DNA of 44,860 bases from an uncultured Bacteroidia bacterium. GTDB lineage: Bacteria > Bacteroidota > Bacteroidia > Bacteroidales > F082. Every line of letters starts with the position of its first letter. Positions within the stretch are counted from its first letter, which is position 1. A program made the translations under genes and the position numbers. The notes beneath the pieces were generated by a model. It searched no databases. It saw only the letters and a program-made list of their open reading frames with translations, and was not told the origin of the DNA. This document shows positions 1 through 44,860 of the stretch, piece by piece. Location of the stretch: NCBI GenBank assembly GCA_902783365.1, contig CACZQL010000109.1, forward strand, positions 1 through 44,860, written 5' to 3'.

Positions 1-78
1 AGAGGGATTCGAACCCCCGAAACCTTTCGGTTTAACGGTTTTCAAGACCGCCGCTATCGACCACTCAGCCATATCTCC
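1..78 (-). tRNA. tRNA-Ser (anticodon UGA), 3' end cut by the window edge
   Basis: Read on the minus strand, the sequence begins GGAGATA-TG-GCTGAGTGG. It has a five-pair anticodon stem (GCGGT/ACCGT) around loop CTTGAAA, so the anticodon is TGA. A long variable arm and a T arm with TTCGAAT follow. The long variable arm and UGA anticodon identify a serine tRNA for UCA-type codons. The last six acceptor bases, the discriminator base and any CCA lie outside the window. Confidence 0.95.
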
Positions 79-114
79 GCTGCAAAATTACAACTTTTTA
101 TTTTCTTACAAGCT

Positions 115-149
115 TTTTCGCGAAAAAAAATTTTTTTTGCCTATCTTTG
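115..149 (+). promoter_or_regulatory. Probable promoter of the GWxTD gene
   Basis: TATCTTTG at 142-149 matches the Bacteroidetes -7 element TAnnTTTG and lies 25 bases before the chosen ATG. No clean TTTG is found 19 bases upstream; the nearest T-rich match is TTTTCG at 115-120. The -7 call is reasonable and the -33 call weak. Confidence 0.5.
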
Positions 150-173
150 CACCTTGATTTAAACAATGTCATC

Positions 174-1664
174 ATGAAAAGAATCTGTTTGTTTTTGTTG
201 ATAGGCCTCATGGCTTCCCTGCCCACCTCGGCGCAAAGCAAAAAGGCCGTACAGTCCTTCCTCTCTTATACTACTTATAATATCCCTGGCGGGACCCCCT
301 TCATCGAAAACGCCCTCGCCTTCGATTGCTCCTCCGTGGTTTACAAAGAGTTCGAGCCCGGCAAGTTCAAGGCCACCGTGGAAGTGCAAACCATCTTCAA
401 ACAAGGCGATAAGATCTGCAACTTCTCCAAAGTCGCCCTCGACAGCCCTGTGGTCACCGACACCACCCACCTCACAGGGTCCTTCCTCGACCAGCAGCGC
501 TTCGGCCTCGAAAACGGCGAATACCACATGGAAATCTCCATCAAAGACCTGAACAACACCTCGCAAACCCCCTTCGTGGCCGACCAAACCGTGGTGGTGC
601 AATACCCCGACGGTCAACCCGCCGTGTCGGACCTGCTGCTCGTGGATTCTTATTCCTCGGCTGCCCAACCCTCCAACTTCACCAAAAACGGCTACAACCT
701 CATCCCCAGGGTCTATTCCTTCTATCTCGCCAACAACCACGAGCTCACTTTCTATGCCGAGCTTTATAATAGCGACAAATACTTCAAGGACAAAGGACAA
801 TATTTGGTCAACTATTATATTGAATCCTACGAGTCGTCCGTGAAGATGAAGGATTTCAGCTTCAATAAGAGAATGAATGTGGGAGAAGTGAATGTCTTAC
901 TCAACACCTTGGATATCAGCCAGCTTCCTACCGGAAACTATTATCTCGTGGTGGAGATGCGCGACCGTTCCAACAACTTGTTGGCTTCCAACAGCACCTT
1001 CTTCCAACGCTATAATCCCAAGGCTGAGACCGATTTGGCCGACCTTGGGTCCGCCCCGGTCTCCGGCACTTTCATCCCTGAGAACCTCTCCATGGACTCG
1101 CTCCGCGAGAGCCTGCGCTGCCTCGACCCCCGCTGCTCCGAGGCGGAACGCGACTACATGTACAACCTGGTCAAGACCGACGACGCCAAGACCATGCGCC
1201 AGTTCCTCTACACCTTCTGGGCCAACCGCCAACCCCTCGACCCCAAAGGCGCCTGGGAGGAATACTGGGCCCAAGTGCAGCGCGTCAACGCCTCCTATTC
1301 CACCAAGGTCAAGAAAGGCTATATGTCCGACCGCGGCTATGTGTATCTGAAATACGGCACCCCCGACAAGATCTGCGAGGAACCCTTCGAGCCCGGTGCC
1401 TATCCCTACGAGATCTGGCACTTCTACCAAGTGGCCAACCAACGTAACAAACACTTCGTGTTCGTCTCCAAGGATATGGTTACCAACGACTACGAGCTGA
1501 TCCATTCCGATGTGGTGGGCGAAGTCAACAACCCCCGCTGGCAGATGGTCATCTATTCCCGTTTCTATGGTCCCGACTACTCCAACGACATCATCGACCA
1601 GGAGGCACCTCTGATCGAGACCTATGGCACCCGCGCCGGCGACCTCTACCGGAACCCAAGATAA
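174..1664 (+). CDS. GWxTD domain-containing secreted protein
   Basis: A 496-residue protein starting at MKRICLFLLIG. This ATG gives a standard signal peptide ending around SAQS; the upstream in-frame TTG at 147 would spoil it. The N-terminal and middle parts look like beta-rich extracellular domains. The C-terminal part, from about residue 345, carries the GWxTD signature in the variant form GYMSDRGYVYLKYGTPD (about residue 382), followed by the usual WHFY and NDYELIHS stretches. The family is widespread in Bacteroidetes; its molecular role is not established. The two genes downstream make lipid A and add sugars, which suggests an envelope context without proving a link. Tryptophan to tyrosine and threonine to serine in the name-giving motif are the only oddities. 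Confidence 0.85.
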   Translation: MKRICLFLLIGLMASLPTSAQSKKAVQSFLSYTTYNIPGGTPFIENALAFDCSSVVYKEFEPGKFKATVEVQTIFKQGDKICNFSKVALDSPVVTDTTHLTGSFLDQQRFGLENGEYHMEISIKDLNNTSQTPFVADQTVVVQYPDGQPAVSDLLLVDSYSSAAQPSNFTKNGYNLIPRVYSFYLANNHELTFYAELYNSDKYFKDKGQYLVNYYIESYESSVKMKDFSFNKRMNVGEVNVLLNTLDISQLPTGNYYLVVEMRDRSNNLLASNSTFFQRYNPKAETDLADLGSAPVSGTFIPENLSMDSLRESLRCLDPRCSEAERDYMYNLVKTDDAKTMRQFLYTFWANRQPLDPKGAWEEYWAQVQRVNASYSTKVKKGYMSDRGYVYLKYGTPDKICEEPFEPGAYPYEIWHFYQVANQRNKHFVFVSKDMVTNDYELIHSDVVGEVNNPRWQMVIYSRFYGPDYSNDIIDQEAPLIETYGTRAGDLYRNPR

Positions 1665-1674
1665 CCCCTTGTGT

Positions 1675-2565
1675 ATGAAGAAAATCGGTTTTTGGCTGTT
1701 TCTGTGCGTCGCCTATGTGAACGCCATCACACCGTTCGGCTTGCTTTACCTGAAGAGCGACCTCTACGCCTTCCTCCTGTATCATGTTTTGCGCTATCGC
1801 AGGAAAGTCGTCCGCGACAATTTGGTCCGGGCCTTCCCCGAGAAATCCCTTAAGGAGATCAAAAAAACAGAAAAACAGTTCTATCACAACTTGGTGGATC
1901 TGGCCGCGGAGATGTGCAAGATGTTGACCCTAAAGCCTGAGCAATTATCCCAACGGGTGACCTTCACCAATCCCGAGATGGTGGAGGAGCTCCGCCAAAA
2001 AGGCAAGGGCGTGTTCCTGAGCCTTCCGCATTCCGGCAACTGGGAATGGCTTTGGAAGCTGCAAGGCACCGTCTCCAATCACAAGCCTTACGCCATCTAT
2101 AAGAAAATGGAGAATCCTTTCTTCGACCAGTTTGTGTTCAACTTGCGCACCAGCCATGTCGAGGACAAAACGACCCTGGTCGAGACCCGTTCGTTCCGTT
2201 CCGTGCTGGAGCGATGGAGGGGAACCCCTTCGTCCGTGCTGCTCCTCGGCGACCAGTCGCCCCGAGGCGTCGCCACCGACTATTGGACCGAGTTTCTGCA
2301 CCGCGACACCTGCTGGTACACCGGACTGGAAGTGCTGGCGCGCGACCTTGACTACGCTGTGGTGTATGTGGAGATGGACCGTGTGAAGCGCGGGCATTAC
2401 GAAGTGACCTTCAAGATGATCTGCGAAACCCCCGAAAATCATCCGCAAGGTGCCATTCTGGAACAATATGTGAGGCATTTGGAGCGTTTCATAGACCGTC
2501 ATCCCGACAACTGGCTGTGGTCGCACCGCCGGTGGAAACATTCAAGACAACCCCAAAACGCATGA
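1675..2565 (+). CDS. Lipid A biosynthesis acyltransferase (LpxL/HtrB family)
   Basis: A 296-residue inner-membrane acyltransferase that adds a secondary acyl chain to lipid A. The start MKKIGFWLFLCVAYVNAITPFGLLY gives the expected N-terminal membrane helix; an earlier in-frame ATG at 1624 would overlap the GWxTD gene and add an unlikely tail. The catalytic HX4E motif is visible as HSGNWE (about residue 120). It is followed further on by the conserved GDQSP segment and the LEVLARDL stretch typical of the family. It begins 10 bases after the GWxTD stop, and its stop overlaps the next start as ATGA, so the three genes form an operon with probable translational coupling. Length fits the family. 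Confidence 0.92.
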   Translation: MKKIGFWLFLCVAYVNAITPFGLLYLKSDLYAFLLYHVLRYRRKVVRDNLVRAFPEKSLKEIKKTEKQFYHNLVDLAAEMCKMLTLKPEQLSQRVTFTNPEMVEELRQKGKGVFLSLPHSGNWEWLWKLQGTVSNHKPYAIYKKMENPFFDQFVFNLRTSHVEDKTTLVETRSFRSVLERWRGTPSSVLLLGDQSPRGVATDYWTEFLHRDTCWYTGLEVLARDLDYAVVYVEMDRVKRGHYEVTFKMICETPENHPQGAILEQYVRHLERFIDRHPDNWLWSHRRWKHSRQPQNA

Positions 2566-3590
2566 AAAAGGTAGCGGTCGTCATATTAAACTACAACGGC
2601 AAGAAGTTCCTGGAACAGTTCCTGCCCAACGTCATCGAGAACACCGATGACGATTTGGCGGAGATTGTGGTGGCCGACAACGCCTCCACCGACGGCTCCG
2701 TGGAGTTCATGCGGGAGCGTTTCCCCGACATCAGACTGATTGTCAACGACTCCAATGGGGGCTTTGCGACAGGTTATAACCTGGCGCTGAGGCAGATTGA
2801 CGCGGAGTATTTCGTGCTGCTGAACTCCGATATCGAAGTGACTCCCCGTTGGATCGAGCCGGTCATCGACCTGATGGACGCCGACCAGGAAATAGCCGCT
2901 TGCCAGCCGAAGATCCTCTCGTATTACGACAGGGGGAAGTTTGAGTATGCCGGGGCCTCGGGTGGTTTCATCGACCGCTATGGCTATCCTTTCTGTCGCG
3001 GAAGGCTGTTCCAGCATCTGGAGGAGGATCATGGCCAGTATGACGAGCCTTGCGAGGTGTTCTGGGCCACGGGTGCCTGCATGTTCGTCCGCGCCGAGCT
3101 GTATCTACAGGCCGGCGGGCTCGATGACTCGTTCTTCGCCCACATGGAGGAGATCGATTTCTGCTGGAGGATGAAGAACCTGGGCTTCAAGATTTACTGC
3201 TGCCCGCAGTCGAAAGTCTATCATATCGGCGGTGGCACTTTGCCGAAAAGCTCGGCCCGCAAGACCTTCCTGAACTTCCGCAACAACCTCTCGCTGCTAT
3301 ACAAGAACCTGCCTTCGCGGCAATTGTTTTGGACGCTTCTCTACCGTATTTTCCTCGATTGGGTGGCTGCGTTGAAGTTCTTGGCCAACGGCGGCTTGGG
3401 CGACTTCTGGGCCGTCATCCGCGCCCATTTCGCGTTTTACGGGCGCATTCCCTCCATGCGGAAGAAACGCCACACCATCGACCACCGTCGGGTGGGTCAG
3501 GTCTATCAGCGCAATATCGTCGTGGAGAATTTCCTTCGGGGAAAGAAACGTTACACCGACCTAGACCCCAAGTATTTCACGCACTCCTAA
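2562..3590 (+). CDS. GT2 family glycosyltransferase
   Basis: A 342-residue GT-A fold glycosyltransferase starting MKKVAVVILNYNGKKFLEQF, the standard beginning of family 2 enzymes. Nucleotide-sugar binding features include VVADNASTDGS and the DxD-like segment LLNSDIEV (about residues 85-92). An ATGACM region and the acceptor-side segment GGLDDSFFAHMEEIDFCWRM follow, typical of WbbL-like rhamnosyl or related transferases. A hydrophobic amphipathic segment around residues 255-285 may dock on the membrane. The start codon overlaps the acyltransferase stop by ATGA. The donor and acceptor cannot be told from sequence; lipopolysaccharide or a related glycan is an inference from the neighbour. Its last 30 bases overlap the end of convergent aroQ. 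Confidence 0.9.
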   Translation: MKKVAVVILNYNGKKFLEQFLPNVIENTDDDLAEIVVADNASTDGSVEFMRERFPDIRLIVNDSNGGFATGYNLALRQIDAEYFVLLNSDIEVTPRWIEPVIDLMDADQEIAACQPKILSYYDRGKFEYAGASGGFIDRYGYPFCRGRLFQHLEEDHGQYDEPCEVFWATGACMFVRAELYLQAGGLDDSFFAHMEEIDFCWRMKNLGFKIYCCPQSKVYHIGGGTLPKSSARKTFLNFRNNLSLLYKNLPSRQLFWTLLYRIFLDWVAALKFLANGGLGDFWAVIRAHFAFYGRIPSMRKKRHTIDHRRVGQVYQRNIVVENFLRGKKRYTDLDPKYFTHS

Positions 3591-3983
3591 GGCATACCCC
3601 TCCAAGCCTTGGCCAGAGATGCATCGCCGGCAGGCTTCCGCCGTGAAAGAATGCCTGCGGTAGGCCTCGCGCTGGCTGATGTCGGAGATGTGGACCTCGA
3701 CCACCGGCACGCCGATGGCCCGGATGCAGTCGGCGATGGCGATGGAGGTGTGGGCGTAAGCCCCCGGATTCATCACCACGCCCAAGTATCGCCCGTCCGC
3801 CTCCTGAAGCTTGTCAATCAAACTCCCCTCGTGGTTCGACTGAAAATAGTCGAAGCCAACCTCCGGAAACCGGGCCTTGAGAACCTCAAAAAACGCTTCA
3901 AAAGAGGTTTTCCCGTAAATTTCAGGCTCTCTTTTGCCCAAAAGATTCAAATTTGGGCCATTTATGATTAAAATTTTTTCCAT
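3561..3983 (-). CDS. aroQ: Type II 3-dehydroquinate dehydratase
   Basis: A 140-residue cytosolic enzyme of the shikimate pathway that converts 3-dehydroquinate to 3-dehydroshikimate. All hallmarks of the small type II family are present: IINGPNLNLLGKREPEIYG with the catalytic tyrosine, the SNHEGSLID loop, NPGAYAHTSIAI with the catalytic histidine, and EVHISDISQRE. Length fits the dodecameric enzyme. It is transcribed alone on the minus strand from an AT-rich divergent region shared with the aldo/keto reductase. Its final 30 bases overlap the end of the glycosyltransferase gene tail to tail. Confidence 0.97.
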   Translation of the reverse strand: MEKILIINGPNLNLLGKREPEIYGKTSFEAFFEVLKARFPEVGFDYFQSNHEGSLIDKLQEADGRYLGVVMNPGAYAHTSIAIADCIRAIGVPVVEVHISDISQREAYRRHSFTAEACRRCISGQGLEGYALGVREILGV

Positions 3984-4034
3984 GAATGCAAAATTAGAAA
4001 AAAATATTCTTATATTTGTAGCAAATTTCGGCTT
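3984..4034. promoter_or_regulatory. Divergent promoter region of aroQ and the aldo/keto reductase
   Basis: This 51-base AT-rich gap holds TATATTTG at 4011-4018 facing right and TAATTTTG (minus strand, 3989-3996) facing left. Both fit the Bacteroidetes -7 element TAnnTTTG. No convincing -33 element at the 19-base spacing was found for either. Confidence 0.55.
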
Positions 4035-5054
4035 ATGAAAAGGATATCTATTGGCAATACCGGCTTGAAGGTTAACAAGAACGGTTTTGGAGCATTACCG
4101 ATTCAGCGTGTCAGCATGAAAGAAGCGGTGTATCTGCTCAGAAAAGCATTCGACAACGGAATTGATTTTTATGACACTGCTCGTTTTTACACGGATAGTG
4201 AGGAGAAGCTCGGGGAGGCCTTGTCGGGATGTAGGGACAAGGTGGTGATCGCTTCCAAGACGGGAGCCACCACGGTGGAGGAATTCTGGAAAGACCTCCA
4301 TGTGACCTTGAACAACCTCAAGACCGACTATCTTGACATCTATCAGTTCCATAATCCCGATTACTGCCCGAAGCCCGGCGACAAGGCGGGTTTGTACGAC
4401 GCCATGAAGGTGGCCCAACGCCAAGGCAAGATTCGCTTCATTGGCATCAGCAACCACCGTCAGGGTGTTGCCTTGGAAGCCATTGAGAAAAACATCTACG
4501 ACACCATCCAGTACCCCTTCTCGTACCTCTCATCCAACGAGGATGCGGCTATTGTGGAGGCTGCCCGTAAACGCGGCATGGGCTTCATCAGCATGAAGTC
4601 GCTCGCCGGTGGCCTTATCACCGACTCCGCCCTGGCTTACGCCTTTCTCGACCAGTACGACCACGTGCTGCCTATCTGGGGCATCCAGCGCGAGAATGAG
4701 CTCGACGAGTTCATCTCCTACCAAACCAACGCCCCCGAGATGAACTCCATGATGTGGAAAAAGGTGGAGGAGGAACGCAAGAGCCTCTCTGGCGACTTCT
4801 GCCGGGGCTGCGGCTACTGCATGCCTTGCACCGTGGGCATCCAAATCAACGACTGCAACCGCATGAGCCTCTTCCTGAAACGCGCCCCGCTCAGCGTCTA
4901 TTTCACCGAAGAATGGGCCGAGAAGATGAAACTCATCGAAAACTGCGTGCATTGCAACCAATGCATCGATAAATGCCCCTATAACCTCAATGTGCCAGAC
5001 TTGCTGAAACGCAACTACGACGATTTCATGGAAGCTTGGAAAAATCGCTCCTGA
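4035..5054 (+). CDS. Aldo/keto reductase with C-terminal 4Fe-4S ferredoxin-like domain
   Basis: A 339-residue predicted oxidoreductase of the COG1453 type. The N-terminal TIM barrel keeps the tetrad: Asp and Tyr in NGIDFYDTARFY, Lys in VIASKTG and His in YQFHN. After about residue 250 the protein switches to a cysteine-rich part with FCRGCGYCMPC and CVHCNQCIDKCPYNL, two clusters expected to bind iron-sulfur centres. The substrate is unknown. The fusion suggests electron transfer between the Fe-S centres and the barrel, in keeping with an anaerobe. It stands alone; the promoter of the B12 locus begins 15 bases after its stop. Confidence 0.9.
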   Translation: MKRISIGNTGLKVNKNGFGALPIQRVSMKEAVYLLRKAFDNGIDFYDTARFYTDSEEKLGEALSGCRDKVVIASKTGATTVEEFWKDLHVTLNNLKTDYLDIYQFHNPDYCPKPGDKAGLYDAMKVAQRQGKIRFIGISNHRQGVALEAIEKNIYDTIQYPFSYLSSNEDAAIVEAARKRGMGFISMKSLAGGLITDSALAYAFLDQYDHVLPIWGIQRENELDEFISYQTNAPEMNSMMWKKVEEERKSLSGDFCRGCGYCMPCTVGIQINDCNRMSLFLKRAPLSVYFTEEWAEKMKLIENCVHCNQCIDKCPYNLNVPDLLKRNYDDFMEAWKNRS

Positions 5055-5069
5055 TTTTTCAAAATTCTG

Positions 5070-5099
5070 TTGCGCATCAAAACTTTATTGCTAATTTTG
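5070..5099 (+). promoter_or_regulatory. Promoter of the cobalamin riboswitch operon
   Basis: TTG at 5070-5072, a spacer of exactly 19 bases and TAATTTTG at 5092-5099 match the Bacteroidetes sigma-ABfr consensus. Transcription would begin a few bases later, immediately before the riboswitch. Confidence 0.8.
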
Positions 5100-5107
5100 T
5101 AGCCGAT

Positions 5108-5262
5108 ATTCGGTGTCCGCAAGGACTCAATAGGGAATCGGGTGTGAATCCCGTACAGTTCCCGCTGCTGTGTCGGTTGGACGCTTGCCCGTATGCCACT
5201 GTCTGACGCTGGTCGGATGGGAAGGCGGCAAGTTGAGACCCAAGTCAGAAGACCTGCCTTAT
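5108..5262 (+). promoter_or_regulatory. Cobalamin (B12) riboswitch
   Basis: The class is recognised from its conserved boxes in the correct order: CGGTGTCC, AATAGGGAATCGGGTG, TGAATCCCGTACAG, CCCGCTGCTGT, TGCCACTG, GGGAAGG and finally AGTCAGAAGACCTGCC, the B12 box (5243-5258). Cobalamin binding normally represses the downstream genes. No oligo-T terminator follows before the first start codon, so control of translation or of a non-canonical leader structure is more likely than simple attenuation. Boundaries are approximate because outer helices are not conserved in sequence. Confidence 0.95.
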
Positions 5263-5336
5263 GTCGTAAAACAAAGCTTTCGGGATAAGAGCTGGCCTTC
5301 TTATTAATTAAATAAGGTGTCCAACACCGTCCTTGA

Positions 5337-5369
5337 AGTTTTGAGTGAATGTATTATTAACTTAAAACT
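5337..5369 (+). promoter_or_regulatory. Leader hairpin between riboswitch and first gene
   Basis: AGTTTTGAGT (5337-5346) pairs with ACTTAAAACT (5360-5369) over ten positions, one of them a G-U wobble, around a 13-base loop. It ends 7 bases before the ATG at 5377. A second smaller hairpin, GGTGT-cca-ACACC, sits at 5315-5327. Either could be part of the expression platform; this is inference. Confidence 0.5.
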
Positions 5370-5376
5370 CAACATT

Positions 5377-6570
5377 ATGCGTTTCAAAAACTTTACCCTT
5401 TTGTTCCTTCTGGGAATTTTCGGCATGTTCTCATCCAATCTTCATGCCCAACAAGATGCCTCCATCAACCCCGCCGACATCCGTTATTGGATTGGCGAAG
5501 GCTCCAACGAGGTGATGTTTATTGTCAACTGGGCCGAGCCCGACACGGCACTGGCCTGGGGTTTCCGCTTTAGCGAGGAAACCATTACTGTGAAAGAAAT
5601 GATGGCCCAAATCGACGCGGCGGACTACCGTTTCACGATGGACGCCACCGACACCTACGTCAGCAATCTTACTTTTGACGACGGCTATTACCAACTCAAT
5701 GGCTCCGAATACGGTTTTTGGATGTACAACGTCAACGGCGAGATGGCCTGGGAATACTATGATACCCAAATCGTCCGCAATGGCGATTACGTGAAATGGG
5801 GTGACACCGAATGCGGCACCATCATCGACCCTGAGAACTGGGTCTATGTCTGGGAAAAGGAAGTCGTCGCTGTGTATCCCCTCGCTGAAGACGCCACCAT
5901 CGCCCCTGAAGAGATCCTCTACTGGGTGGGCGAAGGCCCCAACGAAGTGGTGTTCATCGTGAACTGGGCTGAACCCAACATCGCCCTCGCCTGGGGCTAT
6001 CGCTTCTCCGAGGAATCCGTCCTCGTGAAAGACGTGATGGATGCCATCAAAGAAGCTGACGGTCGCTTCGACTATGGCGCCGGTGCCGGTATGGTCGATG
6101 AAATCAAATTCATTGCCGGCGACCAGATCTATGCCCTGGCAGGAATGTGGTGGATGTATGTGGTGAATGGCCAAATGGCCTGGTACGGCTATGATGAGCA
6201 AACCGTGGTGAACGGCGACTACATCAAGTTCGGCGACGAGTCCTGCGCCACCGACCTCGGCCACTGGAACTACGTGTGGGAAACCCCGGTATGGCCGGTC
6301 TCGGTCAACACCTCGGTGAACGAGAGCGCCTCAAGCCTCGCCATGTTCCCCAACCCCGCCACCTCCTACACCCAGCTGGATGCCCGTAACTGGAACGCCA
6401 ATGCCGTGGTGACGGTCTCCGACCTCCAAGGCAGAATCCTTGGTAGCTACACTTTGAGTGGCAACAATGAACCCGTCATGATAGAGACTTCCAACTATGA
6501 GGCAGGTGTCTATTTCGTGACCGTGAGTGACGCCACCCGTTGCCAGACCCTGAAACTGGTGGTGAAATGA
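5377..6570 (+). CDS. T9SS-secreted protein with two transcobalamin-like (DUF4430-type) repeats
   Basis: A 397-residue secreted protein. The chosen ATG gives a signal peptide ending SNLHAQ; upstream in-frame codons lie in the leader. Two tandem copies of about 145 residues follow. Each has YW(I/V)GEG, (V/M)xFIVNWAEP and ALAWG(F/Y)RFSEE, then a (W)MYxVNGxMAW stretch and NGDY(I/V)K(W/F)GD. The last part (W, VNG, NGDYIK) resembles the DUF4430 or transcobalamin C-terminal-like fold, an inference from motif spacing. The C-terminus (MFPNPATSYTQLD to LVVK) is a T9SS sorting tail, so the protein should reach the cell surface or be released. As first gene after a cobalamin riboswitch, it is a strong candidate for extracellular capture of cobalamin or another corrinoid. 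The stop overlaps the next start as ATGA. Confidence 0.82.
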   Translation: MRFKNFTLLFLLGIFGMFSSNLHAQQDASINPADIRYWIGEGSNEVMFIVNWAEPDTALAWGFRFSEETITVKEMMAQIDAADYRFTMDATDTYVSNLTFDDGYYQLNGSEYGFWMYNVNGEMAWEYYDTQIVRNGDYVKWGDTECGTIIDPENWVYVWEKEVVAVYPLAEDATIAPEEILYWVGEGPNEVVFIVNWAEPNIALAWGYRFSEESVLVKDVMDAIKEADGRFDYGAGAGMVDEIKFIAGDQIYALAGMWWMYVVNGQMAWYGYDEQTVVNGDYIKFGDESCATDLGHWNYVWETPVWPVSVNTSVNESASSLAMFPNPATSYTQLDARNWNANAVVTVSDLQGRILGSYTLSGNNEPVMIETSNYEAGVYFVTVSDATRCQTLKLVVK

Positions 6571-7541
6571 GAAAAGTCTTATCCATATTTTTAGTTGTTC
6601 TCCCGTTTCTGTCGGTGGCGCAGTTTGCGCCCCCGGCAGGGCAGGAGGGTAGTACCGCCATCAACGCCGACTCGTCCCTGTTCGTGGGATGGGCCACCGG
6701 CTGTGTGGTGGAACGCGGCCCCGTGCGCATCGACCGCCCCCAGATGGGACTGGCATCCTACGGGGTGGAGGCCGACGCCCTGGGCAAAGCCAACGATACC
6801 CTGGTGGTGAGCCTGGGCGATGGCGGCAATGCCGTCCTCACCTTCGCCTCTCCCATTTATAACGGCGAAGGCCCCGACTTCGCGGTGTTCGAGAACCCCC
6901 TCATGTATGCCGAAGACACCACCCTCTTCTTCCTCGAACTGGGTTTCGTCGAGGTGAGCTCCGACGGGGTCAACTACCTGCGCTTCCCGGCCATCTCCAA
7001 CATCCCTGCTGAGACCCAGGTGGGCTCCTTTGCCTGTACGGACCCCCGTCTGGTGCATAACTTCGCCGGGAAATACGCCCCTCATTACGGCACGCCTTTC
7101 GACCTCGACGACCTGCCTGAGTCGGAGCTTGTCGATGTGAACCATATCACCCACGTCCGCATCGTGGATGTGGTGGGCACCATCAAACCGGAATACGCCT
7201 CTTACGACTCGGAAGGCCATATCGTCAACGACCCCTGGCCCACGCCCTTCGCCTCTTGCGGCTTCGACCTCGACGCCGTCGGCGTCATCCATGATTTGGC
7301 CCACAGCGGAGTGCAGGAACAACCCCTCCAAACCATGGTGATCGCCCCCAACCCCGTCGCCAGCACCCTCTTCGTGCAATGCGACAAGATGGTCTCGGTG
7401 AGCGTTTGCTCCCTGACCGGACAGCAACTCCTTCGCGCCGAAGGCAATACCCTCGATGTGTCGGCGCTCCCCGCAGGCATCTATCTCGCAAGGATCGTCA
7501 CCGAAAGCGAAACCTTGGTGAACAAGTTTGTAAAAAAATAA
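6567..7541 (+). CDS. T9SS-secreted surface protein of the B12 operon, function unknown
   Basis: A 324-residue protein. The ATG at 6567 overlaps the upstream stop and gives a signal peptide ending SVAQF. One large domain follows (about residues 20-245), with conserved-looking landmarks VSLGDGGNAVLTF, NGEGPDFAVFENP, VEVSSDGVNYLRFP, AGKYAPHYGTPFDL, HVRIVDVVGTI and FDLDAVGVIHD. Proteins of this pattern occur as extracellular proteins in several phyla, sometimes with sorting tails; no biochemical role is known to me. The C-terminus (IAPNPVASTLFVQ to VNKFVKK) is a T9SS tail. Riboswitch control and its place between the transcobalamin-like protein and a BtuG-like lipoprotein imply a part in corrinoid binding. 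Its DNA has the GC-rich third positions of its neighbours, so there is no sign of recent transfer. Confidence 0.8.
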   Translation: MRKVLSIFLVVLPFLSVAQFAPPAGQEGSTAINADSSLFVGWATGCVVERGPVRIDRPQMGLASYGVEADALGKANDTLVVSLGDGGNAVLTFASPIYNGEGPDFAVFENPLMYAEDTTLFFLELGFVEVSSDGVNYLRFPAISNIPAETQVGSFACTDPRLVHNFAGKYAPHYGTPFDLDDLPESELVDVNHITHVRIVDVVGTIKPEYASYDSEGHIVNDPWPTPFASCGFDLDAVGVIHDLAHSGVQEQPLQTMVIAPNPVASTLFVQCDKMVSVSVCSLTGQQLLRAEGNTLDVSALPAGIYLARIVTESETLVNKFVKK

Positions 7542-7547
7542 TATAAT

Positions 7548-8612
7548 ATGAAGAAGATAACAATATTATTGTTGATTCTGTTGCCATTCATCATTGGGGC
7601 GTGCCGTCCGGATGTTCCGAGCACCCCCGATGGTGTGGTGGTTGGCAAAGGCGTGTATGTGTTGAGTGAAGGCACTTTCACCTACGCCAACGCCAGTTTG
7701 TCGTTCTACGATCCGGAGGCCGACACGGTGGCCAACCGACTTTTCTATCGTGCCAACGGCTCGCCCATCGGCGATGTGGCGCAAAGCCTGGCCTTGATAG
7801 GCAATGACCTTTACATCGTGGTCAACAACAGCAAGTATATTTATAAGGTGAATGCCTCCTCGATTGCTTGCGACACCACCAAGCCCTTCAAACTCGGTGA
7901 CTTTTATTCGCCCCGTTACATGCTCCCTGTTTCGCCTGACAAAGCGTATGTCTCCGATTTGATGGGGAAAGACCTGTGGATCATCAACCCTCAGGATATG
8001 TCGCATACGGGTACCATCGCCATGGGCAAACCCACCGAGACCATGGTCCAGGTAGGGTCGGAGGTGTATGTGGCCAACTGGTCGAACTACTATGCCAATG
8101 ACGTGGAAAAGAACACGGTGCAGGTGGTGGATATGAATGCTGATTTGAAAGTGGCTGAAATTCAAGTTGGTAAGGAGCCTAATGGCATGGTGGTGGATAA
8201 GAATGGCCAGGTGTGGGTGCTTTGCGAAGGCGCCGCTTGGGACGAGGATGCTGAGGACCCAACGCTTTGGAGAATCAATCCGATGAGCAAAAAAGCGGAG
8301 TGCATGCTTACCTTGCAAGGCACTGCCGTGAATCTCGCTGTGGATCCTTCGGGCACTTATCTGTATTACTTCCTTGATGGAGACGTGCGTCGCACCAACA
8401 TCAACAATCCTACCGCCGAGGATGCCTTCTGCATTCCCTCGGAGGGACGTACCCTCTATAAAATCGCGGTGAACCCCAGCAACGGAGAGCTGTATGTGAC
8501 CGATGCGAAGAACTACATGCAGAACGGCACGGTGTATCGCTACTCGTCCGACGGGGTGCTGCTTTCCAGTTTCAATGCGGGCATCTGCCCCTCGTTCATG
8601 TTGTTCAACTAA
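7548..8612 (+). CDS. BtuG-like surface lipoprotein (YncE-type beta-propeller)
   Basis: A 354-residue lipoprotein. MKKITILLLILLPFIIGAC provides a signal peptide with lipobox cysteine at residue 19. The remainder consists of propeller blades with repeats such as YVLSEGTFTYANASLSFYDP, VAQSLALIGNDLYIVVNNS, YVANWSN and ITKIxVNPSNGELYVTDAKNY-like segments. Bacteroides BtuG proteins are surface-exposed propellers of this type that bind B12 extremely tightly and sit on BtuB as a lid. Here it lies in a riboswitch operon 6 bases after the preceding gene, which supports the same role. The usual BtuB partner is not adjacent. Assignment to BtuG rather than another DUF5074/YncE lipoprotein rests on the genomic context. 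Confidence 0.82.
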   Translation: MKKITILLLILLPFIIGACRPDVPSTPDGVVVGKGVYVLSEGTFTYANASLSFYDPEADTVANRLFYRANGSPIGDVAQSLALIGNDLYIVVNNSKYIYKVNASSIACDTTKPFKLGDFYSPRYMLPVSPDKAYVSDLMGKDLWIINPQDMSHTGTIAMGKPTETMVQVGSEVYVANWSNYYANDVEKNTVQVVDMNADLKVAEIQVGKEPNGMVVDKNGQVWVLCEGAAWDEDAEDPTLWRINPMSKKAECMLTLQGTAVNLAVDPSGTYLYYFLDGDVRRTNINNPTAEDAFCIPSEGRTLYKIAVNPSNGELYVTDAKNYMQNGTVYRYSSDGVLLSSFNAGICPSFMLFN

Positions 8613-8622
8613 TGCCTGAATC

Positions 8623-8775
8623 ATGAAAAAAACCTGTCCCCGCTGCGGCAAGGAATTCGAGTGTGTCCATTCCAAGGACTGTTGGTGTGCCAAGGTGGTT
8701 CTTGACGATGAAAAGCGGTCAAGACTGAAAATCTATCACGATTGTCTATGCAAGGAATGTCTCGAAAGTGTCTGA
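8623..8775 (+). CDS. Cysteine-rich CWC mini-protein
   Basis: A 50-residue protein starting MKKTCPRCGKEFEC, 10 bases after the BtuG-like stop. It has eight cysteines: a CPRCG knuckle, a Cys plus the name-giving CWC in FECVHSKDCWC, and a closing CLCKEC pair, consistent with the cysteine-rich CWC family and with zinc or other metal binding. No signal peptide, so it is probably cytosolic. Its 3' end overlaps the start of the next gene by about 19 bases, tying it firmly into the B12 operon. The function of the family is unknown. Being read in frame, with all paired cysteines kept, argues against chance. Confidence 0.85.
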   Translation: MKKTCPRCGKEFECVHSKDCWCAKVVLDDEKRSRLKIYHDCLCKECLESV

Positions 8776-9923
8776 TTCATGGCGTTTTGACGCTGGTGTG
8801 CATCGCCTGTCTCACGGTGTCGTGCCGGCATCAGACGAAGCCCGATGACACTCCTGCGAGGGGCGTTTCCAGGTCGGAGAACCTGTTTCGTTATGCTCGC
8901 AACGTGGTGGCATGTCCTACCGAATATGGTTATTGGATGGAGGTGCGCAACCCTTGGGACACCACAGCCTGCATGGGCAGGTTTGCCCTTGTTTACGATT
9001 CGCTTCGCCAGAAAGCGACCGGGTTGGAAGATGCCACCAGGGTGCGCATCCCCGTGCAGTCGGTGGTGTCGTTCTCTTCCACCCAATGGTCGGTGTTCAT
9101 GGCCTTGGGCAAGGTGGGGTTGGTAAAAGGCATCTTGGAGGGCAGGGACATCCACAGCCCGGAGATGCGCGCCTTGCTGGAGCAGGGCGTGGTGCGCGAT
9201 GTGGGTACCGAGTCGGCCAAGAACGTGGAGCTGATGATTCAGATGCATCCCGACATCTTGCTGTTTTCGCCCTATTTCGACGGCAACCAAGATCCGCTGA
9301 AAGTGACGGGTGCGGTGCTGTTCCCCTTTGCCGACTATCTGGAGAACTCGCCTTTGGGCCGCGCCGAGTGGATCCGTGTGGTGGGCCTGTTGGCAGGCTG
9401 CCCCCAGGAGGCTGACGCATGGTTCGACGAGATTGAACGCCGTTATCTGGACCTGAGGGATCTTTGCAAAGAGGTGGAACATCGTCCCACGGTGTTCTCC
9501 GACCTGCCTTTCAATGGACAATGGTATGTGGCGGGCGGAAAGAGCTATATCGCCCAGCTGTTCGAAGATGCCGGTGTGGACTATATCTGGAAGGACAACA
9601 ACTCCACGGCCAGTTTCCCCTTGGACTCGGAGACCATCCTCGCCAAGGCGCAACATGCCGACTACTGGCGGGTGGCCAACTCCTCGTCGTTGCCGATGAC
9701 CTACGAGTCGCTGAAACGCGAAAACGCGCTTTTCGCGCTTTTCGACGCCTACAAAAACCGCAAAGTCATCGTGTGCGACATCCAGCCGACAGGCTATTTC
9801 GAGACTTCCCAAATGGAACCTGACGTGCTGCTCGCCGATTTCATCTATTTCTTCCATCCGGAAAAAATGGAAATCCATAAAAATACCTATCAACCCAAAT
9901 ATTATCACCTTTTGGGGGATTGA
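8757..9923 (+). CDS. BtuF-like periplasmic-binding lipoprotein (ABC transporter substrate-binding)
   Basis: About 388 residues. The start MSRKCLIHGVLTLVCIACLTVSC gives a lipoprotein signal with the cysteine at residue 23; an ATG at 8748 and a TTG at 8742 in the same frame are alternatives. The body follows the FecB/BtuF two-lobe plan: IPVQSVVSFSSTQWSVFMALGKVGLVKG in the first lobe, then VELMIQMHPDILLFSP, an EWIRVVGLLAG segment and a second lobe with FNGQWYVAGGKSYIAQLFEDAG. In this class the protein passes cobalamin or a siderophore to a BtuCD-type permease. Riboswitch control points to cobalamin. No permease or ATPase genes follow; the operon ends here. Confidence 0.85.
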   Translation: MSRKCLIHGVLTLVCIACLTVSCRHQTKPDDTPARGVSRSENLFRYARNVVACPTEYGYWMEVRNPWDTTACMGRFALVYDSLRQKATGLEDATRVRIPVQSVVSFSSTQWSVFMALGKVGLVKGILEGRDIHSPEMRALLEQGVVRDVGTESAKNVELMIQMHPDILLFSPYFDGNQDPLKVTGAVLFPFADYLENSPLGRAEWIRVVGLLAGCPQEADAWFDEIERRYLDLRDLCKEVEHRPTVFSDLPFNGQWYVAGGKSYIAQLFEDAGVDYIWKDNNSTASFPLDSETILAKAQHADYWRVANSSSLPMTYESLKRENALFALFDAYKNRKVIVCDIQPTGYFETSQMEPDVLLADFIYFFHPEKMEIHKNTYQPKYYHLLGD

Positions 9924-9948
9924 TTTGTTTTTTTATTTCTTAACTTTG
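9920..9948 (+). promoter_or_regulatory. Promoter of the zinc-ribbon gene
   Basis: TAACTTTG at 9941-9948 fits the -7 element, with TTG at 9920-9922 and an 18-base spacer. It overlaps the last codons of the binding-protein gene and lies 43 bases before the downstream ATG. Confidence 0.65.
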
Positions 9949-9991
9949 CGTCAAATAACGGATTAAATCACAATAATCAGTTTGTTTGGCT

Positions 9992-11083
9992 ATGGAAGAC
10001 TTTGAAGTTCAGAACTTTGTCCAGACCGAGGCGTCCACGGACAAGAAGTGTCCCGGCTGTGGTGCCACCATATCGTTCGATCCAGCCGAGGGGAAGCTGC
10101 ATTGCAAATACTGCGGTTTCAAGTGTGAGTTGCCCAAGCCGGAGGAGGAGAGGGAGGTTTGCGAGATGGATTTCTATGCGGCTAAAAATAGTGGCAGCTA
10201 TGAATGGGGCGTCAAGAAAAAGAGCGTGCAGTGCAACAGCTGTGGCGCGGTGTCGATTTACGATGCCTTGGAGACGGCTTCGGTTTGCCCTTTCTGCGGC
10301 TCCAACCAGGTGATGCCCGCCGCGGAGGAGGATTCCATCGCGCCGGGCGGGGTATGCCCCTTCAGCGTGACCAAAGAGAACGCCAGCGCCGCCTTCAAAA
10401 AATGGATTTCCAAGAAGTTCTTTGCGCCCAATAAGGCGAAAGAGAGCACCCGTCCCGAAGCGTTCCAAGGACTGTATCTGCCGTATTGGACCTACGACGT
10501 CAAGACGCTTTCGCGTTTTACGGCTCGCGCTGGCTATGACCATAAGGTGAAAAAGGACGGGCAGACTAAGATAGAAACCGAATGGCACAGTGTTTCAGGC
10601 TTTTATGAAGAGGCCTTCGACGATGAGACGGTGGTGGCTTCCAAGCGTATGGGAAACACCAGCGTGAAGGGATGCCAGCCTTTCGACCTCTCCAAGGTGA
10701 CCCCTTACAATCCCCAACTGCTGGCTGGATTCGCCGCCGAACGTTATTCCGTGGGATTGCAGGAAGGCTGGGAGGTGGCCCGAAAGTCCATCCAGACGAA
10801 ACTGAGAGGACATATCAGCGATTATGTGAGAAAGACTTGGAAGGCCAACCGCGCGGATTCGGTCAAGATGTCCACCAACTACGCCAACCTCACCTATAAA
10901 TACCTGCTGGTGCCCATCTGGGTGTCGTCGTATAAGTACAAGGACAAGGTGTATCAGTTTGTGGTGAACGGCCAGACGGGCAAGGTGGGCGGCGATTCGC
11001 CGGTCTCTACCTGGAAGGTCCTGCTCACCATTTTGGGCGTGGCTGCTGCCATCGCTTTGCTCTGTCTGTTGCTTGGACACTAA
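9992..11083 (+). CDS. Double zinc-ribbon protein with C-terminal membrane anchor
   Basis: A 363-residue protein starting MEDFEVQNFV; an in-frame TTG two codons earlier is less likely. The first zinc ribbon is CPGC plus CKYC (about residues 20-41), the second CNSC plus CPFC (about residues 75-100). A middle region has GLYLPYWTYD and HSVSGFYEEAFDD, and near the C-terminus is a hydrophobic helix (VLLTILGVAAAIALLCLLLGH) that probably anchors it with the bulk in the cytoplasm. Similar proteins are annotated as TFIIB-type zinc-ribbon or PriA-like proteins, but no helicase domain is present. No function is known. It has its own promoter and is followed by a strong terminator. Confidence 0.8.
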   Translation: MEDFEVQNFVQTEASTDKKCPGCGATISFDPAEGKLHCKYCGFKCELPKPEEEREVCEMDFYAAKNSGSYEWGVKKKSVQCNSCGAVSIYDALETASVCPFCGSNQVMPAAEEDSIAPGGVCPFSVTKENASAAFKKWISKKFFAPNKAKESTRPEAFQGLYLPYWTYDVKTLSRFTARAGYDHKVKKDGQTKIETEWHSVSGFYEEAFDDETVVASKRMGNTSVKGCQPFDLSKVTPYNPQLLAGFAAERYSVGLQEGWEVARKSIQTKLRGHISDYVRKTWKANRADSVKMSTNYANLTYKYLLVPIWVSSYKYKDKVYQFVVNGQTGKVGGDSPVSTWKVLLTILGVAAAIALLCLLLGH

Positions 11084-11103
11084 TAAGGGCTTCCCTGAGG
11101 AAC

Positions 11104-11138
11104 AAAAAAAGAGGCGCCGTTGCGACGCCTCTTTTTTT
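11104..11138. terminator. Bidirectional rho-independent terminator
   Basis: GAGGCG at 11111-11116 pairs with CGCCTC at 11126-11131. The stem is flanked by seven A on the left and seven T on the right, so the hairpin with a U tract reads correctly on both strands. It lies between the convergent zinc-ribbon and S41 protease genes. Confidence 0.9.
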
Positions 11139-11144
11139 GTGGGG

Positions 11145-14100
11145 TTATTTGGACTTGTCGGGGAAGTCAGGGACTTTCGGGATGTCCGGGTAGTCCTTCA
11201 TCTGTTCAAGGATGACCTCGATGGCCTTGTTGAGCTGGTCATCGATGCCTTCGAACTCACGGGCGGGGTCGTTGTCGATGACGATGTCGGGATCCACGCC
11301 ATAGCCTTCGATGACCCAGTTGCCATTCTCGTCGAAGGGTGCGAACTCGGGTCGCGTGAGGGAGCCTCCGTCGATGAAGGGCAGGCTGCCTCTGATACCG
11401 ACCACGCCGCCCCATGAGCGGGTGCCGATGGTGGTGCCGATCTTGTGTTTCTTGAACTGGTAGGGGAACAAGTCGCCGTCGGAGGCGGAGTACTTGTTGA
11501 ACAGCAGCACTTTGGGCCCCAGCACCATCTTGGTGGGCTTGGTCTCAGGCTCGCAGTTGCGCATCATGTCGTACATGGAGAGCTCGCGGCGCAGGCGTTC
11601 GATGATCATCGGGCTCACGTTGCCGCCGCCGTTGCCGCGGTCGTCGATGATGAGGGCTTTCTTGTCCAACTGGGGATAGAAGTACTTGGCGAACTCGTTC
11701 AGGCCTTCCACGCCCATGTCGGGGATGTGGATGTAGCCCACTTGTCCGTTGGTGGCTTTGCTCACCTTCTCGATGTTGTCGCGCACCATGTTGTAGTAAT
11801 ACAGGCCGTTTTCGTCGGCGATGGGTTTCACCACCACGTCGTGGCTGCCGCTCTCAGAGGCTTTGCCGTTGACGGTGAGCAGCACGGGGGTGTTGGCTTT
11901 GCCAACCAGGGCTTGGTATAGGTCTTTCATACCTTTGACGCTTTGTCCGTCGATGGCGATGATGTAGTCGCCTTCTTTCACGTTGACGCCCACTTCGGTG
12001 AGAGGGGAGCGGGTCTTCTCGTTCCAGTTCTCGCCTTTGAGGATCTTGTCGATTTGGAAGTAGCCCGACTTGTCGCGGTGGATCTGGGCGCCGAGGAGGC
12101 CGAGTTGGATGCGTTCGGGTTTGATGCGGTCGCCGTCGCCCACGTAGGCGTGGCCGATGTTGATTTCGCCAATCATCTCGCCGATGAGGTAGGTGAGGTC
12201 GTAGCGGTCGGAGCAGTAGGGCAGGAGCTTGCCGTATTTCTCTCTCATGGCGGGCCAGTCCACACCGTGCATGTTGGGGGCGTAGAAGAAGTCGCGTTCC
12301 TGGCGCCAGGCCTCGTTGAACATCTGGGTCCATTCTTCCCTGAGGTTGACCCATTTCTTCATCTGGCCGAGGTTGAGGCTGCCTTCGGAGTTGCCGCCGC
12401 CCATGCCGGGACCATCTTTGGAGCCGCCGCCCATGGGGGCTTTCGGGGCGTTGATGATCTTATAGCCGCCACGCTCGCGGACGAGCATCTTGGTGCCGTC
12501 GGGGGTGAGCTGGTAGCCCATGCCGCCGCCGATGCTGGTGCATTTCTTGGTCTTGGCGTTGAAGAAGCCCAGACCTCCGCCGTTGCGGCCCGCGGCCACA
12601 TAGTACAGGCCGTCCTCCACGCCTCGGAGGGCGTAGTAGCTACCGGCGTTGACGGGCAGGGCGATGACACGGGTGCTGATGCCCTCGAAGTCGATCTTCA
12701 CCTCTTTGGCCTCTTTGGCGGCTGGCTTGTCGGGACCGCCTTTGCCGCTTTTGGCGTCTTTGCCTTTCGGCTCTTTGCCCTTGGGACCTTTGCCTTCCGG
12801 TTGCTTGCCTTCGGGTCCTTTGGTCCCTTCCTTGTCGGTGCCTTCAACTTTCACTTCGTCGTTCTCGGCGAGGAAAGGCGAGGGGGTGTCCTGCTGCAAG
12901 GTGAGCAGGTAGATGCGGGTCATGTCGGTATAGACGTGGTTCCACTCCGTCCAGCTATAAGTGGGACGGAAGTCGCGCTGTGAGCTGAAATACAAGTATT
13001 TCCCATTTTTGTCGAAGGTGGGGCCGGAGCAGTTGTAGAAGGCGTCGGTGACGGTTTCGTCCTTGCCGCTGGCCACGTTGTAGATGTGGATCTGGCTCAC
13101 GCCGAAGGTGCTGGGCATGGTGTAGGCTATCCAACGGCTGTCACCCGACCAGCAGTAGTCATCCATCTCGCCAGTCTTGTTCTCAGCCACCACGGTCACC
13201 TTCTTGCTGCTGACTTCCACCATGTTGAGGCGGTTCATCTTGTCGCTCCAGGTGATGTACTTGCTGTCGGGCGACCAGGAGGGATCCCATTTGTAGGTGT
13301 CGGAGTGGTCGGTGAGCTGGATGGCGTCTTCTTTGCCATCCTGGCTTTGGATATAGATCTCGTCCTCGCCGGTGCGGTCGCTGATGAAGGCGATGTATTT
13401 GCCATCGGGCGACCAGGCCACATCGCGGTCATGCACGCCGTCGCTTTGGGTGAGGTTGCGGGTGATGCCCGACTTGGCGGGAACGGTCCACACGTCGCCA
13501 CGGGCGCCGAAGGCCACACGGCTGCCGTCGGGGGCGATGGAGCTGCTGTTGATGAACTTGCTGCAATCCACGTATCTGTTGCGGACGGAGTTCTGGTCGT
13601 CGGCGATTTGCACGGGGATGGGATAGATCTTGCCGTCGCTCAGATGATAACGGAACAGCTCGCCGCCGTTCTCATACACGATGTCGTTGTCACCCAAGGA
13701 GGGGTACTTGATGTCGTAATAGGTGTAGTTGGTCACCTTGGTGGTTTGCTTGGTCTTGAGGTCAACCACGAAGAGGTTCATGGTGCGGTCGCGGTCGGAG
13801 CAGAAATACACCTTGTCGTCCACCCACATGGGAAAGATGTCCTGGGCGTCGTTGTTGGTGATGTTCTCGATCTTCTTGGTCTTGAAGTCGTAAATCCACA
13901 CGTCGTCGGCCATGCCGCCCTTATAGTATTTCCAGGTGCGGAACTCGCGCATCACGCGGTTGTAGGCAATCTTCTTGCCATCGGGTGAATAGGAGATCCA
14001 GCCGCCTTCGGGCAGAGGAAGTTGCTCGGCGATGCCGCCTTCGAGGTTGGCGATGAAGAGCTGGCCCACAAAGTCGTCCCAGCTTTGCTTGCGGGAACGG

Positions 14101-14504
14101 AACACGATGTTCTCGTTGTCCTTCCAGGTCATGACCATGTTGTTGGGACCCATGCGGTCGCTCACATCGTCGCGGCCCAGGGTGGCCGTGTAGGTCAGGC
14201 GCGTCGGGGCGCCGCATTCGGGATAGGGCATCACATACACCTCGGTGTTGCCGTCATACTGTCCCGTGAACGCCAGGTGCTTGCCGTCGGGAGAGAAACG
14301 GGCAAACATCTCGTAGCCGTCGAAATCGTTGGTGATCTTGTGGGCCACGCCGCCCTTGATGTTGACGCTGTAGAGGTCGCCACCATGGGTGAACACCACG
14401 TCGTTGCCGTGGATGGTGGGGAAACGCAAGATCTTCGCTTCTTGCTGGGCATTCAGCGACAACCCAGCTGTCAGAAGCAGAAAAAGTGTCAATAGTCTTT
14501 TCAT
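11145..14504 (-). CDS. Tricorn-like S41 family protease
   Basis: A 1119-residue secreted protease with a signal peptide ending SLNAQ. Residues from about 25 to 530 hold TolB/WD40-like propeller repeats (FSPDGKHLAFTG, YSPDGKKIAYN, WSPDGKYIAFISD, WSPDSKYITWSD). A second, shorter propeller part follows a Lys-Gly-Pro-rich linker (about residues 545-600). A helical region, a PDZ domain (about 800-880, KEGDYIIAIDGQSV) and the S41 domain complete it. Catalytic features match tricorn: His in NIGHAYVG, nucleophile Ser in SASDGDLFP, Glu in IEGYGVDPD and the GNGGGN oxyanion segment. It probably degrades peptides in the periplasm. It begins 26 bases after addA on the same strand and is closed by the bidirectional terminator. 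Confidence 0.93.
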   Translation of the reverse strand: MKRLLTLFLLLTAGLSLNAQQEAKILRFPTIHGNDVVFTHGGDLYSVNIKGGVAHKITNDFDGYEMFARFSPDGKHLAFTGQYDGNTEVYVMPYPECGAPTRLTYTATLGRDDVSDRMGPNNMVMTWKDNENIVFRSRKQSWDDFVGQLFIANLEGGIAEQLPLPEGGWISYSPDGKKIAYNRVMREFRTWKYYKGGMADDVWIYDFKTKKIENITNNDAQDIFPMWVDDKVYFCSDRDRTMNLFVVDLKTKQTTKVTNYTYYDIKYPSLGDNDIVYENGGELFRYHLSDGKIYPIPVQIADDQNSVRNRYVDCSKFINSSSIAPDGSRVAFGARGDVWTVPAKSGITRNLTQSDGVHDRDVAWSPDGKYIAFISDRTGEDEIYIQSQDGKEDAIQLTDHSDTYKWDPSWSPDSKYITWSDKMNRLNMVEVSSKKVTVVAENKTGEMDDYCWSGDSRWIAYTMPSTFGVSQIHIYNVASGKDETVTDAFYNCSGPTFDKNGKYLYFSSQRDFRPTYSWTEWNHVYTDMTRIYLLTLQQDTPSPFLAENDEVKVEGTDKEGTKGPEGKQPEGKGPKGKEPKGKDAKSGKGGPDKPAAKEAKEVKIDFEGISTRVIALPVNAGSYYALRGVEDGLYYVAAGRNGGGLGFFNAKTKKCTSIGGGMGYQLTPDGTKMLVRERGGYKIINAPKAPMGGGSKDGPGMGGGNSEGSLNLGQMKKWVNLREEWTQMFNEAWRQERDFFYAPNMHGVDWPAMREKYGKLLPYCSDRYDLTYLIGEMIGEINIGHAYVGDGDRIKPERIQLGLLGAQIHRDKSGYFQIDKILKGENWNEKTRSPLTEVGVNVKEGDYIIAIDGQSVKGMKDLYQALVGKANTPVLLTVNGKASESGSHDVVVKPIADENGLYYYNMVRDNIEKVSKATNGQVGYIHIPDMGVEGLNEFAKYFYPQLDKKALIIDDRGNGGGNVSPMIIERLRRELSMYDMMRNCEPETKPTKMVLGPKVLLFNKYSASDGDLFPYQFKKHKIGTTIGTRSWGGVVGIRGSLPFIDGGSLTRPEFAPFDENGNWVIEGYGVDPDIVIDNDPAREFEGIDDQLNKAIEVILEQMKDYPDIPKVPDFPDKSK

Positions 14505-14530
14505 GGTAATTGTATTAGTGATTCAATAGG

Positions 14531-17500
14531 TTAGTTGTTCAGTTTTACGGGAATGACTTCAAAACTTTCGCCGAGATACACCAGGAAAGCTTTGATTTCT
14601 TTGGTGACGATTCCTCTTAACACGGAGCAATACTCTCGCAGCTGCTTGAGGTGCTCTTCTCGCTTCTTTCCAGTCTTGTAATCAAGAAGATAGATGACAT
14701 CGGGCAGCTCGGCGTAGCGGTCGGGACGGCGCACTCCGTATTCGGGGGAATACACCTCGCATTCGTTTTTTACCTTCGCCTCGGGCAGGAAGGCGTCGCT
14801 GATGAGCGGTTCATGCACCATCTTGTCGAATAATTCTTTCAATATTTGTGTTGTTCTGTTGTCTATTATTCCAGCGTCGAGGTAGGGGAGGAGCACCCGG
14901 TCGATGTCATGGGCATCCTGGACTTCGGAGAGTACTTGGTGTACAAAGTCGCCCCACTCCTGGGGTTTCATCTTGTTGTCGCTCGAAATCCAGAACATGC
15001 TGGGGTTGGGGTCGATAGCCACTTTCTGCGACCAGTCGCTGGCTTGTGACTCGTGGAACAGGTCGTCCTTGTTGGAGTTGGTGGTGTGGGACTCCACTTT
15101 TCGGGAGGTTGGGTCGCCGAAGCCATAGAGGATTTGGCCTTGCTTGCCCTCTTGGGGTTCTCTGTCCAGGGAACTCAAAAAAGCGTTGAGCGGACTCTTT
15201 TTAGGGTCTTTTTTCTGGTAGGAAAGCACATAGAGTCTCTGTTTGGGGCGGGTGAAGGCCACGTAGGTGAGGTTGAGGTTGTCGAGTCTGTTTTTGGCGG
15301 CCTCGGCTTCGGCGACGGCTTGGATGGTAGGGTTCCAGACGCTGTTGTCATTGGTTAGGGAGAACTGCACTTTGTCGATGTTGGGAATGGCGTCGAATCC
15401 CAGGTCCTGGGGCTTGATCCAAAGGAGCGTTCTTTTCTTGTCGTCGAGGTCGTCTTTCATGAAGGGATAAATCACCACGTTGAATTCCAATCCTTTGGAT
15501 TTGTGGATGGTCATCACATTCACGGCCTCGTTTTGGCTGCTCTGCACGGAGAGTTTATGTTTATTTTTCTCCCAATAGGCCAAAAAAGCCTCGATGCCCG
15601 TCTCGTCGGTCTGCTGCCATTGATACACCAGGTCGAGCAGGAAGTTGAGATAGGAGTCGCCTATCGTGTTGAAGCCATACACCCTCGCCAAGGCGGAGCA
15701 GAGGTCGTAGAGGCTGTAGGACTTGAATAACAAAGATTTGATTTCCATCGGTTTCATTCCGAATTCCTCTTCTAAGGAGCGGCGGCCTTGGGCGATGTCA
15801 TCCACGTGGTCGAAGAACCCTTCTATCTCGCCCTTGAAGGAGGAGGAGTGGGTGGCGCGCCAGTAGTACAGCACGGTGGCGATGACGGCCTGGTTGTCGG
15901 GATGGATCAGATAGTCAAGGGTATGGAGGATGAGCTGCACCCTGTAGGAGTTCTTCAGCAGGATGGAGTCGGCGGAGATGACTGGAATGTCGTTGTCGTT
16001 CAGGTAGTTGGCGACTAACGATCCGTTTTTGTTGTCGCGAACGAGGATGGTGATGTCCTTATAGGAGAAGCCTTGTCGCTGCAACTCTTCGACGAGTTCC
16101 TTGATGCGTTCCAGGATGGGCTCTTTCTCTTTTAGGTCGGCGGGAAACAGCTCCACTTGCACATAGCCCTCTTCATTCTTGGTGATTTTTTGAACCACCG
16201 AGACCTCTTTTTGGAGCTGCTCGTCGTGATCCTCATACACCTTTCTTTGCGCTTCGGGGAGGTATTTCTGGTCGGTGCAGAATTTGAAGAAGCGGTTGTT
16301 GAAATCCACGATGTTTCTGAACGAACGGTAGTTGGATTGCAACTCCGTGAAGTCGAAATGGCTTACCAGGTTGTGCTCATAAACATCGAAAGTCTCGTGC
16401 TCATCGGGCTTTTTGAAGATTTTGGGCAGGCTGACGATTTGTCCCACCTCGCCGTTTCTCCAACGGTAAATCGATTGTTTTCCATCGCCTACCACCATGC
16501 TCATGCTGTTGTTCGACAAGTTGTTGTCGAGCAGGGGAATGAGGTTTTGCCATTGCAGCACCGAAGTGTCTTGGAACTCATCGATGAAGAGATGGGTGTA
16601 ACGCTCGCCGAGTTGCTCGTAGATGAACGGCACGGAGAAGTCGCCCATCATGTCGTTGATTCTCTTGTTGAATTCAGAGATGTGCACCACCTGCTCCTCG
16701 CCGATATAGTCGTCCGTCTCCGATTTGATGATGGACCTCAGGGCATAGAGGCTGAGGCGGTCGAGCTGGTCGCTATAGAACAGATAGGGGGCGATTCCCT
16801 GCTGATATTGTTCCAGATAGGGCAGGAGGTCTTTCTTGAACTCCTCGTCAATTTGCTGAAGAGCACTTCCCAGTTTTTTCTTCAAGGAGGATGCATACCA
16901 GTCGCATTTTCCAGTGATGAGATTCACTTGTCTGACCCCCAGTGGTTTATATTCCTTTTTTTTGAGCATCATCAGGAAACCGAGGAGAGGGCCTGCGCCT
17001 TTGTAATAGAAGTCGTCTTCGGAGAGTTGGTGCTTGGCGATGAAATCCTCGCATTTTTTGATGAAGGGCTGTAGGTTTGTTATGAAGTCCTTGGTGTTTT
17101 TTTTCAGAACTTTTTGGGTCTCCTGATACTGTTCTTCGGTTTGGAGCTGGTTTTGCTCGTGCTGTTGGAAGGTCTCTTCCGAGAAGAGTTTGATGATGAA
17201 CTCGTGGATGGCGGGAGCGATACGGTTGTTTTTTTCTTGATCGAATTTTTGTCCGCTGAAGTCTTCCAGCACTTGGGTGAGGTAGGGCTGTTGAGGTCCG
17301 ATCCGTTCGCCGATTCTTTCGGTGATGGCGTCGGCGATTTCGTTTTCGTCGATGCTGACGTTGTACTGGTTGGGCAGGTTGAGGTCTTTGGCGAAGGAAC
17401 GCGCGAGTTTTTGCACAAAGGAGTCGATGGTGCTGACGCAGAAGCTGCTGTAGTCGTGGATGATGTTGTGGAACAGGAGGAGCGCGTTTTCTTTCAGTTG

Positions 17501-17779
17501 CGCTCTTTCGAGCTGGAGCTCTTTGAGGAGGTCGGCTTCCATGCCTTGGGGTGGTGCGGAGGGGTCGCTGTGGATGATGTCGTCGAGTTGGCGGATGATT
17601 TTGGCTTTCATCTCGTTGGCGGCCAAATTGGTGAAGGTGATGGCCAGGATTTGGCTGTAATTGGCCGTTGTTTTGGGACTTTTGAGGCAGAGTTCCAGGT
17701 ACTCTTTGACGATGGTGTAGGTTTTTCCCGACCCGGCGGAGGCTTGGAACACCTTGAAGGAATCAGCTTTTGGGTTCAT
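14531..17779 (-). CDS. UvrD/AddA-like helicase-nuclease (RecB/AddA family)
   Basis: A 1082-residue ATP-dependent DNA helicase with a C-terminal nuclease domain, expected to process double-strand breaks for recombination. Walker A is FQASAGSGKT near the start, followed by AITFTNLAANEMK. Walker B is FIDEFQD (about residue 405), with GDGKQSIYRWR and later MTIHKSKGLEF as further superfamily 1 motifs and VAFTRPKQRLYVL near motif VI. The PD-(D/E)XK nuclease motif appears as LLDYKTGK (about residue 1030). The AddB-like partner usual in Bacteroidetes is not in this window. The gene begins 17 bases inside the end of tamB and is probably co-transcribed with it. Confidence 0.92.
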   Translation of the reverse strand: MNPKADSFKVFQASAGSGKTYTIVKEYLELCLKSPKTTANYSQILAITFTNLAANEMKAKIIRQLDDIIHSDPSAPPQGMEADLLKELQLERAQLKENALLLFHNIIHDYSSFCVSTIDSFVQKLARSFAKDLNLPNQYNVSIDENEIADAITERIGERIGPQQPYLTQVLEDFSGQKFDQEKNNRIAPAIHEFIIKLFSEETFQQHEQNQLQTEEQYQETQKVLKKNTKDFITNLQPFIKKCEDFIAKHQLSEDDFYYKGAGPLLGFLMMLKKKEYKPLGVRQVNLITGKCDWYASSLKKKLGSALQQIDEEFKKDLLPYLEQYQQGIAPYLFYSDQLDRLSLYALRSIIKSETDDYIGEEQVVHISEFNKRINDMMGDFSVPFIYEQLGERYTHLFIDEFQDTSVLQWQNLIPLLDNNLSNNSMSMVVGDGKQSIYRWRNGEVGQIVSLPKIFKKPDEHETFDVYEHNLVSHFDFTELQSNYRSFRNIVDFNNRFFKFCTDQKYLPEAQRKVYEDHDEQLQKEVSVVQKITKNEEGYVQVELFPADLKEKEPILERIKELVEELQRQGFSYKDITILVRDNKNGSLVANYLNDNDIPVISADSILLKNSYRVQLILHTLDYLIHPDNQAVIATVLYYWRATHSSSFKGEIEGFFDHVDDIAQGRRSLEEEFGMKPMEIKSLLFKSYSLYDLCSALARVYGFNTIGDSYLNFLLDLVYQWQQTDETGIEAFLAYWEKNKHKLSVQSSQNEAVNVMTIHKSKGLEFNVVIYPFMKDDLDDKKRTLLWIKPQDLGFDAIPNIDKVQFSLTNDNSVWNPTIQAVAEAEAAKNRLDNLNLTYVAFTRPKQRLYVLSYQKKDPKKSPLNAFLSSLDREPQEGKQGQILYGFGDPTSRKVESHTTNSNKDDLFHESQASDWSQKVAIDPNPSMFWISSDNKMKPQEWGDFVHQVLSEVQDAHDIDRVLLPYLDAGIIDNRTTQILKELFDKMVHEPLISDAFLPEAKVKNECEVYSPEYGVRRPDRYAELPDVIYLLDYKTGKKREEHLKQLREYCSVLRGIVTKEIKAFLVYLGESFEVIPVKLNN

Positions 17780-20700
17780 CGGAGGTGGTTTTAGGGTTTT
17801 TGGAGCGTGGACGTTCTATCATGGGACGACCGGAAGGGACGAAGTTGGTCTTTTTCTTGAAGAAGTCCCTGAACCTGTCGAAACTCTTGCTGTAGGAGAG
17901 GCCGATGCCCTGGGTATAGGGGGCCAGTTTATAAAAGGTGTATTGGGTATAGTAGTTGTTGTAGTTGGATCGGTTGAAGGCTTGCGCGCTGAAACGTCCA
18001 TCTTTGGTAATCTTGAAGTCGATGTTGAAGTCGCCCACGATGTTGGAGCCCGAATTGGAGTAGGCGGTGGAGTTGGGAATGACGACGCCGAAGTTGGTCT
18101 CGATGGTGAGGCGGTCGTTGAAGAGCTGTTTCTTCAAGCCCAGCGTCACCTCCTCGTTGCTCATCTCGCTGCCTGGCCGGTAGTTGACGTTGATATCGAT
18201 GAATTCGATGTTTTGGGCGAGGATGTCGTTGATTTGGTTGGTGATGAGGTCGTAACCGTTGATGGAGGCTTCGTAGCTGAAGCTGCTGAACACAAGCAGG
18301 GAGACGACTTGGAGGAACACTTCCGACTGGTTGGTGGTGTCGATGGCGTAAAACACGGCTTGTTGCACTTCTTCGGAGGCGTTGGGCAGGCGCAACCCGA
18401 AGGTGATTTCGGGATTCATGAGCTTGTTTTTCAGTCGTACCAGGCATTCTACCTTGATGTTGCTGCCGCTGTTGTTGGTGGAGTCAACCAGTCCTAAGGT
18501 GCTGAGCGAGGCTTTGGTTTGATAGACGCCCGTGGCATCGATGGTGCCGTTCACCGGGTCGCCCGTCCACGAGATGCGGCTGCCGGGATCCAGCGAGAAG
18601 TTCTTCCTGAGCACGTTCTCGATGTTGAGCGAGAGGCTTCCCTCGGCAATGACATAGTCGCCCAGCAACGACATGTTGTTGTTGGAAGTGGCGAGGTCGA
18701 GCCGGATGTTGCCGTCGCCCTTGGCCTCCAGGGAGCCGAGGCCGTTGGGCAGGGAAATCTTGATCTGCGCGTCTTTGTTCACGTCGAGGTTCAGGCCGAT
18801 GTTGATGTTGTTGGGCTCCTTTTTCTTTTTCGGCTCCTCCACCATGGTCGTTTCGTCGTCCTCCACGATTTCCTTGGGAGGGGCGACAAAGGTGATGAAG
18901 TCCTGCCGTTTCACGGTGGAGCTTCCCCCAAGGGGCAGGGTGACTTTGGTGCCTTTCTTGGTAAGGGCGTTGATGTTGAGGTCCAGGTTGTGGATGGGGC
19001 CTTTGACGTTCACGTAGCCGTTGGCGATGGCGGTGCCATAGTACGAGGAACTGTGGCTCGCATTGGTGGCCATGGCGAGGAACTCGTTGGGGAACAGGCT
19101 GATATCCAGGTAGAAGTCCTTCAGGTAACGGTGCGTGATCTGTCCCACCACCCTTGCGGTGTTGCCCAAGGTGTCGGTCAGCGTGAAGTTGCCCAGCGAG
19201 ATGGTTCTAGGGTCCAGGGTGATGGTTGGCGAGAACGTGTAGAAGGTGTTGAGCATGTTGACCTGGCATCCTCCGTCGTTCAAGGTGACGGTACCCCTGA
19301 TGTCGGGCTGGTTCAGAGATCCCTTGATGTTGAAGTTGCCGGTCAAATCGCCTTGGAGTCTTTGTAGATTGTCTTGGAGGAATGGTTCCAAGATATTGAA
19401 TTTCAAGTTATTGAGATTTAACTTGAAGTTCAGGTTGTCTTTCTCCCGCCTAATATAGTAGGCTCCAGCCAAGTCAACTCGCTGTTGCTCTTGGTCGGTA
19501 AGTCCAAGATGGATGTCGATGGAGTTGTTATGGTTGTTCCAGCGGCTGTAGATGTCGGCGTCGCCGAACAGTTCGCCGTTGAGTCCCAGTTCTTGGATGA
19601 GCAGGTCGGCGAAGATGGTCTTGCTTTCTTTCAGGTCGTTCAGCTCGGCATTGCCGCTGACGAAGCCGTTGAGGTCGAGGTCCATGCTTTTGAACAGGAA
19701 GTCGAGCGTGGAGAGGTCAAACTTGTTGAAGGAGACGGAGAGGGTGTCTTCTTTTTGCATGGGGACCATGCCGTCGATAAGGAGGCTTTGTTCCCGTGAC
19801 ATCAGCTGCAAGTCCGAAATCCTTGTTTTTCCTTGGTCGATTTCCACATAGTTCTTGGGGTTGATGGTCCAGAGGGAGTCGTTGACCACGATGTCGGCTT
19901 GGTTGACGCGGAACCACCAGCCATGTTCCTTGGGCAGGATGGTGGTTTGGATGTTGGCGTTGTTCTGGATGAAGGTCTCCAGGTTGTTCCAGCCGAGGTT
20001 GGTCTTGATGCTGTCGTTTTGGAGGATGCCCAGTAAGCTGAACCGGTCGAGGGTGATGGGGTTGGGGTCGTTTGGAACGCTGTCGCGCAGTACAATTTGG
20101 TCGATGCCCAGCTTGGTGCGCAGCCAAATGGGGGAGCTGGTGGTCTTGCACTCAATGTTGTTGATTCTTATATTGTTGATTTTGACGTATTTGGAGCGCA
20201 AAGTGAGGCTCATCATCCGTGAGTTGGAGGTGAAGGTGCCGTTGAGGGAGGTGTTTTTGGCGATGCTCAGGTTGGGCATGAAGAACGAGGTGAGGGTCTT
20301 CGGGTCTTTGACATTCAGGTGGATGATGAAGTCTTGGCTCGACGATTTGTCGCTGTCCTCGAAGGCTTGGAGTTCTTCTCTCCATGCGGGCATCTCCACG
20401 TAGGAGTTCACCAGTTGTTTGAAAGCGATCACCATAGTGGTGAAGTCCATCTTGCCGGCCATCTCGAAATCGAAGAAGTCGCAGTCGAGGTTGATTCTCT
20501 TGTTGATCAAGACGTCGTTGACGATGGAGCCGTTGAACTGTTTCATGACGATGTTGCCTTTGCTGTTGGTGAAGCTCAGGTCTTGGATGTCGAGGGTGCC
20601 TTCGGCCTTGTTGAAGTCGTTGAAGTTGTTGACGTTGGCGGTGATGGTGGCGCTGAGGAGGGCGGGGTTTTCGTTTTTGAGGAGTTGCAGTTTGTGGAGG

Positions 20701-22253
20701 TCGGCGTTGTTGATGTCGGCCACGAAGTCGCCTTTCAGGGCTTGTGGGTTGCTGAAGTCGAAGCGTCCTTTGAAGTCGAGGTCCAGGTCGTCGTCTTCGA
20801 CGTCGATTCTGCCGTTGAAGCAGTTTTTGTGGAGGTTGCCGTTGAGGGCGATTTCGTCGATGGTGTTGTCCATCAGGAGGATGTTGGAGAGGCCGCCTTC
20901 GATGTCGAGGTCCAGGTCGCCGCCTTTGGCTTGCCGTCCGATGACATGGGCGTTCAGGTCAAGCGCTCCAAGGAGTTTCGGGTTGTTGATGACGGGGCCG
21001 AGGTTCAGCCGTTGGGCGTCGATGTCGCCTTCGATGACACTGTAGCCCATCTCGTTGAAATGCCGGGTCAGGTCGGCGTTGAGGTTTCCGATTTCGGAGG
21101 TGACGGCCAGCTGGGCGTTGAAGCGGTCGAGCGTGCCGGAGAAGTTGCCTTTGATGCTGCCTTTGCCAAGGGCGGCCAGCGATGGGGGCAGGGGGAGGGT
21201 TCCCGTCTCGCCCGGGAGTCGGAACGAGGCCAGGTCGTCGTATGAGAAGGTGACCCGGTCGAGGCGCAGGGTTTGTTTGCCCTTCATCAAATCGAGCACA
21301 TGCAGGTTCAGGTTGCCCTCCAGCTTGGTGTCGTTGCCGTAGGCCAGCTTCAGTTGGTTCAGCTTGAGGTTCTCCACGGGACCCTGGACTTTGCCTTGGA
21401 GTTTGAACTCGTCGGGCATCTCGTACAAGACCTTGGAGAATGGACCTAAGTCGCTGAGCAATAATGTGGTAGGTCGTATGTCGGCCTCTAACACCACGGA
21501 GTCAACAAAAGCGCTGAAAGCTTGAAAATCAGGATAATGGAATTGCAGGTCGAGGTCCAGCTTGCTGTTGGGTGTCTCCAGTTTCAATTGGTCCAAAAGG
21601 ATTTTCTGGGAGGTCAGTGTCACCTCCGATTCGAGGTAAACGAGCTGGAAACCACTCATCTCGGATGCGGCGAGGTGGTGGATGACGCCGTGGATGGAGT
21701 CGCCTACAATCGACAGGTCCTCCAGGTCCAAGTTGATGTTCTTTAGGTCCAGATGGGCATAGTCCATCTCCTTATTGGCTTGTTTTTCAAGCGATTCCTT
21801 GTTTTGATTCCAAAATTGGAAATCCAGGTTCTTGAGGAGCACACGGTCCACCTGGATGGGGGTCACCTTATTGCTTTTTTCTTTCTCGCCTGTGGCGAAG
21901 GCGTCAATCAGGAACTGCAGGTTCAGATGGTCGTCACCCTCGTAGGTGATGAGGTTGGCGTGGGCATCTTCCATTTCCACGCGCCCCACATGGATGATGC
22001 CATGCACGATATCTTCCATGATGGGCCTCACCCGGAGCTTCTCCACGAGGAGCAAATCGTTGCCTTGCAGGTCTTTTACCAGGAAATGGTCGAGGTGGAT
22101 GGTGAAGTTGGGGGAGATATAGAGCCTTCCAATCTTCACGTCGGCTCCGGTGATAGAGGATATGTAACCTCCTGCAATTCTGATAGTAAACTTCTGGATG
22201 ATGGCATCCTGAATGCCCACAAAGATACTCATGATGAAAGAAAGTATCACCAT
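17763..22253 (-). CDS. tamB: TamB-like translocation and assembly module protein
   Basis: A very large (at least 1496 residues) periplasm-spanning protein of the AsmA/TamB superfamily, which in other bacteria moves phospholipids or assists assembly at the outer membrane. The N-terminus is a membrane helix (VILSFIMSIFVG) followed by IQDAIIQKFTIRIAGGYISSITGADVKIG, the classical TamB beginning. The long middle is beta-rich with NGNL and DLDLDI repeats forming a predicted groove. The last 450 residues (GNLQRL-type GDLTGNFNIKGSLNQPDIRGTVTL, then VNGTIDATGVYQTKASL and FGLRLPN) are the DUF490/TamB C-terminal domain. The first ATG leaves only a short cap before the helix; in-frame codons rich in Lys lie upstream, so the true start could be slightly earlier. 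Divergent from tsaD. Confidence 0.93.
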   Translation of the reverse strand: MVILSFIMSIFVGIQDAIIQKFTIRIAGGYISSITGADVKIGRLYISPNFTIHLDHFLVKDLQGNDLLLVEKLRVRPIMEDIVHGIIHVGRVEMEDAHANLITYEGDDHLNLQFLIDAFATGEKEKSNKVTPIQVDRVLLKNLDFQFWNQNKESLEKQANKEMDYAHLDLKNINLDLEDLSIVGDSIHGVIHHLAASEMSGFQLVYLESEVTLTSQKILLDQLKLETPNSKLDLDLQFHYPDFQAFSAFVDSVVLEADIRPTTLLLSDLGPFSKVLYEMPDEFKLQGKVQGPVENLKLNQLKLAYGNDTKLEGNLNLHVLDLMKGKQTLRLDRVTFSYDDLASFRLPGETGTLPLPPSLAALGKGSIKGNFSGTLDRFNAQLAVTSEIGNLNADLTRHFNEMGYSVIEGDIDAQRLNLGPVINNPKLLGALDLNAHVIGRQAKGGDLDLDIEGGLSNILLMDNTIDEIALNGNLHKNCFNGRIDVEDDDLDLDFKGRFDFSNPQALKGDFVADINNADLHKLQLLKNENPALLSATITANVNNFNDFNKAEGTLDIQDLSFTNSKGNIVMKQFNGSIVNDVLINKRINLDCDFFDFEMAGKMDFTTMVIAFKQLVNSYVEMPAWREELQAFEDSDKSSSQDFIIHLNVKDPKTLTSFFMPNLSIAKNTSLNGTFTSNSRMMSLTLRSKYVKINNIRINNIECKTTSSPIWLRTKLGIDQIVLRDSVPNDPNPITLDRFSLLGILQNDSIKTNLGWNNLETFIQNNANIQTTILPKEHGWWFRVNQADIVVNDSLWTINPKNYVEIDQGKTRISDLQLMSREQSLLIDGMVPMQKEDTLSVSFNKFDLSTLDFLFKSMDLDLNGFVSGNAELNDLKESKTIFADLLIQELGLNGELFGDADIYSRWNNHNNSIDIHLGLTDQEQQRVDLAGAYYIRREKDNLNFKLNLNNLKFNILEPFLQDNLQRLQGDLTGNFNIKGSLNQPDIRGTVTLNDGGCQVNMLNTFYTFSPTITLDPRTISLGNFTLTDTLGNTARVVGQITHRYLKDFYLDISLFPNEFLAMATNASHSSSYYGTAIANGYVNVKGPIHNLDLNINALTKKGTKVTLPLGGSSTVKRQDFITFVAPPKEIVEDDETTMVEEPKKKKEPNNINIGLNLDVNKDAQIKISLPNGLGSLEAKGDGNIRLDLATSNNNMSLLGDYVIAEGSLSLNIENVLRKNFSLDPGSRISWTGDPVNGTIDATGVYQTKASLSTLGLVDSTNNSGSNIKVECLVRLKNKLMNPEITFGLRLPNASEEVQQAVFYAIDTTNQSEVFLQVVSLLVFSSFSYEASINGYDLITNQINDILAQNIEFIDINVNYRPGSEMSNEEVTLGLKKQLFNDRLTIETNFGVVIPNSTAYSNSGSNIVGDFNIDFKITKDGRFSAQAFNRSNYNNYYTQYTFYKLAPYTQGIGLSYSKSFDRFRDFFKKKTNFVPSGRPMIERPRSKNPKTTSDEPKS

Positions 22254-22318
22254 AAATAGGATCAGGATGCTATGGATAATCTTTTTTTTAATAATTTTGA
22301 GCCTCCAAAATTGAGTGT

Positions 22319-23341
22319 ATGAACGAATATATTTTAGGCGTCGAGTCCTCTTGCGACGACACCTCCGCCGCGGTGCTTCAAGGCACGTGTGTGCTCTCCA
22401 ACGTCATTGCCGGACAGAAGGTCCACGAGAAGTACGGAGGGGTTGTCCCCGAGCTTGCGTCGCGCGCCCACCAGCAAAATATCATCCCCGTCATCGACAC
22501 GGCCTTAAAGGATGCAAATATAAACAAAAATCAATTAAGTGCAATCGCTTTTACACGTGGACCAGGACTTTTAGGCTCTCTTCTTGTAGGTGTCTCATTT
22601 TCAAAGGCTTTCGCGCAGACTTTGAACATCCCCATGGTGGAAATCGACCACATGAACGCCCATATACTGGTGCATTTTGCCACGGATGCCACCCATAAAG
22701 AGGTGCCTGACTTCCCGTTTTTGTGTCTCACCGTGTCGGGAGGCCATACCCAAATCGTGGTGGTGAAGGACTATTTTGACATGGAAGTCATCGGCAAGAC
22801 CATTGACGATGCGGCGGGGGAGGCCTTCGACAAGACGGCCAAAATCCTCGGTTTGCCTTATCCCGGAGGACCGGTGATTGACAAGCTGGCCAAGGTGGGC
22901 GACCCCAATGCCTTCAACTTCGCCAAACCGCAGATTCCAGGACTGGATTATAGCTTCAGCGGCTTGAAAACCAGTATTCTATATACTGTTCGCGACCAGC
23001 TTAAACTAAATCCGAACTTCATTGAGGAACGCAAGGCCGACCTTTGTGCCTCGGTGCAGAAAACCATCATCGACATCCTGATGGGCAAGCTGGTGAAGGC
23101 GGCCAAGCAGACGGGTATCCGCACGGTGGCCATCGCCGGCGGGGTGAGTGCCAACAGTGGCCTTCACGACGCCATGCTCGCCATGGGGGAGAAGTATCAT
23201 TGGAAGGTGTTCATCCCCCGCCTCAGCTATTCCACCGACAATGCCGCCATGGTGGCCGTCGCCGGCTATTATAAGTTCTTGAAAGGAGAGTTCGCCTCGC
23301 AGGACTTGACCCCTTACGCGAGGCAGAGTCTGAGGGACTAA
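22319..23341 (+). CDS. tsaD: tRNA N6-adenosine threonylcarbamoyltransferase
   Basis: A 340-residue enzyme of the TsaBDE complex that transfers the threonylcarbamoyl group to A37 of ANN-decoding tRNAs. Motifs include ILGVESSCDDTSAAVL, the metal-binding HMNAH (about residues 109-113), LTVSGGHTQIV, the glycine-rich GLPYPGGP and GGVSANSGL, and a final STDNAAMVA. Length fits the bacterial family. It is divergent from tamB across a 65-base gap. Its stop codon overlaps the stop of the convergent giant surface-protein gene (CTAA at 23338-23341). A stretch of about 115 bases (22500-22615) is much richer in A and T than the flanks. Confidence 0.97.
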   Translation: MNEYILGVESSCDDTSAAVLQGTCVLSNVIAGQKVHEKYGGVVPELASRAHQQNIIPVIDTALKDANINKNQLSAIAFTRGPGLLGSLLVGVSFSKAFAQTLNIPMVEIDHMNAHILVHFATDATHKEVPDFPFLCLTVSGGHTQIVVVKDYFDMEVIGKTIDDAAGEAFDKTAKILGLPYPGGPVIDKLAKVGDPNAFNFAKPQIPGLDYSFSGLKTSILYTVRDQLKLNPNFIEERKADLCASVQKTIIDILMGKLVKAAKQTGIRTVAIAGGVSANSGLHDAMLAMGEKYHWKVFIPRLSYSTDNAAMVAVAGYYKFLKGEFASQDLTPYARQSLRD

Positions 23342-26300
23342 TCGCGGGCCGAGCCAAACGTCACCGTTTTGGTGGTTTCGGCGTTCGATACATACACATA
23401 TCCTTGGCCAGGTTGGAGGTGTTCCAAGGTACCGTTCCAAGTACCATTCTCAAAGATGGCGAAGCCTTCGTCTTGCGACACAATCTTGTCCCCCTCGCAG
23501 GGATTGAAACCTGCAAAAGCCGTCGTTATGGCCGTAGCCTCCAAGCCCGTAAAGCCGAACCAGTTGTAGTGAGGTTCGAGGGAGACGGTGACCGAAGCAG
23601 GTCTGGTGCCGCTTATCGTGAGGATGCAGTCAGTCGAGGTCTTGATGCGGACCATCTCTCCTGGGACAACGTCGCCAACAGCGGTTCCATTTTTCGTTTG
23701 GATTTCCAACAGGTTATCGCCAAGGGCGGTTTGTATTGATGTAACACTGGTCTGCAAGTTGGGAGCGATCCAGTTCCAGCCTTGGGAGAGGGTGAGGCGC
23801 TGGAAAAGACCGAATTCGTAGGCTCCCATGTCGATTTCTCCTCCTTTCACCCTTGGCTCACCGGCAAGGTCAACGGCGAGCGGATCGGGATTGAGCAGGG
23901 TGACATCGCCAGCATTGATGCAGGGCGAGCCCTCCTGCAAAGTCCAGTCGAAATCCAAGGGATTCACGTTCTCATCATAGCCCAAATAGGTGGTCGGGTT
24001 GACGAAGAGCGGGTCGTTCTCGTTTCCTTCGCTTCCACTAATTTGCTGGCTCACCAGCGTGTTGTTCATGTTAAGTTCATACTGACAATCCCAAATGTTA
24101 TTCATCCACGTTGAATAACCAGAAATAATGCAATTGTTAAAATCAATAATGCTCTTTCTGTCGCTTTCTCCCAAGTTCTCAAGTATAAATAATTCATCAC
24201 TGGTATTGGCAATAGTTGTGTTGTTTAAGGTGGTGTGGATGCCATCGATTTGGAAGAATCCGTCCTGATTGTTCACAATCAACGAGTTATTAATTGTCAA
24301 CTCGTGATTGTTTCTGATGGTACTACTGAGGTTGGAGTTATGTGTCGGATGGCTGTTGGCAATGACACATCTTTCCATGACCAAAGAGCCATTCACTCCA
24401 ATGGTACTTCCATCCAAACCGGAGTTGCCCTCGAACACGCAATCTGTAGCAGTGGCTGTTCCCTCAACATAAAGCGCTCCGCCATCTGTTTCTATTGACT
24501 CGATAATAACACTGATAGTTCCTCCTGTCTCAGGATTTCTCCAAGGCTTGTTTCCTACGTTTCCTCTGAAAAGGCAATTCGCGATATCAGCGTTTCCTAT
24601 CACAGACAATGCTCCTCCCGAAAGAGTACCGGCATTGTTGTTGATGAAGTTGCAATGGTCAACGTAACTGTATCCCCCAGCCTCAATGCCAGAAGTTCTT
24701 CTGCTGGGGTAGATAGCGGAATTCGTGGGGTAATGAGTGGCAGTGTAGTAGTTGGAATAGTTGTTTGTGATATTGCAATTGACCAGTTCAAGGGAATCCC
24801 AAATCGACATGACGGCGATATAGTGTTCAGAACGATTGTTGTTGAAGGTGGTATTGTGAATCTTCATTTTTCCTGGACTCAGAATGGTTCCGTATTTGTC
24901 AGCAGTGTTATCTTCGAAAGTGGTGGCGTCAATTTCCATGGCACCGCTGTTGAAAATGGCCCCGTTGTTTTCGCTGTAATTGGATTGGAAAGTACAATTG
25001 GACAAGGCAACCGTACCATGATCCATATTGCACAAAGCACCTGCAATAGCATAGACAAGACGACCCATATATTGTTCCCCAAGTTCATAGGTGTGGTTGT
25101 TCGACAACTCAGAGTTTGTAATCTCCAAGGCGCCCAAGTTGCGAATGCCACCCTCACGGTTGTTTTGCACGCGGCATTGGTTCAGTTTTGCAGTGGTGTT
25201 TTCATTGACAAGAAGAGCACCTTGGCGAGTGGCAGTATATCCTTTGGTAAGGGTTAAGCCGTCCAAGATGGCTTTTTGACTCCACATGGAGTTGGTCGGA
25301 GCGGTGGTGAATATACCATCTGTATTGTTGGTTTCATTATCATCTCCTTGGAGCTCACCAGAAAAGATGGTCAGATTGTTTTCCATGTCGCGTTCTTCGA
25401 GGGTGGTCTCGTCGCCTGCAAAGCCTCCATACACACTGACACCTTCGTTCAAGATGAAATGCTTTGAGGCATCCGAGTCCCCACAAGGGAGATAGGCGCC
25501 GCTGGCCACCCAAAAACAATCGTCGCATTGGGCATGCTGGAGGGCGTCGGCAAGTTTCGTGTAACCGCTTTCCAAGACCGTGTTGCCATCCAAAGCATTG
25601 GCCCATGAAGAGCCGTCCTTGGTTCCTGCTCCGCTTTCGCTGACAAAAAGATAATTCGTATGTCTCACTCGTAGATACAGCATGACAAGGGAGTCGCAAG
25701 AACCAACCGTCCAACGATGTTCATAGGTTCCAGTCTCATTCAAGGAAGTGCCATAGAAATCGTAGGTTTCCCCTTCTTCGATGGTAGCCTCCCTGACATC
25801 CATCTCCTTACATGTCGCATCGAAAGACGATTCATACACGCCTAAATCGACTTGGCCATGCTGAATGCGCTCCATTTTGTTGAGGTCAAAGGTCGGAATG
25901 GTCAAACCTGAAACATTATTGGAGCCAGCGTTAATGCACAACGAAGCCTCTTGTAACTGCCAATCGCCTGTCGATTCGGTGACACCAGTTTCCGTTACTG
26001 GATCAACAAAATACGGCCCGAAAATTCCCGTATTGTCATGCGATAACGGAATATTGCCGCTGGCGGTGTTTCGGAGTCCCTCTATGGCACAATGGCTCAT
26101 GTAAGTGTTGTGTATCGATATGGCTGAACTATAAGAGAAGCTCTCTCCGTCGTTTCCCCAAACAATGGTGTTATAGAGATGGGCGCATTCATTTTGTTTG
26201 TCAATTCTGGAGTAGATGCCATCGCCTTTGTTCTTTAAGATGTTGCATTGCAACAAATCGGATTGATGGACATAGAGACCACCACCCTCCATGGAAGCTT

Positions 26301-29300
26301 GGTTGTTGCCGATATGCGACTGGACGATTTGGCTGTTAGATGCATACATGCCTCCACCTTGCTGGGCGGTGTTGTTTGTCACGAAACAGTCCTCGATGTT
26401 TGAATGCTCGGCATAGACACCTCCACCTTGCTGGGCGGTGCTGTTTGTCACAACACAGTTTTCCACCGTGGCATTTTCGGCATATATGCCACCGCCTTTG
26501 TCGGAGGCTGTGTTAAACTCCAAGACGCAGTTCGCAAGCGTCATGTTGTCTAACAGATAGGCACCGGCACCGTTGTCGGCATTACCGTAATGAATCGTGA
26601 AGCCATCCGCCACGGCGGCGGTGGTTTCGCTCAACGCGGAGCCTTGGTTCAAGACACGCAGCGTGTTGTTTCCGTCCAACACCGAGGCATGGTTGACCAA
26701 ATCTCTTTGCGACAGATCGTAATCGGCGGGCTCGTTGCCCTCGAAACCGCCATATAGCTTCAAGTGCTCTTTGACTTGGAATGGGGAATCAGTAACCGTA
26801 TAGGTGCCTTGTGCCACCCAAATGGTTGTCGGAGAATCGTACAAGACAGAAGCTTCCAAGGCTTCCTGTAAATTGGAAGTGGCATTGGCCCATGAGGAAC
26901 CATTGCCTTGGCCATTCTCTTTTACGTAGATATAATTGTTGGCATCGGGCTGAATGGGGAACTGATAGTTGGGCTTTTCGTAAGGTGACTCAAAGGCGCC
27001 TATGTCAATCCGTTCTTGCTTAATGCGTTGATTTCCATCAAGGTCGTAGTCCAAATAGTCAGTGAGAGTGGTGAACCCTGTATTATAGCAGAAAAAAGAA
27101 TCTTTTTCAGGAATGTTTGACAAATTCTCCCCACCCATATTGATGCAGGGCGAGTTTGCTTTCAGGGTCCATACACCATCAGTGTAAGCCGATCCGACAC
27201 CAGAAGAAGGATGTTCAAATTCAGGGAACACACCTTCTTCATTGGAATCGCTTGATAAATTAATGCAAGGATATACTCCGTTCTTGCCGCTTAATCCTCC
27301 TTGAATCGCGTTGTTGCTGACATAATAGGGTCTGGACCATTGCCAATCTTGTTGTTGTGTGTTTCCCCAAACAATACTGTTGCAAAGGACGATGTCCATG
27401 CGAGAGAAATATTCGCTAATTCCTAATCCATTGTTGACGATGGTGGAATTGATAATGTAGTCGCAGCTGGCCCCCAATCCGTCGTTGTTGGCCACAAGAC
27501 AACCTATCAAGGCTCCGCCCATCGTGGATAGCATATAGAAACCATTGCCGTTATTGCAAATCTTGCATCTGATGCACATGTTGCCCAATACGCCGTATCT
27601 TTCGTTATAGGTTATGGTGCAGTCTCTAATATCAAGGTGATCCCAAGAGTTATTCTGGCTGATACCGTCCCGTGCATGATATGACACTTCGTTGTGGAAA
27701 CAATCCAAGCCGCCGCTATCCACAAAAATGCCGGTCCACTCTGAATGCAGCACCTTGCAGTTTTGCACTTTCGAGGTGCCTTCATAAACATAGAGGCATC
27801 CTTGTCCACCATATTGCATCACAAATCCATCCCATTCGCTTGACTGGGTACAGACTACAAGGCAATGGCTCTCCGCATCCAATATGGTGGCGTTGTTTTC
27901 CAAATCGCGCTGCGACAAATCATAATTGGCGGGTTCGTCGCCGTTGAAACCTCCGTACAACTTGACACCACCATGTCCCAAGAAACAGCATGTTTTGCCA
28001 TTGCCTGTTTGGTAAACGCCATTGGCGATATAGGTACCTTTAGATACCCAAACCATAGGTTGGTTCTCCGAATAATCAGCCGCGGCATCAATAGCGGCTT
28101 GAATGCTGGAGGCGGCATTGGCCCACGAGGAACCGTCTTTGATGCCTGCGCCCGTTGGGGTCACATAAATGATGCTGTCGGATGTGACATGGATGTCCCT
28201 ATATGTCGAGAATGACCAAACAGGGCCTTCCGTTATTCCTGAACCGTTGCGTTCGTTGACTCGCCAATAATACGTTTTGGCACTCTCGGTTACCACATCA
28301 TGGTTTTCAGCCAATTCGTTTGTCCAATCCACTAAAACGCCAGTGGGAGGGTTGGTTTCTCCGAAAAGCAGTTGGTATTCTTTGGTATAGTCGCCGAGAT
28401 GCCAGCTCAGTGAAACCGTTTCATCGCCATAGCAGTTGTAACCATCCACTGGCATGGGTGAAGTCGGCACTTCGGGTACAGGGATGACCATTGCATCGAT
28501 GTTCACCATGAACTCGTCGCTGGTTGATGAAGCTAATAAATAATAGGAGCCCTGGGGTATGGGCAATCCGCAATTTAACGAAATAGTGTGGGCATCCCAA
28601 AAGAACACGTCATCCACATAAAAACAGTCGTCATTGCGACACCAGTCCTCATCTTTTGTGTACTCCCATTTGAAAGTATGTAAGCCTTGTGGCACTTCAT
28701 AGCTGTAAAAAATCCAATCACCATCGCCACTGATGCCATCTATTTTTGCGACTTCATCAATGAAAAAGTATCCTTTGTCACAATTGGTCTCAGAGGAAAT
28801 CCTAGCCCAAAAACTCATCGTTATGTTATATGGCACATAGCGTGTGAAAGAAATACAGCTTGAAGAGTTCCCGGACCAACAACCAAGATTTGATTTCATA
28901 CAGTAGGTGCCCGAATGAGGGTTGTTTGTTGTTACCGTCCAATCTTCGTATGAATTAGGAGCCTCTAATACCCAATCCAGATTGCCGAGATCCCCGTTCT
29001 CGAAATCGCATTGGCAGTCCGTGATGTCAGTGCCAAGGCCATTAAAATAATTGTCCGATAATGGCCCACCTTGTTCGTCGAAACCCTCTTGGTAAAGCGC
29101 CACTTTGCCGTTTTCTCCATCGGAAACGACGGCACTTAAAATAACATCTGAGTCAAAAACAAGATGGAATACGGCATCTTTACCATCGGGCATCTTACCT
29201 GGAAGTCGGTAATTGTCCTTGATGGTCATCTCACTTGTGATGGCTTCGGAATATGGGAAAGTGGTTACTTCGCGTGCCAATTCCCATACGTCGGGCGTAG

Positions 29301-30246
29301 TTGGGTTGTATGCAGTTGCATTGATGGGGAGGTCTAAGGTCTTGTTATTGCCGTAGTTAATGCTGAAAAGTCCATTTTGGATGCCATCTCCTATTCCAGA
29401 AATAATGGAATAAGGGATGGTATCCATTTCTAAATAGGAAAAGGGTACTTGGGGGGAACTAAAAGTAAAATAGGGATTGTCACATGTTACAGAATGAATA
29501 CTTCCCGGTATTCCTTCATTAATGAAAAAACCATAAAATGGTTCAATCCAATAACCATTGGGTCGAAATCCCATTTGTACAACCTCTGGTTCACGTATTA
29601 GTTGTTCTGAGACTATTCCCAGCTTGATATTGGGACGAAAGTCAGATATCACACCCACGGAATTAGGTTCAGGCAAAGGCCAAGCCCAGTCGCCTTTCAA
29701 TGACGCACCTTGGGACGTGGTTCCATATAATCTAAATAAGTTTGGGTTCATCACGTATGTATTAGCGTTAAAGCCAATTGTCAAGTTGCCTCCTTCATAG
29801 AAAAAAGGATGGTCTAGAACTAATGTAGTCCATCCTGGTTCAGAGAAAATGTCCTCCAAATAATTTGTGTTCTCATAAACAAGCGTCATGTTTTCAGCAG
29901 GAGTCCATCCTGTTACTGATGTATGATTTATGTTGTCGGTTGTTCCTAAATATATAAAGAGGTTTCTGTTTAAATAACCACCATAGCATTCTTGGACGAC
30001 ATCAAATGAAAGAGAATAAATCATGCATGGCTCTCCAAGTGCTGCGGCGGGATAAATGACCTCTGTGTATGCAGATGGCCATCCCTCGGAACAGGCGTTA
30101 AATGGAATTTCACAGCTTGTCTCCGTCCCGTCGCCGATGATGATTTCTGTCAGAGTAGTGTTTTGGGCAGGGGCGCTGAAGAATAAAGCCAAGGCTGTCG
30201 TTAAGAATAGGGTAGGCAGCCATTTTTGCGTAACATATCGTCTCAT
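23338..30246 (-). CDS. Giant secreted parallel beta-helix protein with extra N-terminal adhesin-like domains
   Basis: A 2302-residue protein with a signal peptide ending SAPAQN. Residues 30-210 resemble the N-terminal beta-sandwich of Bacteroidetes adhesins (IGDGTETSCEIPFNACSEGW, RNLFIYLGTT). A second beta part and a MAM/cleaved-adhesin-like domain follow (about 400-590, SFWARISSE, YVDDVFFWDA), then a fibronectin-like unit (about 600-685). Three beta-helix modules start near residues 689, 1102 and 1532, each opening with a DGSSWANA-type motif and YGGF.G(D/N)E. They contain Pmp-like repeats such as NNTAQQGGGMYASNS. Choice-of-anchor Q-like segments (SPCINAGD, DMGAYEF) close the modules. The end is a GWNW/YNWFGFTG double repeat without a T9SS tail. 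A role in adhesion or glycan binding is likely but unproven. Lower GC than its neighbours. Confidence 0.85.
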   Translation of the reverse strand: MRRYVTQKWLPTLFLTTALALFFSAPAQNTTLTEIIIGDGTETSCEIPFNACSEGWPSAYTEVIYPAAALGEPCMIYSLSFDVVQECYGGYLNRNLFIYLGTTDNINHTSVTGWTPAENMTLVYENTNYLEDIFSEPGWTTLVLDHPFFYEGGNLTIGFNANTYVMNPNLFRLYGTTSQGASLKGDWAWPLPEPNSVGVISDFRPNIKLGIVSEQLIREPEVVQMGFRPNGYWIEPFYGFFINEGIPGSIHSVTCDNPYFTFSSPQVPFSYLEMDTIPYSIISGIGDGIQNGLFSINYGNNKTLDLPINATAYNPTTPDVWELAREVTTFPYSEAITSEMTIKDNYRLPGKMPDGKDAVFHLVFDSDVILSAVVSDGENGKVALYQEGFDEQGGPLSDNYFNGLGTDITDCQCDFENGDLGNLDWVLEAPNSYEDWTVTTNNPHSGTYCMKSNLGCWSGNSSSCISFTRYVPYNITMSFWARISSETNCDKGYFFIDEVAKIDGISGDGDWIFYSYEVPQGLHTFKWEYTKDEDWCRNDDCFYVDDVFFWDAHTISLNCGLPIPQGSYYLLASSTSDEFMVNIDAMVIPVPEVPTSPMPVDGYNCYGDETVSLSWHLGDYTKEYQLLFGETNPPTGVLVDWTNELAENHDVVTESAKTYYWRVNERNGSGITEGPVWSFSTYRDIHVTSDSIIYVTPTGAGIKDGSSWANAASSIQAAIDAAADYSENQPMVWVSKGTYIANGVYQTGNGKTCCFLGHGGVKLYGGFNGDEPANYDLSQRDLENNATILDAESHCLVVCTQSSEWDGFVMQYGGQGCLYVYEGTSKVQNCKVLHSEWTGIFVDSGGLDCFHNEVSYHARDGISQNNSWDHLDIRDCTITYNERYGVLGNMCIRCKICNNGNGFYMLSTMGGALIGCLVANNDGLGASCDYIINSTIVNNGLGISEYFSRMDIVLCNSIVWGNTQQQDWQWSRPYYVSNNAIQGGLSGKNGVYPCINLSSDSNEEGVFPEFEHPSSGVGSAYTDGVWTLKANSPCINMGGENLSNIPEKDSFFCYNTGFTTLTDYLDYDLDGNQRIKQERIDIGAFESPYEKPNYQFPIQPDANNYIYVKENGQGNGSSWANATSNLQEALEASVLYDSPTTIWVAQGTYTVTDSPFQVKEHLKLYGGFEGNEPADYDLSQRDLVNHASVLDGNNTLRVLNQGSALSETTAAVADGFTIHYGNADNGAGAYLLDNMTLANCVLEFNTASDKGGGIYAENATVENCVVTNSTAQQGGGVYAEHSNIEDCFVTNNTAQQGGGMYASNSQIVQSHIGNNQASMEGGGLYVHQSDLLQCNILKNKGDGIYSRIDKQNECAHLYNTIVWGNDGESFSYSSAISIHNTYMSHCAIEGLRNTASGNIPLSHDNTGIFGPYFVDPVTETGVTESTGDWQLQEASLCINAGSNNVSGLTIPTFDLNKMERIQHGQVDLGVYESSFDATCKEMDVREATIEEGETYDFYGTSLNETGTYEHRWTVGSCDSLVMLYLRVRHTNYLFVSESGAGTKDGSSWANALDGNTVLESGYTKLADALQHAQCDDCFWVASGAYLPCGDSDASKHFILNEGVSVYGGFAGDETTLEERDMENNLTIFSGELQGDDNETNNTDGIFTTAPTNSMWSQKAILDGLTLTKGYTATRQGALLVNENTTAKLNQCRVQNNREGGIRNLGALEITNSELSNNHTYELGEQYMGRLVYAIAGALCNMDHGTVALSNCTFQSNYSENNGAIFNSGAMEIDATTFEDNTADKYGTILSPGKMKIHNTTFNNNRSEHYIAVMSIWDSLELVNCNITNNYSNYYTATHYPTNSAIYPSRRTSGIEAGGYSYVDHCNFINNNAGTLSGGALSVIGNADIANCLFRGNVGNKPWRNPETGGTISVIIESIETDGGALYVEGTATATDCVFEGNSGLDGSTIGVNGSLVMERCVIANSHPTHNSNLSSTIRNNHELTINNSLIVNNQDGFFQIDGIHTTLNNTTIANTSDELFILENLGESDRKSIIDFNNCIISGYSTWMNNIWDCQYELNMNNTLVSQQISGSEGNENDPLFVNPTTYLGYDENVNPLDFDWTLQEGSPCINAGDVTLLNPDPLAVDLAGEPRVKGGEIDMGAYEFGLFQRLTLSQGWNWIAPNLQTSVTSIQTALGDNLLEIQTKNGTAVGDVVPGEMVRIKTSTDCILTISGTRPASVTVSLEPHYNWFGFTGLEATAITTAFAGFNPCEGDKIVSQDEGFAIFENGTWNGTLEHLQPGQGYVYVSNAETTKTVTFGSARD

Positions 30247-30281
30247 GGTGAATTGTTTGTTTTGTTGCTAATTCAAATAAA
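30247..30281 (-). repeat. Duplicated 5' leader of the beta-helix genes, copy 2
   Basis: The 35 bases before the ATG of the 2302-residue gene are almost identical to those before its 1653-residue paralogue (35254-35288), differing at one base within an otherwise shared AT-rich leader. Only 45 bases separate the paralogue's stop from this start, and no clean promoter is visible, so the leader was copied along with the gene and the two genes are likely co-transcribed. Confidence 0.75.
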
Positions 30282-30291
30282 AATGTAAAGA

Positions 30292-33200
30292 TTAATCGCG
30301 AGCGCGAGCCGAACCAAACGTCACCGTTTTGGTGGTGTCGGCGTTCGATACATACACATATCCTTGGCCGGGTTGGAGGTGTTCCAACGTGCCGTTCCAG
30401 ACACCATCCTCAAAGATGGCGAATCCTTCGTCTTGTGACACAATCTTGTCCCCTTCGCAAGGATTGAAACCTGCCAAAGCCGTTGCTATGGCCGTGGCCT
30501 CCATGCCCGTAAAGCCGAACCAGTTGTAGCCGGGTTCGATGGAGACGGTGACCGAGGCGGGTCTGGTGCCGCTTATCGTGAATGTGCAGTCAGCCGAAGC
30601 CTTGATGCGGAGCATCTCTCCCGGGATCACGTCGCCAACAGTGGTTCCGTCTTTGGTTTGGATTTCCACCAGGTGGTCGCCAAGGGCGGTTTGTAGAGAG
30701 GTGATGCTGGTTTGCAGGGTAGGGGTGATCCAGTTCCAGCCTTGGGTGAGGGCGATGCGTTCGAAAGGACCGAATTCGTATGCTCCCATGTCGATTTCTC
30801 CACCCTTCACCCTTGGCTCACCGGCAAGGTCAACGGCGAGTGGATCGGGATTGAGCAGGGTGACATCACCAGCATTGATGCAGGGCGAGCCTTCTTGCAA
30901 AGTCCAGTCGGCATCCAATGGATCCAGGTTCTCGTCATAGCCTAAATAGGTTGTCGGGTTGACGAAGAGCGGGGCGTTGATGTCTTGGCTTACGAAAGTG
31001 AGGTTTGTGTTTACTACACCCTGGTTGCCAACTTGTGAGAGCGACCATGCTGAATATCCCGCGACAATGCAATTGTCAAGATCAATGATGCTTTCGCCAA
31101 TAACTCTCTCGAATTTAAATGATGTGGCATCTGAGTTGACAAGGGTCGAGTTGATGATTTTGACATGGCAATCGCCTTGGACATCGATGTTGCCATCGCG
31201 GTTGTTGGCCAACAAGCAGTTTTTGAGCGTCAAATCGCCAGAAACTTTGATGGCGCAATATTTATCACTAATACAAGGAATGCTGTTGACGATTTTGCAT
31301 CTCTCCATTGTCAATGAACCTTGCCAAACACCAATGGTGCTACCCCTGTAACCTACATTCTCGCTAAACACACAGTCTGTCGCCAGGACATTTCCTTCTA
31401 CATAAAGCGCGGCGCCGTCAGGATCGCCAATCATGACGTTAACGGAAATGTTTCCACCAGGATTATTGGGATCTTTCCATGCGCCAGCACCTTTGTTGCC
31501 TATAAAGTTACAGTTTTTCACATCAGCGGTTCCCATAATGGAAAGTGCTCCACCAAGACAAGTGCCAGCGTCGTTGTTAAGGAACTGGCAGTGATCCACA
31601 TAACTATTACCCCAGGCCTCGATTCCGGAGGTTCTGTGGCCTGGATAGTTTGTGTTGCCAGTAGGGAAGTGGGTGGCCGTATAATAGTTGGAATGGTTGT
31701 CGCTCAAAGTGCAATTGACCATTTCAAGAGAATCCATCACCATCATCACACCAAGGCGGTTCTCGGCCCTGTTGTTATGAAAGATGGTGTTGGTCAATCT
31801 CACCTTACCTTGACTGAATATGGTTCCAATTCTGTCGGCTGTGTTGTCCTCAAATATGGTTTCGTTGGCGCTTAAAACACCAAGGCTGAAGATGACGCCA
31901 TTGCTCTCACTGTAGTTGGACTCGAGACTACATCGCTCAAAAGAAACAATGCCATGTTCCATATTGATTAATACGCCGGCGCCAAAGTTGATGGAACCAC
32001 TGTAATCGGGAAGATTCATAAAAATACCGCCCTCCATTTCCCTTCTGTTGTTTGAAAGCACAGAGTTACATACTTCCAAAAATCCTTGGTTATAAATACC
32101 GCCCTCCCTGTTCTCTGTAATTTGACATTGGTTGAGCGAAACCAGGGTGCCTTCGCCAATCCAAAGCGCCGCACCTTTGTTTGAGGCGTTATAACCTTTT
32201 GTAATGATGATTCCGTCCATGCAAGCGTTTTCTTTCCATAAAGTAGTAGCGTCATTTGAAATGAAAATGCCATCTGTATTGTTGGTTTCATCATCATCTC
32301 TTTGCAATTCGCCAGAGAAAACGGTCGATTCGTTTTCAAGGTCACGCTCGTCAAGCGTAGTTTCATTGCCTGCAAAGCCACCATACACACTTACACCTTC
32401 GTTTAGGGTGAAGTGTTTTGAGGGATCCAAGTCGCCGCACGGAAAATATGTTCCACTGGCAATCCAGAAACAGTCATCGATTTGTGCTTGAAGAAGGGCA
32501 TCGGCCAATTTGGTATAGCCGCTTTCAAGAAGGGTGTTGCCGTCCAAGGCGTTTTCCCAGGAGGAGCCATCCTTGTTGCCAGCACCGTTTTCACTCACAT
32601 AGTGGATTTGGAGATGAACAACCCGAAGATTCAGTTGGACGATGGAATCGCACGAGCCTACAGTCCAACGATGCTCATAAGTTCCAGTCTCACTCAATGG
32701 AGTTCCGTAGAAACCATACGTTTCTCCTTGATTGATGGAGACATGTCGAACGTCAATCTCAGAGCATGTTGCCTCGTAAGGTGACTCAAACACGCCTAAA
32801 TCTACATGGCTGTTTTGAATACGGGGTTCATTGTTGAGGTCTTGAATAGGCAAGGTCATGTTGAGGACCTCATTCATTCCGGCGTTGACGCACATTGAAG
32901 CGGCTTGAAGTTGCCAATTGCCTGTTGATTCCGTGACACCTGTTTCGACGATGGGGTCAACAAAGTAAGGCCCGAGAGCTCCAGTATTGTCATGGGAAAG
33001 TGGGATATTACCATTGGAGGTGCTTTGTAAACCTTCCACCGCACAATGGCACAGAAGCGTATTGCGTTTGGCCATGCTGGAGCTGTAGCCGAGACTGCTC
33101 TCGCTGTTTCCCCAAAGAATGGAATTATAAAGGTGATTGAATTCATCCACGTTGTCTATCTGTGAAAACAAGCCGCCACCCGTGTTTTTGAGGATGTTGC

Positions 33201-35253
33201 ACTGTAGCAGGTCTGACATTTGGGCATAGACACCACCACCCATATCTGAGGCTTGGTTGTTTCCAATGTGGGATTGGATGATTTGGTTGCTGATTCCATA
33301 GATTCCACCGCCTTGGTTGGAGATGTTGTTGGTCACACAACAATTCTCGATGCTGCTTTCATGGGCGTAAATGCCGCCGCCTTGCTGTGCAGAGTTGTTC
33401 TTCACAACACAGTTTTTCACCGTGGCTTTTTCGGTATAAAGACCGCCTCCTTTTTCTGAGGCTGTATTTTGTTCCAAAGTGCAGTTGGCAAGCATCATGT
33501 TGTCTAACAGATAGGCACCTGCACCATGATTGGCGTTTCCGTTCCGAATAGTGAAGCCATCCACCACGGCGGCGGTGGCTTCGCTCAATGCAGAGCCTTG
33601 GTTCAAGACACGTAGCGTGTTATGACCGTCCAACACCGAGGCATGGTTGGCCAAATCTCTTTGTGTCAGGTCATAATCGGCGGGCTCAACACCCTCAAAA
33701 CCACCATACATTCTCAAGTGTTTTTTGACTTGGAACGGGAAATCTGTAACCGTGTAAGTGCCTTGTGCCACCCAAATCGAAGGCACCGACTCCAACAAGA
33801 GAGAGGTCTCCAGGGCTCCCGGTAAATCAGCGGTGGCATTGGCCCATGAGGAGCCGTCACCGTTGCCTCCAGCCTTCACATAGATGATATTGTTGGCATC
33901 GGGGTGGATGGGAAACTGATAGTTGGGCTTTTCGTAAGGAGACTCCCAAGCTCCAAGGTCGATACGACCTTGTTGAACACGCTGGTTGCCAGTGAAGTCA
34001 ACATCTAAATAATCGATGGGGGAGGAGAATCCTGATTTATAGCAAAAATAGGAGCTAAGATTAGGAATGGTTTCCAAGTGTTCAAGACCCATGTTGATAC
34101 ATGGAGAGGTTGGCTTCAAGGTCCAAATACCATCGGAATAGGCTGATCCAACGCCAGAGGAAGGATGCTCAAATTCGGGGAACACCCCAGTTTCGTCAGA
34201 AGGATTGCTTAAATAGATGCATGGGTTTGTTCCATTTCCACCTTTTATTCCCCCTTGAATGGCATTGTTACTGATAAAATAGGGTTTGGACCATCGCCAG
34301 TCCTCTTGTTGGTTATTTCCCCAAACAATACTGTTGCAAAGAATAATGTCCATGCCGGAAGAAGAATAATCACTGAGTCCTATTCCATTGTTTACAATGG
34401 TGGATGATACAATGAGTTCACATTCGGCGCCACATCCATCATTGTTGGTCACCAAACAACCTATCAAAGCGCCTTCAACACCGCTCTTTCGGAATCCATT
34501 GCCATTATTACAGATCTGGCACCTTATACAATAGTTGCCGAAAACGCCGTATCCGCCATTATACGAGATAACACAATCTCTAATGTCAAGTTCATAGTAC
34601 CAATTGTTTTGAGACACACCGTCATTGGCATGATGAGAAATGACATTGTGGTGGCAATTCAAAGCCCCGCCATCCATAAACACACCATTTCCTTCGGAAT
34701 ATAGAATCTTGCAGTTTTGAATGGTTGAGGCTCCGCTGTAAGAATAAACACCACCTTGACCACCATGCTGGATGGTGAATCCGTCCCATTCACTTGATTG
34801 AGTACCAATCACATAGCAATGGCTCTCCGCATCCAATATGGTGGCGTTGTTTTCCAAATCTCGCAACGACAAATCATAATTGGCGGGTTCATCGCCATTG
34901 AAGCTACCATAGAGTTTTACGCCGTCGTGACCTAAGATACAACATGTTTTGCCATTGCCTGTTTGGTAAACGCCATTGGCGAGATAGGCACCTTTCGCTA
35001 CCCAAACCACCGGTTGGTTTTCTGTAATGGAAGCCGCGGCATCAATAGCGGTCTGAATGCTGGAGGCGGCATTTGCCCATGAGGAACCGTCTTGGATGCC
35101 TGCGCCCATTGGAGTGACATAGATGATGTTGTCGGCAGAGACATGGATGTCACTCGTCAGCGTGGGGTTCTGGGCAGGGGCGCTGAAGAAGAAAGCCAAA
35201 GCTGTCGTCAAGAACAACGACGGCAGCCATTTTTGCGGAGCGTATTGTCTCAT
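30292..35253 (-). CDS. Giant secreted parallel beta-helix protein (paralogue)
   Basis: A 1653-residue paralogue of the next gene downstream, with the same signal peptide (ending SAPAQNPTLTS). It lacks the roughly 650-residue adhesin-like N-terminal block: the first beta-helix module starts almost directly (about residue 37). Modules open near residues 37, 454 and 884 with DGSSWANA, DGSSWANA and DGSSWENA, each followed by IWVAQGTY-like and YGGF segments. Pmp-like repeats include NNSAQQGGGIYAHESS. The ending carries SPCINAGDV and DMGAYEFG, then the GWNW/YNWFGFTG double repeat and a short charged tail (ARARD). No T9SS sorting tail and no lipobox. Probably cell-surface; ligand unknown. First gene of the pair, transcribed from the promoter at 35296-35303. 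Confidence 0.85.
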   Translation of the reverse strand: MRQYAPQKWLPSLFLTTALAFFFSAPAQNPTLTSDIHVSADNIIYVTPMGAGIQDGSSWANAASSIQTAIDAAASITENQPVVWVAKGAYLANGVYQTGNGKTCCILGHDGVKLYGSFNGDEPANYDLSLRDLENNATILDAESHCYVIGTQSSEWDGFTIQHGGQGGVYSYSGASTIQNCKILYSEGNGVFMDGGALNCHHNVISHHANDGVSQNNWYYELDIRDCVISYNGGYGVFGNYCIRCQICNNGNGFRKSGVEGALIGCLVTNNDGCGAECELIVSSTIVNNGIGLSDYSSSGMDIILCNSIVWGNNQQEDWRWSKPYFISNNAIQGGIKGGNGTNPCIYLSNPSDETGVFPEFEHPSSGVGSAYSDGIWTLKPTSPCINMGLEHLETIPNLSSYFCYKSGFSSPIDYLDVDFTGNQRVQQGRIDLGAWESPYEKPNYQFPIHPDANNIIYVKAGGNGDGSSWANATADLPGALETSLLLESVPSIWVAQGTYTVTDFPFQVKKHLRMYGGFEGVEPADYDLTQRDLANHASVLDGHNTLRVLNQGSALSEATAAVVDGFTIRNGNANHGAGAYLLDNMMLANCTLEQNTASEKGGGLYTEKATVKNCVVKNNSAQQGGGIYAHESSIENCCVTNNISNQGGGIYGISNQIIQSHIGNNQASDMGGGVYAQMSDLLQCNILKNTGGGLFSQIDNVDEFNHLYNSILWGNSESSLGYSSSMAKRNTLLCHCAVEGLQSTSNGNIPLSHDNTGALGPYFVDPIVETGVTESTGNWQLQAASMCVNAGMNEVLNMTLPIQDLNNEPRIQNSHVDLGVFESPYEATCSEIDVRHVSINQGETYGFYGTPLSETGTYEHRWTVGSCDSIVQLNLRVVHLQIHYVSENGAGNKDGSSWENALDGNTLLESGYTKLADALLQAQIDDCFWIASGTYFPCGDLDPSKHFTLNEGVSVYGGFAGNETTLDERDLENESTVFSGELQRDDDETNNTDGIFISNDATTLWKENACMDGIIITKGYNASNKGAALWIGEGTLVSLNQCQITENREGGIYNQGFLEVCNSVLSNNRREMEGGIFMNLPDYSGSINFGAGVLINMEHGIVSFERCSLESNYSESNGVIFSLGVLSANETIFEDNTADRIGTIFSQGKVRLTNTIFHNNRAENRLGVMMVMDSLEMVNCTLSDNHSNYYTATHFPTGNTNYPGHRTSGIEAWGNSYVDHCQFLNNDAGTCLGGALSIMGTADVKNCNFIGNKGAGAWKDPNNPGGNISVNVMIGDPDGAALYVEGNVLATDCVFSENVGYRGSTIGVWQGSLTMERCKIVNSIPCISDKYCAIKVSGDLTLKNCLLANNRDGNIDVQGDCHVKIINSTLVNSDATSFKFERVIGESIIDLDNCIVAGYSAWSLSQVGNQGVVNTNLTFVSQDINAPLFVNPTTYLGYDENLDPLDADWTLQEGSPCINAGDVTLLNPDPLAVDLAGEPRVKGGEIDMGAYEFGPFERIALTQGWNWITPTLQTSITSLQTALGDHLVEIQTKDGTTVGDVIPGEMLRIKASADCTFTISGTRPASVTVSIEPGYNWFGFTGMEATAIATALAGFNPCEGDKIVSQDEGFAIFEDGVWNGTLEHLQPGQGYVYVSNADTTKTVTFGSARARD

Positions 35254-35288
35254 GGTGAATTGTTTGTTTTGTTGCTATTTCAAATAAA
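35254..35288 (-). repeat. Duplicated 5' leader of the beta-helix genes, copy 1
   Basis: Counterpart of the leader at 30247-30281, with the same sequence apart from a single base. It lies between the start codon of the 1653-residue gene and its -7 element. Confidence 0.75.
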
Positions 35289-35295
35289 TAGGTCG

Positions 35296-35303
35296 CAAAG
35301 TTA
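35296..35303 (-). promoter_or_regulatory. -7 promoter element of the beta-helix gene pair
   Basis: On the minus strand the bases read TAACTTTG, matching TAnnTTTG, 43 bases before the start codon. A TTG is present upstream but at a spacing of 22 rather than 19 bases, so only the -7 element is confident. Confidence 0.6.
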
Positions 35304-35343
35304 AACAATTTTCGCATTCTGCTTCCAATAAGCAAGAATTCTC

Positions 35344-35351
35344 TATCTTTG
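35344..35351 (+). promoter_or_regulatory. -7 promoter element of dgt
   Basis: TATCTTTG matches the Bacteroidetes -7 element and lies 31 bases before the ATG. No good -33 match was found at 19 bases. Confidence 0.6.
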
Positions 35352-35382
35352 TACCCTGTTCAAACAATGAACACGCTGATTC

Positions 35383-36696
35383 ATGAATTGGAACGAATTA
35401 CTATCGAATTATCGCTACGCATCGACGCACAAGAGCGCCGACGTGCGTAGCTCCTTCCAACGCGACTATGACCGCGTCATCTTCTCCAGTGCCTTCCGGA
35501 GGCTGCAAAACAAGACCCAGGTGTTCCCCCTGCCGGGCAGCCGCATGGTCCATAACCGTCTGACCCATAGTCTCGAAGTGGCCTGTGTGGGACGCTCCAT
35601 CGCTTGCCGCACCGTGCAGAAACTCGCCGAGCGTGACCCCGAGATGCTGCGCCATCAGTCCGATATTGAGACCATCGTCTCCACTGCCTGCCTCGCCCAC
35701 GACCTCGGCAACCCGCCCTTCGGACACTCTGGCGAGGACACCATTAGCAGTTTCTTCAAAGACGGCAAAGGGAAAGAACTCCAAGGCACCATGTGGCCCG
35801 AACAGTGGAGCGACCTTGTGGCCTTCGAAGGCAATGCCAATGCCTTCCGGTTGCTCACCCACCGCTTCTATGGGCGTCGTCCAGGGGGACACTCCCTCAC
35901 TGCCGCCACGCTCTGCTCCTTGGTCAAATATCCCTATCCCTCCTACAACAAAGGAAACAGAAAGAAATATAATGTATTTTATTCTGAAATAGATATATTT
36001 CAAGAAATGATGCAAATATGTGGTATTCCACGAGTTGAAAATGATAGTATTGTTTATGCGCGTCACCCGCTCTCCTATATGATGGAGGCTTCCGACGACA
36101 TCTGCTATCTGATTCTCGACATGGAGGACGCCCACAAGCGCGGCATCATGCCCACCGAAGCCATCGAGCAATGCTTCCTCTCGTTCTTCCACCCTGTGGA
36201 GGACGCCGACTTTTTCAAACATAAGGACGACGCTTATCGCGATGTGAGCGACCACAACGAACGGATGGCTTTCCTCAGGGCCATGCTCATCAACAAGCTG
36301 GTAAACTGTGTCAGCGATGTGTTCGTGGCCCATTACGACGAAATCATGGAGGGAAAATTTGAGGGGAGTTTGATAAGTTATTTGCCTGACTTTGAGGAAA
36401 AAGCATTGAAACAGTGTCGTGAGGAGTCGGTAATCAACATCTATCAGCACCCTACCGTGGTGAAGATTGAATTGACAGGTTACAACATCATCGGAACCTT
36501 GCTGGAGGAGTTTGTTGCGGCCGTGCAGGATCCTAAGATGATTTATAATAGGAAGTTGCTCTCGTTGATTCCCGAACAGTTCAAGCCGATGAAGGACGAC
36601 ATGTACACCAAGGTGCAGTCGGTACTCGATTTCATCTCCAACATGACGGACCTTTATGCGGTGCAACTCTATAAGGATTTGAGGGGAATGGACTGA
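35383..36696 (+). CDS. dgt: Deoxyguanosinetriphosphate triphosphohydrolase
   Basis: A 437-residue cytosolic HD-domain enzyme that splits dGTP into deoxyguanosine and triphosphate, affecting dNTP balance. Signature segments are FQRDYDRVIFSSAFRRLQNKTQVF, the metal-binding His in NRLTHSLEV and the HD motif in CLAHDLGNPPFGHSGE (about residues 107-122). The ligand Asp lies in MMEASDDICYLILDMED. Length fits the type I dGTPases. It starts at MNWNELLSNYRYASTH, with its own promoter, divergent from the beta-helix genes. A segment of about 115 bases near 35945-36060 is far richer in A and T than the rest of the gene while the reading frame and enzyme motifs stay intact. Confidence 0.95.
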   Translation: MNWNELLSNYRYASTHKSADVRSSFQRDYDRVIFSSAFRRLQNKTQVFPLPGSRMVHNRLTHSLEVACVGRSIACRTVQKLAERDPEMLRHQSDIETIVSTACLAHDLGNPPFGHSGEDTISSFFKDGKGKELQGTMWPEQWSDLVAFEGNANAFRLLTHRFYGRRPGGHSLTAATLCSLVKYPYPSYNKGNRKKYNVFYSEIDIFQEMMQICGIPRVENDSIVYARHPLSYMMEASDDICYLILDMEDAHKRGIMPTEAIEQCFLSFFHPVEDADFFKHKDDAYRDVSDHNERMAFLRAMLINKLVNCVSDVFVAHYDEIMEGKFEGSLISYLPDFEEKALKQCREESVINIYQHPTVVKIELTGYNIIGTLLEEFVAAVQDPKMIYNRKLLSLIPEQFKPMKDDMYTKVQSVLDFISNMTDLYAVQLYKDLRGMD

Positions 36697-36710
36697 GTGG
36701 AAGGTTTAAA

Positions 36711-36791
36711 GTTGGCAGTTGGCAGTTGGCGGTTGGCAGTTGAAAACTGAAAACTGACAACTGAAAACTGAAAACTGAAAACTGAAAACTG
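36711..36791 (+). repeat. Composite heptamer array (GTTGGCA then AAAACTG)
   Basis: Four copies of GTTGGCA (one as GTTGGCG) plus a partial one are followed without a break by seven copies of AAAACTG (one as ACAACTG, from 36743). The CAGTT core of the first block is complementary to AACTG in the second, so an imperfect hairpin could form. The array fills the gap between the dgt stop and the next start. Confidence 0.9.
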
Positions 36792-36809
36792 CCTCCCACG
36801 GATGAAAAG

Positions 36810-38228
36810 ATGAATAGATTTGAGTTGATATTGTTTTTGATGTTGTTCTCGGCCATCGGAATGGCGCAGACGGGAACCTATATCGTGTCGGATTTTCATG
36901 AGAAGGATTTCGAGACGATGATGGAGGTTTGCCGCAAGGCGGAAGTGGGTTATCTGCTTCATTCGGAACCTTTTTCCACCTTTGGGCATTATAAGTGGAA
37001 TCCCGACTTGGCTCCCAAAGGGGATGCCTCCATGGCGTCCATGGTGCAGCAAGCGGATGCGCTGGGTATCCGTCTCGGCATCTTCGCCCAAACGGATGCC
37101 ATCAGCCTCAACGACCGTTTTTTCGCACCACCTTATTATAAAATGTTGCGCCGGCAGGGAAGGGCGGCGTTGTTCTATGATATCGATGCGGAGCAAAGGG
37201 AGTTCGCCCTGCGCCGCACTCCGGTCATGGACGCTCCTTCCACTTTGAATCTCCTTTTGATTGACGATGAGCTGGCGGTCTATGGCACCATGGAGCCTTT
37301 TCAGGAGATGCTCCTGCTGCACCGTTGCGGACGCGGGGAGTATCAAACCCAGGCCGTAGGCCATCATACCACGGCGGAGGTTTATAAGCTGTGGGACTCG
37401 CCGGAGCGTTTTGTGGCGCCCGACGGGAGCTTGAAGGACTCGGTGCAGTCGTATCTGACCCGCCGAATTGAGGCCGCGGGCATCTCTTACGTGATGTATT
37501 CCCCGATGCCTGACGCTACTGCGGCCACCACACCGCATCGTCCCTGGCACCGCGTGAGCCTTGCCGCCAAACGCCAGTCGTGTACCTCCATCGAGGAACT
37601 GGAACGGGTCATGGTCGAAGCAGTCGGTAACGACACGGACTACGGCATCTTCATCGACCGTCATGCGCTGAGCCATTATGGCCGCCTCGACGAGTTGCTG
37701 CGCCTGATGCGCGACTGGGGCCGTCTCCGTCGCTGGGACTGCCTTACGGAATCCCATAAGGAAGCCTTGCGCGACCCTTACTCCGAATGGCATCTCGAAC
37801 CAGCCGACGACACCACCTATCATCTCTACCAGCAGTATTCCTCACGTAGGTATTTCTGTGATTTCGAGCATGATCAATGGGAGTGGAACAGTCCTTGCGC
37901 CAGCCGTTTTGCCCTCCGTATCGCTGTGCAAGGCGAAGGCGCCGTGAGCGAGCTTTGCCTTAAAACCCCCAATGGCGAGTTGCGCTTCCCCTGCAAGCTC
38001 CAAGCCGGACAGTTTCTGCTCTATGGATTCGATGGGAAAGCCTATATTACTGACCTGAATTACAACACCTTGGAGGAAGTCTATCCACAAGGAGTCTCTT
38101 TCCTCCCGGAAGGCCGTTCCGAGGTCTCTTTCTCCTGCGAGGTGCATCCCCAAAAGCGGTCGCCCGAAGTCCAGCTCCGTTATGTGGTGCGCGAAAAACC
38201 GGAGGTCTTTTATGCGCCTCACCATTAA
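36810..38228 (+). CDS. Secreted protein of unknown function, possible TIM-barrel enzyme
   Basis: A 472-residue protein with a signal peptide ending IGMAQ. I do not recognise a named family. Residues 25-330 alternate beta and helix in the way of a barrel: TYIVSDF, VGYLLHSEPFSTFGHYKWNPDLAP, the segment ALGIRLGIFAQTDAISLNDRFF, LLLIDDELAVYG and YGIFIDRHALSHYGRLDELL, with acidic residues at strand ends. The segment after ALGIRLG recalls glycoside-hydrolase-like proteins, but no catalytic pair can be assigned. From about residue 345 the protein becomes beta-rich (FALRIAVQGEGAVSELCLKTPNG, QAGQFLLYGFDGKAYI), like an accessory sandwich domain. It lacks a T9SS tail and lipobox, so the periplasm is the likely location. 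No clear promoter of its own other than DNA around the repeat array. Confidence 0.65.
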   Translation: MNRFELILFLMLFSAIGMAQTGTYIVSDFHEKDFETMMEVCRKAEVGYLLHSEPFSTFGHYKWNPDLAPKGDASMASMVQQADALGIRLGIFAQTDAISLNDRFFAPPYYKMLRRQGRAALFYDIDAEQREFALRRTPVMDAPSTLNLLLIDDELAVYGTMEPFQEMLLLHRCGRGEYQTQAVGHHTTAEVYKLWDSPERFVAPDGSLKDSVQSYLTRRIEAAGISYVMYSPMPDATAATTPHRPWHRVSLAAKRQSCTSIEELERVMVEAVGNDTDYGIFIDRHALSHYGRLDELLRLMRDWGRLRRWDCLTESHKEALRDPYSEWHLEPADDTTYHLYQQYSSRRYFCDFEHDQWEWNSPCASRFALRIAVQGEGAVSELCLKTPNGELRFPCKLQAGQFLLYGFDGKAYITDLNYNTLEEVYPQGVSFLPEGRSEVSFSCEVHPQKRSPEVQLRYVVREKPEVFYAPHH

Positions 38229-38267
38229 TGGGGATGTTCATATTCAATAATGATTATAAATTAGGAC

Positions 38268-38297
38268 TTGCCATATTGGTTTTGCTCCGTATCTTTG
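38268..38297 (+). promoter_or_regulatory. Promoter of feoAB
   Basis: TTG at 38268-38270, exactly 19 bases, then TATCTTTG at 38290-38297, a full match to the Bacteroidetes consensus, 25 bases before the start codon. No obvious Fur-type palindrome was seen. Confidence 0.8.
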
Positions 38298-38322
38298 CGG
38301 CATATTTTGAAGAAGTAGCGTT

Positions 38323-40680
38323 ATGATATCCCTTGATAAACTTCCCATAGGACAGTCCGCAGTCGTCAAGACCGTGGGTGGCGAAGGCGCCCGGAGGCAG
38401 CATTTCCTCGACATGGGCGTGATTCCCGACGCCACGGTGAAACTGGTGAAATACGCCCCCATGGGCGACCCGATGGAACTCCTCATCCATGGCTATTCCC
38501 TGACCCTCCGCAAAGCCGACGCGGCCCTGATCCAAGTGGAGCCGGGCATGGAGGAAGAACCGGTCATCGTCATCGACCCCGACAAACTCTATATCACCGC
38601 CCTCCACGACCACAACGCCCACCCGGGCTTGGGCGAGGAAGGCGTTTATCACGATAAAACCCACGAGACGCCTCTGCCCAAAGGAACGCGACTCACCTTC
38701 GCCCTCGCCGGACAGCAAAACTGCGGTAAAACCACCCTCTTCAACCAACTCACCGGCGCCAACCAACATGTGGGCAACTTTCCTGGCGTCACCGTCGATC
38801 GTAAGGACGGCGTCATCAAAGGCCATCCCGAGACCTGTGTCACCGACCTCCCGGGCATCTACTCACTCTCGCCCTACACCAGCGAAGAAATGGTGTCGCG
38901 CCAATTCATCCTGGAGGAGAAGCCCAAAGCCATCATCAACATCGTGGATGCCAACAACATCGAGCGCAACCTCTACCTTACCATGCAGCTGATGGAGCTG
39001 GGCGTTCCTATGGTGTTGGCACTCAATATGATGGATGAGGTTCGCAACAACGGTGGAAGCATCCTCCTGAACGAGATGGAACGCATCTTGGGACTGCCGG
39101 TGGTGGCCATCGCAGCCTCCAAGAACGAAGGTGTTTCCGAGTTGGTGGACCATGCCATCCACATCGCACAATACCAGGAGGCGCCTGTGCGGCAGGACTT
39201 CTGCGACAAGGACGACCATGGCGGCGCCGTGCACCGTTGCCTTCACAGCATCATGCACCTTATCGAGGATCATGCCCAACGGGCCGACATCCCCGTCCGC
39301 TTCGCCGCCTCCAAACTTATCGAAGGCGACGATACGGTGCTTGAGGCATTGAAACTCTCCCAAAACGAGAAAGAGACGTTGGAACATCTCATCGTGCAGA
39401 TGGAGGAGGAGCGGGGGCTGGACCGCGCCGCGGCCATGGCCGAGATGCGCTTCACCTTCATCAAAAGGCTCTGCCAACAAACCGTGGTGAAACCCAAGGA
39501 AAGCAAGGAATACCAACGCAGCCGTCGCATCGACAAGGTTCTTACGGGAAAATACACCGCCATCCCGATTTTCATCCTCGTGATGGTGGGGGTGATTTGG
39601 CTCTCCATCGATGTGCTGGGCGCCCCGTTGCAGGATTGGCTCGACCAAGGGATTTCGTGGTTGGGCGGCCTGTGTGGCGACGCATTGGCCCGCTGGAACG
39701 TGACGCCCGCCATCCAGTCGCTGGTGGTCGATGGCATCTTTGGCGGCGTGGGCAGCGTGTTGAGTTTCGTGCCTATCATCATCCTGCTGTTTTTCTTTCT
39801 AAGCCTTTTGGAAGACAGCGGCTACATGGCGCGCGTGGCTTTTGTGAGCGACAGTTTCCTGCGAAAGCTGGGTCTCACTGGCCACAGCATCGTCCCCATG
39901 CTGATCGGCTTCGGCTGCTCGGTGCCCGCCGTGATGGCCTCCCGTACCCTGAGTTCCGCCCACGACCGTTGGCGCACCATCCTGCTGACGCCTTTCATGA
40001 GCTGCTCGGCCAAAATCCCGATCTATGCCTTCTTCACGAGCATGTTTTTCCCCCATCATGGAGGCTTGGTACTGATTGGCTTGTATCTGTTGGGCATCTT
40101 GGTAGGCATCCTTACAGCATTGATAACCAAATTGTTTGGTGATAAAGGCAAGGTGGCGCCTTTTGTGATGGAGCTGCCTAACTACCGTTTGCCGGGCGTG
40201 AAGAACGTGGCGCACCTGCTTTGGGACAAGACCAAGGACTTCTTGCAGCGTGCCTTCACCGTCATCTTCGTGGCTTCTTTGGTGATTTGGTTCTTGCAGA
40301 CTTTTGATTTCCAGTTTAATATGGTTGAAAACGGCGAGGGAAGCATGTTGGCAACAGTGGCAGGATGGATTGCGCCGGTGTTTCGTCCCATCGGGTTGGG
40401 CAACTGGCAGGTGGTCACGGCTTTGATCAGTGGTTTCATGGCCAAGGAGAGTGTGGTTGCCACCTTGGAGGTGTTGGATGCCATGCCTTTGTTCACCACA
40501 GTCACTTCCATCTCGATGCTGGTTTTCTGCTTGCTTTACACGCCTTGTGTGGCCGCCATTGCTGCCATCCGTCGCGAGTTGGGCAGCAAATGGATGTTTT
40601 TCATCATCGTCTTTCAATGTGTCATCGCATGGGTATGCGCATGGATTGCCTACCTCATCGCTAACGCCGTCCTCGCATGA
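38323..40680 (+). CDS. feoB: FeoA-FeoB fusion ferrous iron transporter
   Basis: A 785-residue inner-membrane Fe(II) transporter. Residues 1-73 are a FeoA SH3-like domain (MISLDKLPIGQSAVVK to AALIQVE), joined by a linker to the FeoB G domain. G1 is AGQQNCGKTT (about residue 128), G2 PGVTV, G3 DLPG and G4 NMMD. After the helical insert, the C-terminal half has the membrane core with two Gate regions: VPIIILLFFFLSLLEDSGYMARVAF with GFGCSVPAVMASRTL, and a second with FMAKESVVATLEVL and LLYTPCVAAIAAIRRE. FeoA-FeoB fusions are usual in Bacteroidetes. Own promoter; the stop overlaps the start of the small cysteine protein as ATGA. Confidence 0.97.
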   Translation: MISLDKLPIGQSAVVKTVGGEGARRQHFLDMGVIPDATVKLVKYAPMGDPMELLIHGYSLTLRKADAALIQVEPGMEEEPVIVIDPDKLYITALHDHNAHPGLGEEGVYHDKTHETPLPKGTRLTFALAGQQNCGKTTLFNQLTGANQHVGNFPGVTVDRKDGVIKGHPETCVTDLPGIYSLSPYTSEEMVSRQFILEEKPKAIINIVDANNIERNLYLTMQLMELGVPMVLALNMMDEVRNNGGSILLNEMERILGLPVVAIAASKNEGVSELVDHAIHIAQYQEAPVRQDFCDKDDHGGAVHRCLHSIMHLIEDHAQRADIPVRFAASKLIEGDDTVLEALKLSQNEKETLEHLIVQMEEERGLDRAAAMAEMRFTFIKRLCQQTVVKPKESKEYQRSRRIDKVLTGKYTAIPIFILVMVGVIWLSIDVLGAPLQDWLDQGISWLGGLCGDALARWNVTPAIQSLVVDGIFGGVGSVLSFVPIIILLFFFLSLLEDSGYMARVAFVSDSFLRKLGLTGHSIVPMLIGFGCSVPAVMASRTLSSAHDRWRTILLTPFMSCSAKIPIYAFFTSMFFPHHGGLVLIGLYLLGILVGILTALITKLFGDKGKVAPFVMELPNYRLPGVKNVAHLLWDKTKDFLQRAFTVIFVASLVIWFLQTFDFQFNMVENGEGSMLATVAGWIAPVFRPIGLGNWQVVTALISGFMAKESVVATLEVLDAMPLFTTVTSISMLVFCLLYTPCVAAIAAIRRELGSKWMFFIIVFQCVIAWVCAWIAYLIANAVLA

Positions 40681-40832
40681 ATCTCGCGTCTTTCATAGTG
40701 GTTTTTGTGGTTCTTGCCCTTGTTGTTTTGGCGCTTTGGAGTCTGAACAAAGGCAAAAAAACAGGAGGCTGCCATGGTTGCGCCTCCTGTGATAGGGATT
40801 GCCCACTTAATAAGGTGAGAGGTGAGAGGTGA
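40677..40832 (+). CDS. FeoB-associated small Cys-rich membrane protein
   Basis: A 51-residue protein starting MNLASFIVVFVVLALVVLAL: one membrane helix, then a short basic stretch and the cysteine cluster GGCHGCASCDRDC, as in the FeoB-associated Cys-rich family. It probably binds iron at the membrane beside FeoB. The start overlaps the feoAB stop, so expression is coupled. The last codons (VRGER and TGA) are made of the heptamer repeat that follows: the natural C-terminus probably ended at or near LNK, and the array now supplies the stop codon. Confidence 0.9.
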   Translation: MNLASFIVVFVVLALVVLALWSLNKGKKTGGCHGCASCDRDCPLNKVRGER

Positions 40833-40891
40833 AAGGTGAAAGGTTGCTACCGCAGGCCACCTTTCACCTCTCACCTTTCACCTTTCACCTT
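40812..40891. repeat. Heptamer inverted-repeat array between convergent genes
   Basis: The left arm (40812-40844) is built of GAGGTGA/AAGGTGA heptamers. The right arm (40859-40891) is their inverted copy in TTTCACC/TCTCACC heptamers, with a 14-base loop between. The 33-base arms pair with only three mismatches, all at the variable G/A position of the unit. The left arm contains the TGA stop of the FeoB-associated gene and the right arm the TGA stop of pepD on the other strand. It probably acts as a bidirectional terminator or RNA-stabilising hairpin, although no U tract follows. Confidence 0.9.
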
Positions 40892-42345
40892 ACTTCTTCG
40901 AGGATGTCGCAGAGGAAGTCCCAGAACATCTGGACGGTCTTGATTTCGAGGCGTTCGTCGGGGGAGTGGACGCCGCGGAGGGTGGGACCGAAGCTGATCA
41001 TGTCCATGCCCGGGATCTTGTCGCCGATGAGGCCGCATTCGAGTCCGGCGTGGATGGCTCTGACTTTCGGGTCTTTGCCGAAGCGTTTCTTATAGACTTT
41101 CTCGGCGATGTGGCAGATGGGCGACTCGGGGTTGGGTGACCATCCGGGATAGCCGTCGGTGTGCTCCACATCGGCGTTGGCGAGGTTGAACGCGGCCTCC
41201 ACCATGTTGGCGATGTTGACTTTCGACGAGTCGATGGAGCTGCGTTGTGAGGTCTGGATGAAGAAGTAGCCTTCCTTTTTCTTGCAGGAAGCCAGGTTGG
41301 TCGAGGTCTCCACGAAGTTGGGGATGGTTTGTGACATCTCGATGACGCCGTGAGGACAAGCGTAAAGTCCGTTGAGGAGGTCGAATTGCGACATCTCGTC
41401 AATCACCACATCGGGTTGGATTTCGGCTTTCTCGACGATGACGGTGATGTCGGGGTCGGCCACTTGATATTCTTGTCTGAAGGCTTTCTCCATCTCCTTG
41501 GCGTAGTGTTCGAAAGCTTCGCAGCAGTCGTTGGGCAGATAGGCCACGGCGGTGGCTTCGCGGGCGATGGCGTTGCGCAGGTTGCCGCCTTGGAAGTCGT
41601 AGAGGGCGAGGTCGTACCAGCTGGTGGCTTGCCAGAGGATGCGGGTCAGGAGCTTGTTGGCGTTGGCGAGGTTCTTGTTGATGTCGTCGCCGGAGTGTCC
41701 GCCTTTGAGGCCTTTCACGGTGATGCGGTAGGCGGTGGCGTTTTCCGGGGCGGGTTCCAGTTCGTACCAGATCTTGACGATGGTGTCCATGCCACCGGCG
41801 CAGCCGATGAAGATCTCGCCTTCGTCCTCGGAGTCGAGGTTGAGGAGGATGCGCGACTGCAAATGTTTCGGGTCGAGGGCCATGGCTCCGGTGAGGCCGG
41901 TCTCCTCATCGACGGTGAAGATGCACTCCAGCGGGCCGTGCTTCACCTTCGGGTCGGTGATGACGGCCAGAGCGGCTGCGACGCCGATGCCGTCGTCAGC
42001 GCCGAGGGTGGTGCCGTTGGCGTGGACCCACTCGCCTTTGATGACGGCTTCGATGGGGTCTTTGTCAAAGTCATGCACTTTGTCGCCGTTCTTCTCGCAC
42101 ACCATGTCCATGTGTGCTTGCAAGGCCACCATCGGGCGGTCTTCCATGCCTTTGGTGGCGGGTACCGTCATGATGATGTTGCCGCAGTCTTCACGGATGT
42201 ATTGAATTTTGTGTTTTTTGGCCCATTTCTCAAGATAATCGACCATTTTGGCCTCTTTCTTTGAGGGACGAGGCACGTTGAGGATGCCTTGGAATTCTTT
42301 CCAGACGCCTTCTGGCGCAAGTTTTACGATTTCTTCGTTCATCAT
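40885..42345 (-). CDS. pepD: Cytosol non-specific dipeptidase (aminoacyl-histidine dipeptidase)
   Basis: A 486-residue M20 family metallopeptidase that splits Xaa-His and many other dipeptides in the cytosol. Zinc-binding and catalytic positions are visible: His and Asp in ALQAHMDMV, Asp in LGADDGIG, the Glu pair in FTVDEETG, Asp in LNLDSEDEG and His in IHAGLECG near the end. Length and the N-terminal APEGVWKEFQGILNVPRPS agree with bacterial PepD. The start MMNEE allows two adjacent ATGs. An octamer repeat array directly precedes the gene. The C-terminus (ILEEVR) ends in a TGA provided by the heptamer array. Confidence 0.96.
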   Translation of the reverse strand: MMNEEIVKLAPEGVWKEFQGILNVPRPSKKEAKMVDYLEKWAKKHKIQYIREDCGNIIMTVPATKGMEDRPMVALQAHMDMVCEKNGDKVHDFDKDPIEAVIKGEWVHANGTTLGADDGIGVAAALAVITDPKVKHGPLECIFTVDEETGLTGAMALDPKHLQSRILLNLDSEDEGEIFIGCAGGMDTIVKIWYELEPAPENATAYRITVKGLKGGHSGDDINKNLANANKLLTRILWQATSWYDLALYDFQGGNLRNAIAREATAVAYLPNDCCEAFEHYAKEMEKAFRQEYQVADPDITVIVEKAEIQPDVVIDEMSQFDLLNGLYACPHGVIEMSQTIPNFVETSTNLASCKKKEGYFFIQTSQRSSIDSSKVNIANMVEAAFNLANADVEHTDGYPGWSPNPESPICHIAEKVYKKRFGKDPKVRAIHAGLECGLIGDKIPGMDMISFGPTLRGVHSPDERLEIKTVQMFWDFLCDILEEVR

Positions 42346-42352
42346 TTTTTAA

Positions 42353-42416
42353 GTTGTTCAGTTGTTCAGTTGTTCAGTTGATCAGTTGTTCAGTTATTCA
42401 GTTGTTCAGTTGTTCA
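42353..42416 (-). repeat. Octamer array in the pepD leader
   Basis: Eight consecutive copies of an 8-base unit, GTTGTTCA on the plus strand (TGAACAAC on the minus), with two single-base variants (GTTGATCA and GTTATTCA). The array ends 7 bases before the pepD start codon, so it should be in the transcript leader or in the promoter spacer of pepD. Confidence 0.9.
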
Positions 42417-42520
42417 GTTTTTCCATATTGCTGTGAGGCTTCACACTTACGGGTGGGGTTAGGAGGGGACGGCTCTTCGAGCCTTTGTTTCTGCACACAA
42501 AAATAAGTTATTTTTTAGTA

Positions 42521-43195
42521 TCAGTGAGTTTTTTGAGTGAAAAAGAGTGCGGGGTTTTTCAAAGAATGTATTGTTTCTTCTGGATCTTCGGATTTGAACA
42601 CGGCATTGCCGGCCACAAGGATGTCGGCGCCAGCCTCGTAGAGGGTGGCGGCATTTTGGGTGTTCACCCCGCCATCGACTTCGATCATCGTGGAGAGGCC
42701 TTGTTCATCCACCATGGCTCTCAGTTTGCGGATCTTCTCGTAGGTGCGCTCAATGAACTTTTGTCCCCCGAAACCGGGATTCACGCTCATCAGCAACACC
42801 AAGTCGAGGTCGCCGAGGATGTCCTCTAGCACCGCAACGGGCGTATGGGGATTCAACACCACGCCAGCCTTCACACCGAGGGCTTTCAGCTGCTGCACGG
42901 CACGGTGAAGGTGGGTGCAGGCCTCGTAATGGAACGTGATGATGTCGGCGCCCGCCTTCACAAAGGCCTCAAAATACTTCTCCGGCTCCACAATCATCAA
43001 GTGGACATCCAAAGGCTTCTCGGCCTGTTGGCTGATGGCCTGCACCACGGGGATGCCAAATGAGATGTTCGGCACAAAGCGTCCGTCCATTACATCGCAG
43101 TGAAACCAGTCGGCCTCACTACGGTTCACCATGTCAATATCTCTTCCTAAGTTGAGGAAATCCGCTGAAAGCAGGGAAGGGGCAATCATTTTCAT
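42521..43195 (-). CDS. rpe: Ribulose-phosphate 3-epimerase
   Basis: A 224-residue TIM-barrel enzyme that interconverts ribulose 5-phosphate and xylulose 5-phosphate. Motifs are APSLLSADFLNL, HCDVMDGRFVPNISFG with a metal-binding Asp, DVHLMI with a metal-binding His, MSVNPGFGGQKF and EVDGGVN. The start MKMIAPS is chosen because upstream codons are unlike the family; MIAPS at 43189 is equally possible. It is separate from pepD, with about 175 bases between them that hold the octamer array and two short hairpins. Confidence 0.96.
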   Translation of the reverse strand: MKMIAPSLLSADFLNLGRDIDMVNRSEADWFHCDVMDGRFVPNISFGIPVVQAISQQAEKPLDVHLMIVEPEKYFEAFVKAGADIITFHYEACTHLHRAVQQLKALGVKAGVVLNPHTPVAVLEDILGDLDLVLLMSVNPGFGGQKFIERTYEKIRKLRAMVDEQGLSTMIEVDGGVNTQNAATLYEAGADILVAGNAVFKSEDPEETIHSLKNPALFFTQKTH

Positions 43196-43219
43196 GAGTT
43201 GTTGATCGTTTTCTTGTGG

Positions 43220-43227
43220 CAAAGATA
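43220..43227 (-). promoter_or_regulatory. -7 promoter element of rpe
   Basis: The minus strand reads TATCTTTG, 24 bases before the rpe start codon. At 19 bases upstream there is CTG, one mismatch from TTG. Confidence 0.65.
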
Positions 43228-43256
43228 ATTCATCTTCTTATAATAGCAGCGTTTCT

Positions 43257-43287
43257 TTTGCTTTTTTCTGTTTTTTTGTTATTTTTG
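43257..43287 (+). promoter_or_regulatory. Full-consensus promoter ahead of a gene remnant
   Basis: TTTG at 43257-43260, a spacer of exactly 19 bases and TATTTTTG at 43280-43287. The first ATG after it (43303) meets a stop after three codons, so the promoter now serves only a broken gene. Confidence 0.75.
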
Positions 43288-43310
43288 CATTTTCTAATTA
43301 TAATGCCATC

Positions 43311-43775
43311 GTGAACGGTGGAAACCAGGAAGGGCTATGGCGAACTCCGCATTCTTTGGAATTCAGTTATATCATGTATCAACGCAAAACGGATTCAAAT
43401 GTGAAATTTGTGAAAGCCAAGGTGAATGACCTGGATGGTTGTATCTTTTTCCCCGACGACTGGGATGCTTCCAAATATACCATCAACAATCCAAACAAGG
43501 CAGAAGGTTCCAGTGATGACAACGTCATTTCAGCAGAGGATTGGACGACTATTCTCGAACCTGCTGGTTGTGTGTTCTTCCCCACAGCGGGTTGGCTGAA
43601 CGCATACGGTTCAGGGGAGATTCATCATTTGGGACGTCGAGGAGCTTATTGGTGCTCAAACATTTCGTCCAATGGTAATCCTGGTCATTTCTATATTCTT
43701 TTGAATAACATCAGTTATGGTCCTCAAGTGCGTTTTTCTCACTATTGCGTCCGATTGGTTCGTGATGTGAAATAA
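43311..43775 (+). pseudogene. FISUMP-type surface domain remnant, N-terminus missing
   Basis: About 154 residues that match the second half of the domain found in FISUMP (Fibrobacter succinogenes major paralogous) proteins: GLWRTPHSLEFSYIMYQR, DGCIFFPDDWDASKY, ILEPAGCVFFPTAGW, GAYWCSN and the closing RFSHYCVRLVRDVK. Intact relatives have a signal peptide and a longer N-terminal part; here only a GTG at 43311 is available and no signal peptide is present. A good promoter lies just upstream, but its nearest ATG is followed at once by a stop. The simplest reading is an internal deletion that joined the promoter and start of a secreted protein gene to the end of the domain. A short active cytosolic protein is a less likely alternative. 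Confidence 0.65.
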
Positions 43776-44367
43776 CTATGTTTTTTTTCACAGACCAACC
43801 GTCCGTCTTCGGTTAGGCCTTGGATGATGTATATCCCTATGGGTAACTCACTTATGTCGTTTGCCTCGACTCGCTGGCCTTTCATGTTATAGATACTCAG
43901 CACTTTGATGAGGCTGTTGCTGGTTTGTTCCTCAAGGCTGGTGACTTCGATTGTGAGGAAACTATCGCCGGTTGGGGTGAGCTTCCGTTGGCGTTGATTT
44001 TCACGGCCCAATGACGCTGGTCGGCGGTGCGGAACATGCTCACCACGCCGCCGTCGGTGGTGGCGGCCATGGCGTAGCCCGGCGACCATGTGTCGAGGTT
44101 GGGGGTGGAAATGTGGATTCCCGAAGGACCCCATTGTGGCGTGCCGTCAAACGACAGGCGTTGCAGGCACGGTGCCCATCCGTTGGTGCCGAACGAGCAC
44201 CACTGCACGTATGTGTCGCCCGACCCCGGAACGGTGGAAGTGTAGAGCTCAGAATCGTCGCCCGAGCAGTTGGCGACAAAAGTGTTGTTTTCCGGGTCAT
44301 CGACCCATTGGGCTTTCAAGCTCATCAGGGAGCCCAATAGCAAGAGGAGCGGTAAGAGTTTTTTCAT
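43742..44367 (-). pseudogene. Frameshifted T9SS-secreted protein remnant
   Basis: The first frame (from 44367) starts MKKLLPLLLLLGSLMSLKAQW, a signal peptide, and runs through a beta-propeller-like stretch (QRLSFDGTPQWGPSGIHIS, GYAMAATTDGGVVSMFRT, HWAVKINANG). Near 43984 the meaningful sequence moves to another frame: LTPTGDSFLTIEVTSLEEQT, then the T9SS tail elements IKVLSIYNMKGQRV and LPIGIYIIQGLTEDGRLVCEKK. The two halves are too close together for an intact protein, which points to a deletion plus frame change. At the very end, a run of eight A shifts the frame past a TAG; nine A would give CEKKT and stop. The gene's end overlaps the FISUMP remnant. Confidence 0.7.
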
Positions 44368-44408
44368 CGTATATTGGTTTATGGAGGCAATGATAGCAAA
44401 ACTTTCCC

Positions 44409-44443
44409 AAAAAACAATAGGGCTGCCACATTGTGGCAGCCCT
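44409..44443 (-). terminator. Rho-independent terminator of the T9SS gene at the window end
   Basis: An 11-bp perfect stem, AGGGCTGCCAC pairing with GTGGCAGCCCT (44419-44443), has a three-base loop. On the minus strand it is followed by ATTG and six T. It lies 21 bases after the stop of the gene ending at 44465. Confidence 0.9.
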
Positions 44444-44464
44444 ACATTGCAATATTTCAGCGGT

Positions 44465-44860
44465 TTATTGTACGATGAAGTTCTTCACGACCATGCCGTT
44501 GGCAGCGTGGATGCGGAGCAGATAGCTGCCCGGAACCAATGCGCTGACGTTGAGAACGGTGACATCTGAATGGATGTTCTCGAACCGATTCACAAGCTGG
44601 CCCATGACGTTGAAGAGCTCAATGGACTGGATGTCGGGTCCTTCCACGGTGAGTTCGTTGTGCGCCGGCACAGGATACACGCTGTATTGGTTCCCGAGGA
44701 GTGTGGTGACGTCGAGGACACCTTCCTCCGCCCTGACGGGGCATCCTTCCTTGGTGGCCATGCTGGCGCTGAGGAGGGTCGCTCCCTGGAGGTCGAGCAC
44801 GGGATAGAGGCCCGGTTCTTTCTCGCCGCTGAGGTTGTAGAGGACCACGACGTACCGTCC
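44465..44860 (-). CDS. C-terminal end of a T9SS-secreted protein (partial)
   Basis: The frame is open to the window edge (GRYVVVLYNLSGEKEPGLYPVLDLQG), so only the last 131 or so residues are seen. The first part resembles the end of a beta-domain. From about YSVYPVPAHNELTVEG onward the sequence is a standard T9SS sorting domain: IELFNVMGQLVNRF, LNVSALVPGSYLLRIH and the final MVVKNFIVQ. Export across the outer membrane is therefore expected. The main domain and function lie outside the window. A clear terminator follows. Confidence 0.85.
   Translation of the reverse strand, partial: GRYVVVLYNLSGEKEPGLYPVLDLQGATLLSASMATKEGCPVRAEEGVLDVTTLLGNQYSVYPVPAHNELTVEGPDIQSIELFNVMGQLVNRFENIHSDVTVLNVSALVPGSYLLRIHAANGMVVKNFIVQ

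Follow-up and report, generated by a model that had tools for sequence, protein, structure and literature searches.

The five-gene operon that lies behind a cobalamin riboswitch in a 44,860-nucleotide stretch of DNA (the window) is probably a surface-capture module for corrinoids that serves BtuB and BtuCD in trans, in a gut-type Bacteroidales bacterium. A corrinoid-capture operon composed of T9SS-tailed proteins and BtuG- and BtuF-like lipoproteins had been proposed in a preliminary description of this DNA and is supported by the analysis reported here. In addition, the first two genes could be assigned by sequence to a transcobalamin-type family and to a remote relative of BtuH, respectively, neither of which the preliminary description had noted.

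Organization and control of the operon

All five reading frames are intact and closely spaced (Table 1): g1 and g2 share a 4-base ATGA overlap, gaps of 6 and 10 bases separate g2 from g3 and g3 from g4, and g4 and g5 overlap by 28 bases. Promoter, riboswitch and tight gene packing are as first described. The promoter-like site consists of a TTG (5070-5072) and a TAnnTTTG box (5092-5099); the box was found at the 5' edge of the aptamer at all 19 loci compared, counting the window (13 at -2, 6 at -1), with a TTG 17-25 bases upstream of it at only 10 of the 19. RF00174 was present in 15/15 scanned close named loci and in 38 of 39 scanned g2-bearing stretches (37/38 distinct). The leader 3' of the aptamer (5276-5400) gave a fold z of -1.26, with 15 of 200 shuffles equally good; as this is not significant, no switch helix is supported there. 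Family-library scans covered the five operon proteins, the other ORFs of the window being judged by eye, and no btuB, btuC or btuD was seen by eye among the listed ORFs of 90 aa or more, in line with the earlier view of an operon without transporter genes.

Table 1. Features of the corrinoid-capture operon candidate in the window.
Feature	Position	Strand	Description
Promoter-like site	5070..5099	+	Bacteroidota-type (TTG, 19-base spacer, TAnnTTTG); compared across 19 loci
Cobalamin riboswitch aptamer (RF00174)	5094..5275	+	101.9 bits (gathering score 31.5), E 1.7e-24, whole model length
g1	5377..6570	+	DUF4430 x2, T9SS tail
g2	6567..7541	+	Remotely BtuH-like domain, T9SS tail
g3	7548..8612	+	BtuG-like beta-propeller, DUF5074
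g4	8623..8775	+	Cys_rich_CWC, 50 aa
g5	8748..9923	+	BtuF-like periplasmic-binding lipoprotein, Peripla_BP_2

A transcobalamin-type protein encoded by g1

By its sequence g1 is a member of the DUF4430 family (PF14478), the transcobalamin/intrinsic-factor beta-domain type, with 46 bits against a cut-off of 23.8 over two stretches in a Pfam scan. The repeats, at about 5455-5865 and 5887-6303, follow a start that by eye is signal peptide-like and precede a T9SS tail from about 6343 (Por_Secre_tail 40.5 bits; TIGR04183 40.2 bits, cut-off 23). In the structure model (pLDDT 83) the secondary structure fits a hairpin after a helix, and a Foldseek comparison gave modest support for the fold, placing the human transcobalamin beta domain (5no0) at rank 26 only (E 0.013, TM 0.59 by target); no PDB sequence matched g1 at E 1. 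The protein is likely a B12 catcher built like the B12 carrier of animal blood, and would as such bind corrinoids.

In the available text of PMC1796856, B12 scavenging was predicted from gene context for the transcobalamin-like SLBB-clade DUF4430 proteins of Gram-positive bacteria and planctomycetes, which have in common with g1 the DUF4430 family and, as in its model, a helix followed by a hairpin. Compared with these proteins, g1 has T9SS-tailed tandem repeats in a Bacteroidales host, neighbors a BtuG-type gene instead of CbiO/CbiQ-type transporters and shows no visible alpha/alpha toroid domain. Within the open-access literature no paper was found that links DUF4430, or T9SS, to B12 capture in Bacteroidota, which does not prove that there is none; DUF4430 and cobalamin occur together in the accessible portions of PMC4350170 (vertebrates) and PMC9963975 (a lactobacillus).

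g2 belongs to a family remotely related to BtuH

The conserved domain of g2 (about residues 20-244) represents a family without a name, present in 84 of 295 genomes from the order, and is followed by a T9SS tail from about 7341 (TIGR04183 34.9 bits, cut-off 23); no Pfam or NCBIfam family scored above cut-off in the N-terminal part. Profile comparisons indicate that g2, as a family, is remotely related to BtuH, with an hhalign match at P 3e-8 and reciprocal HMM searches in which the weaker matches linked solely the g2 family and BtuH (51/51 and 7/7). With a threshold as loose as E 100, the BtuH HMM still did not detect the window's own g2. The g2 family and BtuH2 (7biz) share SLGxGG...DFxxF(G/E)N in the same order and, weakly, GxxFD(L/I)...LDxxxI and PAxGQ, again with the order kept, as well as the gene neighborhood and an Asn in the position aligned with the phosphate contact. 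This residue, Asn110 in g2 (6894-6896), aligned with the phosphate-binding Asn399 of BtuH2, is Asn in 122/122 family sequences, and a possible counterpart of BtuH2 Gln333 is present in 58 of the 122. In contrast, the BtuH2 contacts His476, Tyr510, Trp511 and Trp577 have no aligned counterpart in the family, and none of the BtuH corrin-ring contacts can be aligned in g2, which is therefore classed as BtuH-like and not as BtuH. The g2 domain is also shorter than BtuH2 and T9SS-tailed, the likeness being one of profiles alone. An identity with DUF4465 (PF14717)/BtuJ was rejected (no Pfam match; hhalign P 0.52, 0.22 and 0.44), and three matches of the g2 family to PDB sequences were all at chance level.

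Lipoproteins of the operon and T9SS export

Family matches also agreed with the initial reading of g3 to g5 and of the two T9SS tails. The BtuG-like propeller g3 (PF16819, DUF5074, 69.8 bits), whose best match among solved BtuG chains is 8p97_B (6.1e-52) and which shows the lipobox IIGAC by eye, is predicted to bind B12 and to act as a lid on BtuB. The cysteine-rich g4 matched PF14375 (42.6 bits), and g5 matched PF01497 (88.6 bits) and shows the lipobox LTVSC by eye. Every NCBIfam match of g5 fell below its own cut-off, and the proteins named in these sub-threshold matches are binding proteins of a generic kind or for siderophores and haem (FhuD, IsdE), as might be expected if the operon handled some other tetrapyrrole or a chelated metal, such as haem or a complex of iron or cobalt, with the riboswitch doing no more than coupling it to cobalamin status. 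This reading is very improbable, as the families indicated for g1, g2 and g3 are all known cobalamin binders or predicted to be such, and DUF4465, for which B12 binding is shown in the available part of PMC13398666, lies beside g2 at 31 of 117 loci and is fused to it at 6.

The genome encodes the T9SS sortase PorU (1152.9 and 973.4 bits, cut-off 420), and the sorting domains of g1 and g2, both above cut-off, mark the two proteins as T9SS type A cargo. Such cargo is usually surface-anchored, so that the earlier proposal of T9SS-delivered proteins acting outside the cell would mean proteins acting on its surface.

Candidate capture genes and btuB usually lie apart in one genus

In Bacteroides-type uptake loci btuB shares a locus with btuG, whereas g3 of the window has no btuB alongside. 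Counterparts of the genes that the preliminary description had suggested seeking behind other cobalamin riboswitches are present elsewhere in the genome, namely a BtuB orthologue at C117 and, at C138, a btuCD-like pair in which an ABC ATPase gene comes directly after a FecCD gene, the sole FecCD gene found, on another contig than g5. No riboswitch is detectable for btuB: 21 genomes of the same kind as the window's showed none before it, though two genomes with a similarly close BtuB do carry one, and the second cobalamin riboswitch of the window's genome precedes a DUF4465 T9SS protein.

The assembly is a draft (154 contigs, 84 percent complete) in which placement between contigs is inexact, which fits a split caused by the assembly or by decay of the locus. 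Such an origin is hardly credible given that the fetched stretch lacks btuB at 15 of 16 close named loci, that the genes are apart in 70 of the 71 genus genomes with both BtuB and g2, good assemblies among them (G286, for instance, with 8 contigs), and that the five reading frames are intact; the orthologue on C117 and the recurrent split also dispose of the idea that btuB is merely missing from the draft. The gene order recurs in close relatives, and the layout without btuB, at first considered unusual, is typical within this genus, although outside it the commonest arrangement is g2 directly before btuB (56/107 g2 genes). Because BtuB and g2 are adjacent in one genus genome, a departure of the capture module is suggested: the conserved order at L091 is synthase-MORN-riboswitch-g1-g2-btuB-btuG and in the window's own genome synthase-MORN-btuB, as if riboswitch, g1, g2 and btuG had moved away and btuB had stayed put. 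Among near-complete genus genomes, 11 of 46 have BtuB and FecCD yet no g2, and the module must therefore be dispensable for some.

More widely, BtuB or BtuG lies within 6.5 kb of 94/117 distinct g2 genes, and at 98 of the 117 distinct loci the gene preceding g2, or g2 itself by fusion, is one of three unrelated B12-linked folds (gene-1 type, DUF4465 (BtuJ) or BtuG-like propeller). One gene slot thus seems open to exchange between B12-linked folds that are not related to each other. DUF4465/BtuJ (PMC13398666, as far as available) fills this slot in many relatives and is represented in the window's genome by the protein behind the second riboswitch; neither g1 nor g2 is DUF4465 by any profile test used here.

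It is unlikely that g1 and g2 are instead structural or docking parts for surface hold or for BtuG-BtuB opening, with BtuG and the DUF4465 protein as the only corrinoid binders. In the accessible text of PMC12751083, BtuL of B. thetaiotaomicron does not bind cobalamin, though its operon does uptake, and BtuK1 binds it and BtuK2 does not; the unalignable ring contacts of g2 would also fit such a role. The invariant Asn of the g2 family and the B12-linked folds in the preceding slot argue against it. A more novel but improbable form of the capture role is a surface clamp in which g1 and g2 would hold a single corrinoid between them, the DUF4430 domain of g1 closing on the BtuH-type domain of g2. 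The 4-base overlap, the constant neighborhood of the two genes within the genus and six distinct proteins that fuse g1-type repeats to a g2 domain are compatible with it. Animal transcobalamin has a two-domain clamp, to which this would be the bacterial equivalent, and proteins carrying three or four g1-type repeats (2236-2383 aa) would be multi-site versions.

Comparison with Bacteroides loci and implications

As described in the available parts of PMC10404256, PMC12751083, PMC8941943 and PMC6143338, the Bacteroides BtuB-BtuG-BtuH-BtuJ loci share with the operon a cobalamin riboswitch, a BtuG-like propeller lipoprotein, a BtuF-like lipoprotein, accessory surface binders and multiple loci per genome. 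The operon differs in that its catchers have T9SS tails and not lipid anchors, a transcobalamin-type protein is added, and btuB, without a detectable riboswitch, and btuCD lie outside the locus.

As a capture module acting in trans, the operon would be switched on through the riboswitch by cobamide shortage. The tandem transcobalamin-type g1 and BtuH-like g2 would leave by type IX export, become anchored on the surface, bind scarce corrinoids there and hand them on to g3. As a BtuG-like lid, g3 would load a BtuB that is encoded at a different locus, and g5, the BtuF-like lipoprotein, would pass corrinoids to BtuCD, whose genes also lie elsewhere. We infer corrinoid binding by g1, g2, g3 and g5, together with the order of hand-over.

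Catchers and pore are probably under different control at their different loci, so that the role of each layer could be tested apart. The widespread unnamed g2 family gains a likely relative and function, the repertoire of B12 catchers in Bacteroidota would be widened from lipoproteins to T9SS-tailed proteins, and a transcobalamin-type domain would be placed on the surface of a gut-type bacterium.

Operon architecture and recurrence

The cobalamin riboswitch of the preliminary description is real, and the five genes behind it (g1 to g5) are tightly packed as stated: two junctions have gaps (6 and 10 bases) and two have overlaps (4 and 28 bases). As for the consensus promoter also proposed, a TAnnTTTG box was found at the 5' edge of the aptamer in 19/19 loci (at -2 in 13 and at -1 in 6), but a TTG located 17-25 bases before it was present in only ten of these. 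The operon appears to be flanked by an aldo/keto reductase gene and a zinc-ribbon gene, and no btuB, btuC or btuD was seen by eye among the window's ORFs of at least 90 aa, in agreement with the reported lack of transporter genes.

Coordinates of features in the window, on other contigs (C) of its genome and in fetched loci (L)
Sequence	Positions	Strand	Feature
Window	1-78	minus	tRNA gene truncated by contig end
Window	5094-5275	plus	Cobalamin riboswitch (RF00174, 101.9 bits)
Window	5377-6570	plus	g1, DUF4430 protein
Window	6567-7541	plus	g2, BtuH-like domain and T9SS tail
Window	7548-8612	plus	g3, BtuG-like propeller
Window	8623-8775	plus	g4, CWC protein
Window	8748-9923	plus	g5, BtuF-like lipoprotein
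Window	23338-30246	minus	Secreted-looking protein, 2302 aa; N-terminus near-identical to that of the adjoining protein
Window	30292-35253	minus	The adjoining secreted-looking protein, 1653 aa
Window	38323-40680		FeoB-like gene; counterpart adjoins the g1-g2 operon in nine stretches from relatives
C117	11670-13556		BtuB orthologue; E. coli-type BtuB model gives it a score under cut-off
C138	17397-18347		FecCD gene, followed by an ABC ATPase gene
C153	4043-4209		Second cobalamin riboswitch
L010 (C153)	4236-7415		1059-aa protein: DUF4465 domain (181.1 bits), T9SS tail, weak beta-helix match under the Pfam cut-off
L131	4238-11389		2383-aa protein behind a cobalamin riboswitch: four g1-like stretches, g2 domain, fn3 repeats, T9SS tail; no DUF4430 by Pfam
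L139	3025-9735		2236-aa protein behind a cobalamin riboswitch: three g1-like stretches, otherwise as L131; no DUF4430 by Pfam
L181	1720-1764	minus	Acido-Lenti-1 sRNA match (RF01687, 42.5 bits vs 37) preceding btuB in a genome of the Bacteroidales
L196	1217-4006		929-aa T9SS-like protein with BtuG-related propeller sequence; adjoins BtuH-T9SS protein, BtuB and BtuG

The five-gene order recurs in part. Among 16 close named loci (L081-L094, L096 and L101) it was complete in five, whereas the other 11 showed partial or other layouts – g1-g2-g3-g5 with CWC not recognised in four, g1-g2 with or without CWC in five, and g1-g2-CWC-g5 and g1-g2-btuB-btuG in one each. The riboswitch was present in all 15 close loci scanned; the sixteenth, L088, covers the region of L043, which carries one. 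All 46 near-complete clean genomes of the genus had BtuB and a FecCD gene while only 35 had g2, so that the capture module is an aid without being essential.

Relationship of the g2 family to BtuH

The N-terminal part of g2 showed no Pfam or NCBIfam family above cut-off. Of 295 genomes in the order, 84 (the window's own among them) gave matches at E 5e-36 or better (row count at this threshold; the raw tally of 108 includes T9SS-tail-only matches). In 12 of 20 BtuG loci taken for comparison from genomes without a g2 domain match, a second family adjoined BtuG/BtuB, and a profile of nine of its domains matched 7biz_A (E 1.3e-100) and residues 395-659 of 8blw_B (E 1.4e-78), described as BtuH2 and a BtuG-BtuH fusion, respectively (PMC10404256). 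Alignment in hhalign of the g2 profile (122 sequences) with the BtuH profile (10 sequences) gave P 3e-8 and probability 95, and 2.9e-7 in the opposite direction, compared with P 0.0078 for reversed g2 and 0.05-0.7 for other families; extra local matches, colinear with the principal alignment, were weak (P 0.036 and 0.24). In a set of 2211 ORFs, the weaker matches of the BtuH HMM (E <0.01) were g2 proteins in 51/51 cases, and those of the g2 HMM were BtuH in 7/7. The BtuH HMM did not match the window's own g2 even at E 100, and the relation, as judged from sequence profiles, thus holds at family level, between families.

BtuH2 Gln333 and Asn399, reported to touch ribose and phosphate (PMC8941943), were taken as chain residues 233 and 299 by our own count. 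Asn399 aligned to g2 Asn110, an Asn in 122/122 g2 sequences, and the possible counterpart of Gln333 is Gln in 58/122; His476, Tyr510, Trp511 and Trp577 had no counterpart in the alignment. In Foldseek, the predicted g2 model (pLDDT 93.1) retrieved beta-glucuronidases first (TM about 0.2), with the 8blw_B fusion chain, of which either the BtuG or the BtuH part may be the one aligned, at rank 46 (E 1.1e-3, probability 1.00) having the highest query-normalised TM (0.35) among the best 50 matches, from which 7biz was absent. BtuH occurred in 0/121 g2 loci vs 12/20 loci without g2 (Fisher p 1.6e-12, in a test that ignores kinship and compares locus sets chosen differently).

Gene 1 and the slot preceding g2

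Family library scans of g1 identified two stretches of DUF4430, a domain described at the C-terminus of cobalamin-binding proteins in vertebrates (PMC4350170), and one T9SS tail. In the predicted model (pLDDT 83.3, pTM 0.59) each repeat comprises strands, then a helix, then a hairpin, and helix-then-hairpin order is reported as a mark of the transcobalamin-like clade (PMC1796856). T9SS tails ranked first in Foldseek; the human transcobalamin beta domain (5no0) came at rank 26 (E 0.013, probability 1.00, target-normalised TM 0.59), and ranks 34, 44 and 45 were transcobalamin-CD320 chains. Many Ig-like chains had comparable or better E-values, most of them with a lower probability. The predicted fold therefore gives modest support for g1 as a transcobalamin-type protein, and Pfam carries the assignment.

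Across 122 g2 proteins (117 distinct), the gene preceding g2 encoded a g1-type (DUF4430-related) domain in 30, DUF4465 (the BtuJ family) in 31, a BtuG-related propeller in 25 (six being ordinary BtuG in the order btuB-btuG-g2) and other proteins in 10, and was absent or truncated at a contig end in nine; g2 was itself fused to g1-type repeats in six and to DUF4465 in six. The T9SS propellers matched the BtuG family at P 3.1e-18. The g1-type calls were made with a purpose-built HMM of g1 repeats, and 19 of the 30 come from the window's genus. In a sample of 68 of 97 slot proteins (genus repeats, short pieces and plain BtuG dropped), 63 had a T9SS tail, 29 DUF4465 and six a DUF4430 recognised by Pfam; all six g1-type/g2 fusions were scanned, one reaching E 0.0008, under the Pfam cut-off, and five being without DUF4430. 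Beyond the genus the DUF4430 label thus rests on similarity to g1. BtuB or BtuG lay within 6.5 kb of g2 in 94/117, and RF00174 was found in 38/39 scanned g2 stretches (37/38 distinct), L056 being the sole exception. BtuH domains followed by T9SS-like tails were seen by eye at six loci (L188, L192, L196, L198, L202 and L203), suggesting that T9SS display of B12 catchers may extend beyond g1 and g2.

Separation of btuB from the putative capture genes

The own genome assembly (2.75 Mb, 154 contigs, 84.4 percent complete) contained two cobalamin riboswitches, the window's and one on C153. In the proposed search for btuB, btuC and btuD, a BtuB orthologue, a FecCD gene (the only one found) and an ABC ATPase gene were located elsewhere in the genome; the second riboswitch directly precedes a DUF4465 gene; DUF4465 proteins are reported to bind B12 (PMC13398666). 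No BtuF-like gene adjoined the FecCD gene in the stretch seen. Given these genes on C117 and C138, a full set of B12 uptake genes may be present in trans, g5 being the candidate BtuF. Two T9SS sortase genes scored above cut-off (1152.9 and 973.4 bits).

In 99 genomes of the genus, searched with BtuB from L091, BtuB was found in 93, g2 in 75 and both in 71. The two were adjacent in one of the 71 (G295, the source of L091), lay on a shared contig at a distance of about 33-240 kb in four genomes (G201, G315, G355 and G374) and sat on different contigs in 66. L091 has the order synthase-like gene, MORN-like gene, riboswitch, g1, g2, btuB, btuG, and C117 the order synthase-like gene, small extra genes, MORN-like gene, btuB, with identities of 72 percent (synthase-like), 46 percent (MORN-like) and 56 percent (btuB). 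Comparison of these orders gives, as the simplest history, departure of the riboswitch, g1, g2 and btuG, with btuB staying put. A sister group shows another split, with riboswitch-btuB-btuG at the old site and riboswitch-g1-g2-CWC elsewhere (G286, loci L206 and L209; G383, locus L208).

RF00174 preceded btuB in 0/20 regions of up to 3.2 kb (two shortened by contig ends) fetched from genomes of the window's kind, nor was it found at the C117 btuB; the ORF caller recognised btuB in 18 of the 20, preceded by the MORN-like gene in 15 of these. As a counterpoint, BtuB of G376 and G341 is just as far from that of L091 (57 and 56 percent identity) yet has a riboswitch directly upstream, as in at least 27 further genomes of the genus. 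Loss of cobamide control over btuB is not proven, since a B. thetaiotaomicron operon described as having no recognisable riboswitch is still cobamide-responsive (PMC12751083).

Proposed route of capture

In Bacteroides, BtuG is described as covering BtuB like a lid, with BtuH as its probable loader (PMC10404256). By analogy, we propose the same lid-and-loader scheme, for which we infer every corrinoid binding and transfer step; here the catchers would be T9SS-displayed, and BtuG would be made under riboswitch control with BtuB outside such control. The most interesting parts, both absent from the first reading of the sequence, are the putative transcobalamin-type T9SS protein (g1) and the BtuH-like g2 family.
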